Below are positions 1 to 43,713 of a DNA stretch of 43,713 bases, in pieces; position 1 is the first letter of the stretch; every line of letters starts with the position of its first letter. Location of the stretch: positions 1 through 43,713 of the forward strand of contig JAFAPI010000228.1 in assembly GCA_019247195.1 (NCBI GenBank), read 5' to 3'. A program made the translations under genes and the position numbers. Origin of the DNA: Gammaproteobacteria bacterium. GTDB taxonomy: Bacteria; Pseudomonadota; Gammaproteobacteria; Steroidobacterales; Steroidobacteraceae. The notes beneath the pieces are model-generated. The model worked only from the letters and a program-made list of their open reading frames with translations. It was not told the DNA's origin and searched no databases.

Positions 1-298
1 ACGAGCCAAGGAACACGAAGAACAAGCCGAACATCCACGTCTGCAGCTGCGCGACCTTCCAGTCGCAGTGAATACTCGTCAGGTAGTCGAAGAATAATCG
101 GGCCCCGGCAGCGCACGGCACCGGCTTGGTAATGCCGACGGCCCTCGAGAGCGGCAGCCAGAAGACCGAGAAGCCATAGGCCATGCCAATGCACAGATGG
201 ATCGCGAGCGCGGCTGGCGGGACGAGCCACCGATCGAACCCAGGCTTTGCGATGATCCGTGACTTGTCGAGAAAAGTGCCCGCAGCGCGTGCAGACAT
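1..298 (-). CDS. MFS transporter, OFA (oxalate/formate antiporter-like) family, N-terminal part
   Basis: The reading frame starts at the ATG complementary to 296-298 and runs off the left edge, so only about the first 99 residues are present. After a short cytoplasmic N-terminus (MSARAAGTFLDKSR), a hydrophobic first membrane segment contains PPAALAIHLCIGMAYGFSVF and is followed by WLPLSRAVGI. This layout is typical of the OFA branch of the major facilitator superfamily. A loop with Cys-Asp-Trp then leads into a second membrane helix at the edge. OFA proteins exchange or import small organic acids; the substrate cannot be told from this fragment. The gene is transcribed away from tRNA-Cys, with about 157 bases between them. 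The family call is fairly safe and the substrate is unknown. Confidence 0.72.
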   Translation of the reverse strand, partial: MSARAAGTFLDKSRIIAKPGFDRWLVPPAALAIHLCIGMAYGFSVFWLPLSRAVGITKPVPCAAGARLFFDYLTSIHCDWKVAQLQTWMFGLFFVFLGS

Positions 299-455
299 GC
301 CCCGTCTCCCCTGTGTTGGACAGACCTGTCGTGCTCTCCGGCGAAGTCCGAGACGCCCCTGGGTCTTTTTGTTACGCTTTCACTCTAGCGTTAAACGGGT
401 TGCGAGTCTCACCGCATCCCGTCGCCGGATCCTCGGCTCGCGTTCGCGCCCACGT

Positions 456-526
456 GGCTAGGTGGCAGAGTGGTCATGCAGCGGCCTGCAAAGCCGTCTA
501 CGCCGGTTCGATTCCGACCCTAGCCT
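456..526 (+). tRNA. tRNA-Cys (anticodon GCA)
   Basis: The acceptor arm GGCTAGG (456-462) pairs with CCTAGCC (519-525), followed by a U73 discriminator, which is the identity base for tRNA-Cys. The anticodon loop reads CTGCAAA with anticodon GCA. The T-arm has the standard GGTTCGATTCC core. No CCA is encoded; the acceptor is followed by TTTTCC. The gene is 71 nt, the usual size for a Cys tRNA with a short variable loop. A short T-run right after the gene may help end transcription. Confidence 0.95.
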
Positions 527-841
527 TTTCCTGAATCTAGCTCGCCGCTCACGTGGCGTTCTCCCGTGCACCGGTGTCTGCGCCTCGAAAGCAGACGCTC
601 CGCGTACACGTCGTCACCGGGTCCGTCTGACGTCGCCACGGTCGACCCATGTAGATCACGCTCTGGTTTTCGGCGCTGCTGCGCGCAATCCTCCAATCGC
701 GCAAGTGGCGAGTGCGGTTTCGCGAGATCCTGAATGCACCCCGCCTGAGTCAATCTTGACCTGAGGCTCTTGCTTGAGAAGCTGCGAAGTTAGCCATTCC
801 CTCGGAGGTAGGTTCCATCCGACCATCCAAAATATCCGCTG
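527..841. other. intergenic stretch without a recognisable gene
   Basis: About 315 bases between tRNA-Cys and the DUF2382 remnant. Open frames here show no recognisable domain, signal peptide or membrane segment, and none has a convincing ribosome binding site. No repeat, transposase remnant or clear promoter was found. Confidence 0.5.
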
Positions 842-1187
842 ATGCTTACGATTCGCAGGCGTCTTTGTCTAGATGCGCGCGTGCCCACAGACGAAGCCAA
901 GCCGCAAGCGCGTCCTGACGCGGCGCGAACGGGAGAGACAACGCCTGAGGTGAGTCTGCCGCTTGCAGAGGAGCGGTTGTCCATTCGGAAGCCCGCGGTG
1001 GAAACCGGGCGTGTCCGTGTGCGCACCGTAGTGCAGGAGAACGAGCAGCCGGTGCGTGAGCACCTGGCCCGCGAGGACGTGCAGATCCAGCGGGTGGTGA
1101 TCAAGGGAAACAGCGCGTCACACCGAAGTGGATGTCGAGAAGGACGCGCTGCCTCCGAGGGATTCGAAGAAGCTTGGCTTCAGATAG
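842..1187 (+). pseudogene. frameshifted remnant of a DUF2382 (YsnF/AvaK) domain protein
   Basis: From 842 the frame reads about 88 residues. The segment containing PLAEERLSIRK, ETGRVRVRTVV and AREDVQIQRVV has the alternating charged beta-repeat pattern of DUF2382, a domain of stress-associated YsnF/AvaK proteins. After about position 1105 the frame loses this character. A shifted frame from about 1107 gives RHTEVDVEKD and ends at TAG 1185-1187, which resembles the closing repeat of the same domain. The simplest reading is a DUF2382 gene with an internal deletion and a frameshift. The alternative is one continuous 144-residue ORF to 1276 with a non-homologous tail. An N-terminal PRC-barrel, common in this family, is absent. 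Confidence 0.5.
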
Positions 1188-1451
1188 CGATCCGGCACAC
1201 CGTTGAGATGACTCTCCGAGGGACGCATACCGGCGCCCCTCGGATTTCATGGCGCGGAGCGACACCTGCGGCTTGAGCGTGAGGCGGGCAACAGATGGTG
1301 AACCTGGCCTTCTTCAGTGCTACCTTGAACCAGCTCCGAGTGGCGCTTGGGTACACCCGCAACGGTTTGGGCTCCGTTTGCATGGTGACGCACAAGCCCC
1401 GTGGATCTCGCACCGAAACCCCCGTCCCAACGGTTAAAGGACGTTTAGGCA

Positions 1452-2444
1452 GTGCATCGCGACATCATTGTGATTGGATGCTCGCTAGGGGGCGTTGAGG
1501 CCTTGCCGCAACTGGTAGTACAGCTCCCGAAGATGGACGCGGCAGTGTTCATCGTGATGCACATGTGGTCTACCGGCCGGAATCCCCTGCTGGAGATCCT
1601 CAGAAACCCGTTGTTCGATATACGAACGGCTACCGATGGCGATCGGATCAAGTCAGGCACCCTTTACCTCGCGGTTCCCGACCATCATCTCTTGTTAGAC
1701 CGCGATCGGGTGCGGTTGTCTCGCGGACCCAAAGAAAGTCATGCCCGACCTTCCGTAGACGCCCTTTTCCGCTCCGCGGCATTTGCCGCCGGTAGGCGCG
1801 TGATCGGTATCGTCCTGACCGGCCAACTGGACGACGGGACCGCAGGTCTTTGGTCTGTCAAAGATCGCGGTGGTGTGGCGATCGTCCAGTCTCCCGATGA
1901 AGCAGCCTATCCTTCGATGCCCCGCAGTGCTCTCGATCATGTGGAGGTGGACGGCATCTGGCGCCTAGATGAAATGCCGACCCGCCTAAAGACATTGACC
2001 CAGGAGCAGCTACCGCCTGAGGGGAGTGATGCTATGGCAGATGAAAGGCTGAAAACTGAGGTTGGAATTGCGCTCGAAGACAACGCCCTCGAACAGGGAG
2101 TCCGTGATTTGGGCGCGCCGTCGTTCTTCACCTGTCCCGAATGCCACGGATCGATGGTCCTGATCAAGGAGGGGCCGATCAGGCGCTTTCGTTGCCACAC
2201 TGGTCATGCTTTTTCCGAGGCCGCTCTCGCCTCGCACGGCCTCTCGGCAGTCGAGTCCACGCTGTGGTCCGCGCTTGCGCAACTCGAAGAGCACTACGTG
2301 CTCATGCAGGAGGTACAGGGACCAATGGCGGAGCAGAGCAAGGAAACGACGGACGAGCGCAGTCACCGCGCTCAAGAGGTCAGAAGCCTCATGCATCGTG
2401 TCCGCCAGCTGGCGCTCGATGAGGCGTTTCGCTCCAAACCTTAG
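1452..2444 (+). CDS. CheB-type methylesterase with C-terminal zinc-ribbon-like extension
   Basis: A 330-residue protein beginning at GTG 1452. Residues 1-190 form a CheB catalytic domain: nucleophile motif IGCSLGG (Ser11), His37 in VMHM and Asp128 in GQLDDGTAG, matching the Ser-His-Asp triad of protein-glutamate methylesterases. It lacks the N-terminal receiver domain of classical chemotaxis CheB. About residues 225-255 carry CPEC and then CHTGH, a Cys/His pattern that suggests a bound metal and is common in stand-alone CheB homologues. The C-terminus is helical. The gene lies 65 bases before the CheB-CheR-kinase gene, so the two probably form a signalling unit. No chemoreceptor or CheA/CheW gene is present, so a non-chemotactic role is likely. 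Start choice is moderately sure. Confidence 0.85.
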   Translation: MHRDIIVIGCSLGGVEALPQLVVQLPKMDAAVFIVMHMWSTGRNPLLEILRNPLFDIRTATDGDRIKSGTLYLAVPDHHLLLDRDRVRLSRGPKESHARPSVDALFRSAAFAAGRRVIGIVLTGQLDDGTAGLWSVKDRGGVAIVQSPDEAAYPSMPRSALDHVEVDGIWRLDEMPTRLKTLTQEQLPPEGSDAMADERLKTEVGIALEDNALEQGVRDLGAPSFFTCPECHGSMVLIKEGPIRRFRCHTGHAFSEAALASHGLSAVESTLWSALAQLEEHYVLMQEVQGPMAEQSKETTDERSHRAQEVRSLMHRVRQLALDEAFRSKP

Positions 2445-2509
2445 TCCTTTACGGTGAGGCAGGCGGCCTGCGCCAATATAAGAATGAGTGACTGCACTGT
2501 AAGGCTGAT

Positions 2510-5500
2510 GTGACATTCCCGATCGTAGCCATCGGATCGTCGGCCGGAGGGCTTGAATCTCTGTCTGAGCTTCTGGAGACGGTGCCGTCCCGTCCGGATA
2601 TGGCCTTCATCGTGGTGCAGCACCTGTCGGCGGAGCATGAGAGTTTCCTCTCTGAGCTCCTGGGCAGGAAGACGCAGATGAGCGTGCAAACCATCACGGA
2701 TGGCATGCAGGTTTGCCCCGACCATGTCTACGTCATTCCTCCCAACACTAGCCTTACGATCAACGAGGATGTGCTACATCTTCGGGAACGTGACCGCGAG
2801 CGACCGCATCACCCAGCGGACATCCTATTCATTTCGTTGGCGGAGGCGCGAGCGGACACGGCCATTGGGATCGTGCTTTCAGGGGGCGACGCCGACGGTG
2901 CCCTCGGCGTCCAATCGATCAAGCAGCAGGGTGGGATCACGTTCGCGCAAGAGCCCACGTCGGCGCGTTTCCCGAGCATGCCGAAGAACGCGATAGACAC
3001 GGGATGCGTAGATTTTGTGTTACGACCGAAGGAAATCGCGCGGGAACTCGGGAGGCTGCGGTCGCATGCCTATCTGCGCGGGCCGCCGCACCAACTGCCC
3101 GAAGAAGTACGGGTGGGCCTGGATGAAGAAACGCTGGGGCGCATATTCCGTCGCTTGCGAGCCGCCCACGGGGTCGATTTCTCGCACTACAAGCGCAGCA
3201 CGATCCGTCGCCGTCTCGCCAGACGCATGGCGGTCCGCAAGGTGGACGCGCTGCGCGAATATCTCGGAGTTCTGGAAGGGGACGCTGCGGAAGTGGCCGC
3301 CTTGTATCAGGACTTTCTGATTCGGGTCACGCACTTTTTTCGAGACCCGCAGACCTTCGATGCGCTTCGCTCGGAGATTTTCCCCCGCCTTTGCGAGGGC
3401 CGCTCAGCAAGGGAGCCGCTCCGCGTTTGGGTGCCCGGCTGTGCCACCGGGGAAGAGGTGTACTCGATCGCTATTGTGCTCACGGAGTATTTAGGCGATC
3501 GGCTAAACCAGTTTCGAATTCAGATCTTCGGTAGCGATCTGAGCGAGGGGGCCATCGAGAAAGCGCGTGCGGGACTTTATCTCAATACCATCGTCGAAGA
3601 GGTGTCCCCGGAGCGCCTGGAGCGCTTCTTCACCAAGGAAGATTCCCACTACCGCATCGCCAGACGACTGCGCGACCTGTGCATCTTCTCGCGTCAGGAT
3701 GTGACCCGCGATCCGCCCTTTTCCAAGCTGGATCTGATCAGCTGCCGCAACCTACTCATCTACCTCGGCGCCAGCATCCAGCGTCGTGTCATGCACGTCT
3801 TCCATTATGCGCTGCGGCCGAGCGGGCTCCTCATGCTAGGGCCTTCGGAAAGTGTCGGAGCCGCCTCGGAGCTGTTCGATCTGGTCGATAAATCCAATCG
3901 CTTTTATACCCGCAAGGCAACACTCACAGCCGCATTGGAGCTGGGGAGATCCGAGGATCTCGCGAATGGCCGCACGGAGAAGCAGAGCTCCGACGCCGAC
4001 AACAACCCGGTGGTCACCGAGTCTGCTCAGCGGGCCGCCGACCGCCTGCTGCTTTCAGAGTACGCGCCCGCCAGCCTTTTGGTGGATGGGGCGCTCAACA
4101 TCCTGCAGATTCGCGGCGAAACGGGACGTTACCTTGAGTTCGCGAGCGGTGCCCCCAGTCTGAACTTGAACCGGGTCTCGCGGCCGGAATTGCTGATTGA
4201 ACTCTCGCCGGCGGTCGCGGAGGCACGCGAGACTGGGTCGCGGGTGCGGCGGGAAGGGCTGCGTGTCGATGATCTGACCGACATTACGCTGCAGGTCATC
4301 CCGCTCAAGATCGCTACCTTGGAGCCCAATTACCTGATTGTCATTGAGGATGCGTCCCGGCGTCCCAGCGGACGGCGTGCGGCAGTGTCCTCCGCGGCCG
4401 CCCTGCCAGAGTCCGAGAAGGACCGGCGGCTGGCGCAGCTCGAGCGCGAACTTCTCGCGACTCGGGAGTACATGCAGGCGATGGCTGAGGAGCACGAAGC
4501 GACCAAAGAGGAACTCAAGTCGGCGCATGAGGAGGTGCTTTCGGCGAACGAGGAGTTTCAGAGCACGAATGAGGAGTTGGAAACCGCGAAAGAAGAGCTG
4601 CAGTCGGCCAACGAAGAGCTCACCACGACCAATGATGAGCTGCGTGAACGCAATCGCGAACTCTCTGTGCTCAATGACGATGTCCAGACGGCGCGGACAA
4701 TCTCCGAGCGGGCGAGGGCCTACGCCGAGGCCATCGTCGAGACCGTGCGCGAGCCATTGATCGTGCTCGACGGGGATTTGCGGATCCTGCGCGCGAACCA
4801 CGCGTTTTACGTTGATTTCAGAGCGCGCCGTGAAGACATCGAGGGGCGGTTGCTCGGAGAGATAGGCGAGACGCAGTGGAATTCGCCCGAGCTCATTGAC
4901 CAGGTACAGGCCGTGGTGCGCAATAACATCGCGCTCAACAACTACGATCTGAGTTACACGCTGGCCCCGGGGAGTGCCCCACGCACTCTGCGCCTCAATG
5001 CGCGCAGGATCGTGGGGGACAGGGATCGCGCCGAGCTGATCTTGCTGGCAGTTGAGGACGTGACCGAACGCAAGGCGACCGCTGCTCAGCTGCGGGAGGC
5101 TAATCAACGCAAGGACGAATTCCTCGCGATGCTCGCCCACGAGCTCAGAAACCCCTTGACCCCCATCACTCACGCCATGGTCTTGCTGCGCCGGGGAGCG
5201 GGAAAGGACGATCCGTCCAAACTCTACGATCTCATCGACCGTCAGACGAAGCGCCTGATTCGCCTGGTGGACGAACTGTTGGATCTCGCGCGCATCAGCC
5301 ACGGGCATATTGAGCTCAAACGGGCCAACGTCGATCTGGTCGATGTCGTCAGGAACGCCGTCGAAGCCTGTCGGCCGCGGCTGGAAGAGCGGCAGCACCA
5401 CTTCTCGATGGTCGTACCGGACACCGTGGTGTGTGTGTTCGGTGATGGGGTGCGGCTCGAGCAAGTGATCTCGAATCTCCTCGAAAACGCGGCCAAATAC

Positions 5501-6196
5501 ACCGGCTCGCGGGGCCGCATTGATGTCAGGCTGTCGGAGGAGGGCGGGCAGGCAATACTGGCCGTGCGGGACAATGGCATCGGTATCGCGCCCGACCGTC
5601 TCGAAAGCATCTTTGACCTGTTCACGCAGATCGACAGCTCCCTGGACCGTTCCGCGGGAGGCCTTGGCATCGGACTTACCCTCGTGCGCCGCGTGCTTGA
5701 GCTGCATGGAGGCGGTATAGAAGCGCGCAGCGAGGGACTCGGACACGGCGCGGAATTCATCGTGCGTTTGCCGGTAGTTGCGCCAAGGGCGGGCACGCGC
5801 GCGACGATACAGCGTCCAGAGCCATCTCTTGGCGGGACCTCAAGCCGCGTACTGATCGTCGACGACAACCCGGACGTGGCCGATTCGATGGCGCTGCTTG
5901 CCCGTTCCTGGGGCCATGAGGTGGTGGTGGCGCGCAATGGCCCGAGTGCGCTCGAGCTCGCCGATCGGTTTCACCCCGAGCGCGTACTGGTGGATATCGG
6001 CCTTCCAGGCATGGATGGATACGAAGTTGCACGCCGTTTGCGCGCCAAGTGGCACGACCTGTACTTGGTGGCCATGACCGGCTACGGCCAGGCGGCTGAC
6101 CGTGAAAAAGCACTGGCAGCCGGGTTCAACAAGCATCTAGTCAAGCCAGGGGACGCGGACGAGCTGCAGGAGGTGCTAGCCAAAGAGAGGGATTAG
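2510..6196 (+). CDS. CheB-CheR-PAS-PAS-histidine kinase-receiver fusion protein
   Basis: A 1228-residue protein. The GTG at 2510 is the first credible start after the upstream TGA at 2489. Domains in order: CheB methylesterase (1-190; GSSAGG, His38, LSGGDADG); CheR methyltransferase (about 205-470; SAM loop PGCATGEE near 309-316 and the SCRNLLIY segment); a PAS-like region (about 510-620); a long Glu-rich coiled coil (about 640-735); PAS (about 740-860); HisKA with phospho-acceptor His877 in LAHELRNPL; HATPase_c with the DNGIGI and GLGIGL boxes; and a C-terminal receiver with DD acid pocket, phospho-acceptor Asp1162 and a conserved Lys. It probably couples methylation-type sensing to phosphorelay. 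Cytoplasmic; no membrane segments seen. The output partner is not evident. Confidence 0.93.
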   Translation: MTFPIVAIGSSAGGLESLSELLETVPSRPDMAFIVVQHLSAEHESFLSELLGRKTQMSVQTITDGMQVCPDHVYVIPPNTSLTINEDVLHLRERDRERPHHPADILFISLAEARADTAIGIVLSGGDADGALGVQSIKQQGGITFAQEPTSARFPSMPKNAIDTGCVDFVLRPKEIARELGRLRSHAYLRGPPHQLPEEVRVGLDEETLGRIFRRLRAAHGVDFSHYKRSTIRRRLARRMAVRKVDALREYLGVLEGDAAEVAALYQDFLIRVTHFFRDPQTFDALRSEIFPRLCEGRSAREPLRVWVPGCATGEEVYSIAIVLTEYLGDRLNQFRIQIFGSDLSEGAIEKARAGLYLNTIVEEVSPERLERFFTKEDSHYRIARRLRDLCIFSRQDVTRDPPFSKLDLISCRNLLIYLGASIQRRVMHVFHYALRPSGLLMLGPSESVGAASELFDLVDKSNRFYTRKATLTAALELGRSEDLANGRTEKQSSDADNNPVVTESAQRAADRLLLSEYAPASLLVDGALNILQIRGETGRYLEFASGAPSLNLNRVSRPELLIELSPAVAEARETGSRVRREGLRVDDLTDITLQVIPLKIATLEPNYLIVIEDASRRPSGRRAAVSSAAALPESEKDRRLAQLERELLATREYMQAMAEEHEATKEELKSAHEEVLSANEEFQSTNEELETAKEELQSANEELTTTNDELRERNRELSVLNDDVQTARTISERARAYAEAIVETVREPLIVLDGDLRILRANHAFYVDFRARREDIEGRLLGEIGETQWNSPELIDQVQAVVRNNIALNNYDLSYTLAPGSAPRTLRLNARRIVGDRDRAELILLAVEDVTERKATAAQLREANQRKDEFLAMLAHELRNPLTPITHAMVLLRRGAGKDDPSKLYDLIDRQTKRLIRLVDELLDLARISHGHIELKRANVDLVDVVRNAVEACRPRLEERQHHFSMVVPDTVVCVFGDGVRLEQVISNLLENAAKYTGSRGRIDVRLSEEGGQAILAVRDNGIGIAPDRLESIFDLFTQIDSSLDRSAGGLGIGLTLVRRVLELHGGGIEARSEGLGHGAEFIVRLPVVAPRAGTRATIQRPEPSLGGTSSRVLIVDDNPDVADSMALLARSWGHEVVVARNGPSALELADRFHPERVLVDIGLPGMDGYEVARRLRAKWHDLYLVAMTGYGQAADREKALAAGFNKHLVKPGDADELQEVLAKERD

Positions 6197-6361
6197 CGCT
6201 TTATCGCGGACGCCGTAAGGCGTAATTATCACGCCGCCCGCCCGCACCATCCGGGACACGCACCCGGTCGTTGACAGGTCGACCGACGATCGGCACACGT
6301 GCCCTTGCGGTCTCGCACTGAGATTTCTTCCCAGGGTTAGAAAGGTACAAGGGCTCAGGGA

Positions 6362-7555
6362 TTACAGGCCCTCGATTGCGGCGGCGCGATACCAATCGTT
6401 GAAGCGAATCACGAGTTCTTCGGCACCCTGGGCGTAAGGCCCGGGTCGATAACCAAGCCCGTTGACTCCGCGCTGGTTGTTTTCGGCCAGGTCGCGATCC
6501 TGTAGGTTGGTGCTGGTCCACACAGCCGTAAGCTCCTCGATCGTGTAATCGACGCCTTGCTGTGCGTCCGAGGACACCAGCCACTTGGATATTACCCGGG
6601 TCTCCTGCGGCCCCACGGGTATGGCGGCAAACATGAAGGCATAGTCACCAAAGGCGTGACAGAAGGAATTCGGCTCGGTGGCCCATCTCAGCCCGCCAAT
6701 GGGGGCGCTAGCCCGGAGGAGGGGCGAGCGAACGACAGCGTGACCGTCGACAGAGACGGTATGCACGCCCGGGTTCAGGGGGTAGCGGCCGACGTGCCAC
6801 CACGCACCTGCCTCAGGTCCGACGGCAAGTCCGAGTTTCCGCATCCCCTCAACATACTCGGCGTTGCGCGAGCCATCGGTAACTCTAAGGCCCCCGCTGA
6901 ACATGACGGGGAACGCGACCTTGAGCTCCGGATGCGATGTTGAGCAGTGGTAACACTCGCGAGCATTCTCCATCACGAGCTTCCAGTTCGCCTTCTCCGT
7001 GATGGTGCTCTCGAATGCCACCTTGGCACCTCCCAGCCTGTAAGGGCGCAGATAGGGCGCGGCCGCGGCGCGAAACGGGGCAAAATCCGGCGCCGGGGCG
7101 CTTAACGCCCCGTAAATGCAGCCCTCGAGCAGTTCAATCCGGATCGGACTCAGCTCATGGCCGCGCAGATTGAAGTTCTCGGGCATGCGCGCCGCGCCGA
7201 CCAGCCGCCCGTCCAAGTCGTAGGTCCAGCGGTGATAAGGACAGACGATCCGGGAGAGCTTACCGATCCCCGGGGGGCAGATCTGGGCGCCCCGATGGCG
7301 GCACGTATTGTGGAACCCCCGGATAACTTGATCTCGACCGCGGACCAGCAGCAATGGATGGGGTCCGACGGTCAATGACAGAAACGATCCCGGTGGCCCG
7401 AGTTCGCACTCAAATCCAAGCAGTAACCAACTCCGCGGCAGGACCGCCCACATCTCAAACGCATAGATTGCGGGATCGTTGTAGAAAGGCTGCGGCAGCG
7501 TGTGGCCCGGCTTTGCGGTCCCGAGCAATTCGATTACGTTTTCGCGACTGTACAT
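6362..7555 (-). CDS. Rieske-type quaternary-ammonium oxygenase, alpha subunit (GbcA/Stc2/CntA-like)
   Basis: A 397-residue protein starting at the ATG complementary to 7553-7555. The Rieske [2Fe-2S] ligands are Cys85-x-His87 and Cys105-x2-His108. The catalytic domain has ENARECYHCSTSHP with Glu200, His203 and His208, then a distal Asp in NLQDRDL and the segment NQRGVNGLGYRPGPY. A bridging Glu instead of Asp and this C-terminal signature are typical of oxygenases that act on quaternary amines: glycine betaine (GbcA), stachydrine (Stc2) and carnitine (CntA). These remove a methyl group as formaldehyde or cleave the C-N bond. No reductase subunit (GbcB-like) is in the window. Divergent from the isochorismatase-fold gene, with 224 bases between. 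Family confident, substrate unknown. Confidence 0.88.
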   Translation of the reverse strand: MYSRENVIELLGTAKPGHTLPQPFYNDPAIYAFEMWAVLPRSWLLLGFECELGPPGSFLSLTVGPHPLLLVRGRDQVIRGFHNTCRHRGAQICPPGIGKLSRIVCPYHRWTYDLDGRLVGAARMPENFNLRGHELSPIRIELLEGCIYGALSAPAPDFAPFRAAAAPYLRPYRLGGAKVAFESTITEKANWKLVMENARECYHCSTSHPELKVAFPVMFSGGLRVTDGSRNAEYVEGMRKLGLAVGPEAGAWWHVGRYPLNPGVHTVSVDGHAVVRSPLLRASAPIGGLRWATEPNSFCHAFGDYAFMFAAIPVGPQETRVISKWLVSSDAQQGVDYTIEELTAVWTSTNLQDRDLAENNQRGVNGLGYRPGPYAQGAEELVIRFNDWYRAAAIEGL

Positions 7556-7779
7556 TTGAGTGAGGCAAGCCGATGAACGAGTGAGCGAGGAAGACGCATT
7601 TTAGGGGCTCGGCGTATGCCGGCAAGACAGCGCGTATCCACCCGCGTCGCGGACGGTGTCCGGTCTTGGCGTTTGCCGCGGCCCAAGGCCGCGGCACCTC
7701 GCTGACAGCGCACGCCTCAGAAGCGTCGCGGGTGCATAATGCCCGCCGAAACTGTCTGTCGTGAAAGTGACGAGCACAC

Positions 7780-8439
7780 GTGGTTAACCGATTTCAGTCA
7801 GACACTGCGCTTCTGGTAGTCGATGCACAGCGAGGTGTCAATGAGCTCACACACTGGGGTGGGGCCGCAGGGCGCCGCAACAATCCTCAGGCCGAAGCAT
7901 CCATCCGTCGATTGCTCGACAGTTGGCGCAAGTACAAGCTGCCGGTGTTCTTTACCCAGCACGATTCGCGCGAGGCGAAGTCACCGTTAAAACTTGCCCT
8001 TCACTCGGGATCATTCATCGAGGGGCTGGAGCCGCGCACCGGTGAATGTGTGATCGTCAAAGACGTCAATGGGGGTTTCATCGGTACGAACCTTGAGATC
8101 AATCTGCGACGACGAAGTATCTCCAGGCTGGTGGTGGCGGGATTTTTCACCAACATGTGTGTTGAGACCACGGTCCGGCAGGCCGGCAACATGGGCTTTG
8201 ATACCTACCTCGTCGAGGATGCCTGTGCTACCACCAACCGGATCGGACCGGACGGACAGGATTACGATCCGGAAACGGTCCACGCGCTGGCGGTGGCAAA
8301 CATGAGTGGAGAGTTTTGCACGGTGCTTTGCACCGATCAGGCAGCGCAGCTGGTGAGTGCTGACCTACCGGGACTTGATCGGGCCAGGGGCAATCGTGCG
8401 CCTGATGAGACTGTCAACGAGGCCCGGGCGGCCCGATGA
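7780..8439 (+). CDS. isochorismatase-fold cysteine hydrolase (amidohydrolase)
   Basis: A 219-residue protein beginning at GTG 7780. The catalytic triad of the family is visible: Asp15 in LVVDAQRG, Lys94 in VIVKDVNGGF and Cys127 in TNMCVETT, followed by a cis-peptide-like VVAGFFTN stretch. Members hydrolyse C-N bonds, for example nicotinamidase, N-carbamoylsarcosine amidohydrolase, maleamate and biuret hydrolases, and isochorismatase. The Cys nucleophile argues for amide hydrolysis rather than isochorismate cleavage. Divergent from the Rieske oxygenase, so shared regulation is possible. An N-carbamoylsarcosine-type role would suit the sarcosine oxidase genes elsewhere in the window, but that is only a guess from context. 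Confidence 0.82.
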   Translation: MVNRFQSDTALLVVDAQRGVNELTHWGGAAGRRNNPQAEASIRRLLDSWRKYKLPVFFTQHDSREAKSPLKLALHSGSFIEGLEPRTGECVIVKDVNGGFIGTNLEINLRRRSISRLVVAGFFTNMCVETTVRQAGNMGFDTYLVEDACATTNRIGPDGQDYDPETVHALAVANMSGEFCTVLCTDQAAQLVSADLPGLDRARGNRAPDETVNEARAAR

Positions 8440-8691
8440 TGGAGATCCAAATCCCGACCCGAAATGCGGTCGCCGTACAGCCGACCCGCGTCGGGCCGCG
8501 CTAGGCAGTCCCCGCAGCCCGACCTCTGGGGCTGAGGTGCCACGGCAGTAGGGTCGGTCCTACCCAGAGCAGCTGGACCCGCAGGACACCCAGTGTGACG
8601 CGAAGGTCAGCTCGTACCCACGAACGACCGGGTATTGAGCCAAGTGACGGTGCCGTAGCCGCGAGGGGGGGAGCTTAAGTGCACGTGTGCG

Positions 8692-11016
8692 ATGCAGTTC
8701 GCGACCCCGGCCGGACTCGATTATTACAATGCGCGTGCCTATCCCCGGCAAGATGTGCGGCACGTCACAGGACGCGCCGCCGGTTCATCTATTGGAACCA
8801 GCGTGACCTCATCTGTCTGGTGGATTGCGCGGCGGGTATTCTCGCGTGCAGGGCTCGCAGCGGCGGCTGTCTCAGTCGCGTACTTCCTCACGGCAATACT
8901 CGCGATCCTGCTCACTCGGGAGCACGGCGGGGTCGCCCTGCTGTGGCCCGCGAACGCGATCGCCGCTGCACTCGCCATTCGCTTTCGCTGGCTTTCGCTC
9001 CCGGTCGTGCTTCTCGGGGTGCTGCTCTTATCCGCACTTGCGGATGTGATGACCGCGCGAGATACGCTGTCCACCGCCTTTACATTGGCCGCGATCAATG
9101 TGGCCGAAGTAAGCCTGATGATTGGCGCCTATCGGTACTGCTGGAATCAGTTCCCGATTCCTCATATCACCGTGAACCACGCGGCGCACATGACCCTGTT
9201 TTTTGGACTGCTGATTCCCGCTGTCATTGCCCTGCCCGGCGGATACGCGGTCCATGAGCTGTTTGGCGCTCCTCAAGCCCGCGCCATACGCGAGTGGTGG
9301 CTGTCGGACGCACTGGGCGCCTGCCTCTTTGGTCCTCCCATCATTCTCTTCAACGCAGCCGCAGTGGAGCGGCTTCTGGCTCGGCGTTTCCTGCTCCGCA
9401 ACGCTTTGTCGGCCCTCATGTGCATCGGGACCTGCTATCTGGCAGTCCGCTACGTCCGCTTCCCGTATGCCGTGATGGCGGTGCCGCTACTGATCACGGC
9501 CTTCAGATTCGGTGGCTTTGGTACTGCGGTCCTGGGTCTGCTATGCGCCTTGTCGGTATTGCTGCTGTGGGTTGCGGGAATCAGACCCGCAGGGCTTGAG
9601 GGCTATCAGGCCGCTCGATCATTGCAGGCGTTCCCCGTCTGGCCCCTGCTGGCGTCCTTGATGCCCGCCATTGCGGTCGGGATAGGATCCGACGAAAGAC
9701 GGAAGATCAGCCGGGATCTGCGGCTCAGCGAACGACGCTTCCGCGAGTCTCTGGACCGCTCGCCCATCGGCATGGTGATCATCAGTTTGGACGGGGTATG
9801 GCTGAAGAGCAACGCCGCTCTCGAGGCCATGCTCGGCTACTCGGACCGAGAGTTCGCCGCGCTCCCCGGTGACTCTCTGGTGCATCCGGAGGATGTGGCC
9901 ATCCTACGGGAGCAGCGGCTTAAATTGCAGGCGAGGGAATGCGACTCGTACGACATTGAACGCAGATTCAAACATCGGAATGGTTCGTGGGTCTGGGTGC
10001 GTGCGGCGGTGTCTCTCGTGTTCGACGAGGAAGGGCGGCCGCTGCACTACATCGCGCAGCTGGAGAGTGTCGAGCGACGCCGTGCGGCTCAACGCGCCTT
10101 GGCCGAAGAGAAGGAGCGCCTCAAGACAACTCTGCGCAGCATCGCCGATGCCGTCATTACGACCGATGCCGAGCAGCGTGTGACCTACTTGAACGCGGCC
10201 GCCGAACGACTTCTCGGTCAGACGCTGCGTGACATCAGTAATCGTCGCTTCGACGAGATCGCAGTGCTGACTCAACCGGACTCGAGCCGCCCAGCTCCCG
10301 ATCTTCTCGCCGAAGCCACTGCCTGGGGGCGAGTCGCACGCCGGGAACGGCCGTGCGTGCTGCATCGACCCGACGGCAGTGTCGTGCATGTCGTCGATTC
10401 AGTGTCGCCGGTGTTCGATTCAGACGGCAAGGTGACCGGTAGTGTCATCGTCGTGCGTGACGCCAGTGCTGAGTACATCAAGGAGCAGGAGCTCAGTCGG
10501 CGGGCGACGCGGGACGCGTTGACCGGGCTCGCCAACCCCTTCGAGTTCAAGCGTCGTGCCCGGCGGGCCTTAGAGCGTGCCCGCGCCCTGGAACGGCCCG
10601 CCGCGATCATCGCCATCGATCTGGATGGTTTCAAAGCGGTCAACGACACTGCAGGGCATGCCGCCGGGGACGCCGTCCTGCGTGCGGTGGCAGGCGTCTT
10701 GCAGGCGCTGGTGAGGCGTTCCGATACCGTAGCACGCCTGGGAGGGGACGAATTCGCCATCATTCTGGAGAACTGCTCGGACGAGAGAATTTCGAGCATC
10801 GCCGCTCAAACTCTCGAAGCGATCCACTCGTTGTCAGTATCGTGGGGGGGCGCCAGTCATTCAGTGGGAGCCAGTCTGGGGGTCGTTACCGCCCACGACG
10901 TCGCGGGAGACGACGGTGCCTGGCTGGCAGCAGCTGATCATGCATGCTACGAGGCGAAACGGGCAGGCCGTGGTCGGGTGGTGCGGCCGAAAAAGCGGCT
11001 GCCTCTAGACGTTTAA
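8692..11016 (+). CDS. MASE1-PAS-PAS-GGDEF diguanylate cyclase
   Basis: A 774-residue inner-membrane protein. ATG 8692 lies about 19 bases after a GAGGGGGGGAG stretch; a GTG at 8803 just before the first helix is an alternative start. Residues about 45-340 hold many hydrophobic helices with LLWPANAIAAAL, typical of the MASE1 sensory domain. Two PAS domains follow (about 345-460, with RRFRESLDRSPIGMVI and NGSWVWVRA, and about 470-590). The C-terminal cyclase domain has an intact GGDEF active site (684-688) and an RxxD inhibitory site (Arg675-Asp678) five residues upstream, so active c-di-GMP synthesis with product feedback is expected. No EAL domain is present. No clear operon partner. Confidence 0.93.
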   Translation: MQFATPAGLDYYNARAYPRQDVRHVTGRAAGSSIGTSVTSSVWWIARRVFSRAGLAAAAVSVAYFLTAILAILLTREHGGVALLWPANAIAAALAIRFRWLSLPVVLLGVLLLSALADVMTARDTLSTAFTLAAINVAEVSLMIGAYRYCWNQFPIPHITVNHAAHMTLFFGLLIPAVIALPGGYAVHELFGAPQARAIREWWLSDALGACLFGPPIILFNAAAVERLLARRFLLRNALSALMCIGTCYLAVRYVRFPYAVMAVPLLITAFRFGGFGTAVLGLLCALSVLLLWVAGIRPAGLEGYQAARSLQAFPVWPLLASLMPAIAVGIGSDERRKISRDLRLSERRFRESLDRSPIGMVIISLDGVWLKSNAALEAMLGYSDREFAALPGDSLVHPEDVAILREQRLKLQARECDSYDIERRFKHRNGSWVWVRAAVSLVFDEEGRPLHYIAQLESVERRRAAQRALAEEKERLKTTLRSIADAVITTDAEQRVTYLNAAAERLLGQTLRDISNRRFDEIAVLTQPDSSRPAPDLLAEATAWGRVARRERPCVLHRPDGSVVHVVDSVSPVFDSDGKVTGSVIVVRDASAEYIKEQELSRRATRDALTGLANPFEFKRRARRALERARALERPAAIIAIDLDGFKAVNDTAGHAAGDAVLRAVAGVLQALVRRSDTVARLGGDEFAIILENCSDERISSIAAQTLEAIHSLSVSWGGASHSVGASLGVVTAHDVAGDDGAWLAAADHACYEAKRAGRGRVVRPKKRLPLDV

Positions 11017-11444
11017 GGGCGCGGCCGTCAAGTTCCCGAGTCGCGGATGCTCGACTCGCGCTCGGCGCGTCATTTCCTACTCATTCTGCCTGCCTGCGCG
11101 CGGATGCTCTGCGCACCCTGGCGGGGCAGCCCTGTGGCGCGGCTGCCGGGATTTAGAACACGGCGAGGTGTGATTAACCCGTGTGACTTAAGACGGAGCG
11201 AGGCACTCAGAGTTCAAGCGGCTTAAGGAGTAGCACGCTGAACTTAAGCAACGACGTTCAGCAGCCATTTAACAGAAGCGGGCGAAGGGCGCGCGATGTC
11301 GGAGTGGGCCTACAGATGCAACCGCGAAAACATCTCATCTTGTCTGTGACCGTGTAAGCCGCGGCGGTGCTTCCAGACGTATAAAATCCGACGCGGGATA
11401 GCTGCAGCACGCGGACCCGCGCGACGTATTGAGTTGAGGTGGCA
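11017..11444. other. intergenic region with an inverted repeat and no clear gene
   Basis: About 428 bases between the diguanylate cyclase and the repeat-bearing membrane protein. A 7-base inverted repeat, GCTGAAC (11237-11243) and GTTCAGC (11256-11262), could fold as a hairpin but has no T-run after it. The motif CTTAAG occurs several times nearby. A TATAAAAT stretch near 11382 could be a -10 element for the next gene, without a good -35. Short open frames show nothing recognisable. Confidence 0.4.
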
Positions 11445-12131
11445 ATGATCCCAGGACCAGAAGGATCGACCACGGCACCGCCGGACCCGTCGAACGAGGA
11501 CACGATCGAACTGGTGTTGACCAGTGAGCAGAGTCGCGCTCTTTCTGAGGCGGCCGAGTCACCACCGAGAAACGCGTCCGCCGAAATCAACGATGCTGCG
11601 CCATTGTCTCCGGCGACAGCCGATGCGCCACTGTCTCCGACAGCCGATGCGCCATTGTCTCCGGCGACAGCCGATGCTGCGCCATTGCCTCCCATCACAG
11701 ATGAGCCCACTGTGCAGCGTGCGGCGCGCATCGATCTTGCCGGCAACCTGACACTCGCCGGAGCGGCCCTGGCGGTCGCGGTAGCTTTCATGTGGCCCAC
11801 CTCGAAACCTCCCCACGCCACACCACCGGTCGCTCCGCCCGTGGCGCGGGTCAGTGAGGTCGCGCCCGAAGCTCCCGCCGAGCCGCCGGGTGAGCCGGTG
11901 CGGATACGAAACGCCTTCGATCGGACGGAAGTATTCGAATTCCCCGCCGGCACTTCCGAGGCCGACGCGAAGGCGGCCGTGGCGCAGATGCTGTTAAGCC
12001 GCGCGCATGACCGCTGGGCCGCGCGACGCGGAGGTAACGCGCAGACCCGTCGCCAGGCCGCCAATGAGCAACCTGACGCTTTGGCGAACAAGCTGCTGGT
12101 CCGTGCCAAGGAACCGGGCACGGCGCCCTAA
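11445..12131 (+). CDS. single-pass membrane protein with proline-rich tandem repeats, unknown function
   Basis: The ATG at 11445 has GAGG about 7 bases upstream; GTG 11439 is an in-frame alternative. The product is about 228 residues. Residues about 45-85 contain four tandem copies of a short unit around DAPLSPATA. One membrane helix (about 108-125, with LTLAGAALAVAVAFMW) is followed by a Pro/Ala-rich linker and a charged region with VRIRNAFDRTEVFEFPAGTS. The layout suggests a bitopic inner-membrane protein with a Pro-rich tail of the kind that spans periplasm. No known domain was recognised. A longer frame on the opposite strand (11258-12121) looks like low-complexity antisense and was not chosen. 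Confidence 0.6.
   Translation: MIPGPEGSTTAPPDPSNEDTIELVLTSEQSRALSEAAESPPRNASAEINDAAPLSPATADAPLSPTADAPLSPATADAAPLPPITDEPTVQRAARIDLAGNLTLAGAALAVAVAFMWPTSKPPHATPPVAPPVARVSEVAPEAPAEPPGEPVRIRNAFDRTEVFEFPAGTSEADAKAAVAQMLLSRAHDRWAARRGGNAQTRRQAANEQPDALANKLLVRAKEPGTAP
11590..11692 (+). repeat. in-frame tandem repeat, about 24-30 bp units, roughly four copies
   Basis: Consecutive units around GCGCCATTGTCTCCGGCGAC appear near 11597, 11624, 11648 and 11678 with small indels in multiples of three, so the frame is kept. They encode APLSP(A)TAD units in the membrane protein. Such repeats often vary in copy number through replication slippage. Confidence 0.75.
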
Positions 12132-12238
12132 GGCGCTCGGACAGATCGAGCGGTACGCCCACTGCCTGCTGACTCCGGCGCCGCGCTAACCCAAGGGTAG
12201 GACCCTGAGGCGTCGCCGCCAGCACCGACGGCACGGGG

Positions 12239-13444
12239 TTAACGTTTGCGGACGGATTCCTGCAGCGCATACCGGCGGCAATGCTCGAGATAGGCCAGCT
12301 CGTGGATTCCCAACAGCTCGACGACGGTGCTCCACAGCCAGGAAGGCACGTCGAGGCGCCGCGAGCGGTTGCGTCTGAGCTCACGGACCCAGCGCTGCCG
12401 GTTGGCGGCGGTCATCTGTCGGCCATGCGCCTTACCCAGCACCTCGCTCAGATAGCGCGCGGTGGCGACCGCCTCGTGCCGGTGCAGCTTCCCCAGCTCA
12501 ACCTTCATGTCCTGCGGCCGCAATTCCCGCACGAACACCGGTCGCCCACACATCGTCGCAGCCAAGGAGCGCTCTCCAAGCGTGGGGGACAGATTGCGGG
12601 CTGCCAATATCACCCGTTTGGCCGGATTCCGCGGCATGCCTGCGCGGCCAGAGTGCGGGGCCACTGCCGGGCTCGCTTCCTTGATATCCAGCAGGCAGTG
12701 GCGGACCTCTTCTGCCTGATCTTCGACGCGTGCCAGCACTGCGAAGCGTAAGCGGCCGAGCGAGCTGCAGCCCTTTCGCCAGTAGGCGGCATCGACTATC
12801 TCGACCCGGTCGTCTGGCTTGCCCTGGCGCAGACAGGTCACCAGCTCGCGTACGGGCTTGGAGGCGAACAGCTCGCGCAGCGCGGCACGCTCCTGCGCCT
12901 GCAGGGGCCAAAAACACCTGCCCAGAGGGATTTCGGGGCTCGGATCTGAGATGCGGTCTTTGGCCAGATCACGCCATTTCCTCTTCAGCGCCTCGCGTAA
13001 TACGACGCGCACCGGCCCGGCCTCTCCGAGCGCAGGCCGGCGCCTGCCCAGATGCTCGACTCCCATCTGGTAGCCCACCATGATGGCTTCCATCATGTGT
13101 GCGGTGATAAGCCCCGGCAGGTCAGACCCGCGCGCGGCGGTCGCGAGGGAAAGCGCGAGACGTATCAGATCGTGTGCCGGGTTGCCGATGACGGACTGGT
13201 CAAAATCCCGAATGCCTATTTCGACCTCGCCGGCGGTGCCGGCCAACGGCCCGAGATTCCCCACGTGGCAATCACCGCAGATCCATATGTGCGGTCCCAC
13301 CGGCCGCTTCACACGGCTCGAAGCGAGCCATTCATAGAAGCGATCGACGCTGCCCCGCACGTACGCCTGGACGGAACGAGCCATCTTGCGATGGCGACAC
13401 CGCTCAAGGACGCGCTGACGATCTCGGGGCAGGGTGTATTTCAT
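12239..13444 (-). CDS. DUF2252 family protein (kinase-like fold)
   Basis: A 401-residue protein. ICGDCHVGNLGPL followed by IRDFDQSVIGNPAHDLIRLA is the DUF2252 signature. The GDxHxxN and DFD elements resemble the catalytic loop and metal-binding Asp of aminoglycoside-phosphotransferase-like kinases, so small-molecule phosphorylation is plausible but unproven. The N-terminus (MKYTLPRDRQRVLERCRHRKM) is positively charged; there is no signal peptide. The ATG lies 25 bases after the stop of the thioredoxin-reductase-like gene on the same strand, so the two likely share a transcript. Family confident, activity unknown. Confidence 0.85.
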   Translation of the reverse strand: MKYTLPRDRQRVLERCRHRKMARSVQAYVRGSVDRFYEWLASSRVKRPVGPHIWICGDCHVGNLGPLAGTAGEVEIGIRDFDQSVIGNPAHDLIRLALSLATAARGSDLPGLITAHMMEAIMVGYQMGVEHLGRRRPALGEAGPVRVVLREALKRKWRDLAKDRISDPSPEIPLGRCFWPLQAQERAALRELFASKPVRELVTCLRQGKPDDRVEIVDAAYWRKGCSSLGRLRFAVLARVEDQAEEVRHCLLDIKEASPAVAPHSGRAGMPRNPAKRVILAARNLSPTLGERSLAATMCGRPVFVRELRPQDMKVELGKLHRHEAVATARYLSEVLGKAHGRQMTAANRQRWVRELRRNRSRRLDVPSWLWSTVVELLGIHELAYLEHCRRYALQESVRKR

Positions 13445-13469
13445 ATTTTGCCCGAGCCGCTATCGGGCA

Positions 13470-14342
13470 TCAGGCCGCGCCCGCGTCGAGGCGGTTATGG
13501 ATTGCGGTGGCAGCGATAGCCGCCTCGCCACACGCTACGGCGATCTGATTCAGACCGCGCACCACGTCGCCTGCGGCAAACACGCCGCGCACGGATGTCT
13601 CCTGATGCGCGCTCACGATGAGCTGCCCGGCCTCGTCGACCTGGGCACCCAGATCGCGGGCCAGCTGGGCCTGGGGAGTACAGCCGAGCGCCAGATAGAG
13701 GCAGTCGAATCTGTCGGTCGCCTGGCCGGCCCGGCGGATGAGGATATCGTTGCGCCGTAACTCGATCTGATCGGGTGATATCTCCACGACGGTCGTGGCA
13801 TCTGACCCGCGACACACGCGATCCTCAGCGTGCAAACGCAACCAGGTGACCTGGGCTGAGTAGCGGCGCAAAAACCGTACCTGATGCGCGCCGGCCTCAT
13901 CGGCCAGCACTGCAATCCGCTTGTCGATCGCCTCGTAGGCGTCGCAGACTGGACACAGCCGCACCACCCCGCGCTCGATGGCCTCATCCAGGCCCGCGAT
14001 GGCCGGCACGCGATCGAGGATCCCACTCGCCAGGATGACGAAGGGCGTGCGCACCCAGGCGGAGGCGGACCTCACGATAAATCCCGACTCGGTGCGGCCC
14101 AGCGCGTTCACCCGCTCAGCCACCATGCGCGCGCCGTAACGCTCCGCCTGGGCACGGAGCCGCACTAGGAGCTCGGTTCCCCCGATACCCTGGGGAAAAC
14201 CGGGCGTATTGTGACTCTCGGGGATGAGGCGCGCCCGGGGTGGGCCGCCGTCGAACACGACGACGGCGCGACGAAATCTTCCCAGGTAGGTCGCGGCCGT
14301 AAGTCCGGCGACGCCTGCGCCAACGATCGCTATTTCTTCCAC
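13470..14342 (-). CDS. thioredoxin-reductase-like FAD-dependent oxidoreductase
   Basis: A 290-residue protein beginning at GTG (complement of 14340-14342). The N-terminal Rossmann motif is VGAGVAGLTAATYLGR, a CPVC redox-pair candidate lies at 130-133, and the C-terminal FAD motif is GVFAAGDVV. Length and order match the low-molecular-weight thioredoxin reductase/AhpF-C-terminal family, but the usual CATC is replaced by CPVC. The NADPH-binding glycine motif between residues 140 and 180 reads KRIAVLADEAGAHQVRFL, not a canonical GxGxxA/G, so cofactor use may differ. Upstream of and co-directional with DUF2252. The physiological partner is unknown; no thioredoxin gene is nearby. Confidence 0.82.
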   Translation of the reverse strand: MEEIAIVGAGVAGLTAATYLGRFRRAVVVFDGGPPRARLIPESHNTPGFPQGIGGTELLVRLRAQAERYGARMVAERVNALGRTESGFIVRSASAWVRTPFVILASGILDRVPAIAGLDEAIERGVVRLCPVCDAYEAIDKRIAVLADEAGAHQVRFLRRYSAQVTWLRLHAEDRVCRGSDATTVVEISPDQIELRRNDILIRRAGQATDRFDCLYLALGCTPQAQLARDLGAQVDEAGQLIVSAHQETSVRGVFAAGDVVRGLNQIAVACGEAAIAATAIHNRLDAGAA

Positions 14343-14694
14343 CTACACTCCGCTCGCATAGGAACGCCGTCTGCGGGTTACATCATACCGGGCGCCTGCG
14401 CGCAGGCGCGGGTGGCGCGGTGCCGAGCAGCGGTAACCTCTTGCGCGACAGCAGCCCCCGGCGGTCGTTGGCCTGCCAATCGATGGGATGACTGACTTAG
14501 CCGCGTGGTGTGGAAGCCCCTCGCGGCGGGCGCATCGCCGATGCAGGTCGGCCACACCATGGCGCCCTCCGGTCGGGTGAGCATTCTGGGGAGTGGAAGA
14601 CACGTTGGCGAGTGAGGGTTGGCCGCGGGGTAGGCGCTGCCGCCGTTTCCAGCCAAACTCGCGCAATGGATACGGTGATGTGCCCGCCCGCGGT
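14343..14694. other. divergent intergenic region with a perfect 18-bp palindrome
   Basis: About 350 bases between the minus-strand flavoprotein and the plus-strand permease. It carries a -10-like TATGAT for the minus strand (14382-14387) and a perfect palindrome (14392-14409). In the permease frame an open extension runs back to 14593, but this stretch lacks the character of an APC N-terminus and is taken as non-coding. Confidence 0.5.
14382..14409 (-). promoter_or_regulatory. candidate -10 box and palindromic operator of the flavoprotein-DUF2252 unit
   Basis: On the minus strand TATGAT (14387-14382) stands 40 bases before the flavoprotein start. The 18-bp perfect palindrome GCGCCTGCGCGCAGGCGC (14392-14409) lies where the spacer and -35 would be. 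No canonical -35 hexamer is seen. A dimeric regulator bound there could block or replace polymerase contacts. Confidence 0.35.
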
Positions 14695-16101
14695 ATGAGC
14701 GCTGCCGCCGAGAACGTCGCGCTGGGGCCGACCGGCCTGCGGCGCGCCCTCAAGGTGCGCCACATGCGCATGATCGCCTTGGGCGGGGTGATCGGTGCCG
14801 GCCTGTTTGTCGGCAGCGGTGTGGTAATCCAGGCCACCGGACCCGCTGCGGTCCTGTCCTTTGCGCTCACCGGTACCCTGGTCGTGCTGGTCATGCGCAT
14901 GCTCGGCGAGATGGCGTCCGCCTATCCCGCGGTCGGCGGCTTCTACGAGTACAACCGGCTTGCGCTCGGAGAGCTGGCCGGTTTCATGACCGGCTGGATG
15001 TACTGGTATTTCTGGATCATCGTGGTGGCTCTCGAGGCGGTGGCGGGCGCGCGCATCCTGACGGGGTGGTTTCCAGGGGTCGCCCCCTGGGTCTTCACCC
15101 TCGGGCTGATGAGCCTCTTCACCGTCATCAACCTGCTCTCGGTGCGCTCCTGGGGCGAGGCGGAGTATTGGTTCGCGCTCATCAAGGTGGCGGCGATTGC
15201 TATCTTCCTCGGCCTCGGTGCGGTGGTGATCGCCGGGCTGTGGCCCCATCACCCCGGGGGTTTCGCGACGCTCACCCGCTATGGCGGCTTCGTGCCGCAG
15301 GGATGGGTCCCCGTACTGACCGGGGCGGTGGCTGCCACCGGCTTTTACTTCGGCTCCGAGATCGTCACCGTCGCCGCGGCTGAGTCGGCCGAGCCTGAGC
15401 GCGCCGTAGCCCGCGCGACGCAGTCGGTGGTCTCGCGCGTGCTCGTGTTCTATGTCGGGTCGATCCTGGTGGTGGTGACGCTGGTGCCGTGGTCCGATGC
15501 ACGCATGGCACAGCCCTACGTGGCGGCGCTGAGCGTGCTGCATATCCCGGCGGCGGCGCAGATCATGAATGGCATCATCCTCACCGCCGTGCTCTCCGCC
15601 CTCAACAGCGGCCTGTTCGCCTCCTCACGCATGATCATGGCGCTCGCCACGCGCGGGGATGCGCCGCGACGGCTGTCGCATCTCAACCGGCGCGGGGTCC
15701 CGGTGCGCGCCATCCTGCTCAGCACCGCATTCGGTTACGCGGCCGTGGTCATGAACTATGTCTCGCCCGCGCACGTGTTCGCGTTCCTGGTCGACTCCTA
15801 TGGCACCGTGGCGCTCTTCGTCTACCTGCTGATCGCGCTCGCGGAGCTGCGACTGAGGAGGCGACTCGAGCGTGAGGCGCCGGCCCGGCTGCGGGTGCGC
15901 ATGTGGGGCTATCCGGCTCTGACACTGCTTGCGATCGCGATGATGGTGGCGATCCTGGCGGCCATGGCTTTCATTGCGGAGCAGCGGCTGCCCCTGCTGT
16001 TCGGCGTGGCCAGCGCGCTCCTCATGCTGGCAGGCTACGGGGTACGCCGGGGCGTGGGCCCGGCGCACGCTCCCGCCGTGCCGGCGGCGAGAAACCCCTA
16101 G
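14695..16101 (+). CDS. APC-family amino-acid permease
   Basis: The ATG at 14695 gives 468 residues with 12 hydrophobic helices. The first contains the APC hallmark GGVIGAGLFVGSG, followed by helices with MRMLGEMASAYPAVGGFYEY and the proton/amino-acid symporter pattern of the AAT group (GabP/AnsP-like). A longer frame back to 14593 is possible but poorly supported. The stop codon shares a CTAG with the stop of the convergent MocR-type regulator, so the two genes abut tail to tail. The neighbourhood (tpa, xsc, TauR-like regulator) makes taurine or a related zwitterion a candidate substrate. No TauABC or TRAP taurine importer is present in the window. Confidence 0.88.
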   Translation: MSAAAENVALGPTGLRRALKVRHMRMIALGGVIGAGLFVGSGVVIQATGPAAVLSFALTGTLVVLVMRMLGEMASAYPAVGGFYEYNRLALGELAGFMTGWMYWYFWIIVVALEAVAGARILTGWFPGVAPWVFTLGLMSLFTVINLLSVRSWGEAEYWFALIKVAAIAIFLGLGAVVIAGLWPHHPGGFATLTRYGGFVPQGWVPVLTGAVAATGFYFGSEIVTVAAAESAEPERAVARATQSVVSRVLVFYVGSILVVVTLVPWSDARMAQPYVAALSVLHIPAAAQIMNGIILTAVLSALNSGLFASSRMIMALATRGDAPRRLSHLNRRGVPVRAILLSTAFGYAAVVMNYVSPAHVFAFLVDSYGTVALFVYLLIALAELRLRRRLEREAPARLRVRMWGYPALTLLAIAMMVAILAAMAFIAEQRLPLLFGVASALLMLAGYGVRRGVGPAHAPAVPAARNP

Positions 16102-17609
16102 CGGCGCGGGCGCTGCGACTGCAGGAGCGGCGCCAGGCGGCGGATGCCTTCCGGGATGGCCGATGCCGCGATGGAGGAGAATCCCAGACGGAAGAAGTTC
16201 CGCGGTGGATCCGGCTGCGCGAAGTGCACATCGCCCGGCTCGATCAGCACCCCCTGGGTTCGCGCCGACTCGGCGAGGCGTCGAGCCTCCAACCAGGGCG
16301 GGCCCTGGACCCAGACGGAGGAGCCACCCGTCACCGGCGGGTAGCTGACCTCGGGCAGATCGCGGACGAGGGCGGCGGTCAGCGCCTCGGCGCGCGCCCG
16401 GTACGCATCTGCGAGCCGTCGGCCGAAGGCGTCGAAGTAGCCGAGGGCCAGAAACCGCGCGAAGCTGCGCTCAATGAACGCCGTCGGATGGCGGATCATG
16501 AGCCGCCGCAAGGGGCGTAATTCGGCGATCAAGACCGGCGGGGCGACGATGTACCCGAGCCGCAGCCCGGGGGCGAGTGACTTGGAGAGGCTGCCCACAT
16601 AGATAACCCGGCCGCCGCGATCGAGGCTCTTCAGGGCGGGGTTGGGAAGCCCCGAAAAGCTGACCTCGGTCTCGTAATCGTCCTCGATGACCAGGAAGTC
16701 CTCCGCCGCCGCCTGAAGCAGCAGTTGCAGGCGGCGCTCGACGGGCATGGTCACCGTCGTCGGGGACTGATGGCTCGGCGTGGTATAGACCAGGCGGCAG
16801 CCCGCGAGGACCGGTCCCACCGGTAGCCCCTGCGCATCCACCGCCACCGGGCGCAGCCGAGCGGTACGCCGCCCGAAGATGTGTCGCGCATCCGGATAGC
16901 CTGGATTTTCGAGCCCTACCTCGGTGTGCGAGTCGACCAGCAGGTCCGCCAGCAGGTAGAGGGCATGCTGGGCGCCGATTGTGACCAGGATCTCCCCGGC
17001 GTCGCTCCAGATCCCGCGCAGCGGCAGCACCTTGGTGCGGATCTGCTCAACCAGCAGCGGGTCATCGCGGCTGAGCTGGTCGTGGGCCCAATCGAGCGCT
17101 TCGCTCGCTGAGAGCACCTGCTGACAGCTCGCCCGCCATTCGGTAAGGGGAAAGAGCGCCGGATCGACCTGGCCGTAGAGGAAGGGGAAAGGATAGCGGG
17201 GCCAGTCGGGCTCCTTGGCGATGTGAGACTGCCGCGAGGGGCGGGACCTCAGGTGCGCGTTCCAGTTCGGCGCGGCCACGGGGGCGGGTTCCGCGGTTAG
17301 CGTCGGGGCGCGCGCGCGCAGTCCGCCGGGATTGGGAAAATAGCCGCAGCGGCGCTGTGCAATCAGGTAGCCGTCCTCGGCGAGCTGCTGATAGACGCTG
17401 AGCACGGTGTTGCGGGCGATGCCGAGCTGCTCGGCGAGTGCCCGGCTCGAGGGCAGCGCGCGCTCCGGGGGCAGGCGACCAGCGCAGATGGCCTCGAGCA
17501 GCTGGGCGCGCAACCGGCTCTGCAGCCCGCCCGCCGCCGCGGACGGCAGGCGCAGCAGCTGCCGCCACAACACCGGGGTACGTCGTCGACCTTTGCCCAC
17601 CCTGATCAC
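16098..17609 (-). CDS. tauR: MocR-family (GntR-aminotransferase) regulator, TauR-like
   Basis: GTG (complement of 17607-17609) gives 503 residues; a TTG at 17669 in the same frame is less likely. Residues about 10-85 form a GntR winged helix-turn-helix (PSSRALAEQLGIARNTVL). The rest is a fold-type I aminotransferase-like domain with VIEDDYETEVSF and SLSKSLAPGLRLGY, whose Lys is the PLP-binding site. This is the MocR architecture of TauR, which activates taurine genes in Rhodobacter capsulatus together with PLP and taurine. It is the last gene after tpa, xsc and ackA, 82 bases past the ackA stop. Autoregulation within the operon is plausible. The name is based on context and family. Confidence 0.82.
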   Translation of the reverse strand: MIRVGKGRRRTPVLWRQLLRLPSAAAGGLQSRLRAQLLEAICAGRLPPERALPSSRALAEQLGIARNTVLSVYQQLAEDGYLIAQRRCGYFPNPGGLRARAPTLTAEPAPVAAPNWNAHLRSRPSRQSHIAKEPDWPRYPFPFLYGQVDPALFPLTEWRASCQQVLSASEALDWAHDQLSRDDPLLVEQIRTKVLPLRGIWSDAGEILVTIGAQHALYLLADLLVDSHTEVGLENPGYPDARHIFGRRTARLRPVAVDAQGLPVGPVLAGCRLVYTTPSHQSPTTVTMPVERRLQLLLQAAAEDFLVIEDDYETEVSFSGLPNPALKSLDRGGRVIYVGSLSKSLAPGLRLGYIVAPPVLIAELRPLRRLMIRHPTAFIERSFARFLALGYFDAFGRRLADAYRARAEALTAALVRDLPEVSYPPVTGGSSVWVQGPPWLEARRLAESARTQGVLIEPGDVHFAQPDPPRNFFRLGFSSIAASAIPEGIRRLAPLLQSQRPRR

Positions 17610-17691
17610 CCACTCTGCGCGGCGGCGGCGGAAGAGGGCTATGGTGGTGCAGCGGATGGACGCGGGCAACGGTACCGCCCCGCGCCGAGAA

Positions 17692-18858
17692 TCACTCCCG
17701 CGCGTCGAGCAGCGCGTGCACGTGCCGGAGGATGGCGCGCTCCTCGTCGGCCGCGATTACCCACGCGCGGCAGCGCGAGCGCGGCGTGCTGATCTGGGCC
17801 TCGTGCCGGGCATTGCGGTCCGTATCGAGCTCGAGTCCGAGCCAGCCCAGCCGCTGCGCGATACCGGCACGCACGCGCGCGCTGTGCGCACCGATCCCGC
17901 CGGTGAAGGCGACGCCGTCCAGGCCTTCCAGGGCGGCCACGAGCGAGCCGGCGTGGCGCGCCGCCCAGTAGCAGAAATGCTCGATCGCGAAGCGGCAGGC
18001 CGCATCGTCGCGGCGCTCGAGCTCGCGCATGTCGGAGCTGACACCCGAGACGCCGAGCAGGCCCGAGCCGCGGTAGAGCAGCTGCTCCAGGGCCTCGACG
18101 GAGAGTCGCTCCTGCCGCTGCAGCGCCAGCAGTACCCCCGGATCGAGCGCGCCGCAGCGCGTGCCCATCACCAGCCCGTCGAGCGTGGAGTAGCCCATGG
18201 TGGTCGCGACGCTGCGCCCGTCGCGGACCGCGCACAGGCTGCAGCCGTTGCCGAGGTGGAATATCAACAGCCGGGCGGTCGCCGCCGGGCCGAACTGCTG
18301 CTCGAGCGTCGTGGTGACGTGCTCGAAGTTCAGACCATGGAAGCCGAAGCGGCGATATCCCGCTTCGTGCAGCGGAGCCGGGAGCGCGTAGCGGGCCGCG
18401 AGCTCGGGCACGCTCGCGTGGAAGGCGGTGTCGAAGCAGGCGATCTGCGCCAGCGCCGGGGCCGCGCGCCGCATGGCCGCGATCACCGCCAGCCCCGGGG
18501 CGTTGTGCAGCGGCGCGAGCTCGCGCAGCGTCCCGAGCGCGGCGAGCCGCCCGGCATCGAGGAGCAGCGGCGCCATGAAGCGAGCCCCGCCGTGGACCAC
18601 GCGGTGGCCGCAGGCGCTGAGCGCGGCGGTCTGAATCCCGCGCTCCCCCAGGGCCTGCAGGATCCGGGTCAGTGCGCCGTCGTGCCGTGTGTCGGGAGGC
18701 AGGGCGGCGGGGGCCCCCGCATCGAGCAGCAGGCGCGGCTGCGTCCCGATGCCCTCGACCTGTCCCTGATGGCGACGCGCGAGGCCTGTGAAGAGCGCGA
18801 ACTTGAGCGAGGACGAGCCCGCGTTCAGGACCAGGACGTACGGCGCGGGTGCGCTCAC
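17692..18858 (-). CDS. ackA: acetate kinase
   Basis: The GTG start (complement of 18856-18858) overlaps the xsc stop as GTGA and yields 388 residues, slightly shorter than the usual 395-400. Acetate kinase motifs are clear: VLVLNAGSSSLKFALF at the N-terminus, HRVVHGG, HGLNFEHV, the phosphate-loop FHLGNGCS, GLVMGTRCGALDPG, and the adenosine-site FTGGIGAHSARVR. It converts acetyl phosphate and ADP to acetate and ATP in the cytoplasm. Xsc makes acetyl phosphate, so the overlap suggests substrate-level ATP gain from taurine. Pta, the usual partner that makes acetyl-CoA in xsc clusters, is not in the window. An open upstream extension of the frame lies inside xsc and is not coding. Confidence 0.93.
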   Translation of the reverse strand: MSAPAPYVLVLNAGSSSLKFALFTGLARRHQGQVEGIGTQPRLLLDAGAPAALPPDTRHDGALTRILQALGERGIQTAALSACGHRVVHGGARFMAPLLLDAGRLAALGTLRELAPLHNAPGLAVIAAMRRAAPALAQIACFDTAFHASVPELAARYALPAPLHEAGYRRFGFHGLNFEHVTTTLEQQFGPAATARLLIFHLGNGCSLCAVRDGRSVATTMGYSTLDGLVMGTRCGALDPGVLLALQRQERLSVEALEQLLYRGSGLLGVSGVSSDMRELERRDDAACRFAIEHFCYWAARHAGSLVAALEGLDGVAFTGGIGAHSARVRAGIAQRLGWLGLELDTDRNARHEAQISTPRSRCRAWVIAADEERAILRHVHALLDARE

Positions 18859-20630
18859 GCCCGCGGCTGGGGACGCATGTCCTCCCGGCGGATGCCCGCG
18901 ACGGCGACCGGCTTCTTCATGGCGTCGCGGCGGAAGGGCTCGCCGAGCTCCTGGTTGAGGATGACCTCGATGAAGGTGGTGACCCCGTCGGCCTGGGCCC
19001 GACAGGCCCCGCGCAGGGCCTGCGTGAGCTCCGCGGGGGTGCGCACCGTGACACCGCGATGGCCGCACCCCTCGGCGACCCGCGCGTAGCTCAGGTTGGG
19101 ATCGAGTTCGGTGCCGACGAAATTGTTGTCGTACCAGAGGATCGAGTTGCGCTTCTCTGCGCCCCACTGGTAATTGCGAAAGATGACCATGGTGATCGCC
19201 GGCCAGGGCTCGCGACCGATGGAGGTCATCTCGTTCATCGAGATGCCGAAGGCGCCGTCACCGGCAAAACCCACGACCGGGGTGTCCGGATTGCCGATCT
19301 TGGCGCCGATGATGGCGGGGAAACCGTAGCCGCACGGACCGAACAGCCCTGGCGCCAGATATTGGCGACCGTGCGTAAACACGGGATAGGCATTGCCGAT
19401 GGCGCAGTTGTTGCCGATGTCGCTCGAGATGATGGCCTCGCGCGGCAGCCCGGCCATGATGGCCCGCCACGCCTGCCGCGGCGAGAGGTGCGTCGGCTCG
19501 CGCGTGCGGCACTGCGCGTTCCACACCGTGCCGGGGTCGTCCTCTTCGTGGTCCAGCGTCGCGAGCGTATCGGCCCAGGCGCGCTTGCGCTCCTCGATGC
19601 GCCGCTGCCGTTCCGCACGCGAGCGCTCGCCCGCATCGGGCGCGAGCTGCGCGAGCAGCTGCGCCGCGACCCGTTTGGCGTCGCCGCAGATCGGCACCGC
19701 CACCGGTTTGGTGAGCCCGATGCGGTCGGGGTTGATGTCCACCTGGATGACCGCGGCGGACTTTGGCCAGTAGTCCAGTCCGTAGCAGGGCAGGGTCGAG
19801 AAGGGGTTGAGACGTGTGCCGAGGGCGAGCACCACGTCCGCGGCCGCGATCAGCTCCATCGCCGCACGCGAGCCGTTGTAGCCGAGCGGACCGACCGCCA
19901 GCGGGTGCTCGCCGGGGAAGGAATCGTTGTGCTGGTAGTTGTTGCACACCGCAGCACCGAGCCGTTCGGCGAGCGCGACGCACTCGCCGATCGCATCCCC
20001 GAGCACCACGCCGGCTCCGGCGAGGATCACCGGGAACTTCGCCCGCGACAACAGCCGTGCCGCCTCGGCGATCGCCTTCTCGCCGCCCGCGGGCCGCTCG
20101 AACTCGATGCGGGTCGGCAGCGGCACGTCGATCACCTGGGTCCAGAAATCCCGCGGGACGTTGATCTGCGCCGGCGCCGAGAGACGCTTGGCCTTGCCGA
20201 TGACGCGGTTCAGCACCTCAGGAACCCGGCTCGGGTCGCGCACCTCTTCCTGATAGCCGACGATGTCACGGAACAACGCCATCTGCTCCAGCTCCTGGAA
20301 CCCGCCCTGACCGATCGTGCGGTTGGCGGCCTGGGGCGTCACCAGCAGCAGCGGCGTGTGGTTCCAGTACGCGGTCTTGATCGCCGTGACGAAACCGGTC
20401 ACGCCCGGGCCGTTCTGCGCGATCGCCATGGCGATCTTGCCGGTCGAGCGCGTGAAGCCATCACAGATCAGACCGCCGTTGGACTCGTGCGCGACGTCCC
20501 AGAAATGAATGCCCGCCCGCGGGAAGAGGTCCGAGATGGGCATGAACGCCGAGCCGATGATGCCGAAGGCGTGCTCGATGCCGTGCTGCTGCAGGACCTT
20601 GATGAACGCCTCTTCGGTGGTCATTTTCAT
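18855..20630 (-). CDS. xsc: sulfoacetaldehyde acetyltransferase
   Basis: A 591-residue thiamine-diphosphate enzyme. The ATG (complement of 20628-20630) has GGAGAAG about 4 bases upstream. The N-terminal PYR domain contains HAFGIIGSAFMPISDLFPRA and the catalytic-type Glu49 in AHESNG; a middle domain follows; the C-terminal PP domain has the ThDP/Mg motif starting GDGAFGISMNEM. These stretches are diagnostic of Xsc rather than acetolactate synthase. It splits sulfoacetaldehyde with phosphate into acetyl phosphate and sulfite (EC 2.3.3.15), the desulfonation step of taurine dissimilation. Placed 29 bases after tpa and overlapping ackA, so one transcript is expected. No sulfite exporter or dehydrogenase is visible nearby. 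Confidence 0.97.
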   Translation of the reverse strand: MKMTTEEAFIKVLQQHGIEHAFGIIGSAFMPISDLFPRAGIHFWDVAHESNGGLICDGFTRSTGKIAMAIAQNGPGVTGFVTAIKTAYWNHTPLLLVTPQAANRTIGQGGFQELEQMALFRDIVGYQEEVRDPSRVPEVLNRVIGKAKRLSAPAQINVPRDFWTQVIDVPLPTRIEFERPAGGEKAIAEAARLLSRAKFPVILAGAGVVLGDAIGECVALAERLGAAVCNNYQHNDSFPGEHPLAVGPLGYNGSRAAMELIAAADVVLALGTRLNPFSTLPCYGLDYWPKSAAVIQVDINPDRIGLTKPVAVPICGDAKRVAAQLLAQLAPDAGERSRAERQRRIEERKRAWADTLATLDHEEDDPGTVWNAQCRTREPTHLSPRQAWRAIMAGLPREAIISSDIGNNCAIGNAYPVFTHGRQYLAPGLFGPCGYGFPAIIGAKIGNPDTPVVGFAGDGAFGISMNEMTSIGREPWPAITMVIFRNYQWGAEKRNSILWYDNNFVGTELDPNLSYARVAEGCGHRGVTVRTPAELTQALRGACRAQADGVTTFIEVILNQELGEPFRRDAMKKPVAVAGIRREDMRPQPRA

Positions 20631-20659
20631 TGGCTTCTCCGGCCGTCGGTGTCAGGTGC

Positions 20660-22051
20660 TCAGTGTCGCCCGCCGAATACCTTCTCGAGCGCACGGTCGA
20701 TGGTCGCGGTGATGTGGTCGATGTCGCTCGCCGTCGCGATCAGCGCCGGGCTCAGGCACAGGGTGTTGTTGAAGCCGGGGATGGAGCGATTGGTGGCGCC
20801 GATGATCACCCCCTGCGACAGACACTCCGCCACCACCGCCTGCACGCGTTTCTCCTCGGCCGGCTGCCGGGTGGTGCGGTCCTGCACCAGCTCCGCGCCG
20901 CAGAAGAGCCCGATACCCCGCACATCCCCGATCACCGCGTGCCGCTCCTGCAGCTCGCGCAGGTTGCCCATCAGCCGCGCGCCCATCGCGCTGGTGTTCT
21001 CGAGCAGCCCCTCGGCCTCGATGATGCGCATATTCTCGAGTGCCGCCGCGGGCCCGGCGGCGCAACCACCGAAGGTGGAGATATCGCGAAAATAGGCGAG
21101 CGGGTCGCCCGGGTCGTCCTTGAAGAGCTCGAAGATCGCCTCGGTCGTCACCACGCAGGAGATCGCGGCATACCCAGAGGCGACGCCCTTGGCCATCGTC
21201 ACGAAGTCCGGACGGATTCCGTAGTGCTGATAGCCGAACCACTTGCCGGTGCGCCCGACCCCGCACACCACCTCGTCGATGTGCAGCAGGACCCGGTGGC
21301 GGCGGCAGATCTCCTGTACCCGCTCCCAGTAGCCGGCGGGAGGCGTGATGACCCCGCCCCCGGCCGTGACCGGCTCGAGGCACAGCGCGCCGACCGTATC
21401 CGGACCCTCGCGCAGGATCACGTCCTCGATGGCATCGGCGGCTCGCTCGCCGTAGTGGGCGATGGGGCCGTACTGACTGTGATACTCGAGACAGTGCGGC
21501 ACCTCGACGAAGCCGGGCGTGAGCGGCCCGTACTGCAGGCTGCGCTGCGGCTGTCCGCTCGCTGAGAGCGTCGCGATCGTCGTGCCGTGGTAGTCGCGCT
21601 CGCGGTAGAGGATCTTGTACTTGCGGCCCTGGTGGTGGCGGTGCGCGATCTGGCGCACGATCTTGAAGACCTTCTCATTCGCCTCGGAGCCGGAGTTCGC
21701 GTAATAGACGCGGCTCAGCCCCGGCATCTTCTCGATGAGCTGTGCGGCGAAGCGCGCGCCCGGCACCGAGCCGGCAGAGTTGGAGAAATAATTCATCTTC
21801 AGCAGCTGCTCGCGCACCGCATCGGCGATGCTCTGCCGGCCGTAGCCGACGTTGACCGTCCACACGCCGCCGGACACCGCATCGAGGTACTCGAGGCCCG
21901 CGGCATCCCACAGCCGCATGCCGCGCCCCTCCACGTAGACGCGCGGGTCCTGGGTCTCGAACGGCTTATGTTGCGTGATGTGGTGCCACACGTGCGCCCG
22001 GTCGGCTTCGACGACGGGACGCAGCTCGGCGGGGCGGACGCGGGCGTTCAT
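20660..22051 (-). CDS. tpa: taurine--pyruvate aminotransferase
   Basis: The ATG (complement of 22049-22051) is preceded by GGGAGAG at good spacing and gives 463 residues. It is a class III PLP aminotransferase with VWTVNVGYG, the PLP phosphate region NSGSEANEKVFK, Asp259 in LLHIDEVVCGVGRTGKWFG and the Schiff-base Lys288 in TMAKGVASGY. The sequence closely follows known Tpa proteins (EC 2.6.1.77), which move the amino group of taurine to pyruvate, making sulfoacetaldehyde and alanine. Position directly before xsc supports the assignment. Two direct repeats at 22110-22142 may be the regulator's binding sites. Specificity for taurine versus homologous amines cannot be proven by reading. Confidence 0.93.
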   Translation of the reverse strand: MNARVRPAELRPVVEADRAHVWHHITQHKPFETQDPRVYVEGRGMRLWDAAGLEYLDAVSGGVWTVNVGYGRQSIADAVREQLLKMNYFSNSAGSVPGARFAAQLIEKMPGLSRVYYANSGSEANEKVFKIVRQIAHRHHQGRKYKILYRERDYHGTTIATLSASGQPQRSLQYGPLTPGFVEVPHCLEYHSQYGPIAHYGERAADAIEDVILREGPDTVGALCLEPVTAGGGVITPPAGYWERVQEICRRHRVLLHIDEVVCGVGRTGKWFGYQHYGIRPDFVTMAKGVASGYAAISCVVTTEAIFELFKDDPGDPLAYFRDISTFGGCAAGPAAALENMRIIEAEGLLENTSAMGARLMGNLRELQERHAVIGDVRGIGLFCGAELVQDRTTRQPAEEKRVQAVVAECLSQGVIIGATNRSIPGFNNTLCLSPALIATASDIDHITATIDRALEKVFGGRH

Positions 22052-22109
22052 GGGACTCTCCCGGAGGGGGACGGGTCCTGCATTCCTAGCACGAACCAAG
22101 CCGGGGACA

Positions 22110-22142
22110 TAAGGGCCAGAATTGCGCCGCGGCTTAGGCCAG
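22110..22142 (-). promoter_or_regulatory. candidate TauR/MocR direct-repeat operator upstream of tpa
   Basis: On the minus strand CTGGCCTAA (22142-22134) and CTGGCCCTTA (22119-22110) form two direct repeats whose starts are 23 bases apart, about two helical turns. They lie 59-91 bases upstream of the tpa start. Rhodobacter capsulatus TauR binds direct repeats of the form CTGGACYTAA at its tpa promoter, from memory of the published motif; the present repeats keep CTGG and the TAA/TTA end. Likely site of activation by the downstream MocR protein. Confidence 0.45.
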
Positions 22143-22153
22143 CAGGCGTGCGC

Positions 22154-22783
22154 TCAGAAGCGCTTGATCACTCCGACCTGGACCCCGCGCGGCATGAGGC
22201 TCAGAAAAAACGGGGTGGTGCGCCGCCGCAGCAGGTAGGCGGTGCCGGTACCGAGCGCGAACCCGGCGATGACATCGGACCGCCAGTGGCCGCGCGTCTT
22301 GACGCGCGCGATGGCATCGTACGCGGGCAGCAGCTCGAGGGCGTACACCGCGGGATGATCGCGGCCATACTCGAGGACGAACGGAGTCACGAGTGAGCTT
22401 ACCGTCGTCACCTCACCGCTGGGGAAGCTCTGTCCGTGGGTGAACCAGCGGTTCGGATCATTGGTCTGCGAGGGTCGCTCGCGCCCAAACACATACTTGA
22501 GACCGATCTCCGCAGCGCCGCTGAGGATTCCCGCATCCACCCCCTGCCAGAAGGTGCGCCCGAGCCGGTCCTCCCCGCCCTCGGCCAGCGCACCGAGCAG
22601 CACGCCACCGATGAGCCCGTTGACCAGAAAATTCTGTTTGGAGCGCTTCCAGATGCCGCCGTTGTCGTAGGCCACCTGCGTGTCGATGCCGAGTGGCCCG
22701 CCGCCCGCCCACGCCGGGGCCGCACTGCTCATTGCCAGCAGCGACAGTGTGACGACGCGCAGCGCGAGCCTGAGCGATGGCAC
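22154..22783 (-). CDS. PAP2-family membrane/periplasmic phosphatase-like protein
   Basis: GTG (complement of 22781-22783) with GGAAGG 7 bases before it gives 209 residues. A signal peptide (about 1-26, ending APAWA) is followed by the three acid-phosphatase motifs: KYVFGRERP (Lys96-Arg102), FPSGE (121-124) and ARVKTRGHWRSD with His166 and Asp170. The second motif has Glu in place of the usual His of SGH, so activity may be altered, although a PSGE subgroup may exist. Hydrophobic segments suggest membrane association. It sits between the dimethylglycine-dehydrogenase-like gene (115-base gap) and tpa (102-base gap) on the same strand. No obvious link to amine or taurine breakdown. Confidence 0.78.
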   Translation of the reverse strand: MPSLRLALRVVTLSLLAMSSAAPAWAGGGPLGIDTQVAYDNGGIWKRSKQNFLVNGLIGGVLLGALAEGGEDRLGRTFWQGVDAGILSGAAEIGLKYVFGRERPSQTNDPNRWFTHGQSFPSGEVTTVSSLVTPFVLEYGRDHPAVYALELLPAYDAIARVKTRGHWRSDVIAGFALGTGTAYLLRRRTTPFFLSLMPRGVQVGVIKRF

Positions 22784-22898
22784 GTGAAACCTTCCAGGGG
22801 TGGGTCTCGACTATATCGGCGCCTCTGCCCCAGGGGTGTGCCGGCCGTGTCGGCGCGACACCCGAGACGCCCCCGGTCGAACGCTCTACGCGGCGCGG

Positions 22899-25313
22899 TC
22901 AGCTGCGCAGCCGCAGGCCGCGCGGGTCATAGAGCGGCTCGAGCCGCACCGTGGCGCGGCGCATCGTTCCGAGGATGTCGATCTCGAAGTGCTCGCCCTC
23001 ACGCGCGAGCGCCGCCGGAACATAGCCCGCCGCGAGGCTGCGGTCGATGCAGTGCCCGTAGGCACCTGAGGTGACGTAGCCGACCGCGGCACCCTCCTTG
23101 AGGATCGACTCGTAGCCGACCACCTCCGCGTCGGCGTCCTCGACCTCGAGGACGACGAAGCGGCGCCGCGCGCCGGTGGCGCGCTCGGCGAGTGCAGCGG
23201 CCCGTCCCGTGAACTCGCCCTTCTCGAAGTCGATGAAGCGGTCGAGGCCGGTCTCGGCGGCGGTGTAATCGGGGCGGAAGTCCTTGTTGAAGGAGCCGTA
23301 GCCCTTCTCCAGCCGCAGCGAGGACAGCGCCCGGCCGCCGAAATGGGTGAGCCCGAGATCGGCGCCGGCCGCGAGCACCTCCTCGTAGAGCGTGAGGAGG
23401 TAATCGGGCGTGGTCCAGACTTCATAGCCGAGCTCGCCGGTGAAGCCGGCGCGGCTGAGAACTGCGGGGACCAGCCCCACCGCGGTCTCCGTGACCCGGA
23501 ACAGCCGGAATGCCTCGGCCGACAGGTCGATGCGCACCAGGCGCTGCAGCAGCTCCCGGGCGCGCGGACCGGCGATCGACAGGCCGCCGAGGGTCGAGGC
23601 GGCCGAGCGCACCGCGACATCCGGCGGCGGCTCGGCGGCCCAGAACCAGCGCAGGTGGTACTCCTCGGCGAAACCCGAGCCGATGATGAGGTAGCGCTCC
23701 TCGTTCAGACAGGCGATCGAGAGGTCCCCCACGATCCGTCCCGCGGCATTGAGCATCGGGGCGAGTGCAATGCGACCCGGGCGCGGAAGGCGGCAGGCGA
23801 ACACGCGGTCGAGCCAGGCCCGCGCGCCACGGCCGGTGACCTCGTACTTGCCGTAGTTGGTCGTCTCATAAAGCCCGACACTCCGCCGCACCGCGCGGCA
23901 CTCCTCGCGCACGACCGGGAAGGCCTCCGAGCGGCGGTAAGTGGGCGTCTCCTCGGGCCGCATCCCCGGGGGCGCGAACCAGAGCGCATGCTCCAGTCCG
24001 AAGTTCGCGCCCATCACCGCGCCCAGGGCGCCGAAGCGCTCGTAGAGCGGTGAACGGCGCAGTGGCCGCGCCGCGGGCAGCTCCTCGTTGGGGTAGGCGA
24101 GCCGGAAGCGCCGGGCGTAGTTCTCCGGCACCTTGAGGGCGCTGTACTTCGGCGTCGCGAAGGCGCCGAAGCGCGCCACGTCCATCGACAGGATGTCCTG
24201 CCCCGGATCGTTCTCCGCCATCCAGCGCGACAGCACCAGGCCGATGCCCCCGCCCTGGCTGAATCCGGCCATGACGGCGCAGGCCACCCAATAGTTGCGC
24301 AAGCCCCGCACCGGTCCGACCAGCGGGTTGCCATCGGGGGCGAAGGTGAAGGGCCCGTTTACCGCCTTGCGGATGCCGACCCGGCCGAGGGCGGGGAAGT
24401 GACGAAACCCGACCTCGAAATAGGGGGCGAGCCGCTCGGTGTCTTCCGGCAGCAGCTGCATCGAGAAGTCATCGGGAGTGCGCTCGGGGGACCAGATCAG
24501 GCCGTGCGGCTCGTAAGTGCCGATCAGTACGCCGCCGCGCTCCTGGCGCACGTAAATCTCACCGGCGTAGTCGGTGGTGTTGACCAGCTCGCGGGCCCGG
24601 CCGCGCAGCTCCGGCAGATCCTCGGTGATCAGGTAGTGGTGCTCCATGGCGAGCACCGGCAGCTCGATGCCGACCAGGTGGCCGACCTCGCGGGCCCACA
24701 GGCCGGCGCAGTTGACCACGTGCTCAGCGTGTATCTCGCCCCGGTCGGTGCGGACGTCCCAGCTGCCGTCGCGGCGCGGCTCAAGCGCCTGCACGCGCGT
24801 GAAGCGCTCCACCTCCGCACCCAGCTGCCGCGCCGCCTTGGCGTAAGCCTGCGTGGTACCCGAGGGGTCGCAGTGCCCGCCGTCTGCGCGCCAGAGGGCG
24901 CCGATGAAATACTGCGGGTCGATGAGCGGGTTGAACTCGCGTGCCTCGGCGACCGAGATCATCTGCGTCTCCATGCCGAGATAACGGGCGCGGGAGCAGA
25001 TGAGACGCAGGCTGTCGAGCTCCCCCTGGTTCGCGGCGAGCATCAGGCCACCGTTGGGGTGCAGGCCGCAGGACTGGCCAGAGAGCGCCTCGATCTCCCG
25101 GTAAAGGTCGATGGTGTACTTCTGCAGGCGCGAGATATTGGCTTCGCCGTTGAAGGTGTGCATCCCGCCTGCGGCGTGCCAGGTGGATCCGGAAGTGAGC
25201 TCTGCCTTCTCGAGCAGGACCACGTCGCGCCAGCCGATTTTGGCGAGGTGATACAGCACGCTGGCACCGACCACTCCACCGCCGATCACGACGGCGCGCG
25301 CAGAACTCTTCAT
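22899..25313 (-). CDS. dimethylglycine/sarcosine dehydrogenase-family flavoprotein
   Basis: An 804-residue protein. N-terminal DAO domain with VIGGGVVGASVLYHLAKIG and GSTWHAAGG, whose His46 matches the covalent FAD-attachment His of mammalian dimethylglycine dehydrogenase. A middle FAO-type domain follows, then GCV_T and GCV_T C-terminal domains (about 430-800) that in relatives bind tetrahydrofolate and capture the released methyl as methylene-THF. The family oxidises N-methyl groups of dimethylglycine, sarcosine and similar secondary or tertiary amines. Its ATG overlaps the soxG stop by 4 bases, so it is the fifth gene of the sox operon. The true substrate could be an N-methylated taurine rather than a glycine; the sequence does not decide. 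Confidence 0.9.
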   Translation of the reverse strand: MKSSARAVVIGGGVVGASVLYHLAKIGWRDVVLLEKAELTSGSTWHAAGGMHTFNGEANISRLQKYTIDLYREIEALSGQSCGLHPNGGLMLAANQGELDSLRLICSRARYLGMETQMISVAEAREFNPLIDPQYFIGALWRADGGHCDPSGTTQAYAKAARQLGAEVERFTRVQALEPRRDGSWDVRTDRGEIHAEHVVNCAGLWAREVGHLVGIELPVLAMEHHYLITEDLPELRGRARELVNTTDYAGEIYVRQERGGVLIGTYEPHGLIWSPERTPDDFSMQLLPEDTERLAPYFEVGFRHFPALGRVGIRKAVNGPFTFAPDGNPLVGPVRGLRNYWVACAVMAGFSQGGGIGLVLSRWMAENDPGQDILSMDVARFGAFATPKYSALKVPENYARRFRLAYPNEELPAARPLRRSPLYERFGALGAVMGANFGLEHALWFAPPGMRPEETPTYRRSEAFPVVREECRAVRRSVGLYETTNYGKYEVTGRGARAWLDRVFACRLPRPGRIALAPMLNAAGRIVGDLSIACLNEERYLIIGSGFAEEYHLRWFWAAEPPPDVAVRSAASTLGGLSIAGPRARELLQRLVRIDLSAEAFRLFRVTETAVGLVPAVLSRAGFTGELGYEVWTTPDYLLTLYEEVLAAGADLGLTHFGGRALSSLRLEKGYGSFNKDFRPDYTAAETGLDRFIDFEKGEFTGRAAALAERATGARRRFVVLEVEDADAEVVGYESILKEGAAVGYVTSGAYGHCIDRSLAAGYVPAALAREGEHFEIDILGTMRRATVRLEPLYDPRGLRLRS

Positions 25314-25867
25314 CGGCTCGACTCTCCGGTCAGCTGCTGGAAGGGTACGTCACGCTCGGTGAGGGGTGCGAGCGCGCGGGCGCTCAGCAGCAGCCACTCG
25401 TGCAGGTGCTGCGCGAGGCTGGCCGGCGCGAGCAGCAGCATACCGTGCGCCAGGGCGAGCAGCGTGACGGGCGTCTGCGCGATCAGGGTCGCCCCAGCGC
25501 GGTTGGGGGCGAGCTCATCGCCCCCAAGATCGAGGCGGCAGCCGCGGGCGAGCAGCTCGCGATGCGCGGGGCCGGCGACCCACAGGCCCCGCAGCCCCGC
25601 GCCGCGCTCGAGCACCACCGCGTCGGCGGCCGAGGGCGCGAGGGCGGCGGCGAGGGCAGGCGCCCCGGGCGCTCCGAGCAGCAGCCAGCGATCAGGCCGC
25701 ACGCTGACCCCGAGCAGCGCGCCGAGGACGGCCGCGTGCTGCAGGGCCGGCAGCCGTCCCGCGTGACGCGACTGCAGGGCCTCGCGACGCCCGGGGCGCG
25801 CGATGATCTCGGCCGCGTCGAGCTCGCAGCATCCCACGGTGAGCGGCGCGGCGTCAGACGCGGACAC
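25310..25867 (-). CDS. soxG: sarcosine oxidase gamma subunit
   Basis: A 185-residue protein overlapping soxA by 14 bases and the next gene by 4. The segment LLARGCRLDLGGDELAPNRAGATLIAQTPV is shortened here to its keys: a Gly-Cys-x-Leu-Asp-Leu motif and the NRAGATL/PVTLL region characteristic of SoxG, a small subunit related to GCV_T domains. It helps assemble the heterotetrameric enzyme and has no catalytic residues of its own. The N-terminal third is Ala/Leu-rich and poorly conserved, as usual for this subunit. Position after soxA supports the call. Confidence 0.88.
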   Translation of the reverse strand: MSASDAAPLTVGCCELDAAEIIARPGRREALQSRHAGRLPALQHAAVLGALLGVSVRPDRWLLLGAPGAPALAAALAPSAADAVVLERGAGLRGLWVAGPAHRELLARGCRLDLGGDELAPNRAGATLIAQTPVTLLALAHGMLLLAPASLAQHLHEWLLLSARALAPLTERDVPFQQLTGESSR

Positions 25868-28766
25868 GTCGGTTGTCCGGATCGTGGAAGTGGGGCGATA
25901 CCACCTCGAGGGGCACGCGCTCCGCGTGCAGGGGGGAGACGCCGAGCAGCCGCTGGCCGCGGCAGGCGCGCCCGTCGGTCAGCAGTGCCAGTCCGAACCA
26001 GCCGGCCTGCACCGTGCACGGGGTGGAGGAAGTGATGTAACCGAGACTGTCCGCGGCGGCGGACTCGCGCACCAGGTGCATGCCGTTGCGCAGCCGCGCG
26101 GCGCCCTCGGGTCGCACTCCGACCAGCTGTAGCCGCGGCGCCGCCGCGGCGCTGCGGCGTGCGAAGGTGGCGCCCACGAAATCGCCCTCGCGCTTGAGCA
26201 ATCGACCCATCCCCAGATCCTCGGCGCTGGTGTTGCCGTTGAGCTCCGCGCTGGTCACGTGCCCCTTTTCGATCCGCAGCGTGTTGAGGGCATCGAGCCC
26301 ATAGGGCCGGAGGCCGTGCGGCCCCCCGGCCGCCAGCAGCGCCAGCCAGAGGGACTCCGCGTGACGGACCGGTATCGCGAGCTCGTACGCAAGCTCGCCG
26401 GAGAAGGAGATGCGGAACAGCCGCAGCGGGGCGTCCCGGAATCCGAAGGTGGTGACGCCCATGAACGGCAGGGCCTCGGGACCTACGTCGGTCTCGGGCA
26501 ACAGCGCCGCCAGCACCGCGCGCGCCCGGGGGCCAGCGAGCGCGAACTGCGCCCAGTCCTCGCCGACGTCGCTGAGATGCACCTCCCAGCCGGGACAATG
26601 CGCCTGCAGCTGGAACTCGAGGTGCTCGAGCACCGCGGCGGCGTTGACGGTGGTGGTCGTCACCACGAAGTGCTCGGGGCCAAGCCTCGAGGTGGTGCCA
26701 TCATCGAGCAGCATGCCGTCCTCACGCAGCATGAGGCCGTAACGCGCGCGGCCGACCGGTAGGCTCGAGAACGCATTGGCGTAGATGAAGTCAAGGAACC
26801 GCGCGGCGTCGGCGCCGCGTACGTCGATCTTGCCCAGGGTCGAGACGTCGGTGAGCCCCACGCCGTTGCGCACCGCGCGCGCTTCCTCGAGCACCGGAGC
26901 CCAGCCCGCGCCGCCGTACACCAGCGGTCGCTGCCACAGCCCGGTGTTGACGAAGGTCGCGCCGGCGGCGTGATGCCACGCCTGCAGCGGCAGGCGCCGC
27001 CGCGGCCGGTAATGAGCGCCGACCTCAGCTCCGGCCAAGGTCGCGAAGGCGGTCGGCTGCAGGTAAGGCCGCGCCTGCGGTACCCCGACCTCTGCCACCG
27101 CCACCCCGCGCGCAGCCGCCAGCACCGCGCTGCCGAGCAGTCCGCCGATGCGCCCCTGATCGGTACCCATGCCGTGCGTGGTGTAACGCTTCATGTGCTC
27201 GACGTCGGTGTAGCCCTCGCGCGCGGCGAGCCGCACGTCCTCGGTCGTGACGTCGTTCTGCAGATCCACGAAGGCCTTGCCCCGGCCCGGCACCTCCCAC
27301 AGCGCCTGGGCGGGGGTGCGAGTGCCTTCCGCGGGCAGACCGCCGGGCAACTCGGCGACGTCCGCGAGCCCCAGGTCGGGCGCCAGGCGCCGCGCGGCCA
27401 CGAACCCCTCGCGGGCACAGCTCGCGAGCCCCTCACAGCCAGTCGCCGACCCGACGCTCGCCCCCTGCGCCGGATCGAGCGGGGCGACAAAGGCGCCTGC
27501 GCCCTCATGCCAGACGGGTCTCGCCCCCAACTGCGTCGCGAGCCCGATCGCGGGCGAATGACCGCCCGAGAGCAGCACCCCGTCCACGGCCAGCGATCGG
27601 CGCGTACCGCTGGCCGTCGCGAGTTCGATCGCGCGTACCGTGCGTCCACCCCGGATCCCCGTGATCCGCGACCCTGCATGGACCGGCACCCCGCACGTCC
27701 GGGCCGCGTCCATCGCGGCAGACTCGCGCCGCACGTCGATGACCGAGCAGTCGACCCCTGCTTCCTTGAGGGCCATCGCGCCCGCGTAGGCCTGATCATT
27801 GTTGAGGAACCAGGCGAGGCGCTGTCCGGGCACCACCCCGTAGCGGCGCAGGTAGGCGAGGGCCGCGCCCGCCAGCATCACCCCGGGCCGGTCGTTGCCC
27901 GCCACGGCCACCAAGCGCTCCACGGCCCCGGTGGCGAGCACGAGGCGACGCACCCGCAGCACCCAGAGCCGCTCACTGGGCCCCGGGCCGTCCGGGAGCG
28001 CCTCGCGCGCGGCGAAGACCCCGTGACCATAGGCGCCCAGCACGGCGGTGCGTGTCAGGCAGCGCACGTGCCCCATGTGCGCGAGGTCCGCGGCCAGGCG
28101 ATCGCACCAGGGCCGCGCCTCGGGCTCGAGCAATGCTCCGCCGCCGAGGCGCACGTCCTGCTCGGCGAGCACCACCCGCGCCCCCGCGCGCCCGAGCGCC
28201 CAGGCGGCGGCGAGACCGGCCGCACCCGCGCCCACCACCAGCACATCCGCGTGCGCGTGCACGCTCTCCGCGGTCGCGGCGTGCGACGCTGCGTACGGTG
28301 GGTCGAGGCGGCCGAGGCCGGCCGCACGCCGGATCAGCGGCTCATAGATCCGCTCCCAGGCCCAGCCCGGCGCCATGAAGGTCTTGTAGTAAAAGCCGGC
28401 GGGCAGGAAGCGGCTCAGGCGGTCATTGAGCGAGAGCAAGTCCCAGCGCAGCGAGGGCCAGCGGTTCTGACTGCGTGCCCGCAGGTGCGCCGTGAGCGGC
28501 AGTGTCGTCGCCAGCTGGTTCGGGCGCCGCCCGTGTGGGGTCAGCACGTCGACCAGCGCGCAGGTCTCCTCCGCACCGCAGCTGACGATTCCGCGCGGCC
28601 GGTGGTACTTGAAACTGCGGCCGATGAGCCGCACGCCATTCGCCAGCAGCGCCGAGGCGAGCGTGTCGCCGCCGAGGCCATGCAGCGTCCGTCCGTCGAA
28701 CTCGAAGGGTAGCGGCCGCGCCGGATCGACCAGCAGCCCCGGGCCGATGCGCCGTGGGGTGCTCAC
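25854..28766 (-). CDS. soxA: sarcosine oxidase alpha subunit
   Basis: GTG (complement of 28764-28766) overlaps the soxD stop as GTGA and gives 970 residues, near the 965-970 of characterised SoxA. A ferredoxin-like N-terminal domain (GRSFKYHRPRGIVSCGAEE) is followed by an NAD-binding Rossmann domain (VLVVGAGAAGLAAAWALG), a second dinucleotide domain, and C-terminal GCV_T domains that bind tetrahydrofolate. In the complex it holds NAD and shuttles the methylene group to THF. Second largest gene of the soxB-D-A-G operon. Accessory one-carbon genes often near sox operons (glyA, folD, purU) are absent here. A longer upstream extension of the frame lies in soxD and is unlikely. Confidence 0.95.
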   Translation of the reverse strand: MSTPRRIGPGLLVDPARPLPFEFDGRTLHGLGGDTLASALLANGVRLIGRSFKYHRPRGIVSCGAEETCALVDVLTPHGRRPNQLATTLPLTAHLRARSQNRWPSLRWDLLSLNDRLSRFLPAGFYYKTFMAPGWAWERIYEPLIRRAAGLGRLDPPYAASHAATAESVHAHADVLVVGAGAAGLAAAWALGRAGARVVLAEQDVRLGGGALLEPEARPWCDRLAADLAHMGHVRCLTRTAVLGAYGHGVFAAREALPDGPGPSERLWVLRVRRLVLATGAVERLVAVAGNDRPGVMLAGAALAYLRRYGVVPGQRLAWFLNNDQAYAGAMALKEAGVDCSVIDVRRESAAMDAARTCGVPVHAGSRITGIRGGRTVRAIELATASGTRRSLAVDGVLLSGGHSPAIGLATQLGARPVWHEGAGAFVAPLDPAQGASVGSATGCEGLASCAREGFVAARRLAPDLGLADVAELPGGLPAEGTRTPAQALWEVPGRGKAFVDLQNDVTTEDVRLAAREGYTDVEHMKRYTTHGMGTDQGRIGGLLGSAVLAAARGVAVAEVGVPQARPYLQPTAFATLAGAEVGAHYRPRRRLPLQAWHHAAGATFVNTGLWQRPLVYGGAGWAPVLEEARAVRNGVGLTDVSTLGKIDVRGADAARFLDFIYANAFSSLPVGRARYGLMLREDGMLLDDGTTSRLGPEHFVVTTTTVNAAAVLEHLEFQLQAHCPGWEVHLSDVGEDWAQFALAGPRARAVLAALLPETDVGPEALPFMGVTTFGFRDAPLRLFRISFSGELAYELAIPVRHAESLWLALLAAGGPHGLRPYGLDALNTLRIEKGHVTSAELNGNTSAEDLGMGRLLKREGDFVGATFARRSAAAAPRLQLVGVRPEGAARLRNGMHLVRESAAADSLGYITSSTPCTVQAGWFGLALLTDGRACRGQRLLGVSPLHAERVPLEVVSPHFHDPDNRRVRV

Positions 28767-29035
28767 GGCGCCGGCTCCGCGGGCGCGTCGAGCGCATCGC
28801 GCGCCGACTCGATGGCGTGCGTCAGCGTGTGCCGGCGCACGATGAGCAGACGACGGCAGCCCGCCACGTGCAGCCACCACTCCGTGTGCCAGCCCGCCGG
28901 GTTCGCGCGCGCATAGACGAAGCGCGTGAAGGCCTCGATGCCCGCAGCGGCGGCCGGCCGCGCGAGCATCGCGCCGCGATAGCGGAACTCCACCTCATCA
29001 CGCAGGCCGCACCAGGGACAGGGGATACGCAGCAT
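28763..29035 (-). CDS. soxD: sarcosine oxidase delta subunit
   Basis: A 90-residue protein with a zinc-binding start: CPWC at residues 6-9 and the motifs EFRYRG and GWHTEWWLHVAGCRR, which carry the other Cys/His ligands. This is the SoxD signature. It is a small structural subunit located between soxB (2 bases upstream) and soxA (4-base overlap). No enzyme activity of its own is expected. The tight spacing implies coupled translation. Confidence 0.95.
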   Translation of the reverse strand: MLRIPCPWCGLRDEVEFRYRGAMLARPAAAAGIEAFTRFVYARANPAGWHTEWWLHVAGCRRLLIVRRHTLTHAIESARDALDAPAEPAP

Positions 29036-29037
29036 CG

Positions 29038-30330
29038 TCAGTGGGCGTACGGGTACGGACCGGCGCCGCGCTCATCGACCGTGCACCCGCGCGCGAAGCG
29101 GTCGAGGCACAGGTGTGCCGCGAGGGGGTGGGGCGTGCCTGTTGCGATCAGGTGGGCGGTCGTGAGGCCGCCCGCGGGGATGGCCTTGAAGCCGCCGTAA
29201 CACCAACCGCCGTTGAGCACCAAGCCGGCGAGCGGCGTCGGGGAGATGAGCGGCGAGCCGTCCATGGTCATGTCCATGACGCCGCCCCACTGCCGCAGCA
29301 CTTTCACCGGTGCCAGCGCGGGCAGCAATGTCACCGCCGCGGCCGTCACTTCCTCCACCATCGGCAGCGCGCCGCGCTGCGCATAGCTGTTGTAGCCGTC
29401 GATCGCGCCGCCGAATACCAGTCCGCCCTTGTCCGACTGGCTGACATAGAAGTGTCCTGCCCCGTAGGTCAGCACCACGTCGAGCAGGGGCTTCAGCCCC
29501 TCCGTCACGAAGGCCTGCAGGACGTGCGTCTCGATGGGCAGGGTCAGGCCCGCCATGGCGGCGAGCCGCGAGGAGTGCCCGGCGACCGCAAGACACACCG
29601 TGTCGGCGGCGATGAAGCCACGCGCAGTTTCCACCCCGAGCGCGCGACCCCCCGCGCAGCGGATGCCCGTGACCGGGCAGTGCTCGATGATGTCCACCCC
29701 GAGAGCGCTGGCGGCGCGCGCATAGCCCCACGCCACGGCGTCGTGCCGTACCGTGCCACCCCGCGGCTGCAGGAACCCGCCCAGCACCGGGAAGCGGCCG
29801 TTGTCGAGGTCGACCAGCGGCACGCGCGCCTGTACGGCCTCGCGGCTCAGCACCTCCGCGTCCACCCCGAGCAGGCGCATCTGGTTAGCCCGGCGCGTAA
29901 AGAGGTCGCGCTGCGCCTCGGTGTGGAAGAGATTGAGCGTACCGCGCTGGCTCACCATGGTGTTGAAGTTGAGCCGCTGCTCGAGTCCCTCCCACAGCCG
30001 CAGCGAGTAGTCGTAGAAACGAATGTTGGCCGGATGGAAGTAGTTCGAGCGCACGATCGTGGTGTTGCGACCGACGTTGCCGAGTCCGATGGGGCCGCGC
30101 TCGATGACGGCGACATCGTGGATGCCGTATTCGCTGGCCAGATAGAACGCCGTTGCCAGCCCATGACCGCCGCCGCCGACGATCACCACCTGGTAGCGTT
30201 CGCGCGGCGCGGCCGCGCGCCACGCGCGGGGCCAGCCCGCCTGGGCGCGCAGGCCCTCGCGCAGCAGCCGCCACAGCGAGTAGGGCGGCGCGGTGGAACG
30301 GCGGCGGGGGGCGGGGGGAGGGGCGGGCAT
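29038..30330 (-). CDS. soxB: sarcosine oxidase beta subunit
   Basis: ATG (complement of 30328-30330) gives 430 residues. No strong ribosome binding site is seen, which may fit a very short leader if the -10 box at 30343-30348 is real. Motifs: YSLWRLLREGLR near the N-terminus, FAD-binding VVIVGGGGHGLATAFYL, NVGRNTTIVRSNYF, and RHDAVAWGYARAA with His196, the expected covalent FMN site (His173 in known enzymes, offset by the longer N-terminus). It is the catalytic flavoprotein subunit that oxidises N-methyl amines to methylene groups. First gene of the soxBDAG-DMGDH-like unit and divergent from the quaternary-amine ABC importer. Confidence 0.93.
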   Translation of the reverse strand: MPAPPPAPRRRSTAPPYSLWRLLREGLRAQAGWPRAWRAAAPRERYQVVIVGGGGHGLATAFYLASEYGIHDVAVIERGPIGLGNVGRNTTIVRSNYFHPANIRFYDYSLRLWEGLEQRLNFNTMVSQRGTLNLFHTEAQRDLFTRRANQMRLLGVDAEVLSREAVQARVPLVDLDNGRFPVLGGFLQPRGGTVRHDAVAWGYARAASALGVDIIEHCPVTGIRCAGGRALGVETARGFIAADTVCLAVAGHSSRLAAMAGLTLPIETHVLQAFVTEGLKPLLDVVLTYGAGHFYVSQSDKGGLVFGGAIDGYNSYAQRGALPMVEEVTAAAVTLLPALAPVKVLRQWGGVMDMTMDGSPLISPTPLAGLVLNGGWCYGGFKAIPAGGLTTAHLIATGTPHPLAAHLCLDRFARGCTVDERGAGPYPYAH

Positions 30331-30342
30331 CAGGAGGGGTGC

Positions 30343-30359
30343 ATCATAGCCGTTAGGCT
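30343..30359 (-). promoter_or_regulatory. candidate soxB promoter -10 with overlapping inverted repeat
   Basis: On the minus strand TATGAT (30348-30343) stands 12 bases before the soxB ATG, and the inverted repeat AGCC-GTTA-GGCT (30348-30359) abuts it. The hexamer 17 bases upstream, CTGCCG, matches a -35 poorly. If used, the leader would be about 5-10 bases. The 103-base space to the ABC binding-protein start is the only place for both divergent promoters. Confidence 0.33.
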
Positions 30360-30433
30360 GCGCGCCGGCAGCCGCGTGCTTGACGTGCGGCCGGTGAGCA
30401 GACAACGTGCGCCGGGGATCTGGAGGTGTGCCG

Positions 30434-31357
30434 GTGAGGAGGTTCAGCCGCGCGCTGTGCGCCGCGCTGCTCGGCGCGTGTCTGTGCGCGCCGCTGCAGG
30501 CGACGGTCGTCGTGTCGTCGAAGCTCTCGAGCGAGTCGGCGATGATCGGCCAGATGATCCGACTGCTGCTCAATGCGCACGGCATCGCGACCGTGGACCG
30601 CACCCGCATCGGCGCGACCCCGGTCGTGCGCCGGGCGTTGCTCGCCGGGGAGATCGACCTGTACGTCGAGTACACCGGCAACGCCGGACTCTTCTATAAC
30701 GACCCGCAGAACCCCGCCTGGCGCGATCTGCGCAGCGGCTACGAGCTCGGCGCCCGCCTCGACCAGGCGGCGCACCAGATCATCTGGCTGACGCCCGCCC
30801 CCGCAAGCAATGCCTGGGCGCTCGCCGTGCGCAGCGACGTCGCCGCGGCCTACCGCCTGCGCTCGATGAGCGACTTTGCGCGCTGGGTACGCTCCGGGGG
30901 GCACGTGGTGCTGGCCTGCTCGGCGGAGTTTGCCAACGCCGGTACGCTGCGCTCGCTCGAGCGGACTTATGGATTCCTGCTGAGCTCCGCCCAGCTCATC
31001 GTGCTCGCCGGAGGGGAGACCTCGGCCACCATCGCGGCCGCCGCCGCGGCCACCAACGGCACCAACACCGCCATGGTCTATGGCACCGACGGGGGTATCG
31101 TGGCGGCGCACCTGCAGATGCTGGTCGACGACCGCCACGACCAGCCGATCTACGCCCCCGTACCCCTGGTGCGCGCGAGCGTACTCGCCGCGCATCCGCA
31201 GATCGCGACGTTGGTCCGCCCGCTCATGGAGAGCCTCGACACCGCGACGCTGCAGCGCCTCAACGAGCGCGTGCAGATCGAGGGCGAGGCCGACGAGGAA
31301 GTGGCGCGCGATTACTTGCAGCAGCGCGGCTTTCTCGCTGCGGCCGGGTACCGCTGA
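30434..31357 (+). CDS. ABC importer substrate-binding protein, glycine betaine/choline (OsmF/YehZ-like)
   Basis: The GTG at 30434 has GGAGG 7 bases upstream and gives 307 residues; GTGs at 30407 and 30428 are in frame but less well placed. A signal peptide (about 1-23, RRFSRALCAALLGACLCAPLQA) leads into VVVSSKLSSESAMIGQMIRLLL, IDLYVEYTGNAG and AMVYGTDGGI, typical of OpuAC/ProX-class binding proteins of quaternary amines. It captures betaine-like compounds in the periplasm. First of a four-gene ABC operon in the same order as E. coli yehZYXW. Ligand not decidable by eye; aromatic cage residues would need a structure. Confidence 0.88.
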   Translation: MRRFSRALCAALLGACLCAPLQATVVVSSKLSSESAMIGQMIRLLLNAHGIATVDRTRIGATPVVRRALLAGEIDLYVEYTGNAGLFYNDPQNPAWRDLRSGYELGARLDQAAHQIIWLTPAPASNAWALAVRSDVAAAYRLRSMSDFARWVRSGGHVVLACSAEFANAGTLRSLERTYGFLLSSAQLIVLAGGETSATIAAAAAATNGTNTAMVYGTDGGIVAAHLQMLVDDRHDQPIYAPVPLVRASVLAAHPQIATLVRPLMESLDTATLQRLNERVQIEGEADEEVARDYLQQRGFLAAAGYR

Positions 31358-31360
31358 GCC

Positions 31361-32536
31361 ATGTCGGCACTCGCCGCCCCCCTCACCGCCGCACCGCGCC
31401 GCATCGAGCCGCTCGGCGCACTGCTGACGCTCGCGGGCGCGCTCGCGCTTACCTGGCTGCCGTTCGTGCTGGTGAAGGCCAACCGCATCGTCCCGGGTAC
31501 TCCCCTCGGGGTCGGGGCGGCGCTGCCGCCCGCCGTCGCCGGCGGTCTGATCGTGCTGCTGGTCGGCGCCGCGGCGGTCGGGCTCTGCGTCGGCGCTCCC
31601 CGCGTGCGCCTCCTCGCCGCCCTGACCGCGCTCGCCGGCCTCGCGCTGGCGGTGGGCCTCGCGGGCAGTCTGCTCACGCCGGGGGGCAACCGGGTCGTGC
31701 GGGTCGCGCCCGGCGGAGCGTTCTGGGTGGTGCTGGTCTGCCTCGGTCTGCTGGCGACCGACGCGCTCACGCGTCTGCGACCGCGGCCCCTGGTGCGGGT
31801 GTTGGCGCTCGGGCTGTTGCTCGGGATCGTAGTCGCCGCGCTGGCGAGCGGCTGGTTCGACCACCTGTCGATCCTGCGCGAGTATGCGGTAAACGCGGCG
31901 CGCTTCGCGCAGGAGCTGCGCCGGCACGTGCTGCTCGCCTTTGGCTCGCTGCTCGCCGCGGCCCTGGTCGGTCTGCCGCTCGGCATCCTCTGCCACCGGG
32001 TACCGCGCCTGCGGCCCGGCGTGCTTGGCACGCTCAATGTGATCCAGACCATCCCCGCCATCGCGCTGTTCGGCATCCTCATGGCGCCGCTCGGGGCGCT
32101 GGCCGGCGGTTTTCCGGCGCTGCAGCGCCTGGGGGTGAGCGGCATCGGCGCCGCGCCGGCGGTGGTGGCGCTGTTTCTGTACTCGCTGCTGCCCATCGTC
32201 GCCAACACTGCCAGCGGTCTTGCGCGGGTCTCGCGCGCGGCGGTCGACGCGGCGCGCGGCATGGGCATGACCCACTGGCAGGTGCTGCGGGGCATCGAGC
32301 TGCGGCTCGCGCTGCCGGTGATCATCACCGGCGTGCGGGTCGTGCTGGTGCAGAACATCGGCATGGTGACGGTGGCGGCGCTGATCGGCGGTGGCGGCCT
32401 CGGGACCTTCGTCTTCCAGGGCATCGGCCAGACGGCCATCGACCTGGTACTGCTCGGAGCCATACCGACCGTCGCTCTGGCCTTCAGCTCCGCGGTGCTG
32501 CTCGACGCGCTGGCGGAGACACTGGAGCGACGATGA
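31361..32536 (+). CDS. ABC importer permease (YehY/OpuBB-like, extended)
   Basis: A 391-residue inner-membrane protein starting 3 bases after the binding-protein stop. The N-terminal half adds about five hydrophobic helices (residues about 15-150) not found in short OpuBB permeases, as in YehY. The C-terminal half is the ABC permease core with ELRRHVLLAFGSLLAAALVG and the EAA-like loop DAARGMGMTHWQVLRGIELRLALP that contacts the ATPase. Its stop overlaps the ATPase start by 4 bases. Role: transport channel for a quaternary amine. Confidence 0.9.
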   Translation: MSALAAPLTAAPRRIEPLGALLTLAGALALTWLPFVLVKANRIVPGTPLGVGAALPPAVAGGLIVLLVGAAAVGLCVGAPRVRLLAALTALAGLALAVGLAGSLLTPGGNRVVRVAPGGAFWVVLVCLGLLATDALTRLRPRPLVRVLALGLLLGIVVAALASGWFDHLSILREYAVNAARFAQELRRHVLLAFGSLLAAALVGLPLGILCHRVPRLRPGVLGTLNVIQTIPAIALFGILMAPLGALAGGFPALQRLGVSGIGAAPAVVALFLYSLLPIVANTASGLARVSRAAVDAARGMGMTHWQVLRGIELRLALPVIITGVRVVLVQNIGMVTVAALIGGGGLGTFVFQGIGQTAIDLVLLGAIPTVALAFSSAVLLDALAETLERR

Positions 32537-33468
32537 TCACCATAGAGCATCTGGCCAAGCAGTACGGGACGAAGGCCGTCGTGGAGGACGTGAACCTCAC
32601 CATCGAGCGCAACTCGATCGCGGTCATCGTCGGCACGTCGGGCTCGGGCAAGTCGACCCTGCTGCGGATGATCAACCGTCTGATCGAGCCCAGCGCGGGT
32701 CGCGTGCTCATCGAGGGTGCGGACACCCGCGAGGAGCCCGCCCATCTGCTGCGGCGGCGCATCGGCTACGCCATCCAGGGACACGGACTTTTTCCGCATC
32801 GCACGGTCGAGGAGAACATCGCCACCGTGCCGCGGCTACTCAAGTGGCCGGCGGCACGCATCGCCGCGCGGGTACGCGAGCTCCTCGAGGTGTTCCAGCT
32901 CGAGCCAGCGACTTACGCCCACGCCTTTCCGCACCAGCTCTCCGGCGGGCAGCAGCAGCGGGTCGGCGTGGCGCGCGCCCTCGCGGCCGAGCCGGCCGTG
33001 CTGCTCATGGACGAGCCGTTCGGAGCGCTCGATCCCATCATCCGCGCCAAGGCGCAGGAGGACCTGCTGGCGATCCAGCGCCGCTACGGCACGACCATCG
33101 TCCTCGTCACCCACGACATGGACGAGGCCTTCCGTCTCGGCGACCGCGTCGCGGTGATGAGCAATGGCCGGGTGCTGCAGTTTGATACGCCGGCGGCGCT
33201 CCTCGCTCACCCGGCCGATCCGCTGGTGACGCGCATGACCGGCCAGACCGACCGCGCGCTGCGTCTGCTGTCGCTGACGACCGCCGGTGAGATCGCCGCG
33301 CCGGGCGCAGTCCCCGGGCCGACGGTCAGCGCGGCGGCGAGTCTGCGCGATGTGCTGTCCGAGCTCTTGTGGCGCGGCGCCGAAGCCGCGTCGGTGACGC
33401 GCGAGGATGGCACGCCGTGCGGGCACGTGAGTGTCGCCGCCCTGCTGCGCCACGGCAGGTCGCCGTGA
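32533..33468 (+). CDS. ABC importer ATPase (OpuCA/ProV/YehX-like)
   Basis: A 311-residue ATP-binding protein. Walker A is GTSGSGKST (34-42), the Q-loop lies in YAIQGHGLF, the signature is LSGGQQQR, Walker B is [12 protein letters not shown], and the switch His is in LVTHDMDE. Residues about 240-311 form a shortened CBS-like tail ([22 protein letters not shown]), typical of the quaternary-amine importer ATPases, where CBS domains can sense ionic strength or c-di-AMP. Start and stop overlap the neighbouring permeases by 4 bases each (ATGA and GTGA), implying coupled translation. Confidence 0.95.
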
Positions 33469-34205
33469 AGCACGGTCCGCTCCTGCTGCGCGGCCTCGCG
33501 CTGCTGCTGCTGGTGTCGTTTGTCATCGCGCCGCAGCGTTTTGCGCCGCTGTTCGCGCCACTGACCCAGTACGGCGCGCCCCCTATCTACGACCAGGGGA
33601 ATCTGCTGACACTCACGCTCGCGCACCTGGGCACGGTGTGCCTCGCTGCCGCGGCCAGCACCCTCATCGCGGTCGCGCTCGCGATCCTCGTCACCCGGCA
33701 GAGCGGACGCGCCTTCCTGCCGCTGTCGCGCACCCTGGTGAACATTGGCCAGACCTTTCCCCCCGTCGCGGTGCTCGCGATCACCGTGCCGCTCGTCGGT
33801 TTCGGGGAAATCCCCACCTTGATCGCGCTCTTTGCCTATGGGCTGTTGCCGATCTTCGAAAACACCCTCGTCGGCCTGCAAACGCTGCCGCCGGCGGTGA
33901 CTGAGGCGGCCGACGGCATGGGACTGAGCGCCCGCGAGCGGCTATTCTCGGTCGAGCTTCCGTTAGCTATGCCATTGATTTTAGAAGGAATAAGACTGTC
34001 ACTGGTCATCAACGTGGGCACCGCCACCATCGGCTCCACGGTCGCGGCCAAGGGGCTGGGGGAGGTCATCATCGCCGGACTTCTGTCCAATAACACCGCC
34101 TTCATCCTGCAGGGGGGCTTGGTCACCGCGCTGATGGCGGTGCTCCTGTACGAGGGAATGCTAGCGGTCGAGCGGCGCCTCTGCCGCAGCGTCCGCACCG
34201 ACTGA
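33465..34205 (+). CDS. ABC importer permease (YehW/OpuBD-like)
   Basis: The GTG at 33465 overlaps the ATPase stop and gives 246 residues with about six membrane helices. The EAA loop is EAADGMGLSARERLFSVELP. Together with the 391-residue permease it forms the membrane channel. Odd feature: codons for residues 166-178 (33960-33998) are TTA, GCT, CCA, TTG, ATT, TTA, GAA, GGA, ATA, AGA and the like, in a gene where nearly every other codon ends in G or C. The amino acids themselves (PLAMPLILEGIRL) fit the family, so the protein is not disrupted. Confidence 0.92.
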   Translation: MKHGPLLLRGLALLLLVSFVIAPQRFAPLFAPLTQYGAPPIYDQGNLLTLTLAHLGTVCLAAAASTLIAVALAILVTRQSGRAFLPLSRTLVNIGQTFPPVAVLAITVPLVGFGEIPTLIALFAYGLLPIFENTLVGLQTLPPAVTEAADGMGLSARERLFSVELPLAMPLILEGIRLSLVINVGTATIGSTVAAKGLGEVIIAGLLSNNTAFILQGGLVTALMAVLLYEGMLAVERRLCRSVRTD

Positions 34206-34242
34206 GAACTGACTCAAAAAAAGCGTAGCCTTGAGCGCAGTG

Positions 34243-34275
34243 GGAACGAAAAATCGCATAGAATTCTAGCGTTCC
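34243..34275 (+). promoter_or_regulatory. AT-rich nested palindrome before the desaturase gene
   Basis: GGAACG (34243-34248) and CGTTCC (34270-34275) are inverted repeats. They enclose a perfect 10-bp palindrome, TAGAATTCTA (34259-34268), whose TAGAAT could serve as a -10. The stretch is far more AT-rich than the surrounding genes and lies 75 bases before the desaturase ATG. It could be an operator plus promoter. Confidence 0.35.
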
Positions 34276-34349
34276 GGTGCCCAGGAATGGGCGGACGACA
34301 CCGGGGGTTCATCCGGCGTCCTTCACCCGGCTGAGGGTCATCCCCAGTC

Positions 34350-35309
34350 ATGACACCCATCGAACTAGGTGCGGCGACACCGGCCGGTGACGTCGCCGTG
34401 CTCGACGCACGCGGACGCCGCCGCGCGCTAGAGATGCCCACCGTGATGCTGCTCGGCCTGGCGTATGGCGGCTGGATGACGGTCACCCTGCAATACGCGC
34501 GCTGGCCGCTGTGGATCGTGTTGCCCCTCGCAGCGCTGCTGGTCGCGCTGCACAGCTCGCTCCAACACGAGATCGTGCACGGACACCCGACGCGCTGGGA
34601 GGGCATCAACCGCATGCTCGGCATGCTGCCGCTCGCCCTGTGGCTGCCCTTCGAGCGCTACCGCGTCCTGCACCGGCGCCATCACCACGACGCGCGCCTC
34701 ACCGACCCGCTTGACGACCCGGAGACGTTCTACTGGCGGCCCGAGGACTGGGCCCGCATGCGCCCCGCGACGCGCGTGATCCTGCAGGCGCAGCAGACCC
34801 TCGCCGGGCGGGTGCTGATCGGCAGCTGGTGGCACATCGCGGCATTCTGGCGTGCCGACTGGCGGCGGGGCCGCGACGGCGACGAGACGGTACTCGGCCA
34901 CTACCTTGAACACCTGCTGTGGTGCGTGCCGGTGCTGCTGTGGGTGAAGTTCGTGTGCGACATGCCCCTGTCGCTTTACGTGCTGGCCGTCGCGGTGCCG
35001 GCGAGTGGCATCCAGCTCATTCGTTCCTTCGCCGAGCATCGGGCCCTGCCGCAGGCCTCCGAGCGGGTGGCGATCGTCGAGGATTCCTGGCTGCTCGGGC
35101 CGCTCTTCCTCTTCAATAACCTGCATGCGGTGCACCACGAGGCGCCGCTCATTCCCTGGTACGAGCTGCCGGCGCGCTACCGCCTGATCCGCGAGCGCAT
35201 CATCGTGGCGAACGGCGGGCTGGTCTATCGCAGCTACCTCGAGGTCGCGCGCCGCTACCTGTTTCGCGCCCACGACGTGCTGACGCACCCGGACGGCCGG
35301 GTCCCCTAG
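34350..35309 (+). CDS. membrane di-iron fatty-acid-desaturase-family oxygenase
   Basis: A 319-residue membrane protein starting at ATG 34350. Three His boxes are present: HEIVHGH (73-79), HRRHHH (108-113) and HAVHHE (259-264), which bind the di-iron centre of membrane desaturases and hydroxylases. Hydrophobic helices lie at about 30-75, 185-225 and 245-258. The family includes lipid desaturases but also hydroxylases of small molecules. It is convergent with, and one base from, the PhnD-like gene. Gene context (amine importer on one side, MttB-like enzyme on the other) hints at a small-molecule hydroxylase, but a lipid role cannot be excluded. Confidence 0.85.
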   Translation: MTPIELGAATPAGDVAVLDARGRRRALEMPTVMLLGLAYGGWMTVTLQYARWPLWIVLPLAALLVALHSSLQHEIVHGHPTRWEGINRMLGMLPLALWLPFERYRVLHRRHHHDARLTDPLDDPETFYWRPEDWARMRPATRVILQAQQTLAGRVLIGSWWHIAAFWRADWRRGRDGDETVLGHYLEHLLWCVPVLLWVKFVCDMPLSLYVLAVAVPASGIQLIRSFAEHRALPQASERVAIVEDSWLLGPLFLFNNLHAVHHEAPLIPWYELPARYRLIRERIIVANGGLVYRSYLEVARRYLFRAHDVLTHPDGRVP

Positions 35310-35310
35310 C

Positions 35311-36126
35311 TCAGGCGGGCACCGGGTAACCGGCCGTCACCGCCTCGCGATCCCAGTCCAGCAGTGGCTGATAATCCTCGATGCGCGTCGGCGCGAAGCC
35401 GGCGATCGCGAGCGGCGCGGCGAGCGCGGCGAACCAGGGTCGCTCCGCCGCCGCGAGGAAGGCCGCGCGCAAGCGCTCGGTGAGCTCTCCGGGGGCGTCC
35501 TGCGCGGCGACGAAAGCGGGCATCGGCGTGAGGGGAGTTGAAGCGAGCGTGCGCACGCCCGCGGTCAGCTCGGGGGCGTGCTGACGCAGCAGCAGATGCC
35601 AGTAGGCATCGAGCGGGCCGACGTCGATGCGCCCCTCGCGCACCGCATCGAGGACGTTGCGTGCGGTGATGAGATTGTCGGTGACCTGGCCATAGAGTTG
35701 CGGGCGTGCAGCGGTCCGGTAGCGCAGCAGCTCGTGGCGGAAGGCGTTGAAACCGGACTGGGAATGGCTGACCGTCCAGCCGGCGCGGCCGCCAAAGGTA
35801 TCCTCGAGACAACCGTAGGGGGCGTCGGCGCGCACGATGAGGTCCGTGCGGTACACGGCGCGGCCGCCCGCCCAGGGCGCCGCCGGAATCGGCGCGGCGA
35901 GCGGGCGCGCCGGAGCCAGCCGCTGCGCCAGCGGATAGCCGCACATGAGTACGGCTCCCAGGTCGGGGCGCGACCAGAGTGCCTCGAGGGGCTGCGGCGC
36001 GGGGTAGGGCAGATAGCGCAGCGCCACCTGTGCATCCTCGCTCACGTGCTCGAGCAGCTCGCGCCAGACGCCCTCGACCGCCGCAGTGACGGCATACATG
36101 CGCGCGTTGGCGATCCACTCGGCCAC
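35311..36126 (-). CDS. PhnD/SsuA/transferrin-like substrate-binding protein without signal peptide
   Basis: GTG (complement of 36124-36126) gives 271 residues. The fold pattern of PhnD-type binding proteins is visible: GAVLMCGYPLAQRL, YRTDLIVRADAPY, FGGRAGWTVSHSQSGFNAFRHELL and DVGPLDAYWHLLL, where Ser/Thr and Asp residues line the usual ligand cleft. The N-terminus (MAEWIANARMYAVT) is not a secretion signal, so the protein may be cytoplasmic. It starts 9 bases after the MttB-like gene and shares its strand, so the pair probably acts together. Possible roles are ligand sensing or substrate delivery. Confidence 0.72.
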   Translation of the reverse strand: MAEWIANARMYAVTAAVEGVWRELLEHVSEDAQVALRYLPYPAPQPLEALWSRPDLGAVLMCGYPLAQRLAPARPLAAPIPAAPWAGGRAVYRTDLIVRADAPYGCLEDTFGGRAGWTVSHSQSGFNAFRHELLRYRTAARPQLYGQVTDNLITARNVLDAVREGRIDVGPLDAYWHLLLRQHAPELTAGVRTLASTPLTPMPAFVAAQDAPGELTERLRAAFLAAAERPWFAALAAPLAIAGFAPTRIEDYQPLLDWDREAVTAGYPVPA

Positions 36127-36135
36127 GAGTCGACT

Positions 36136-37677
36136 TTAGGTGGACGACAGCTCGCGGCTGCGGCGTTCGACGTAAGCGGCGATCGCCTCACGCACTGCAG
36201 GATCGAGCGGCGGCGGGGTGTACTCCGCGAGCAGTTTTTTCCACAGCCCGGTCGCGCGCTGCGTCGCATCCTTGGCGCCCGCCTCACGCCAGCTCTCATA
36301 GCTCGACCAGTCCGACAACAGGGGCCGGTAAAAGGCCGATTCGTAGCGGGCCAGCGTGTGACTGGCGCCGAAGAAGTGCCCGCCGGCGGCGACCTCCTTG
36401 ATGGCATCGATCGCCAGATCGTCCTCACTGAAATCAACGGGCTTGAGGATCTGCGCCCACTCGCGCAGCAGCTCGGCGTCCACGATGATCTTCTCCAGCG
36501 AGGCCGACAGTCCGCCTTCCAGCCAACCCACCGCGTGGTTGATGAGGTGGCTGTGGCTCAGGATCGCCGCCTGCAGCGAGAAACCGGTCTCATAGGTCGC
36601 CTGGGCATCGACCGCCGGTGAGGCGTTGACCGCGCTGGTGCGCACCGGCAGCTTCAGGCGCCGCCCGATCTGCGCGCTGGCGAGTACGGCGTGCACGTAT
36701 TCGGGGGTGCCGAAGGCAGGGGAGCCGCTGCGCATGTCGACGTTGGAAGTAAAGCCGCCCAGGACGCAGGGCGTGCCCGGCCGCACCAGCTGACAGAGCG
36801 CGACGATCGCCAGGCTCTCGGCGGTCTGCTGCACCAGCGCGCCGGCGAGGGTCACGGGCGCCATCGCGCCCATGAGTGTGAAGGGGGTGATGACCACGCA
36901 CTGCCCGTGCCGCGCCATGGTGAGGATGTTATCCAGGATCTCCTCGTCCACGCGGCGTGGCGAGTTGACGTTGGTGACGCTGAGCAGCGTGGGCCGCGTC
37001 GCGAGCGCCTCGATGCTGCAGCCGTGCTCGATGGCGGACATGGCAATGGCGTCACTCGCCTGCACCCCGCCGATGCCACGCGCCGCCCACACGATGTCCG
37101 CGTACTCGATGTGCGCCTGGTACATGGCCAGATGCCGGGTCGCCACGGGCAGATCCACCGGCTCGACGACGATCCCTCCCTGCCAGTGCAGCACCCCGAG
37201 CGCATGGGTGAGTTTGACGATATTGCGGAAGGCCTCGAGGTCGCCATAGCGCCGGCCGTGCTCCTCATCGCGGATGTGGGGCGCTCCGGTGACCGGACCA
37301 AAGTTAACGTGGTCCCCGCCCACCTGCAGATGGCGGGCGGGGTTGCGTGCGTGCAGCACGAAGCGCTCCGGCGCCTGGGCGAGCTGTGCGCCGATCAGAT
37401 CCCGGCCGATCCGCACCATCTGTGTGGGCTCGTCCACCAGGGCGCCGCCACGGCGGTAGATCTCGCGCGCCGCGGCACTACGCACCTCGACCCCCACTTC
37501 CTCGAGGACCCGGTAGGCGCCCAGGAGGATGCGCTCGATCTGCTCGGGGCTATACAGCTCGAGCGGAGGGAAGGGGTTACGCAGCGACGGCAGCGGCGCG
37601 AGCGAGGCGCCCGTCTGGCGTGGAGCCCGTGTGCGCTCGCGGCGGCGCGCCGGTGAGGGAGCGGGACCTTCGGTCAT
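36136..37677 (-). CDS. MttB-family (trimethylamine methyltransferase-like) protein, non-pyrrolysine
   Basis: A 513-residue protein, close to the usual 470-510 of the family plus a charged N-terminal tail. MttB-family segments include LEEVGVEVRS, VNFGPVTGAPHIRD, LHWQGGIVVEPVD and LGGFTSNVDMRSGSPAFGTPEY. The frame runs without an in-frame amber codon, so it is a non-pyrrolysine homologue like glycine betaine:corrinoid methyltransferase MtgB. Such enzymes move a methyl group from a quaternary amine to a corrinoid protein. No corrinoid protein or methylcorrinoid:THF methyltransferase gene is in the window. Forms a two-gene unit with the PhnD-like protein. Substrate unknown. Confidence 0.87.
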   Translation of the reverse strand: MTEGPAPSPARRRERTRAPRQTGASLAPLPSLRNPFPPLELYSPEQIERILLGAYRVLEEVGVEVRSAAAREIYRRGGALVDEPTQMVRIGRDLIGAQLAQAPERFVLHARNPARHLQVGGDHVNFGPVTGAPHIRDEEHGRRYGDLEAFRNIVKLTHALGVLHWQGGIVVEPVDLPVATRHLAMYQAHIEYADIVWAARGIGGVQASDAIAMSAIEHGCSIEALATRPTLLSVTNVNSPRRVDEEILDNILTMARHGQCVVITPFTLMGAMAPVTLAGALVQQTAESLAIVALCQLVRPGTPCVLGGFTSNVDMRSGSPAFGTPEYVHAVLASAQIGRRLKLPVRTSAVNASPAVDAQATYETGFSLQAAILSHSHLINHAVGWLEGGLSASLEKIIVDAELLREWAQILKPVDFSEDDLAIDAIKEVAAGGHFFGASHTLARYESAFYRPLLSDWSSYESWREAGAKDATQRATGLWKKLLAEYTPPPLDPAVREAIAAYVERRSRELSST

Positions 37678-37753
37678 GCGCAGCAGGGGACGCAGGGGGA
37701 CTGCGCCCGATGCTACGCAAGCCCGCCCGAGCTTGTCGAATCAGCCGGCGCCG

Positions 37754-37771
37754 GGCACCTCGCGCGGTGCC
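37754..37771 (-). terminator. possible hairpin terminator after the OmpA-like gene
   Basis: GGCACC (37754-37759) and GGTGCC (37766-37771) form a perfect 6-bp stem with a 6-base loop, two bases past the OmpA-like stop codon on the minus strand. No T-run follows, so it would be a weak or Rho-assisted stop at best. It separates the lipoprotein genes from the MttB-like gene. Confidence 0.35.
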
Positions 37772-37773
37772 TC

Positions 37774-38904
37774 TCAGCGACGGACGGGCTCGTCGCTCTC
37801 GGCCTGTGCGAAGCGGCCGCTGGTATCGGAGAAGACCACTTCCACGCGCCGGTTCTGCTGCCGGCCGGCGACGGTGGCATTGGTCGCGACCGGAAACTCC
37901 TTACCGCGGCCGATGGCATGGATGTTGTCGGCCGGAACCCCGCGCGAGATCAGCGCACTCGCCACGGCATCGGCACGGCGCTGCGAGAGCTCCTGGTTGT
38001 ACTCCTCGGAACCCACGCTGTCGGTGTGCCCCTCGATGACGATCTTGGTGTGCGGATTGCCGCGCATGTAGGTGGCGAGGCGATCGAGCGCCAGGGTAGC
38101 CCCCGGCTTGAGGGTCGCCTGGCCCGTATCGAACAGCACGTCATTCAGCGTTACCATCAGCCCGCGATCGGTGCGCCGTGCTTTCAGGTCCGCCAGCTGC
38201 TGTTGTGCCGCGGCGAGCTGATCCTGCGCCGCCTGTGCCTGCTGCTGCGCGGACTGGGCCTGCTGCTGGGCCAACTGCGCCTCCTGGGTGCGTGCCTCGA
38301 GCTGCTGTTGAGTGAGCTGCGCCTCCCGAGAGCGCGCCTCGAGCTGCTCCTGGGTGAGCTGTGTCTGACGCTGCGCCGCCTCGGCCTGCTGCTGGGCACT
38401 CAGCGCCTCCTGAGAGCGCGCTGCGAGCTGCTCCTGCGTGAGCTGGGCCTGGCGCTGAGCGGCCGCAGCCTGCTCTTGGGCGCTGAGGGCCTGCTGACGC
38501 GCGAACTCGGCCTGCTGCTTGGCGTTCATCGCTTCGTGCTCACGGGCCTCGAGCAGCAGGCGGTTGCGGTCGGCCTCCGCCCGCGCGACCTCCTCGCGGG
38601 CGCGAGCGGCCGCTGTGCGGGCCTCCCCGGCCTCCGCGTGCCGCTCCGCAAGGTAGGCAAAGTGATCGACCACCGACAGGGGCGCGTGATGGGCCAGCGC
38701 GTCGTCGGCGTCATGAAGGTTGGCCCGCGCGTACTGCAGGTCGTCAGCCGCGGCCTGCTGCACCAGTGGGTCACTCTCGAGCGTCTGCACCTGTGCGCGG
38801 GCACGCTCGAGCTGATCGGAGCGAGGCGGCGTCGTCGCGCAGCCGGCGAGCAGGGCAGCGCCCGTGCAGGCGCCGAGGATCAGGAGAGTAGTTCGCTTCA
38901 GCAT
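37774..38904 (-). CDS. lipoprotein with DUF4398-like region, long coiled coil and OmpA domain
   Basis: A 376-residue protein. A lipobox (LLAGC, Cys22) follows a hydrophobic signal. Residues about 30-110 resemble DUF4398; about 110-235 are an Ala/Gln-rich heptad-like coiled coil with repeated QLTQEQLEARS and AQQQAQ units. The C-terminal OmpA domain (about 240-365) has NDVLFDTGQATL, GHTDSVGSEEYNQELSQRRA and NRRVEVVF, which bind peptidoglycan. It likely tethers the outer membrane to the cell wall. Placed 19 bases after the smaller DUF4398-type lipoprotein; the two form a unit. Confidence 0.93.
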   Translation of the reverse strand: MLKRTTLLILGACTGAALLAGCATTPPRSDQLERARAQVQTLESDPLVQQAAADDLQYARANLHDADDALAHHAPLSVVDHFAYLAERHAEAGEARTAAARAREEVARAEADRNRLLLEAREHEAMNAKQQAEFARQQALSAQEQAAAAQRQAQLTQEQLAARSQEALSAQQQAEAAQRQTQLTQEQLEARSREAQLTQQQLEARTQEAQLAQQQAQSAQQQAQAAQDQLAAAQQQLADLKARRTDRGLMVTLNDVLFDTGQATLKPGATLALDRLATYMRGNPHTKIVIEGHTDSVGSEEYNQELSQRRADAVASALISRGVPADNIHAIGRGKEFPVATNATVAGRQQNRRVEVVFSDTSGRFAQAESDEPVRR

Positions 38905-38923
38905 GGCGTCCTCCAGGCTCGGG

Positions 38924-39352
38924 CTATCGCGGCGGTGACGTGTCGGCCGGGCTCACGGGCGGGACCGAGCCGCTTGACTGGCTCTGCTCGATCTCGCGCT
39001 GCGTCTCACTGCGCAGCGTGGCGTTGGCCTGCACCACCTCGTGAGCGGCGCGCTCCGCCTCCCCGTCCGCGGCGCGGGCGACGGCGAGGTCGGCGTCGGC
39101 CGCGGCCGACTCGGCGTCGAGGCGGGCCTCGGTGTATTGCTTCGCCTCGTTGGCACTCTCGGCGTCGCTGAGCTCGCGGTGCGCGCGCTCGATGTCGGCG
39201 GCGGCATAGCGTTGCGCGCCCGCCTTATCGGCCTGCTCGACGAGCGTGCGTGCCCGCGCCAGCTGCTCCTGCGGCGGCGAGCCCTCGACGACACAGCCGG
39301 CAAGTGTCAGCGCCGCGAGCGTGGCGGACAGGGGGGCGAGGAATGTGCGCAT
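38924..39352 (-). CDS. DUF4398-type lipoprotein
   Basis: A 142-residue protein with a lipobox (LTLAGC, Cys20) after a signal peptide. The mature part is helical and rich in Ala and Glu (LARARTLVEQADKAGAQRYA, AHRELSDAESANEAKQ), the DUF4398 pattern, ending in a Pro/Ser-rich tail. It probably sits in the outer membrane facing the periplasm. It precedes the OmpA-like lipoprotein, whose N-terminus resembles it, suggesting that the two arose by duplication or interact. Confidence 0.87.
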   Translation of the reverse strand: MRTFLAPLSATLAALTLAGCVVEGSPPQEQLARARTLVEQADKAGAQRYAAADIERAHRELSDAESANEAKQYTEARLDAESAAADADLAVARAADGEAERAAHEVVQANATLRSETQREIEQSQSSGSVPPVSPADTSPPR

Positions 39353-39586
39353 GGCCGTACCCTCAGAGGTGGGTCAATACCGACGCATGCTGACGGGGAC
39401 TGGAAGGCCGCAGTGTCGGCTGCTCACCGAACCGCGCGCCCCCCGGCTCCCGTGCCGGTGGTCAGTGCCGACCGACCGGCGGCACGCGTGGCGCGCACGC
39501 AACCTCGCCGCAGTCCCTTCGCTTCCCGCTGCGCGGAGCCCTCCCTACAATCGGTACGGCGAGGTTCCAGGCAAAGGATGCGATCG

Positions 39587-40408
39587 ATGTCGGCCGTACC
39601 TGACGAGCCCGTGGAGGGTGCCGCCGTCCAGGCGTTCCAGCGCGACGGGGCCACGGTGCTGCGGGGGCTCTTCAGCGCGGCGGAGATGGCGCTCCTCGTT
39701 GCAGGGATCGAGGCAAACCTCGCTCGCCCGAGCGCGCGGGCGAAGGTGGCGAGCGGCAGGGGGGACCCGGGCCTGTTCATCGAGGACTTCTGCTGCTGGC
39801 AGGAGAACGAGGCGTATCGCCGCTTCATCTTCGGGTCGCGCCTCGGCGCGGTCGCCGCCCGGCTGATGCGCAGCGAGGAAGTGCGCCTCTATCACGATCA
39901 CATGCTGACCAAGGAATCCGGCACGCGCCAACGCACTCCGTGGCACCAGGACCAGCCCTACTACAACATCAGCGGCACCCAGAACGTGAGCTTCTGGATT
40001 CCCGTGGACCCGGTTCCGCGCGAATCCACGCTGGAGCTGATCGCCGGGTCGCACCGCGGTCCCTGGCGGATGCCCCGCTCCTTCCTCGATGCCCAGGCGC
40101 GCTGGTTTCCGGAGGGCTCCCTCGCCGAGTTGCCGGACATCGAGGCGCACCGCGAGTCATTTCCGATCCTCGGCTGGGCGCTCCAACCCGGCGATGCGGT
40201 GTGCTTCCACATGCTCACCCTGCACGGCAGCGCGGGGGTGCCGGCCGGAACGCGGCGTCGGGTATTTTCGGTACGGTTGCTCGGGGATGACATCCGGCAC
40301 GAGCCGCGGGCCTGGCCGACTTCCCCGGAATTTCCCGGTCTGGACCTGCCGCGCGGTGCGCCGATGGCGCACCCGCTCTTTCCGCGGCTCTGGCCGCGCG
40401 CCGCCTAG
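39587..40408 (+). CDS. phytanoyl-CoA dioxygenase (PhyH)-family iron/2-oxoglutarate oxygenase
   Basis: ATG 39587 has AAAGGA at 8 bases; ATG 39578 is in frame but too close to the site. The product is 273 residues. The facial triad is His120-x-Asp122 in TPWHQDQPYYNI and His213 in LTLHGSAGVPAGTRRR, with a following Arg to hold 2-oxoglutarate. ESTLELIAGSHRGPW is typical of PhyH enzymes. The family includes phytanoyl-CoA and ectoine hydroxylases and enzymes for other small polar molecules. Divergent from the DUF4398 lipoprotein and almost convergent with the response regulator (stops overlap). Substrate unknown. Confidence 0.88.
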   Translation: MSAVPDEPVEGAAVQAFQRDGATVLRGLFSAAEMALLVAGIEANLARPSARAKVASGRGDPGLFIEDFCCWQENEAYRRFIFGSRLGAVAARLMRSEEVRLYHDHMLTKESGTRQRTPWHQDQPYYNISGTQNVSFWIPVDPVPRESTLELIAGSHRGPWRMPRSFLDAQARWFPEGSLAELPDIEAHRESFPILGWALQPGDAVCFHMLTLHGSAGVPAGTRRRVFSVRLLGDDIRHEPRAWPTSPEFPGLDLPRGAPMAHPLFPRLWPRAA

Positions 40409-41133
40409 AGGAAGCCGTGGGTGATGGCGTAGGCAGCGACGGCTGCCGCGGAGCGCAGACCGAGCTTGCGCATGAGATTGGTGCGGTGCTTCTCGACCGT
40501 CTTGTGGCTGAGGGAGAGCAGCGCCGCCATTTCGCGGGTGCGATAGCCTCGCGCCACGAGGGCGATGACTTCGCGCTCGCGCTCGGTGAGCAGGCGGCCC
40601 GCGCCGCCTTGGGTGGTTGCCGAGCCGCCGTCGCCCACGTAGGCCGTGACCACCTTTTCGAGGGCAGGCGCGCTGATGAATCCCTGGCCGCACTGGATGC
40701 GCTCGAGCGCGGTGAAAAGGGCGACGCGTGTGTCGCTTTTGAGCACGTACGCGTTCGCACCTGCGCGCAGCGCCGCTTCGATGCAGGGTTCTTCGCGACT
40801 CAGGGTCAGGACGAGGACGCCGATGTCGGGCCAGCGGCGCTTGAGGTGCGCGACCGTGTCGGGTCCGGTCTTCAGCGCCGAAGAGAAATCCAGCAGCACG
40901 ATCTGCGGGCGGCGCGAGATGAGGATCTGCAGGGCCTCGCGGCGGCTGGCCGTCGCCCCGACGACCTCGTAGACCTTCTCACCCTCGAGCAGCGCCTGCA
41001 GACCGTCCCGGCACAGGCCGGGCTCATCGATGATCAGGACCCTGATGCGCGGAGACGGCCCTTTGAGAGAAGCGGGTTGGGTCGCTTGCAGCGTGGGAGA
41101 TTCCTCGGAAGGAGCACCGTCGGGATCGATCAC
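40405..41133 (-). CDS. NarL/FixJ-family response regulator
   Basis: A 242-residue protein with a 28-residue charged N-terminal tail before the receiver domain. Receiver residues: Asp36-Glu37, phospho-acceptor Asp82 in LLDFSSA, Thr110 and Lys132. The C-terminal LuxR-type helix-turn-helix (about 178-240) has LTEREREVIALVARGYRTREMAALL and TVEKHRTNLMRKLG. It faces the histidine kinase gene divergently (212 bases apart) and probably receives phosphate from it. Its stop overlaps that of the PhyH-type gene. Confidence 0.92.
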   Translation of the reverse strand: MIDPDGAPSEESPTLQATQPASLKGPSPRIRVLIIDEPGLCRDGLQALLEGEKVYEVVGATASRREALQILISRRPQIVLLDFSSALKTGPDTVAHLKRRWPDIGVLVLTLSREEPCIEAALRAGANAYVLKSDTRVALFTALERIQCGQGFISAPALEKVVTAYVGDGGSATTQGGAGRLLTEREREVIALVARGYRTREMAALLSLSHKTVEKHRTNLMRKLGLRSAAAVAAYAITHGFL

Positions 41134-41345
41134 GCGGCAAGGTTAGCCGAGCCGTAGCCGTCGGCGCTCTACGGGGTTACCCTACCCGGTGTCTTGCCCA
41201 TGACCGATGGGTTGAGTGCCGCATGGACCGAACATATCGGCTCGAACAAGCTGCGCGGCGTAATCGGCGGCTCGCGCTCCCGACGGCGGGGGGCTGTTGC
41301 ACCATGCCGACAGTTGCATCGGCGAAGCGGTCGAGGTGAAGTAGG

Positions 41346-42656
41346 GTGTCGCAGCACAGACCGGTGAGTATGAGCACGCAACCGCCCACAGAGACGGGTG
41401 CCCCGGTGGCCGCGGATCCTGCCAGTGTCCAGGCGGCGATCGCGCGGGCGAAGTTCGAGTGGGAATGCACCGTCGACGCGCTACCGGATCTCATCTGTCT
41501 GCTGGACGCGAACGGCGAGATCGTGCGTGTCAACCGCGTCGTGGAGCGCTGGCACCTCGGCTCACTCAGTAATGCACTGGGACGGGACCTGCACAGCCTG
41601 CTGCACGAGACCTGTGCCGCGCACCCCTGTGCGCTGCTAAGAGCGTTGACGCGCGGCTGGTCGAAACTGTCCTCGGAGAATCCGGTCGAGTTCGAGCTTC
41701 GCGACGCGCCGCTGGGGCGCGCACTGCATGTCACCCTCAGCCGCACCCGCCCCACGGGCAGCGCCCCGTCTGAGCCGCTCGCGGTCGCCCTCGTGGCGGA
41801 CGTCACCGCCTTGCATCTGGCCCGCGAAGCGCTCAAGACCGTCAACCTCGAGCTCGAGGCTCGGGTACGCCTGCGTACCGAGGCGCTCGCCGAAGCGAAC
41901 CGTGACCTGCAGAACGAGATCGCGCGGCGCGAGGCGGCGGAGGAGGCGCTGCGGCACTCGCGCAACGAGCTGGCGACCCTGTCGCGCCAGCTGATCAACG
42001 CACAGGAGATGGAGCGCAAGCGCATCGCGCGCGAGCTGCACGACTCGGTGGGTCAGCAGCTCAGCGCCATCAAGTACTCACTGGAGGGCCTGTGCGCTGG
42101 ACATCACGGCGGCGACGAACTGCAGCGGACCCTGCAACGCTCCATCGGCACGCTGCAGCTCACGATGGATGAGCTGCGCGGCATCGCCATGGACCTGCGG
42201 CCGCCGGTCCTCGATGACCTCGGTGCGGTCTCCGCGGTGGAGTGGTTCTGCCGCGAGTTTGCGCAGAGCTATCCCGGGCTGCAGCTGCGGGCGCGCATCA
42301 CCATCGATGACGCGGAAGTCCCGGAGCGGCTGAGCACCACAGTCTTCCGCAGCCTGCAGGAGCTGCTCAACAACGTCGCCAAGCACGCCCGGGCGCGCGA
42401 GGTCACCGTGGCGCTCTCGCGCAGCGCCGAGCAGCTGCAGCTGATCGTGACCGACGACGGGGTGGGGCTCGAGGCGACGGCCGGGAATGCCACCGAAGCG
42501 GGCAGCGGGCGCGGGGTCCGCAATCTGCGCGAGCGCGCGGCGATGACCGGCGGGACCTTCGCGCTCGGCGCCGCCCCGGCGGGGAGGGGCACCGAGGCAC
42601 GTCTGGAGTGGCGGCTCGGCTCCGCGGAGCAGAGCAGCCGCTCGGATGCCGCCTGA
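41346..42656 (+). CDS. PAS-containing NarL-type sensor histidine kinase
   Basis: A 436-residue cytoplasmic protein starting at GTG 41346 (GAGG 9 bases upstream) or ATG 41370. A PAS domain (about 35-155) begins with TVDALPDLICLLDANGEIV, followed by a coiled coil (about 160-215), a HisKA_3 dimerisation domain with phospho-acceptor His232 in KRIARELHDSVGQQLSAIK, and HATPase_c (about 325-425) with ELLNNVAKHARA, TDDGVGLEA and GRGVRNLRERAAMTGG. No membrane helices, so it senses an internal cue. It is flanked by two LuxR-type regulators, the likely partners. Confidence 0.93.
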   Translation: MSQHRPVSMSTQPPTETGAPVAADPASVQAAIARAKFEWECTVDALPDLICLLDANGEIVRVNRVVERWHLGSLSNALGRDLHSLLHETCAAHPCALLRALTRGWSKLSSENPVEFELRDAPLGRALHVTLSRTRPTGSAPSEPLAVALVADVTALHLAREALKTVNLELEARVRLRTEALAEANRDLQNEIARREAAEEALRHSRNELATLSRQLINAQEMERKRIARELHDSVGQQLSAIKYSLEGLCAGHHGGDELQRTLQRSIGTLQLTMDELRGIAMDLRPPVLDDLGAVSAVEWFCREFAQSYPGLQLRARITIDDAEVPERLSTTVFRSLQELLNNVAKHARAREVTVALSRSAEQLQLIVTDDGVGLEATAGNATEAGSGRGVRNLRERAAMTGGTFALGAAPAGRGTEARLEWRLGSAEQSSRSDAA

Positions 42657-42663
42657 GCGCGGC

Positions 42664-43356
42664 TCAGCGTCCGGTGCCGTCGTCCAGCAGCGGCGGGGCG
42701 AGCTGCAGATCCGATAGCAGGCCGTTGCGCACCGCGAACAGCGTGACGGCCGCGGTGTTGTGCAACTCGAGTTTGCGCATCAGATTGGCGCGGTGCTTCT
42801 CCACCGTCTTGATGCTGACCCGCAGCGCCAGCGCCGCTCGCTTGTTCGAGTCGCCGAGGGCGATCCGGGTCAGCACCTCGCGCTCGCGGCCGGTGATGTT
42901 GGGCGCAGTCTCACCACCGGGCTCATTGCGCCGCAGGTAGCCGGACACCAGGCGCGCGGACACCGGCTCGGAGAAATACTTCTGCCCGCCCAGTACGGCG
43001 CGGATGGCCTGCAGCAGCTCGCCGCGGCTCGCATCCTTGAGCACGTAGCCGTCCGCGCCGGCCCCGAGCGCTGCGCGGATGTACTCGTCGGTGCAATAGG
43101 CGGTGAGCACCAGCACCCGCACTCCCGGGCAGGCCGCGCGCAGGTCGTCGATGGTGTGCAGGCCGGAACCCCCGGGCATGGCGAGGTCAGTGATCACGAG
43201 GGTCGGCTGGGTCTGCTGTGCGATCTGCACTCCCTCGGCGGCGCTGTTGGCCTCGCCGACGATCCGCAGATCCGGTTCCAGCTCGAGCAGGGCCCGCAGC
43301 CCGTCTCGCAAAATGGCATGGTCTTCGATGAGAACGATGCGCGCGAAGAGACTCAT
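42664..43356 (-). CDS. NarL/FixJ-family response regulator
   Basis: A 230-residue protein; ATG (complement of 43354-43356) with AAGGAAG upstream. The receiver has Glu11-Asp12, phospho-acceptor Asp57 in VITDLAMPGGSGL, Thr85 and Lys107. The LuxR-type DNA-binding domain has ITGREREVLTRIALGDSNKRAALAL and TVEKHRANLMRKLEL. Convergent with the histidine kinase (7 bases between stops). Together with the other regulator it suggests one kinase feeding two outputs. Confidence 0.93.
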   Translation of the reverse strand: MSLFARIVLIEDHAILRDGLRALLELEPDLRIVGEANSAAEGVQIAQQTQPTLVITDLAMPGGSGLHTIDDLRAACPGVRVLVLTAYCTDEYIRAALGAGADGYVLKDASRGELLQAIRAVLGGQKYFSEPVSARLVSGYLRRNEPGGETAPNITGREREVLTRIALGDSNKRAALALRVSIKTVEKHRANLMRKLELHNTAAVTLFAVRNGLLSDLQLAPPLLDDGTGR

Positions 43357-43616
43357 CTCAGGTGCTTCCTTCTTCGTTCTGCACCGGCGGCACGTGCGTG
43401 GCGCCGTGCGGTCTTGATCCCCCGGAGCGTCCGCGCCGTCGCAGCGTCGGTCGGCCGACGTCGGGTGCGATGGGCGCGGAACGTTCCCCCTGCGCGAGAT
43501 AATGGGGTCAAAGTCAAGAGCGGTCTACTGCGAAGAACGGAACCACCACACATTCTGCGCAATATACATAGTTACCCTATCTGGTCCGGCGGACGGGGAG
43601 GGCGTAGAAGGCGCTG

Positions 43617-43713
43617 ATGCGTGGTCGCTGGATCCGCTCGCTGGCCGCGGGCGTCATGCTGCTCGGTGCGCTGAGCCCGGCGCGGGGCGACATATATATG
43701 TTCGTCGACCCGG
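43617..43713 (+). CDS. start of an exported protein (possibly DUF4124/lytic-transglycosylase type), truncated by window edge
   Basis: ATG 43617 follows GAAGG at 6 bases. The 32 visible residues are a signal peptide (RGRWIRSLAAGVMLLGALSPARG) and DIYMFVDP. A secreted protein that begins with such an Asp-Ile-Tyr-x-Phe/Tyr-x-Asp motif is typical of DUF4124-containing or SLT-type periplasmic proteins. Too little is present to settle the function. Confidence 0.6.
   Translation, partial: MRGRWIRSLAAGVMLLGALSPARGDIYMFVDP

Follow-up and report, generated by a model that had tools for sequence, protein, structure and literature searches.

A signal-less PhnD-like protein gene conserved beside an MttB-superfamily methyltransferase gene in a likely betaine-type demethylation locus

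The window, by which we mean the whole 43.7-kb stretch of DNA analysed, encodes an MttB-superfamily methyltransferase and a PhnD-like protein, together with a desaturase-fold protein, an OsmF-type ABC transporter, a sarcosine oxidase, and a flavoprotein of the dimethylglycine/sarcosine dehydrogenase type. The features of the locus are as follows:

22899..25313, (-) strand, dimethylglycine/sarcosine dehydrogenase-like flavoprotein with DAO and GCV_T domains (PF01266 230 bits, PF01571 195 bits)
25854..28766, (-) strand, sarcosine oxidase alpha subunit SoxA (PF17806, PF01571, PF13510)
28763..29035, (-) strand, sarcosine oxidase delta subunit SoxD (PF04267 92.4 bits)
29038..30282, (-) strand, sarcosine oxidase beta subunit SoxB (TIGR01373 610 bits, ORF residues 110-513)
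30428..31357, (+) strand, substrate-binding protein of the OsmF-type quaternary-amine ABC transporter (PF04069 149 bits; start uncertain, 30407 or 30428)
31361-32536, (+) strand, ABC permease of the OsmF-type transporter, first gene of the transporter block 31361..34205
32533-33468, (+) strand, ProV-like ABC ATPase of the OsmF-type transporter
33465-34205, (+) strand, second ABC permease of the OsmF-type transporter
34350..35309, (+) strand, FA_desaturase-fold protein, putatively membrane di-iron, convergent with the PhnD-like gene (PF00487 97.8 bits)
35311..36126, (-) strand, signal-less PhnD-like protein of the type II substrate-binding-protein fold, 271 aa, GTG start (PF12974 77.8 bits)
36127..36138, (-) strand, spacer (36127-36135) and MttB stop codon TAA (36136-36138), read directly from the sequence
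36136..37677, (-) strand, MttB-superfamily (non-pyrrolysine) methyltransferase, 513 aa, ATG start (PF06253 608 bits)

The open reading frame of SoxB extends to 30609, and its homologous part begins near 30282. The OsmF-type substrate-binding protein scored 373.5 bits against NF049931, just under the cut-off of 400. A phytanoyl-CoA dioxygenase family gene (PF05721) is located at 39587-40408, and a homologue of it recurs near the methyltransferase and PhnD-like genes in several relatives. Two response-regulator-like genes that resemble each other and lie on the (-) strand (40405-41133 and 42664-43356) enclose a histidine-kinase-like gene (41346-42656, (+) strand); all three were identified from translations only. 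The part of the window that was annotated showed no HutH-like, urocanase-like or hut genes.

The match of the methyltransferase to the MTTB profile PF06253 (cut-off 25 bits) covers profile positions 3-499 of 500. Its open reading frame contains no internal amber codon or in-frame stop, and its score against TIGR02369 is 272.8 bits, under the cut-off of 525 for the pyrrolysine equivalog. Because of the absent amber codon and the low TIGR02369 score, the protein is, judged by its sequence, a non-pyrrolysine member of the superfamily and not MttB proper, the pyrrolysine-type trimethylamine methyltransferase. The solved structures nearest to it are 4YYC (365 bits) and the glycine betaine methyltransferases 2QNE and 9YCE (about 315 bits). 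The genome from which the window derives carries five MttB genes, including the window copy. The best-scoring of these paralogues are about 41-45% identical to the window MttB, whereas the MttB proteins linked to PhnD-like genes in other genomes are 65-82% identical to it and therefore form one orthologue group. The five paralogues may differ in substrate, and the window MttB need not act on glycine betaine. One orthologue (G031:C17:91953-93485) lies inside a 982-aa open frame that is far longer than the protein, probably reflecting a GC-rich open upstream region.

The initial annotation had placed the MttB and PhnD-like genes 9 nt apart and had described the PhnD-like protein as lacking an export signal, and both statements hold. 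The spacer between the two genes, AGTCGACTC, is exactly 9 nt long. Since 9 is a multiple of three, the TAA codon of MttB is in frame with the PhnD-like gene, which makes a longer form impossible and rules out an exported protein translated from a missed upstream start. By inspection, the N-terminus (MAEWIANARMYAVTAAVEGVW...) contains no signal sequence, and the N-termini of 80 homologues are alike (MxxxIxNARMYAVTPE...) and equally devoid of one. Distant homologues with 26-45% identity also begin without a signal sequence. Judged by sequence, all homologues examined are, like the window protein, cytosolic.

An AlphaFold model of the PhnD-like protein, built with 70 homologues (pLDDT 95), is predicted to have the type II substrate-binding-protein fold. 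The best match to the model in the PDB is AioX (6ESV, Z 27.9), and the best solved matches, AioX, ArrX, HtxB, PhnD, and PtxB, have Z values of 23-28. The oxyanion pocket of AioX includes residues Cys106, Tyr131, Ser161, Ser163, and Asp210 (PMC5908839), which in our alignment correspond to C62, Y92, S122, S124, and D173 of the window protein. Among 92 PhnD-like sequences, C62, S122, D173, and also Gly125 are invariant, S124 is present in 91, and Y92 in 84. His121, Asn127, Trp176, and His177 are invariant in all 70 close-family members, whether MttB is adjacent or not. The full pocket of AioX and ArrX (Tyr88, Cys106, Tyr131, Ser161, Ser163, His192, and Asp210) is not reproduced: the position of His192 is occupied by Ala155, which is invariant in the close family, and the equivalent of Tyr88 is not conserved. 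Because of the replacement of His192, the ligand is probably not of the AioX type. Arsenobetaine, an idea that came from the AioX-like cysteine, was set aside; the cysteine of the CGYP motif is general in the signal-less PhnD-like family. No arsenic genes were seen near the PhnD-like gene. The conservation of the pocket allows a ligand-binding role for the protein, and the invariance of the same residues with or without adjacent MttB speaks for a single ligand or reaction, conserved throughout. A small anion or zwitterion is the probable ligand.

The window protein scored 30.8 bits against the PhnD equivalog, which has a cut-off of 261, and its gene neighbourhood showed neither phosphonate transporter nor C-P lyase genes. 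Its operon does not contain a cognate phosphonate-type ABC permease or ATPase; the co-directional neighbour is MttB. The ABC genes located nearby belong to the OsmF-type transporter, which has a substrate-binding protein of its own.

The conservation of the pair in other genomes, which the initial annotation had left as a check, was borne out. Among 37 same-genus genomes, 13 encode an MttB orthologue (77-82% identity), and the identical 13 encode a PhnD-like orthologue (64-72%), in each case directly downstream of MttB; the other 24 genomes have neither. The chance of this pattern of co-presence is 1/C(37,13) = 2.8e-10 if phylogeny is ignored. A genome-wide scan found MttB immediately upstream in 46 of 80 PhnD-like loci, with gaps of 3-235 nt (median 18). 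The MttB-adjacent loci span Gamma- and Alphaproteobacteria, and the flanking genes differ in Alphaproteobacteria. In about ten of the 13 same-genus carriers, the OsmF-permease-ATPase-permease-desaturase block facing PhnD-MttB is syntenic. Co-presence together with adjacency across classes rules out that the two genes are chance neighbours. Nothing was found in the open-access literature on PhnD with a trimethylamine methyltransferase. MttB and a signal-less PhnD-like protein are genuinely associated, and this conserved association has apparently not been described before.

In 33 of the 80 loci, the PhnD-like gene stands elsewhere than behind MttB. It overlaps or abuts an ornithine-cyclodeaminase/mu-crystallin (OCD) gene in eight loci, is followed by the gene of a TPR protein in 12, and by that of a TPP enzyme in others; these copies belong to the same family, with 54-64% identity. 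Eight of the 33 genomes with a non-adjacent copy keep an orthologous MttB (67-73%) elsewhere, and 21 lack MttB at E <= 1e-40. The TPR-containing protein, encoded directly 3' of the PhnD-like gene, is ~550 aa long and matches TPR in Pfam only weakly; its loci (L080, L082, L084, L089, L090, L099, L104, L107, L109, L112, L116, L122) come from Alphaproteobacteria, Latescibacterota, and Gemmatimonadota.

The genes of the distant signal-less homologues (26-45% identity) cluster with those for OCD, HutH-like, urocanase-like, and OsmF proteins. Hut-like clusters with PhnD-like genes, mostly beside OCD, were observed at L151-L153, L165 (Rhizobium johnstonii pRL12), L168 (a Comamonadaceae plasmid), and L164 (Rhodococcus), and contain hutC and genes for a HutH-like lyase, a urocanase-like protein, and a GB-type ABC transporter. 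For the one HutH-like enzyme tested, the nearest solved structure is ergothionase, with 219 bits versus 208 for a probable histidine ammonia-lyase. This is suggestive of a possible role of the OCD-PhnD clusters in the breakdown of ergothioneine or histidine-betaine.

A desaturase-fold gene is present in 43 of the 80 close PhnD-like loci, and a homologue is located near most of the distant PhnD-like homologues. The desaturase, rather than MttB, is thus the most general neighbour of the family. Outside OCD/hut-type clusters, almost every signal-less PhnD-like gene examined has a desaturase-fold gene as its direct neighbour or at a distance of up to about 3 kb (window 34350-35309; L148, L149, L150, L154, L157-L161, L042-L044), even where the PhnD-like identity is 26-45% and MttB is absent. 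The pairing of desaturase and PhnD-like genes appears to be the more ancient one.

Catalysis is another conceivable function of the PhnD-like protein: with the fold of a substrate-binding protein, it would convert a metabolite that the MttB, OCD, and histidine/betaine clusters have in common, perhaps jointly with the linked desaturase-fold protein. Enzymes on this fold include MqnA/MqnD and THI5, and we know of none in PF12974. The cytosolic location of all homologues is consistent with catalysis, as are the residues invariant in the whole set of 92 sequences or in the close family, the catabolic neighbourhoods, which differ yet are chemically related, and the desaturase-fold gene beside most of the distant homologues. 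However, ligand binding, as in the AioX pocket, explains the conserved residues equally well, and we regard an enzymatic role as a tentative and rather unlikely proposal.

More doubtful is a dedicated role of the PhnD-like protein in MttB function, as a subunit or substrate carrier in physical contact with the enzyme, with MtgC as the normal acceptor. The perfect co-presence in the genus and the close spacing of the genes in two classes with differing flanks would fit such a complex. The divergence of MttB and that of the PhnD-like protein, measured as identities to the window copies, are correlated (r = 0.70), a value expected from shared ancestry alone. However, members of the same family lie behind OCD or before TPR-protein and TPP-enzyme genes, related copies occur in hut-like clusters, and the residues invariant in MttB-linked copies are invariant in the non-linked copies too. 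Because the family lives in many genomes without MttB (21 of the 33 tested), a dedicated carrier is improbable, and the idea of an obligate MttB partner is weakened. The distribution of the PhnD-like protein among genomes speaks against its being a subunit of MttB.

The initial annotation had regarded the methyltransferase as lacking a corrinoid partner and had proposed a different methyl acceptor. It was correct that the window encodes no corrinoid protein, as PF02607 has no match on the window's contig C85. The genome, that of a soil bacterium, comprises 3.18 Mb in 257 contigs and is 92% complete. A profile search with PF02607 identified two B12-binding_2 proteins in it, of which the one with a 1406-aa frame is probably MetH. 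The other is encoded on a 7.7-kb contig:

Contig C6, L026:3968-4666, MtgC-like corrinoid protein, 232 aa (PF02607 at C6:4022-4237, and PF02310)

The MtgC-like protein carries the sequence DIHDIGK (cobalamin motif DIHDIG). Its best NCBIfam match is the MtgC model NF047996, with 208.9 bits, under the curated cut-off of 370, and its substrate class was therefore deduced from the neighbouring genes. Its operon also includes genes for DUF1638, MTHFR, a GbdR-like regulator (416 bits), and a methyl-THF:corrinoid methyltransferase (PRK07535 289.7 bits against a cut-off of 259), the last of which is cut by the contig end; a small PF13769 protein and a protein with the MTHFR C-terminal domain are likewise encoded around it. 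A fragment of a RamA-type activase (RACo_C_ter 188 bits) is located at the edge of contig C213, beside another MttB. The corrinoid protein, the methyl-THF:corrinoid methyltransferase, and the reductive activase of an MtgBCD-type system are all present in the genome. C6 ends within the methyltransferase gene and C213 (L027) starts within the activase gene; the two contigs may be the ends of one locus, because in the relative G026 a RamA-like gene follows the methyltransferase. No cobalamin riboswitch was detected upstream of the MtgC operon at the gathering threshold in six sources.

In the window's assembly, the MtgC operon is unlinked from the MttB-PhnD pair. In G026 (L035/L050) and at L124, the corrinoid operon is divergent from the MttB of the pair and starts about 0.2 kb away, and in two alphaproteobacterial loci (L106, L115) the PhnD-like gene is followed by MtgC-DUF1638-PF13769-RamA. 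A corrinoid gene linked to the pair in relatives is what the initial annotation had said would overturn its reading. The complete Terrarubrum flagellatum plasmid NZ_CP091854 carries MttB, PhnD-like, and MtgC genes in one cluster that crosses the record origin: sarcosine oxidase, DMGDH-like, bmt, and MttB (72.7% identical to that of the window), then a dipeptide-type ABC transporter, OCD, PhnD-like (61%), desaturase, B12-binding protein, and DUF1638. Genomes with the aerobic MtgBCD system contain up to seven pfam06253 genes with MtgC and MtgD, often dispersed, and a single core MtgC serves numerous MtgB-like enzymes, whose genes frequently lie elsewhere (PMC12478193). The apparent lack of a corrinoid partner is nothing unusual and comes from the fragmentation of the assembly, in which the partner gene lies at a distance.

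In view of the MtgC-like operon on C6 and the RamA-type activase on C213, a corrinoid-free system was rejected. The use of a non-corrinoid acceptor by the window MttB, be it the PhnD-like protein or a small molecule, agrees with the 43.7 kb devoid of a corrinoid gene; however, with the corrinoid protein, its methyltransferase, and the activase present in the genome, the MtgC operon adjoining the pair in relatives, and unlinked MtgC being normal in aerobes (PMC12478193), it is exceedingly improbable. The initial interpretation thus survives in part, as to a conserved pair and a cytosolic PhnD-like protein, and fails as to an acceptor other than a corrinoid protein. It is hardly credible that the PhnD-like protein is a drifting transporter remnant that lost its signal peptide, despite its fold kinship with periplasmic ABC binding proteins, since this is contradicted by its conservation (54-72% identity, 45 invariant positions over 70 sequences, several phyla), the distant homologues are signal-less too, and phosphonate-type permease genes are not linked to it.

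The window is likely to hold a locus for the uptake and demethylation of betaine-type quaternary amines by an MtgBCD system of the aerobic type, with a cytosolic PhnD-like accessory. From the gene content, the conservation of the pair, the presence of the corrinoid pathway, and the conserved fold and pocket, we infer the substrate, the choice of acceptor, and the PhnD-like function as follows. The OsmF-type ABC transporter would import a trimethylammonium compound, of which glycine betaine is the simplest candidate. MttB would pass one methyl group to the MtgC-like corrinoid protein encoded on C6, and the methyl-THF:corrinoid methyltransferase and MTHFR of the same operon would route it into folate C1 metabolism. 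The RamA-type protein would reactivate the corrinoid, and the linked DMGDH-like enzyme and sarcosine oxidase would process dimethylglycine- or sarcosine-type products. The PhnD-like protein, presumably co-translated with MttB, would stay in the cytosol; it is very unlikely to be a methyl acceptor and most likely binds the pathway substrate or a carboxylate product. It is possible that it serves as an intracellular ligand-handling accessory, as a sensor, or as a still-unrecognised enzyme on the substrate-binding-protein fold. The PhnD-like module recurs in other clusters for the catabolism of amino acids and betaines.

We consider it quite conceivable, if somewhat short of an even chance, that a cytosolic protein of the substrate-binding-protein fold takes a genuine part in the corrinoid-dependent demethylation of betaines and in related clusters for amino-acid catabolism, either by handling a ligand within the cell or as a new enzyme; it would partner MttB or OCD-type enzymes in different branches, and in most cases a desaturase-fold protein. 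Aerobic corrinoid-dependent demethylation of quaternary amines has been recognised only recently, and for most MttB paralogues no substrate has been assigned. The co-inherited and closely coupled cytosolic binding-fold protein offers a handle on one MttB orthologue group, and its ligand could reveal the substrate. A large family of signal-less proteins annotated as transporter components (PhnD/SsuA/transferrin type), often encoded beside a desaturase-fold gene, is probably misannotated in many genomes.

The arsenic-sensing PhnD-family proteins AioX and ArrX (6ESK, 6ESV, 6XAB) are the nearest solved relatives of the PhnD-like protein in fold (Z about 28, 22% identity) and have most pocket residues in common with it, including the cysteine of the CGYP motif. 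However, AioX resides in the periplasm and relays its signal to a histidine kinase, whereas the window protein lacks a signal sequence as well as the equivalents of His192 and Tyr88. The phosphonate-binding protein PhnD of E. coli (3P7I) shares the type II binding-protein fold and the SxSG anion-binding motif with the window protein, but is an exported ABC component. The window MttB belongs to the same superfamily as MtgB of Desulfitobacterium hafniense (2QNE, 9YCE), aligns with it over the full length, and is likewise of the non-pyrrolysine type; nevertheless, MtgB is only moderately similar, and 4YYC, a putative trimethylamine methyltransferase, is closer. The glycine betaine-demethylating MtgBCD system of aerobic bacteria such as Ruegeria pomeroyi (PMC12478193), in the description of which neither PhnD nor a desaturase is mentioned in the main text, resembles the system proposed here in its pfam06253 methyltransferase, separate MtgC, pterin methyltransferase, RamA, DUF1638, and MTHFR paralogue, and also in the presence of several MttB genes in a genome, the frequent separation of MtgB from MtgC, and the downstream oxidation of dimethylglycine and sarcosine. 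The group of the window MttB differs from it by the co-directional, closely spaced gene of a cytosolic PhnD-like protein and by the flanking OsmF-type transporter and desaturase genes.
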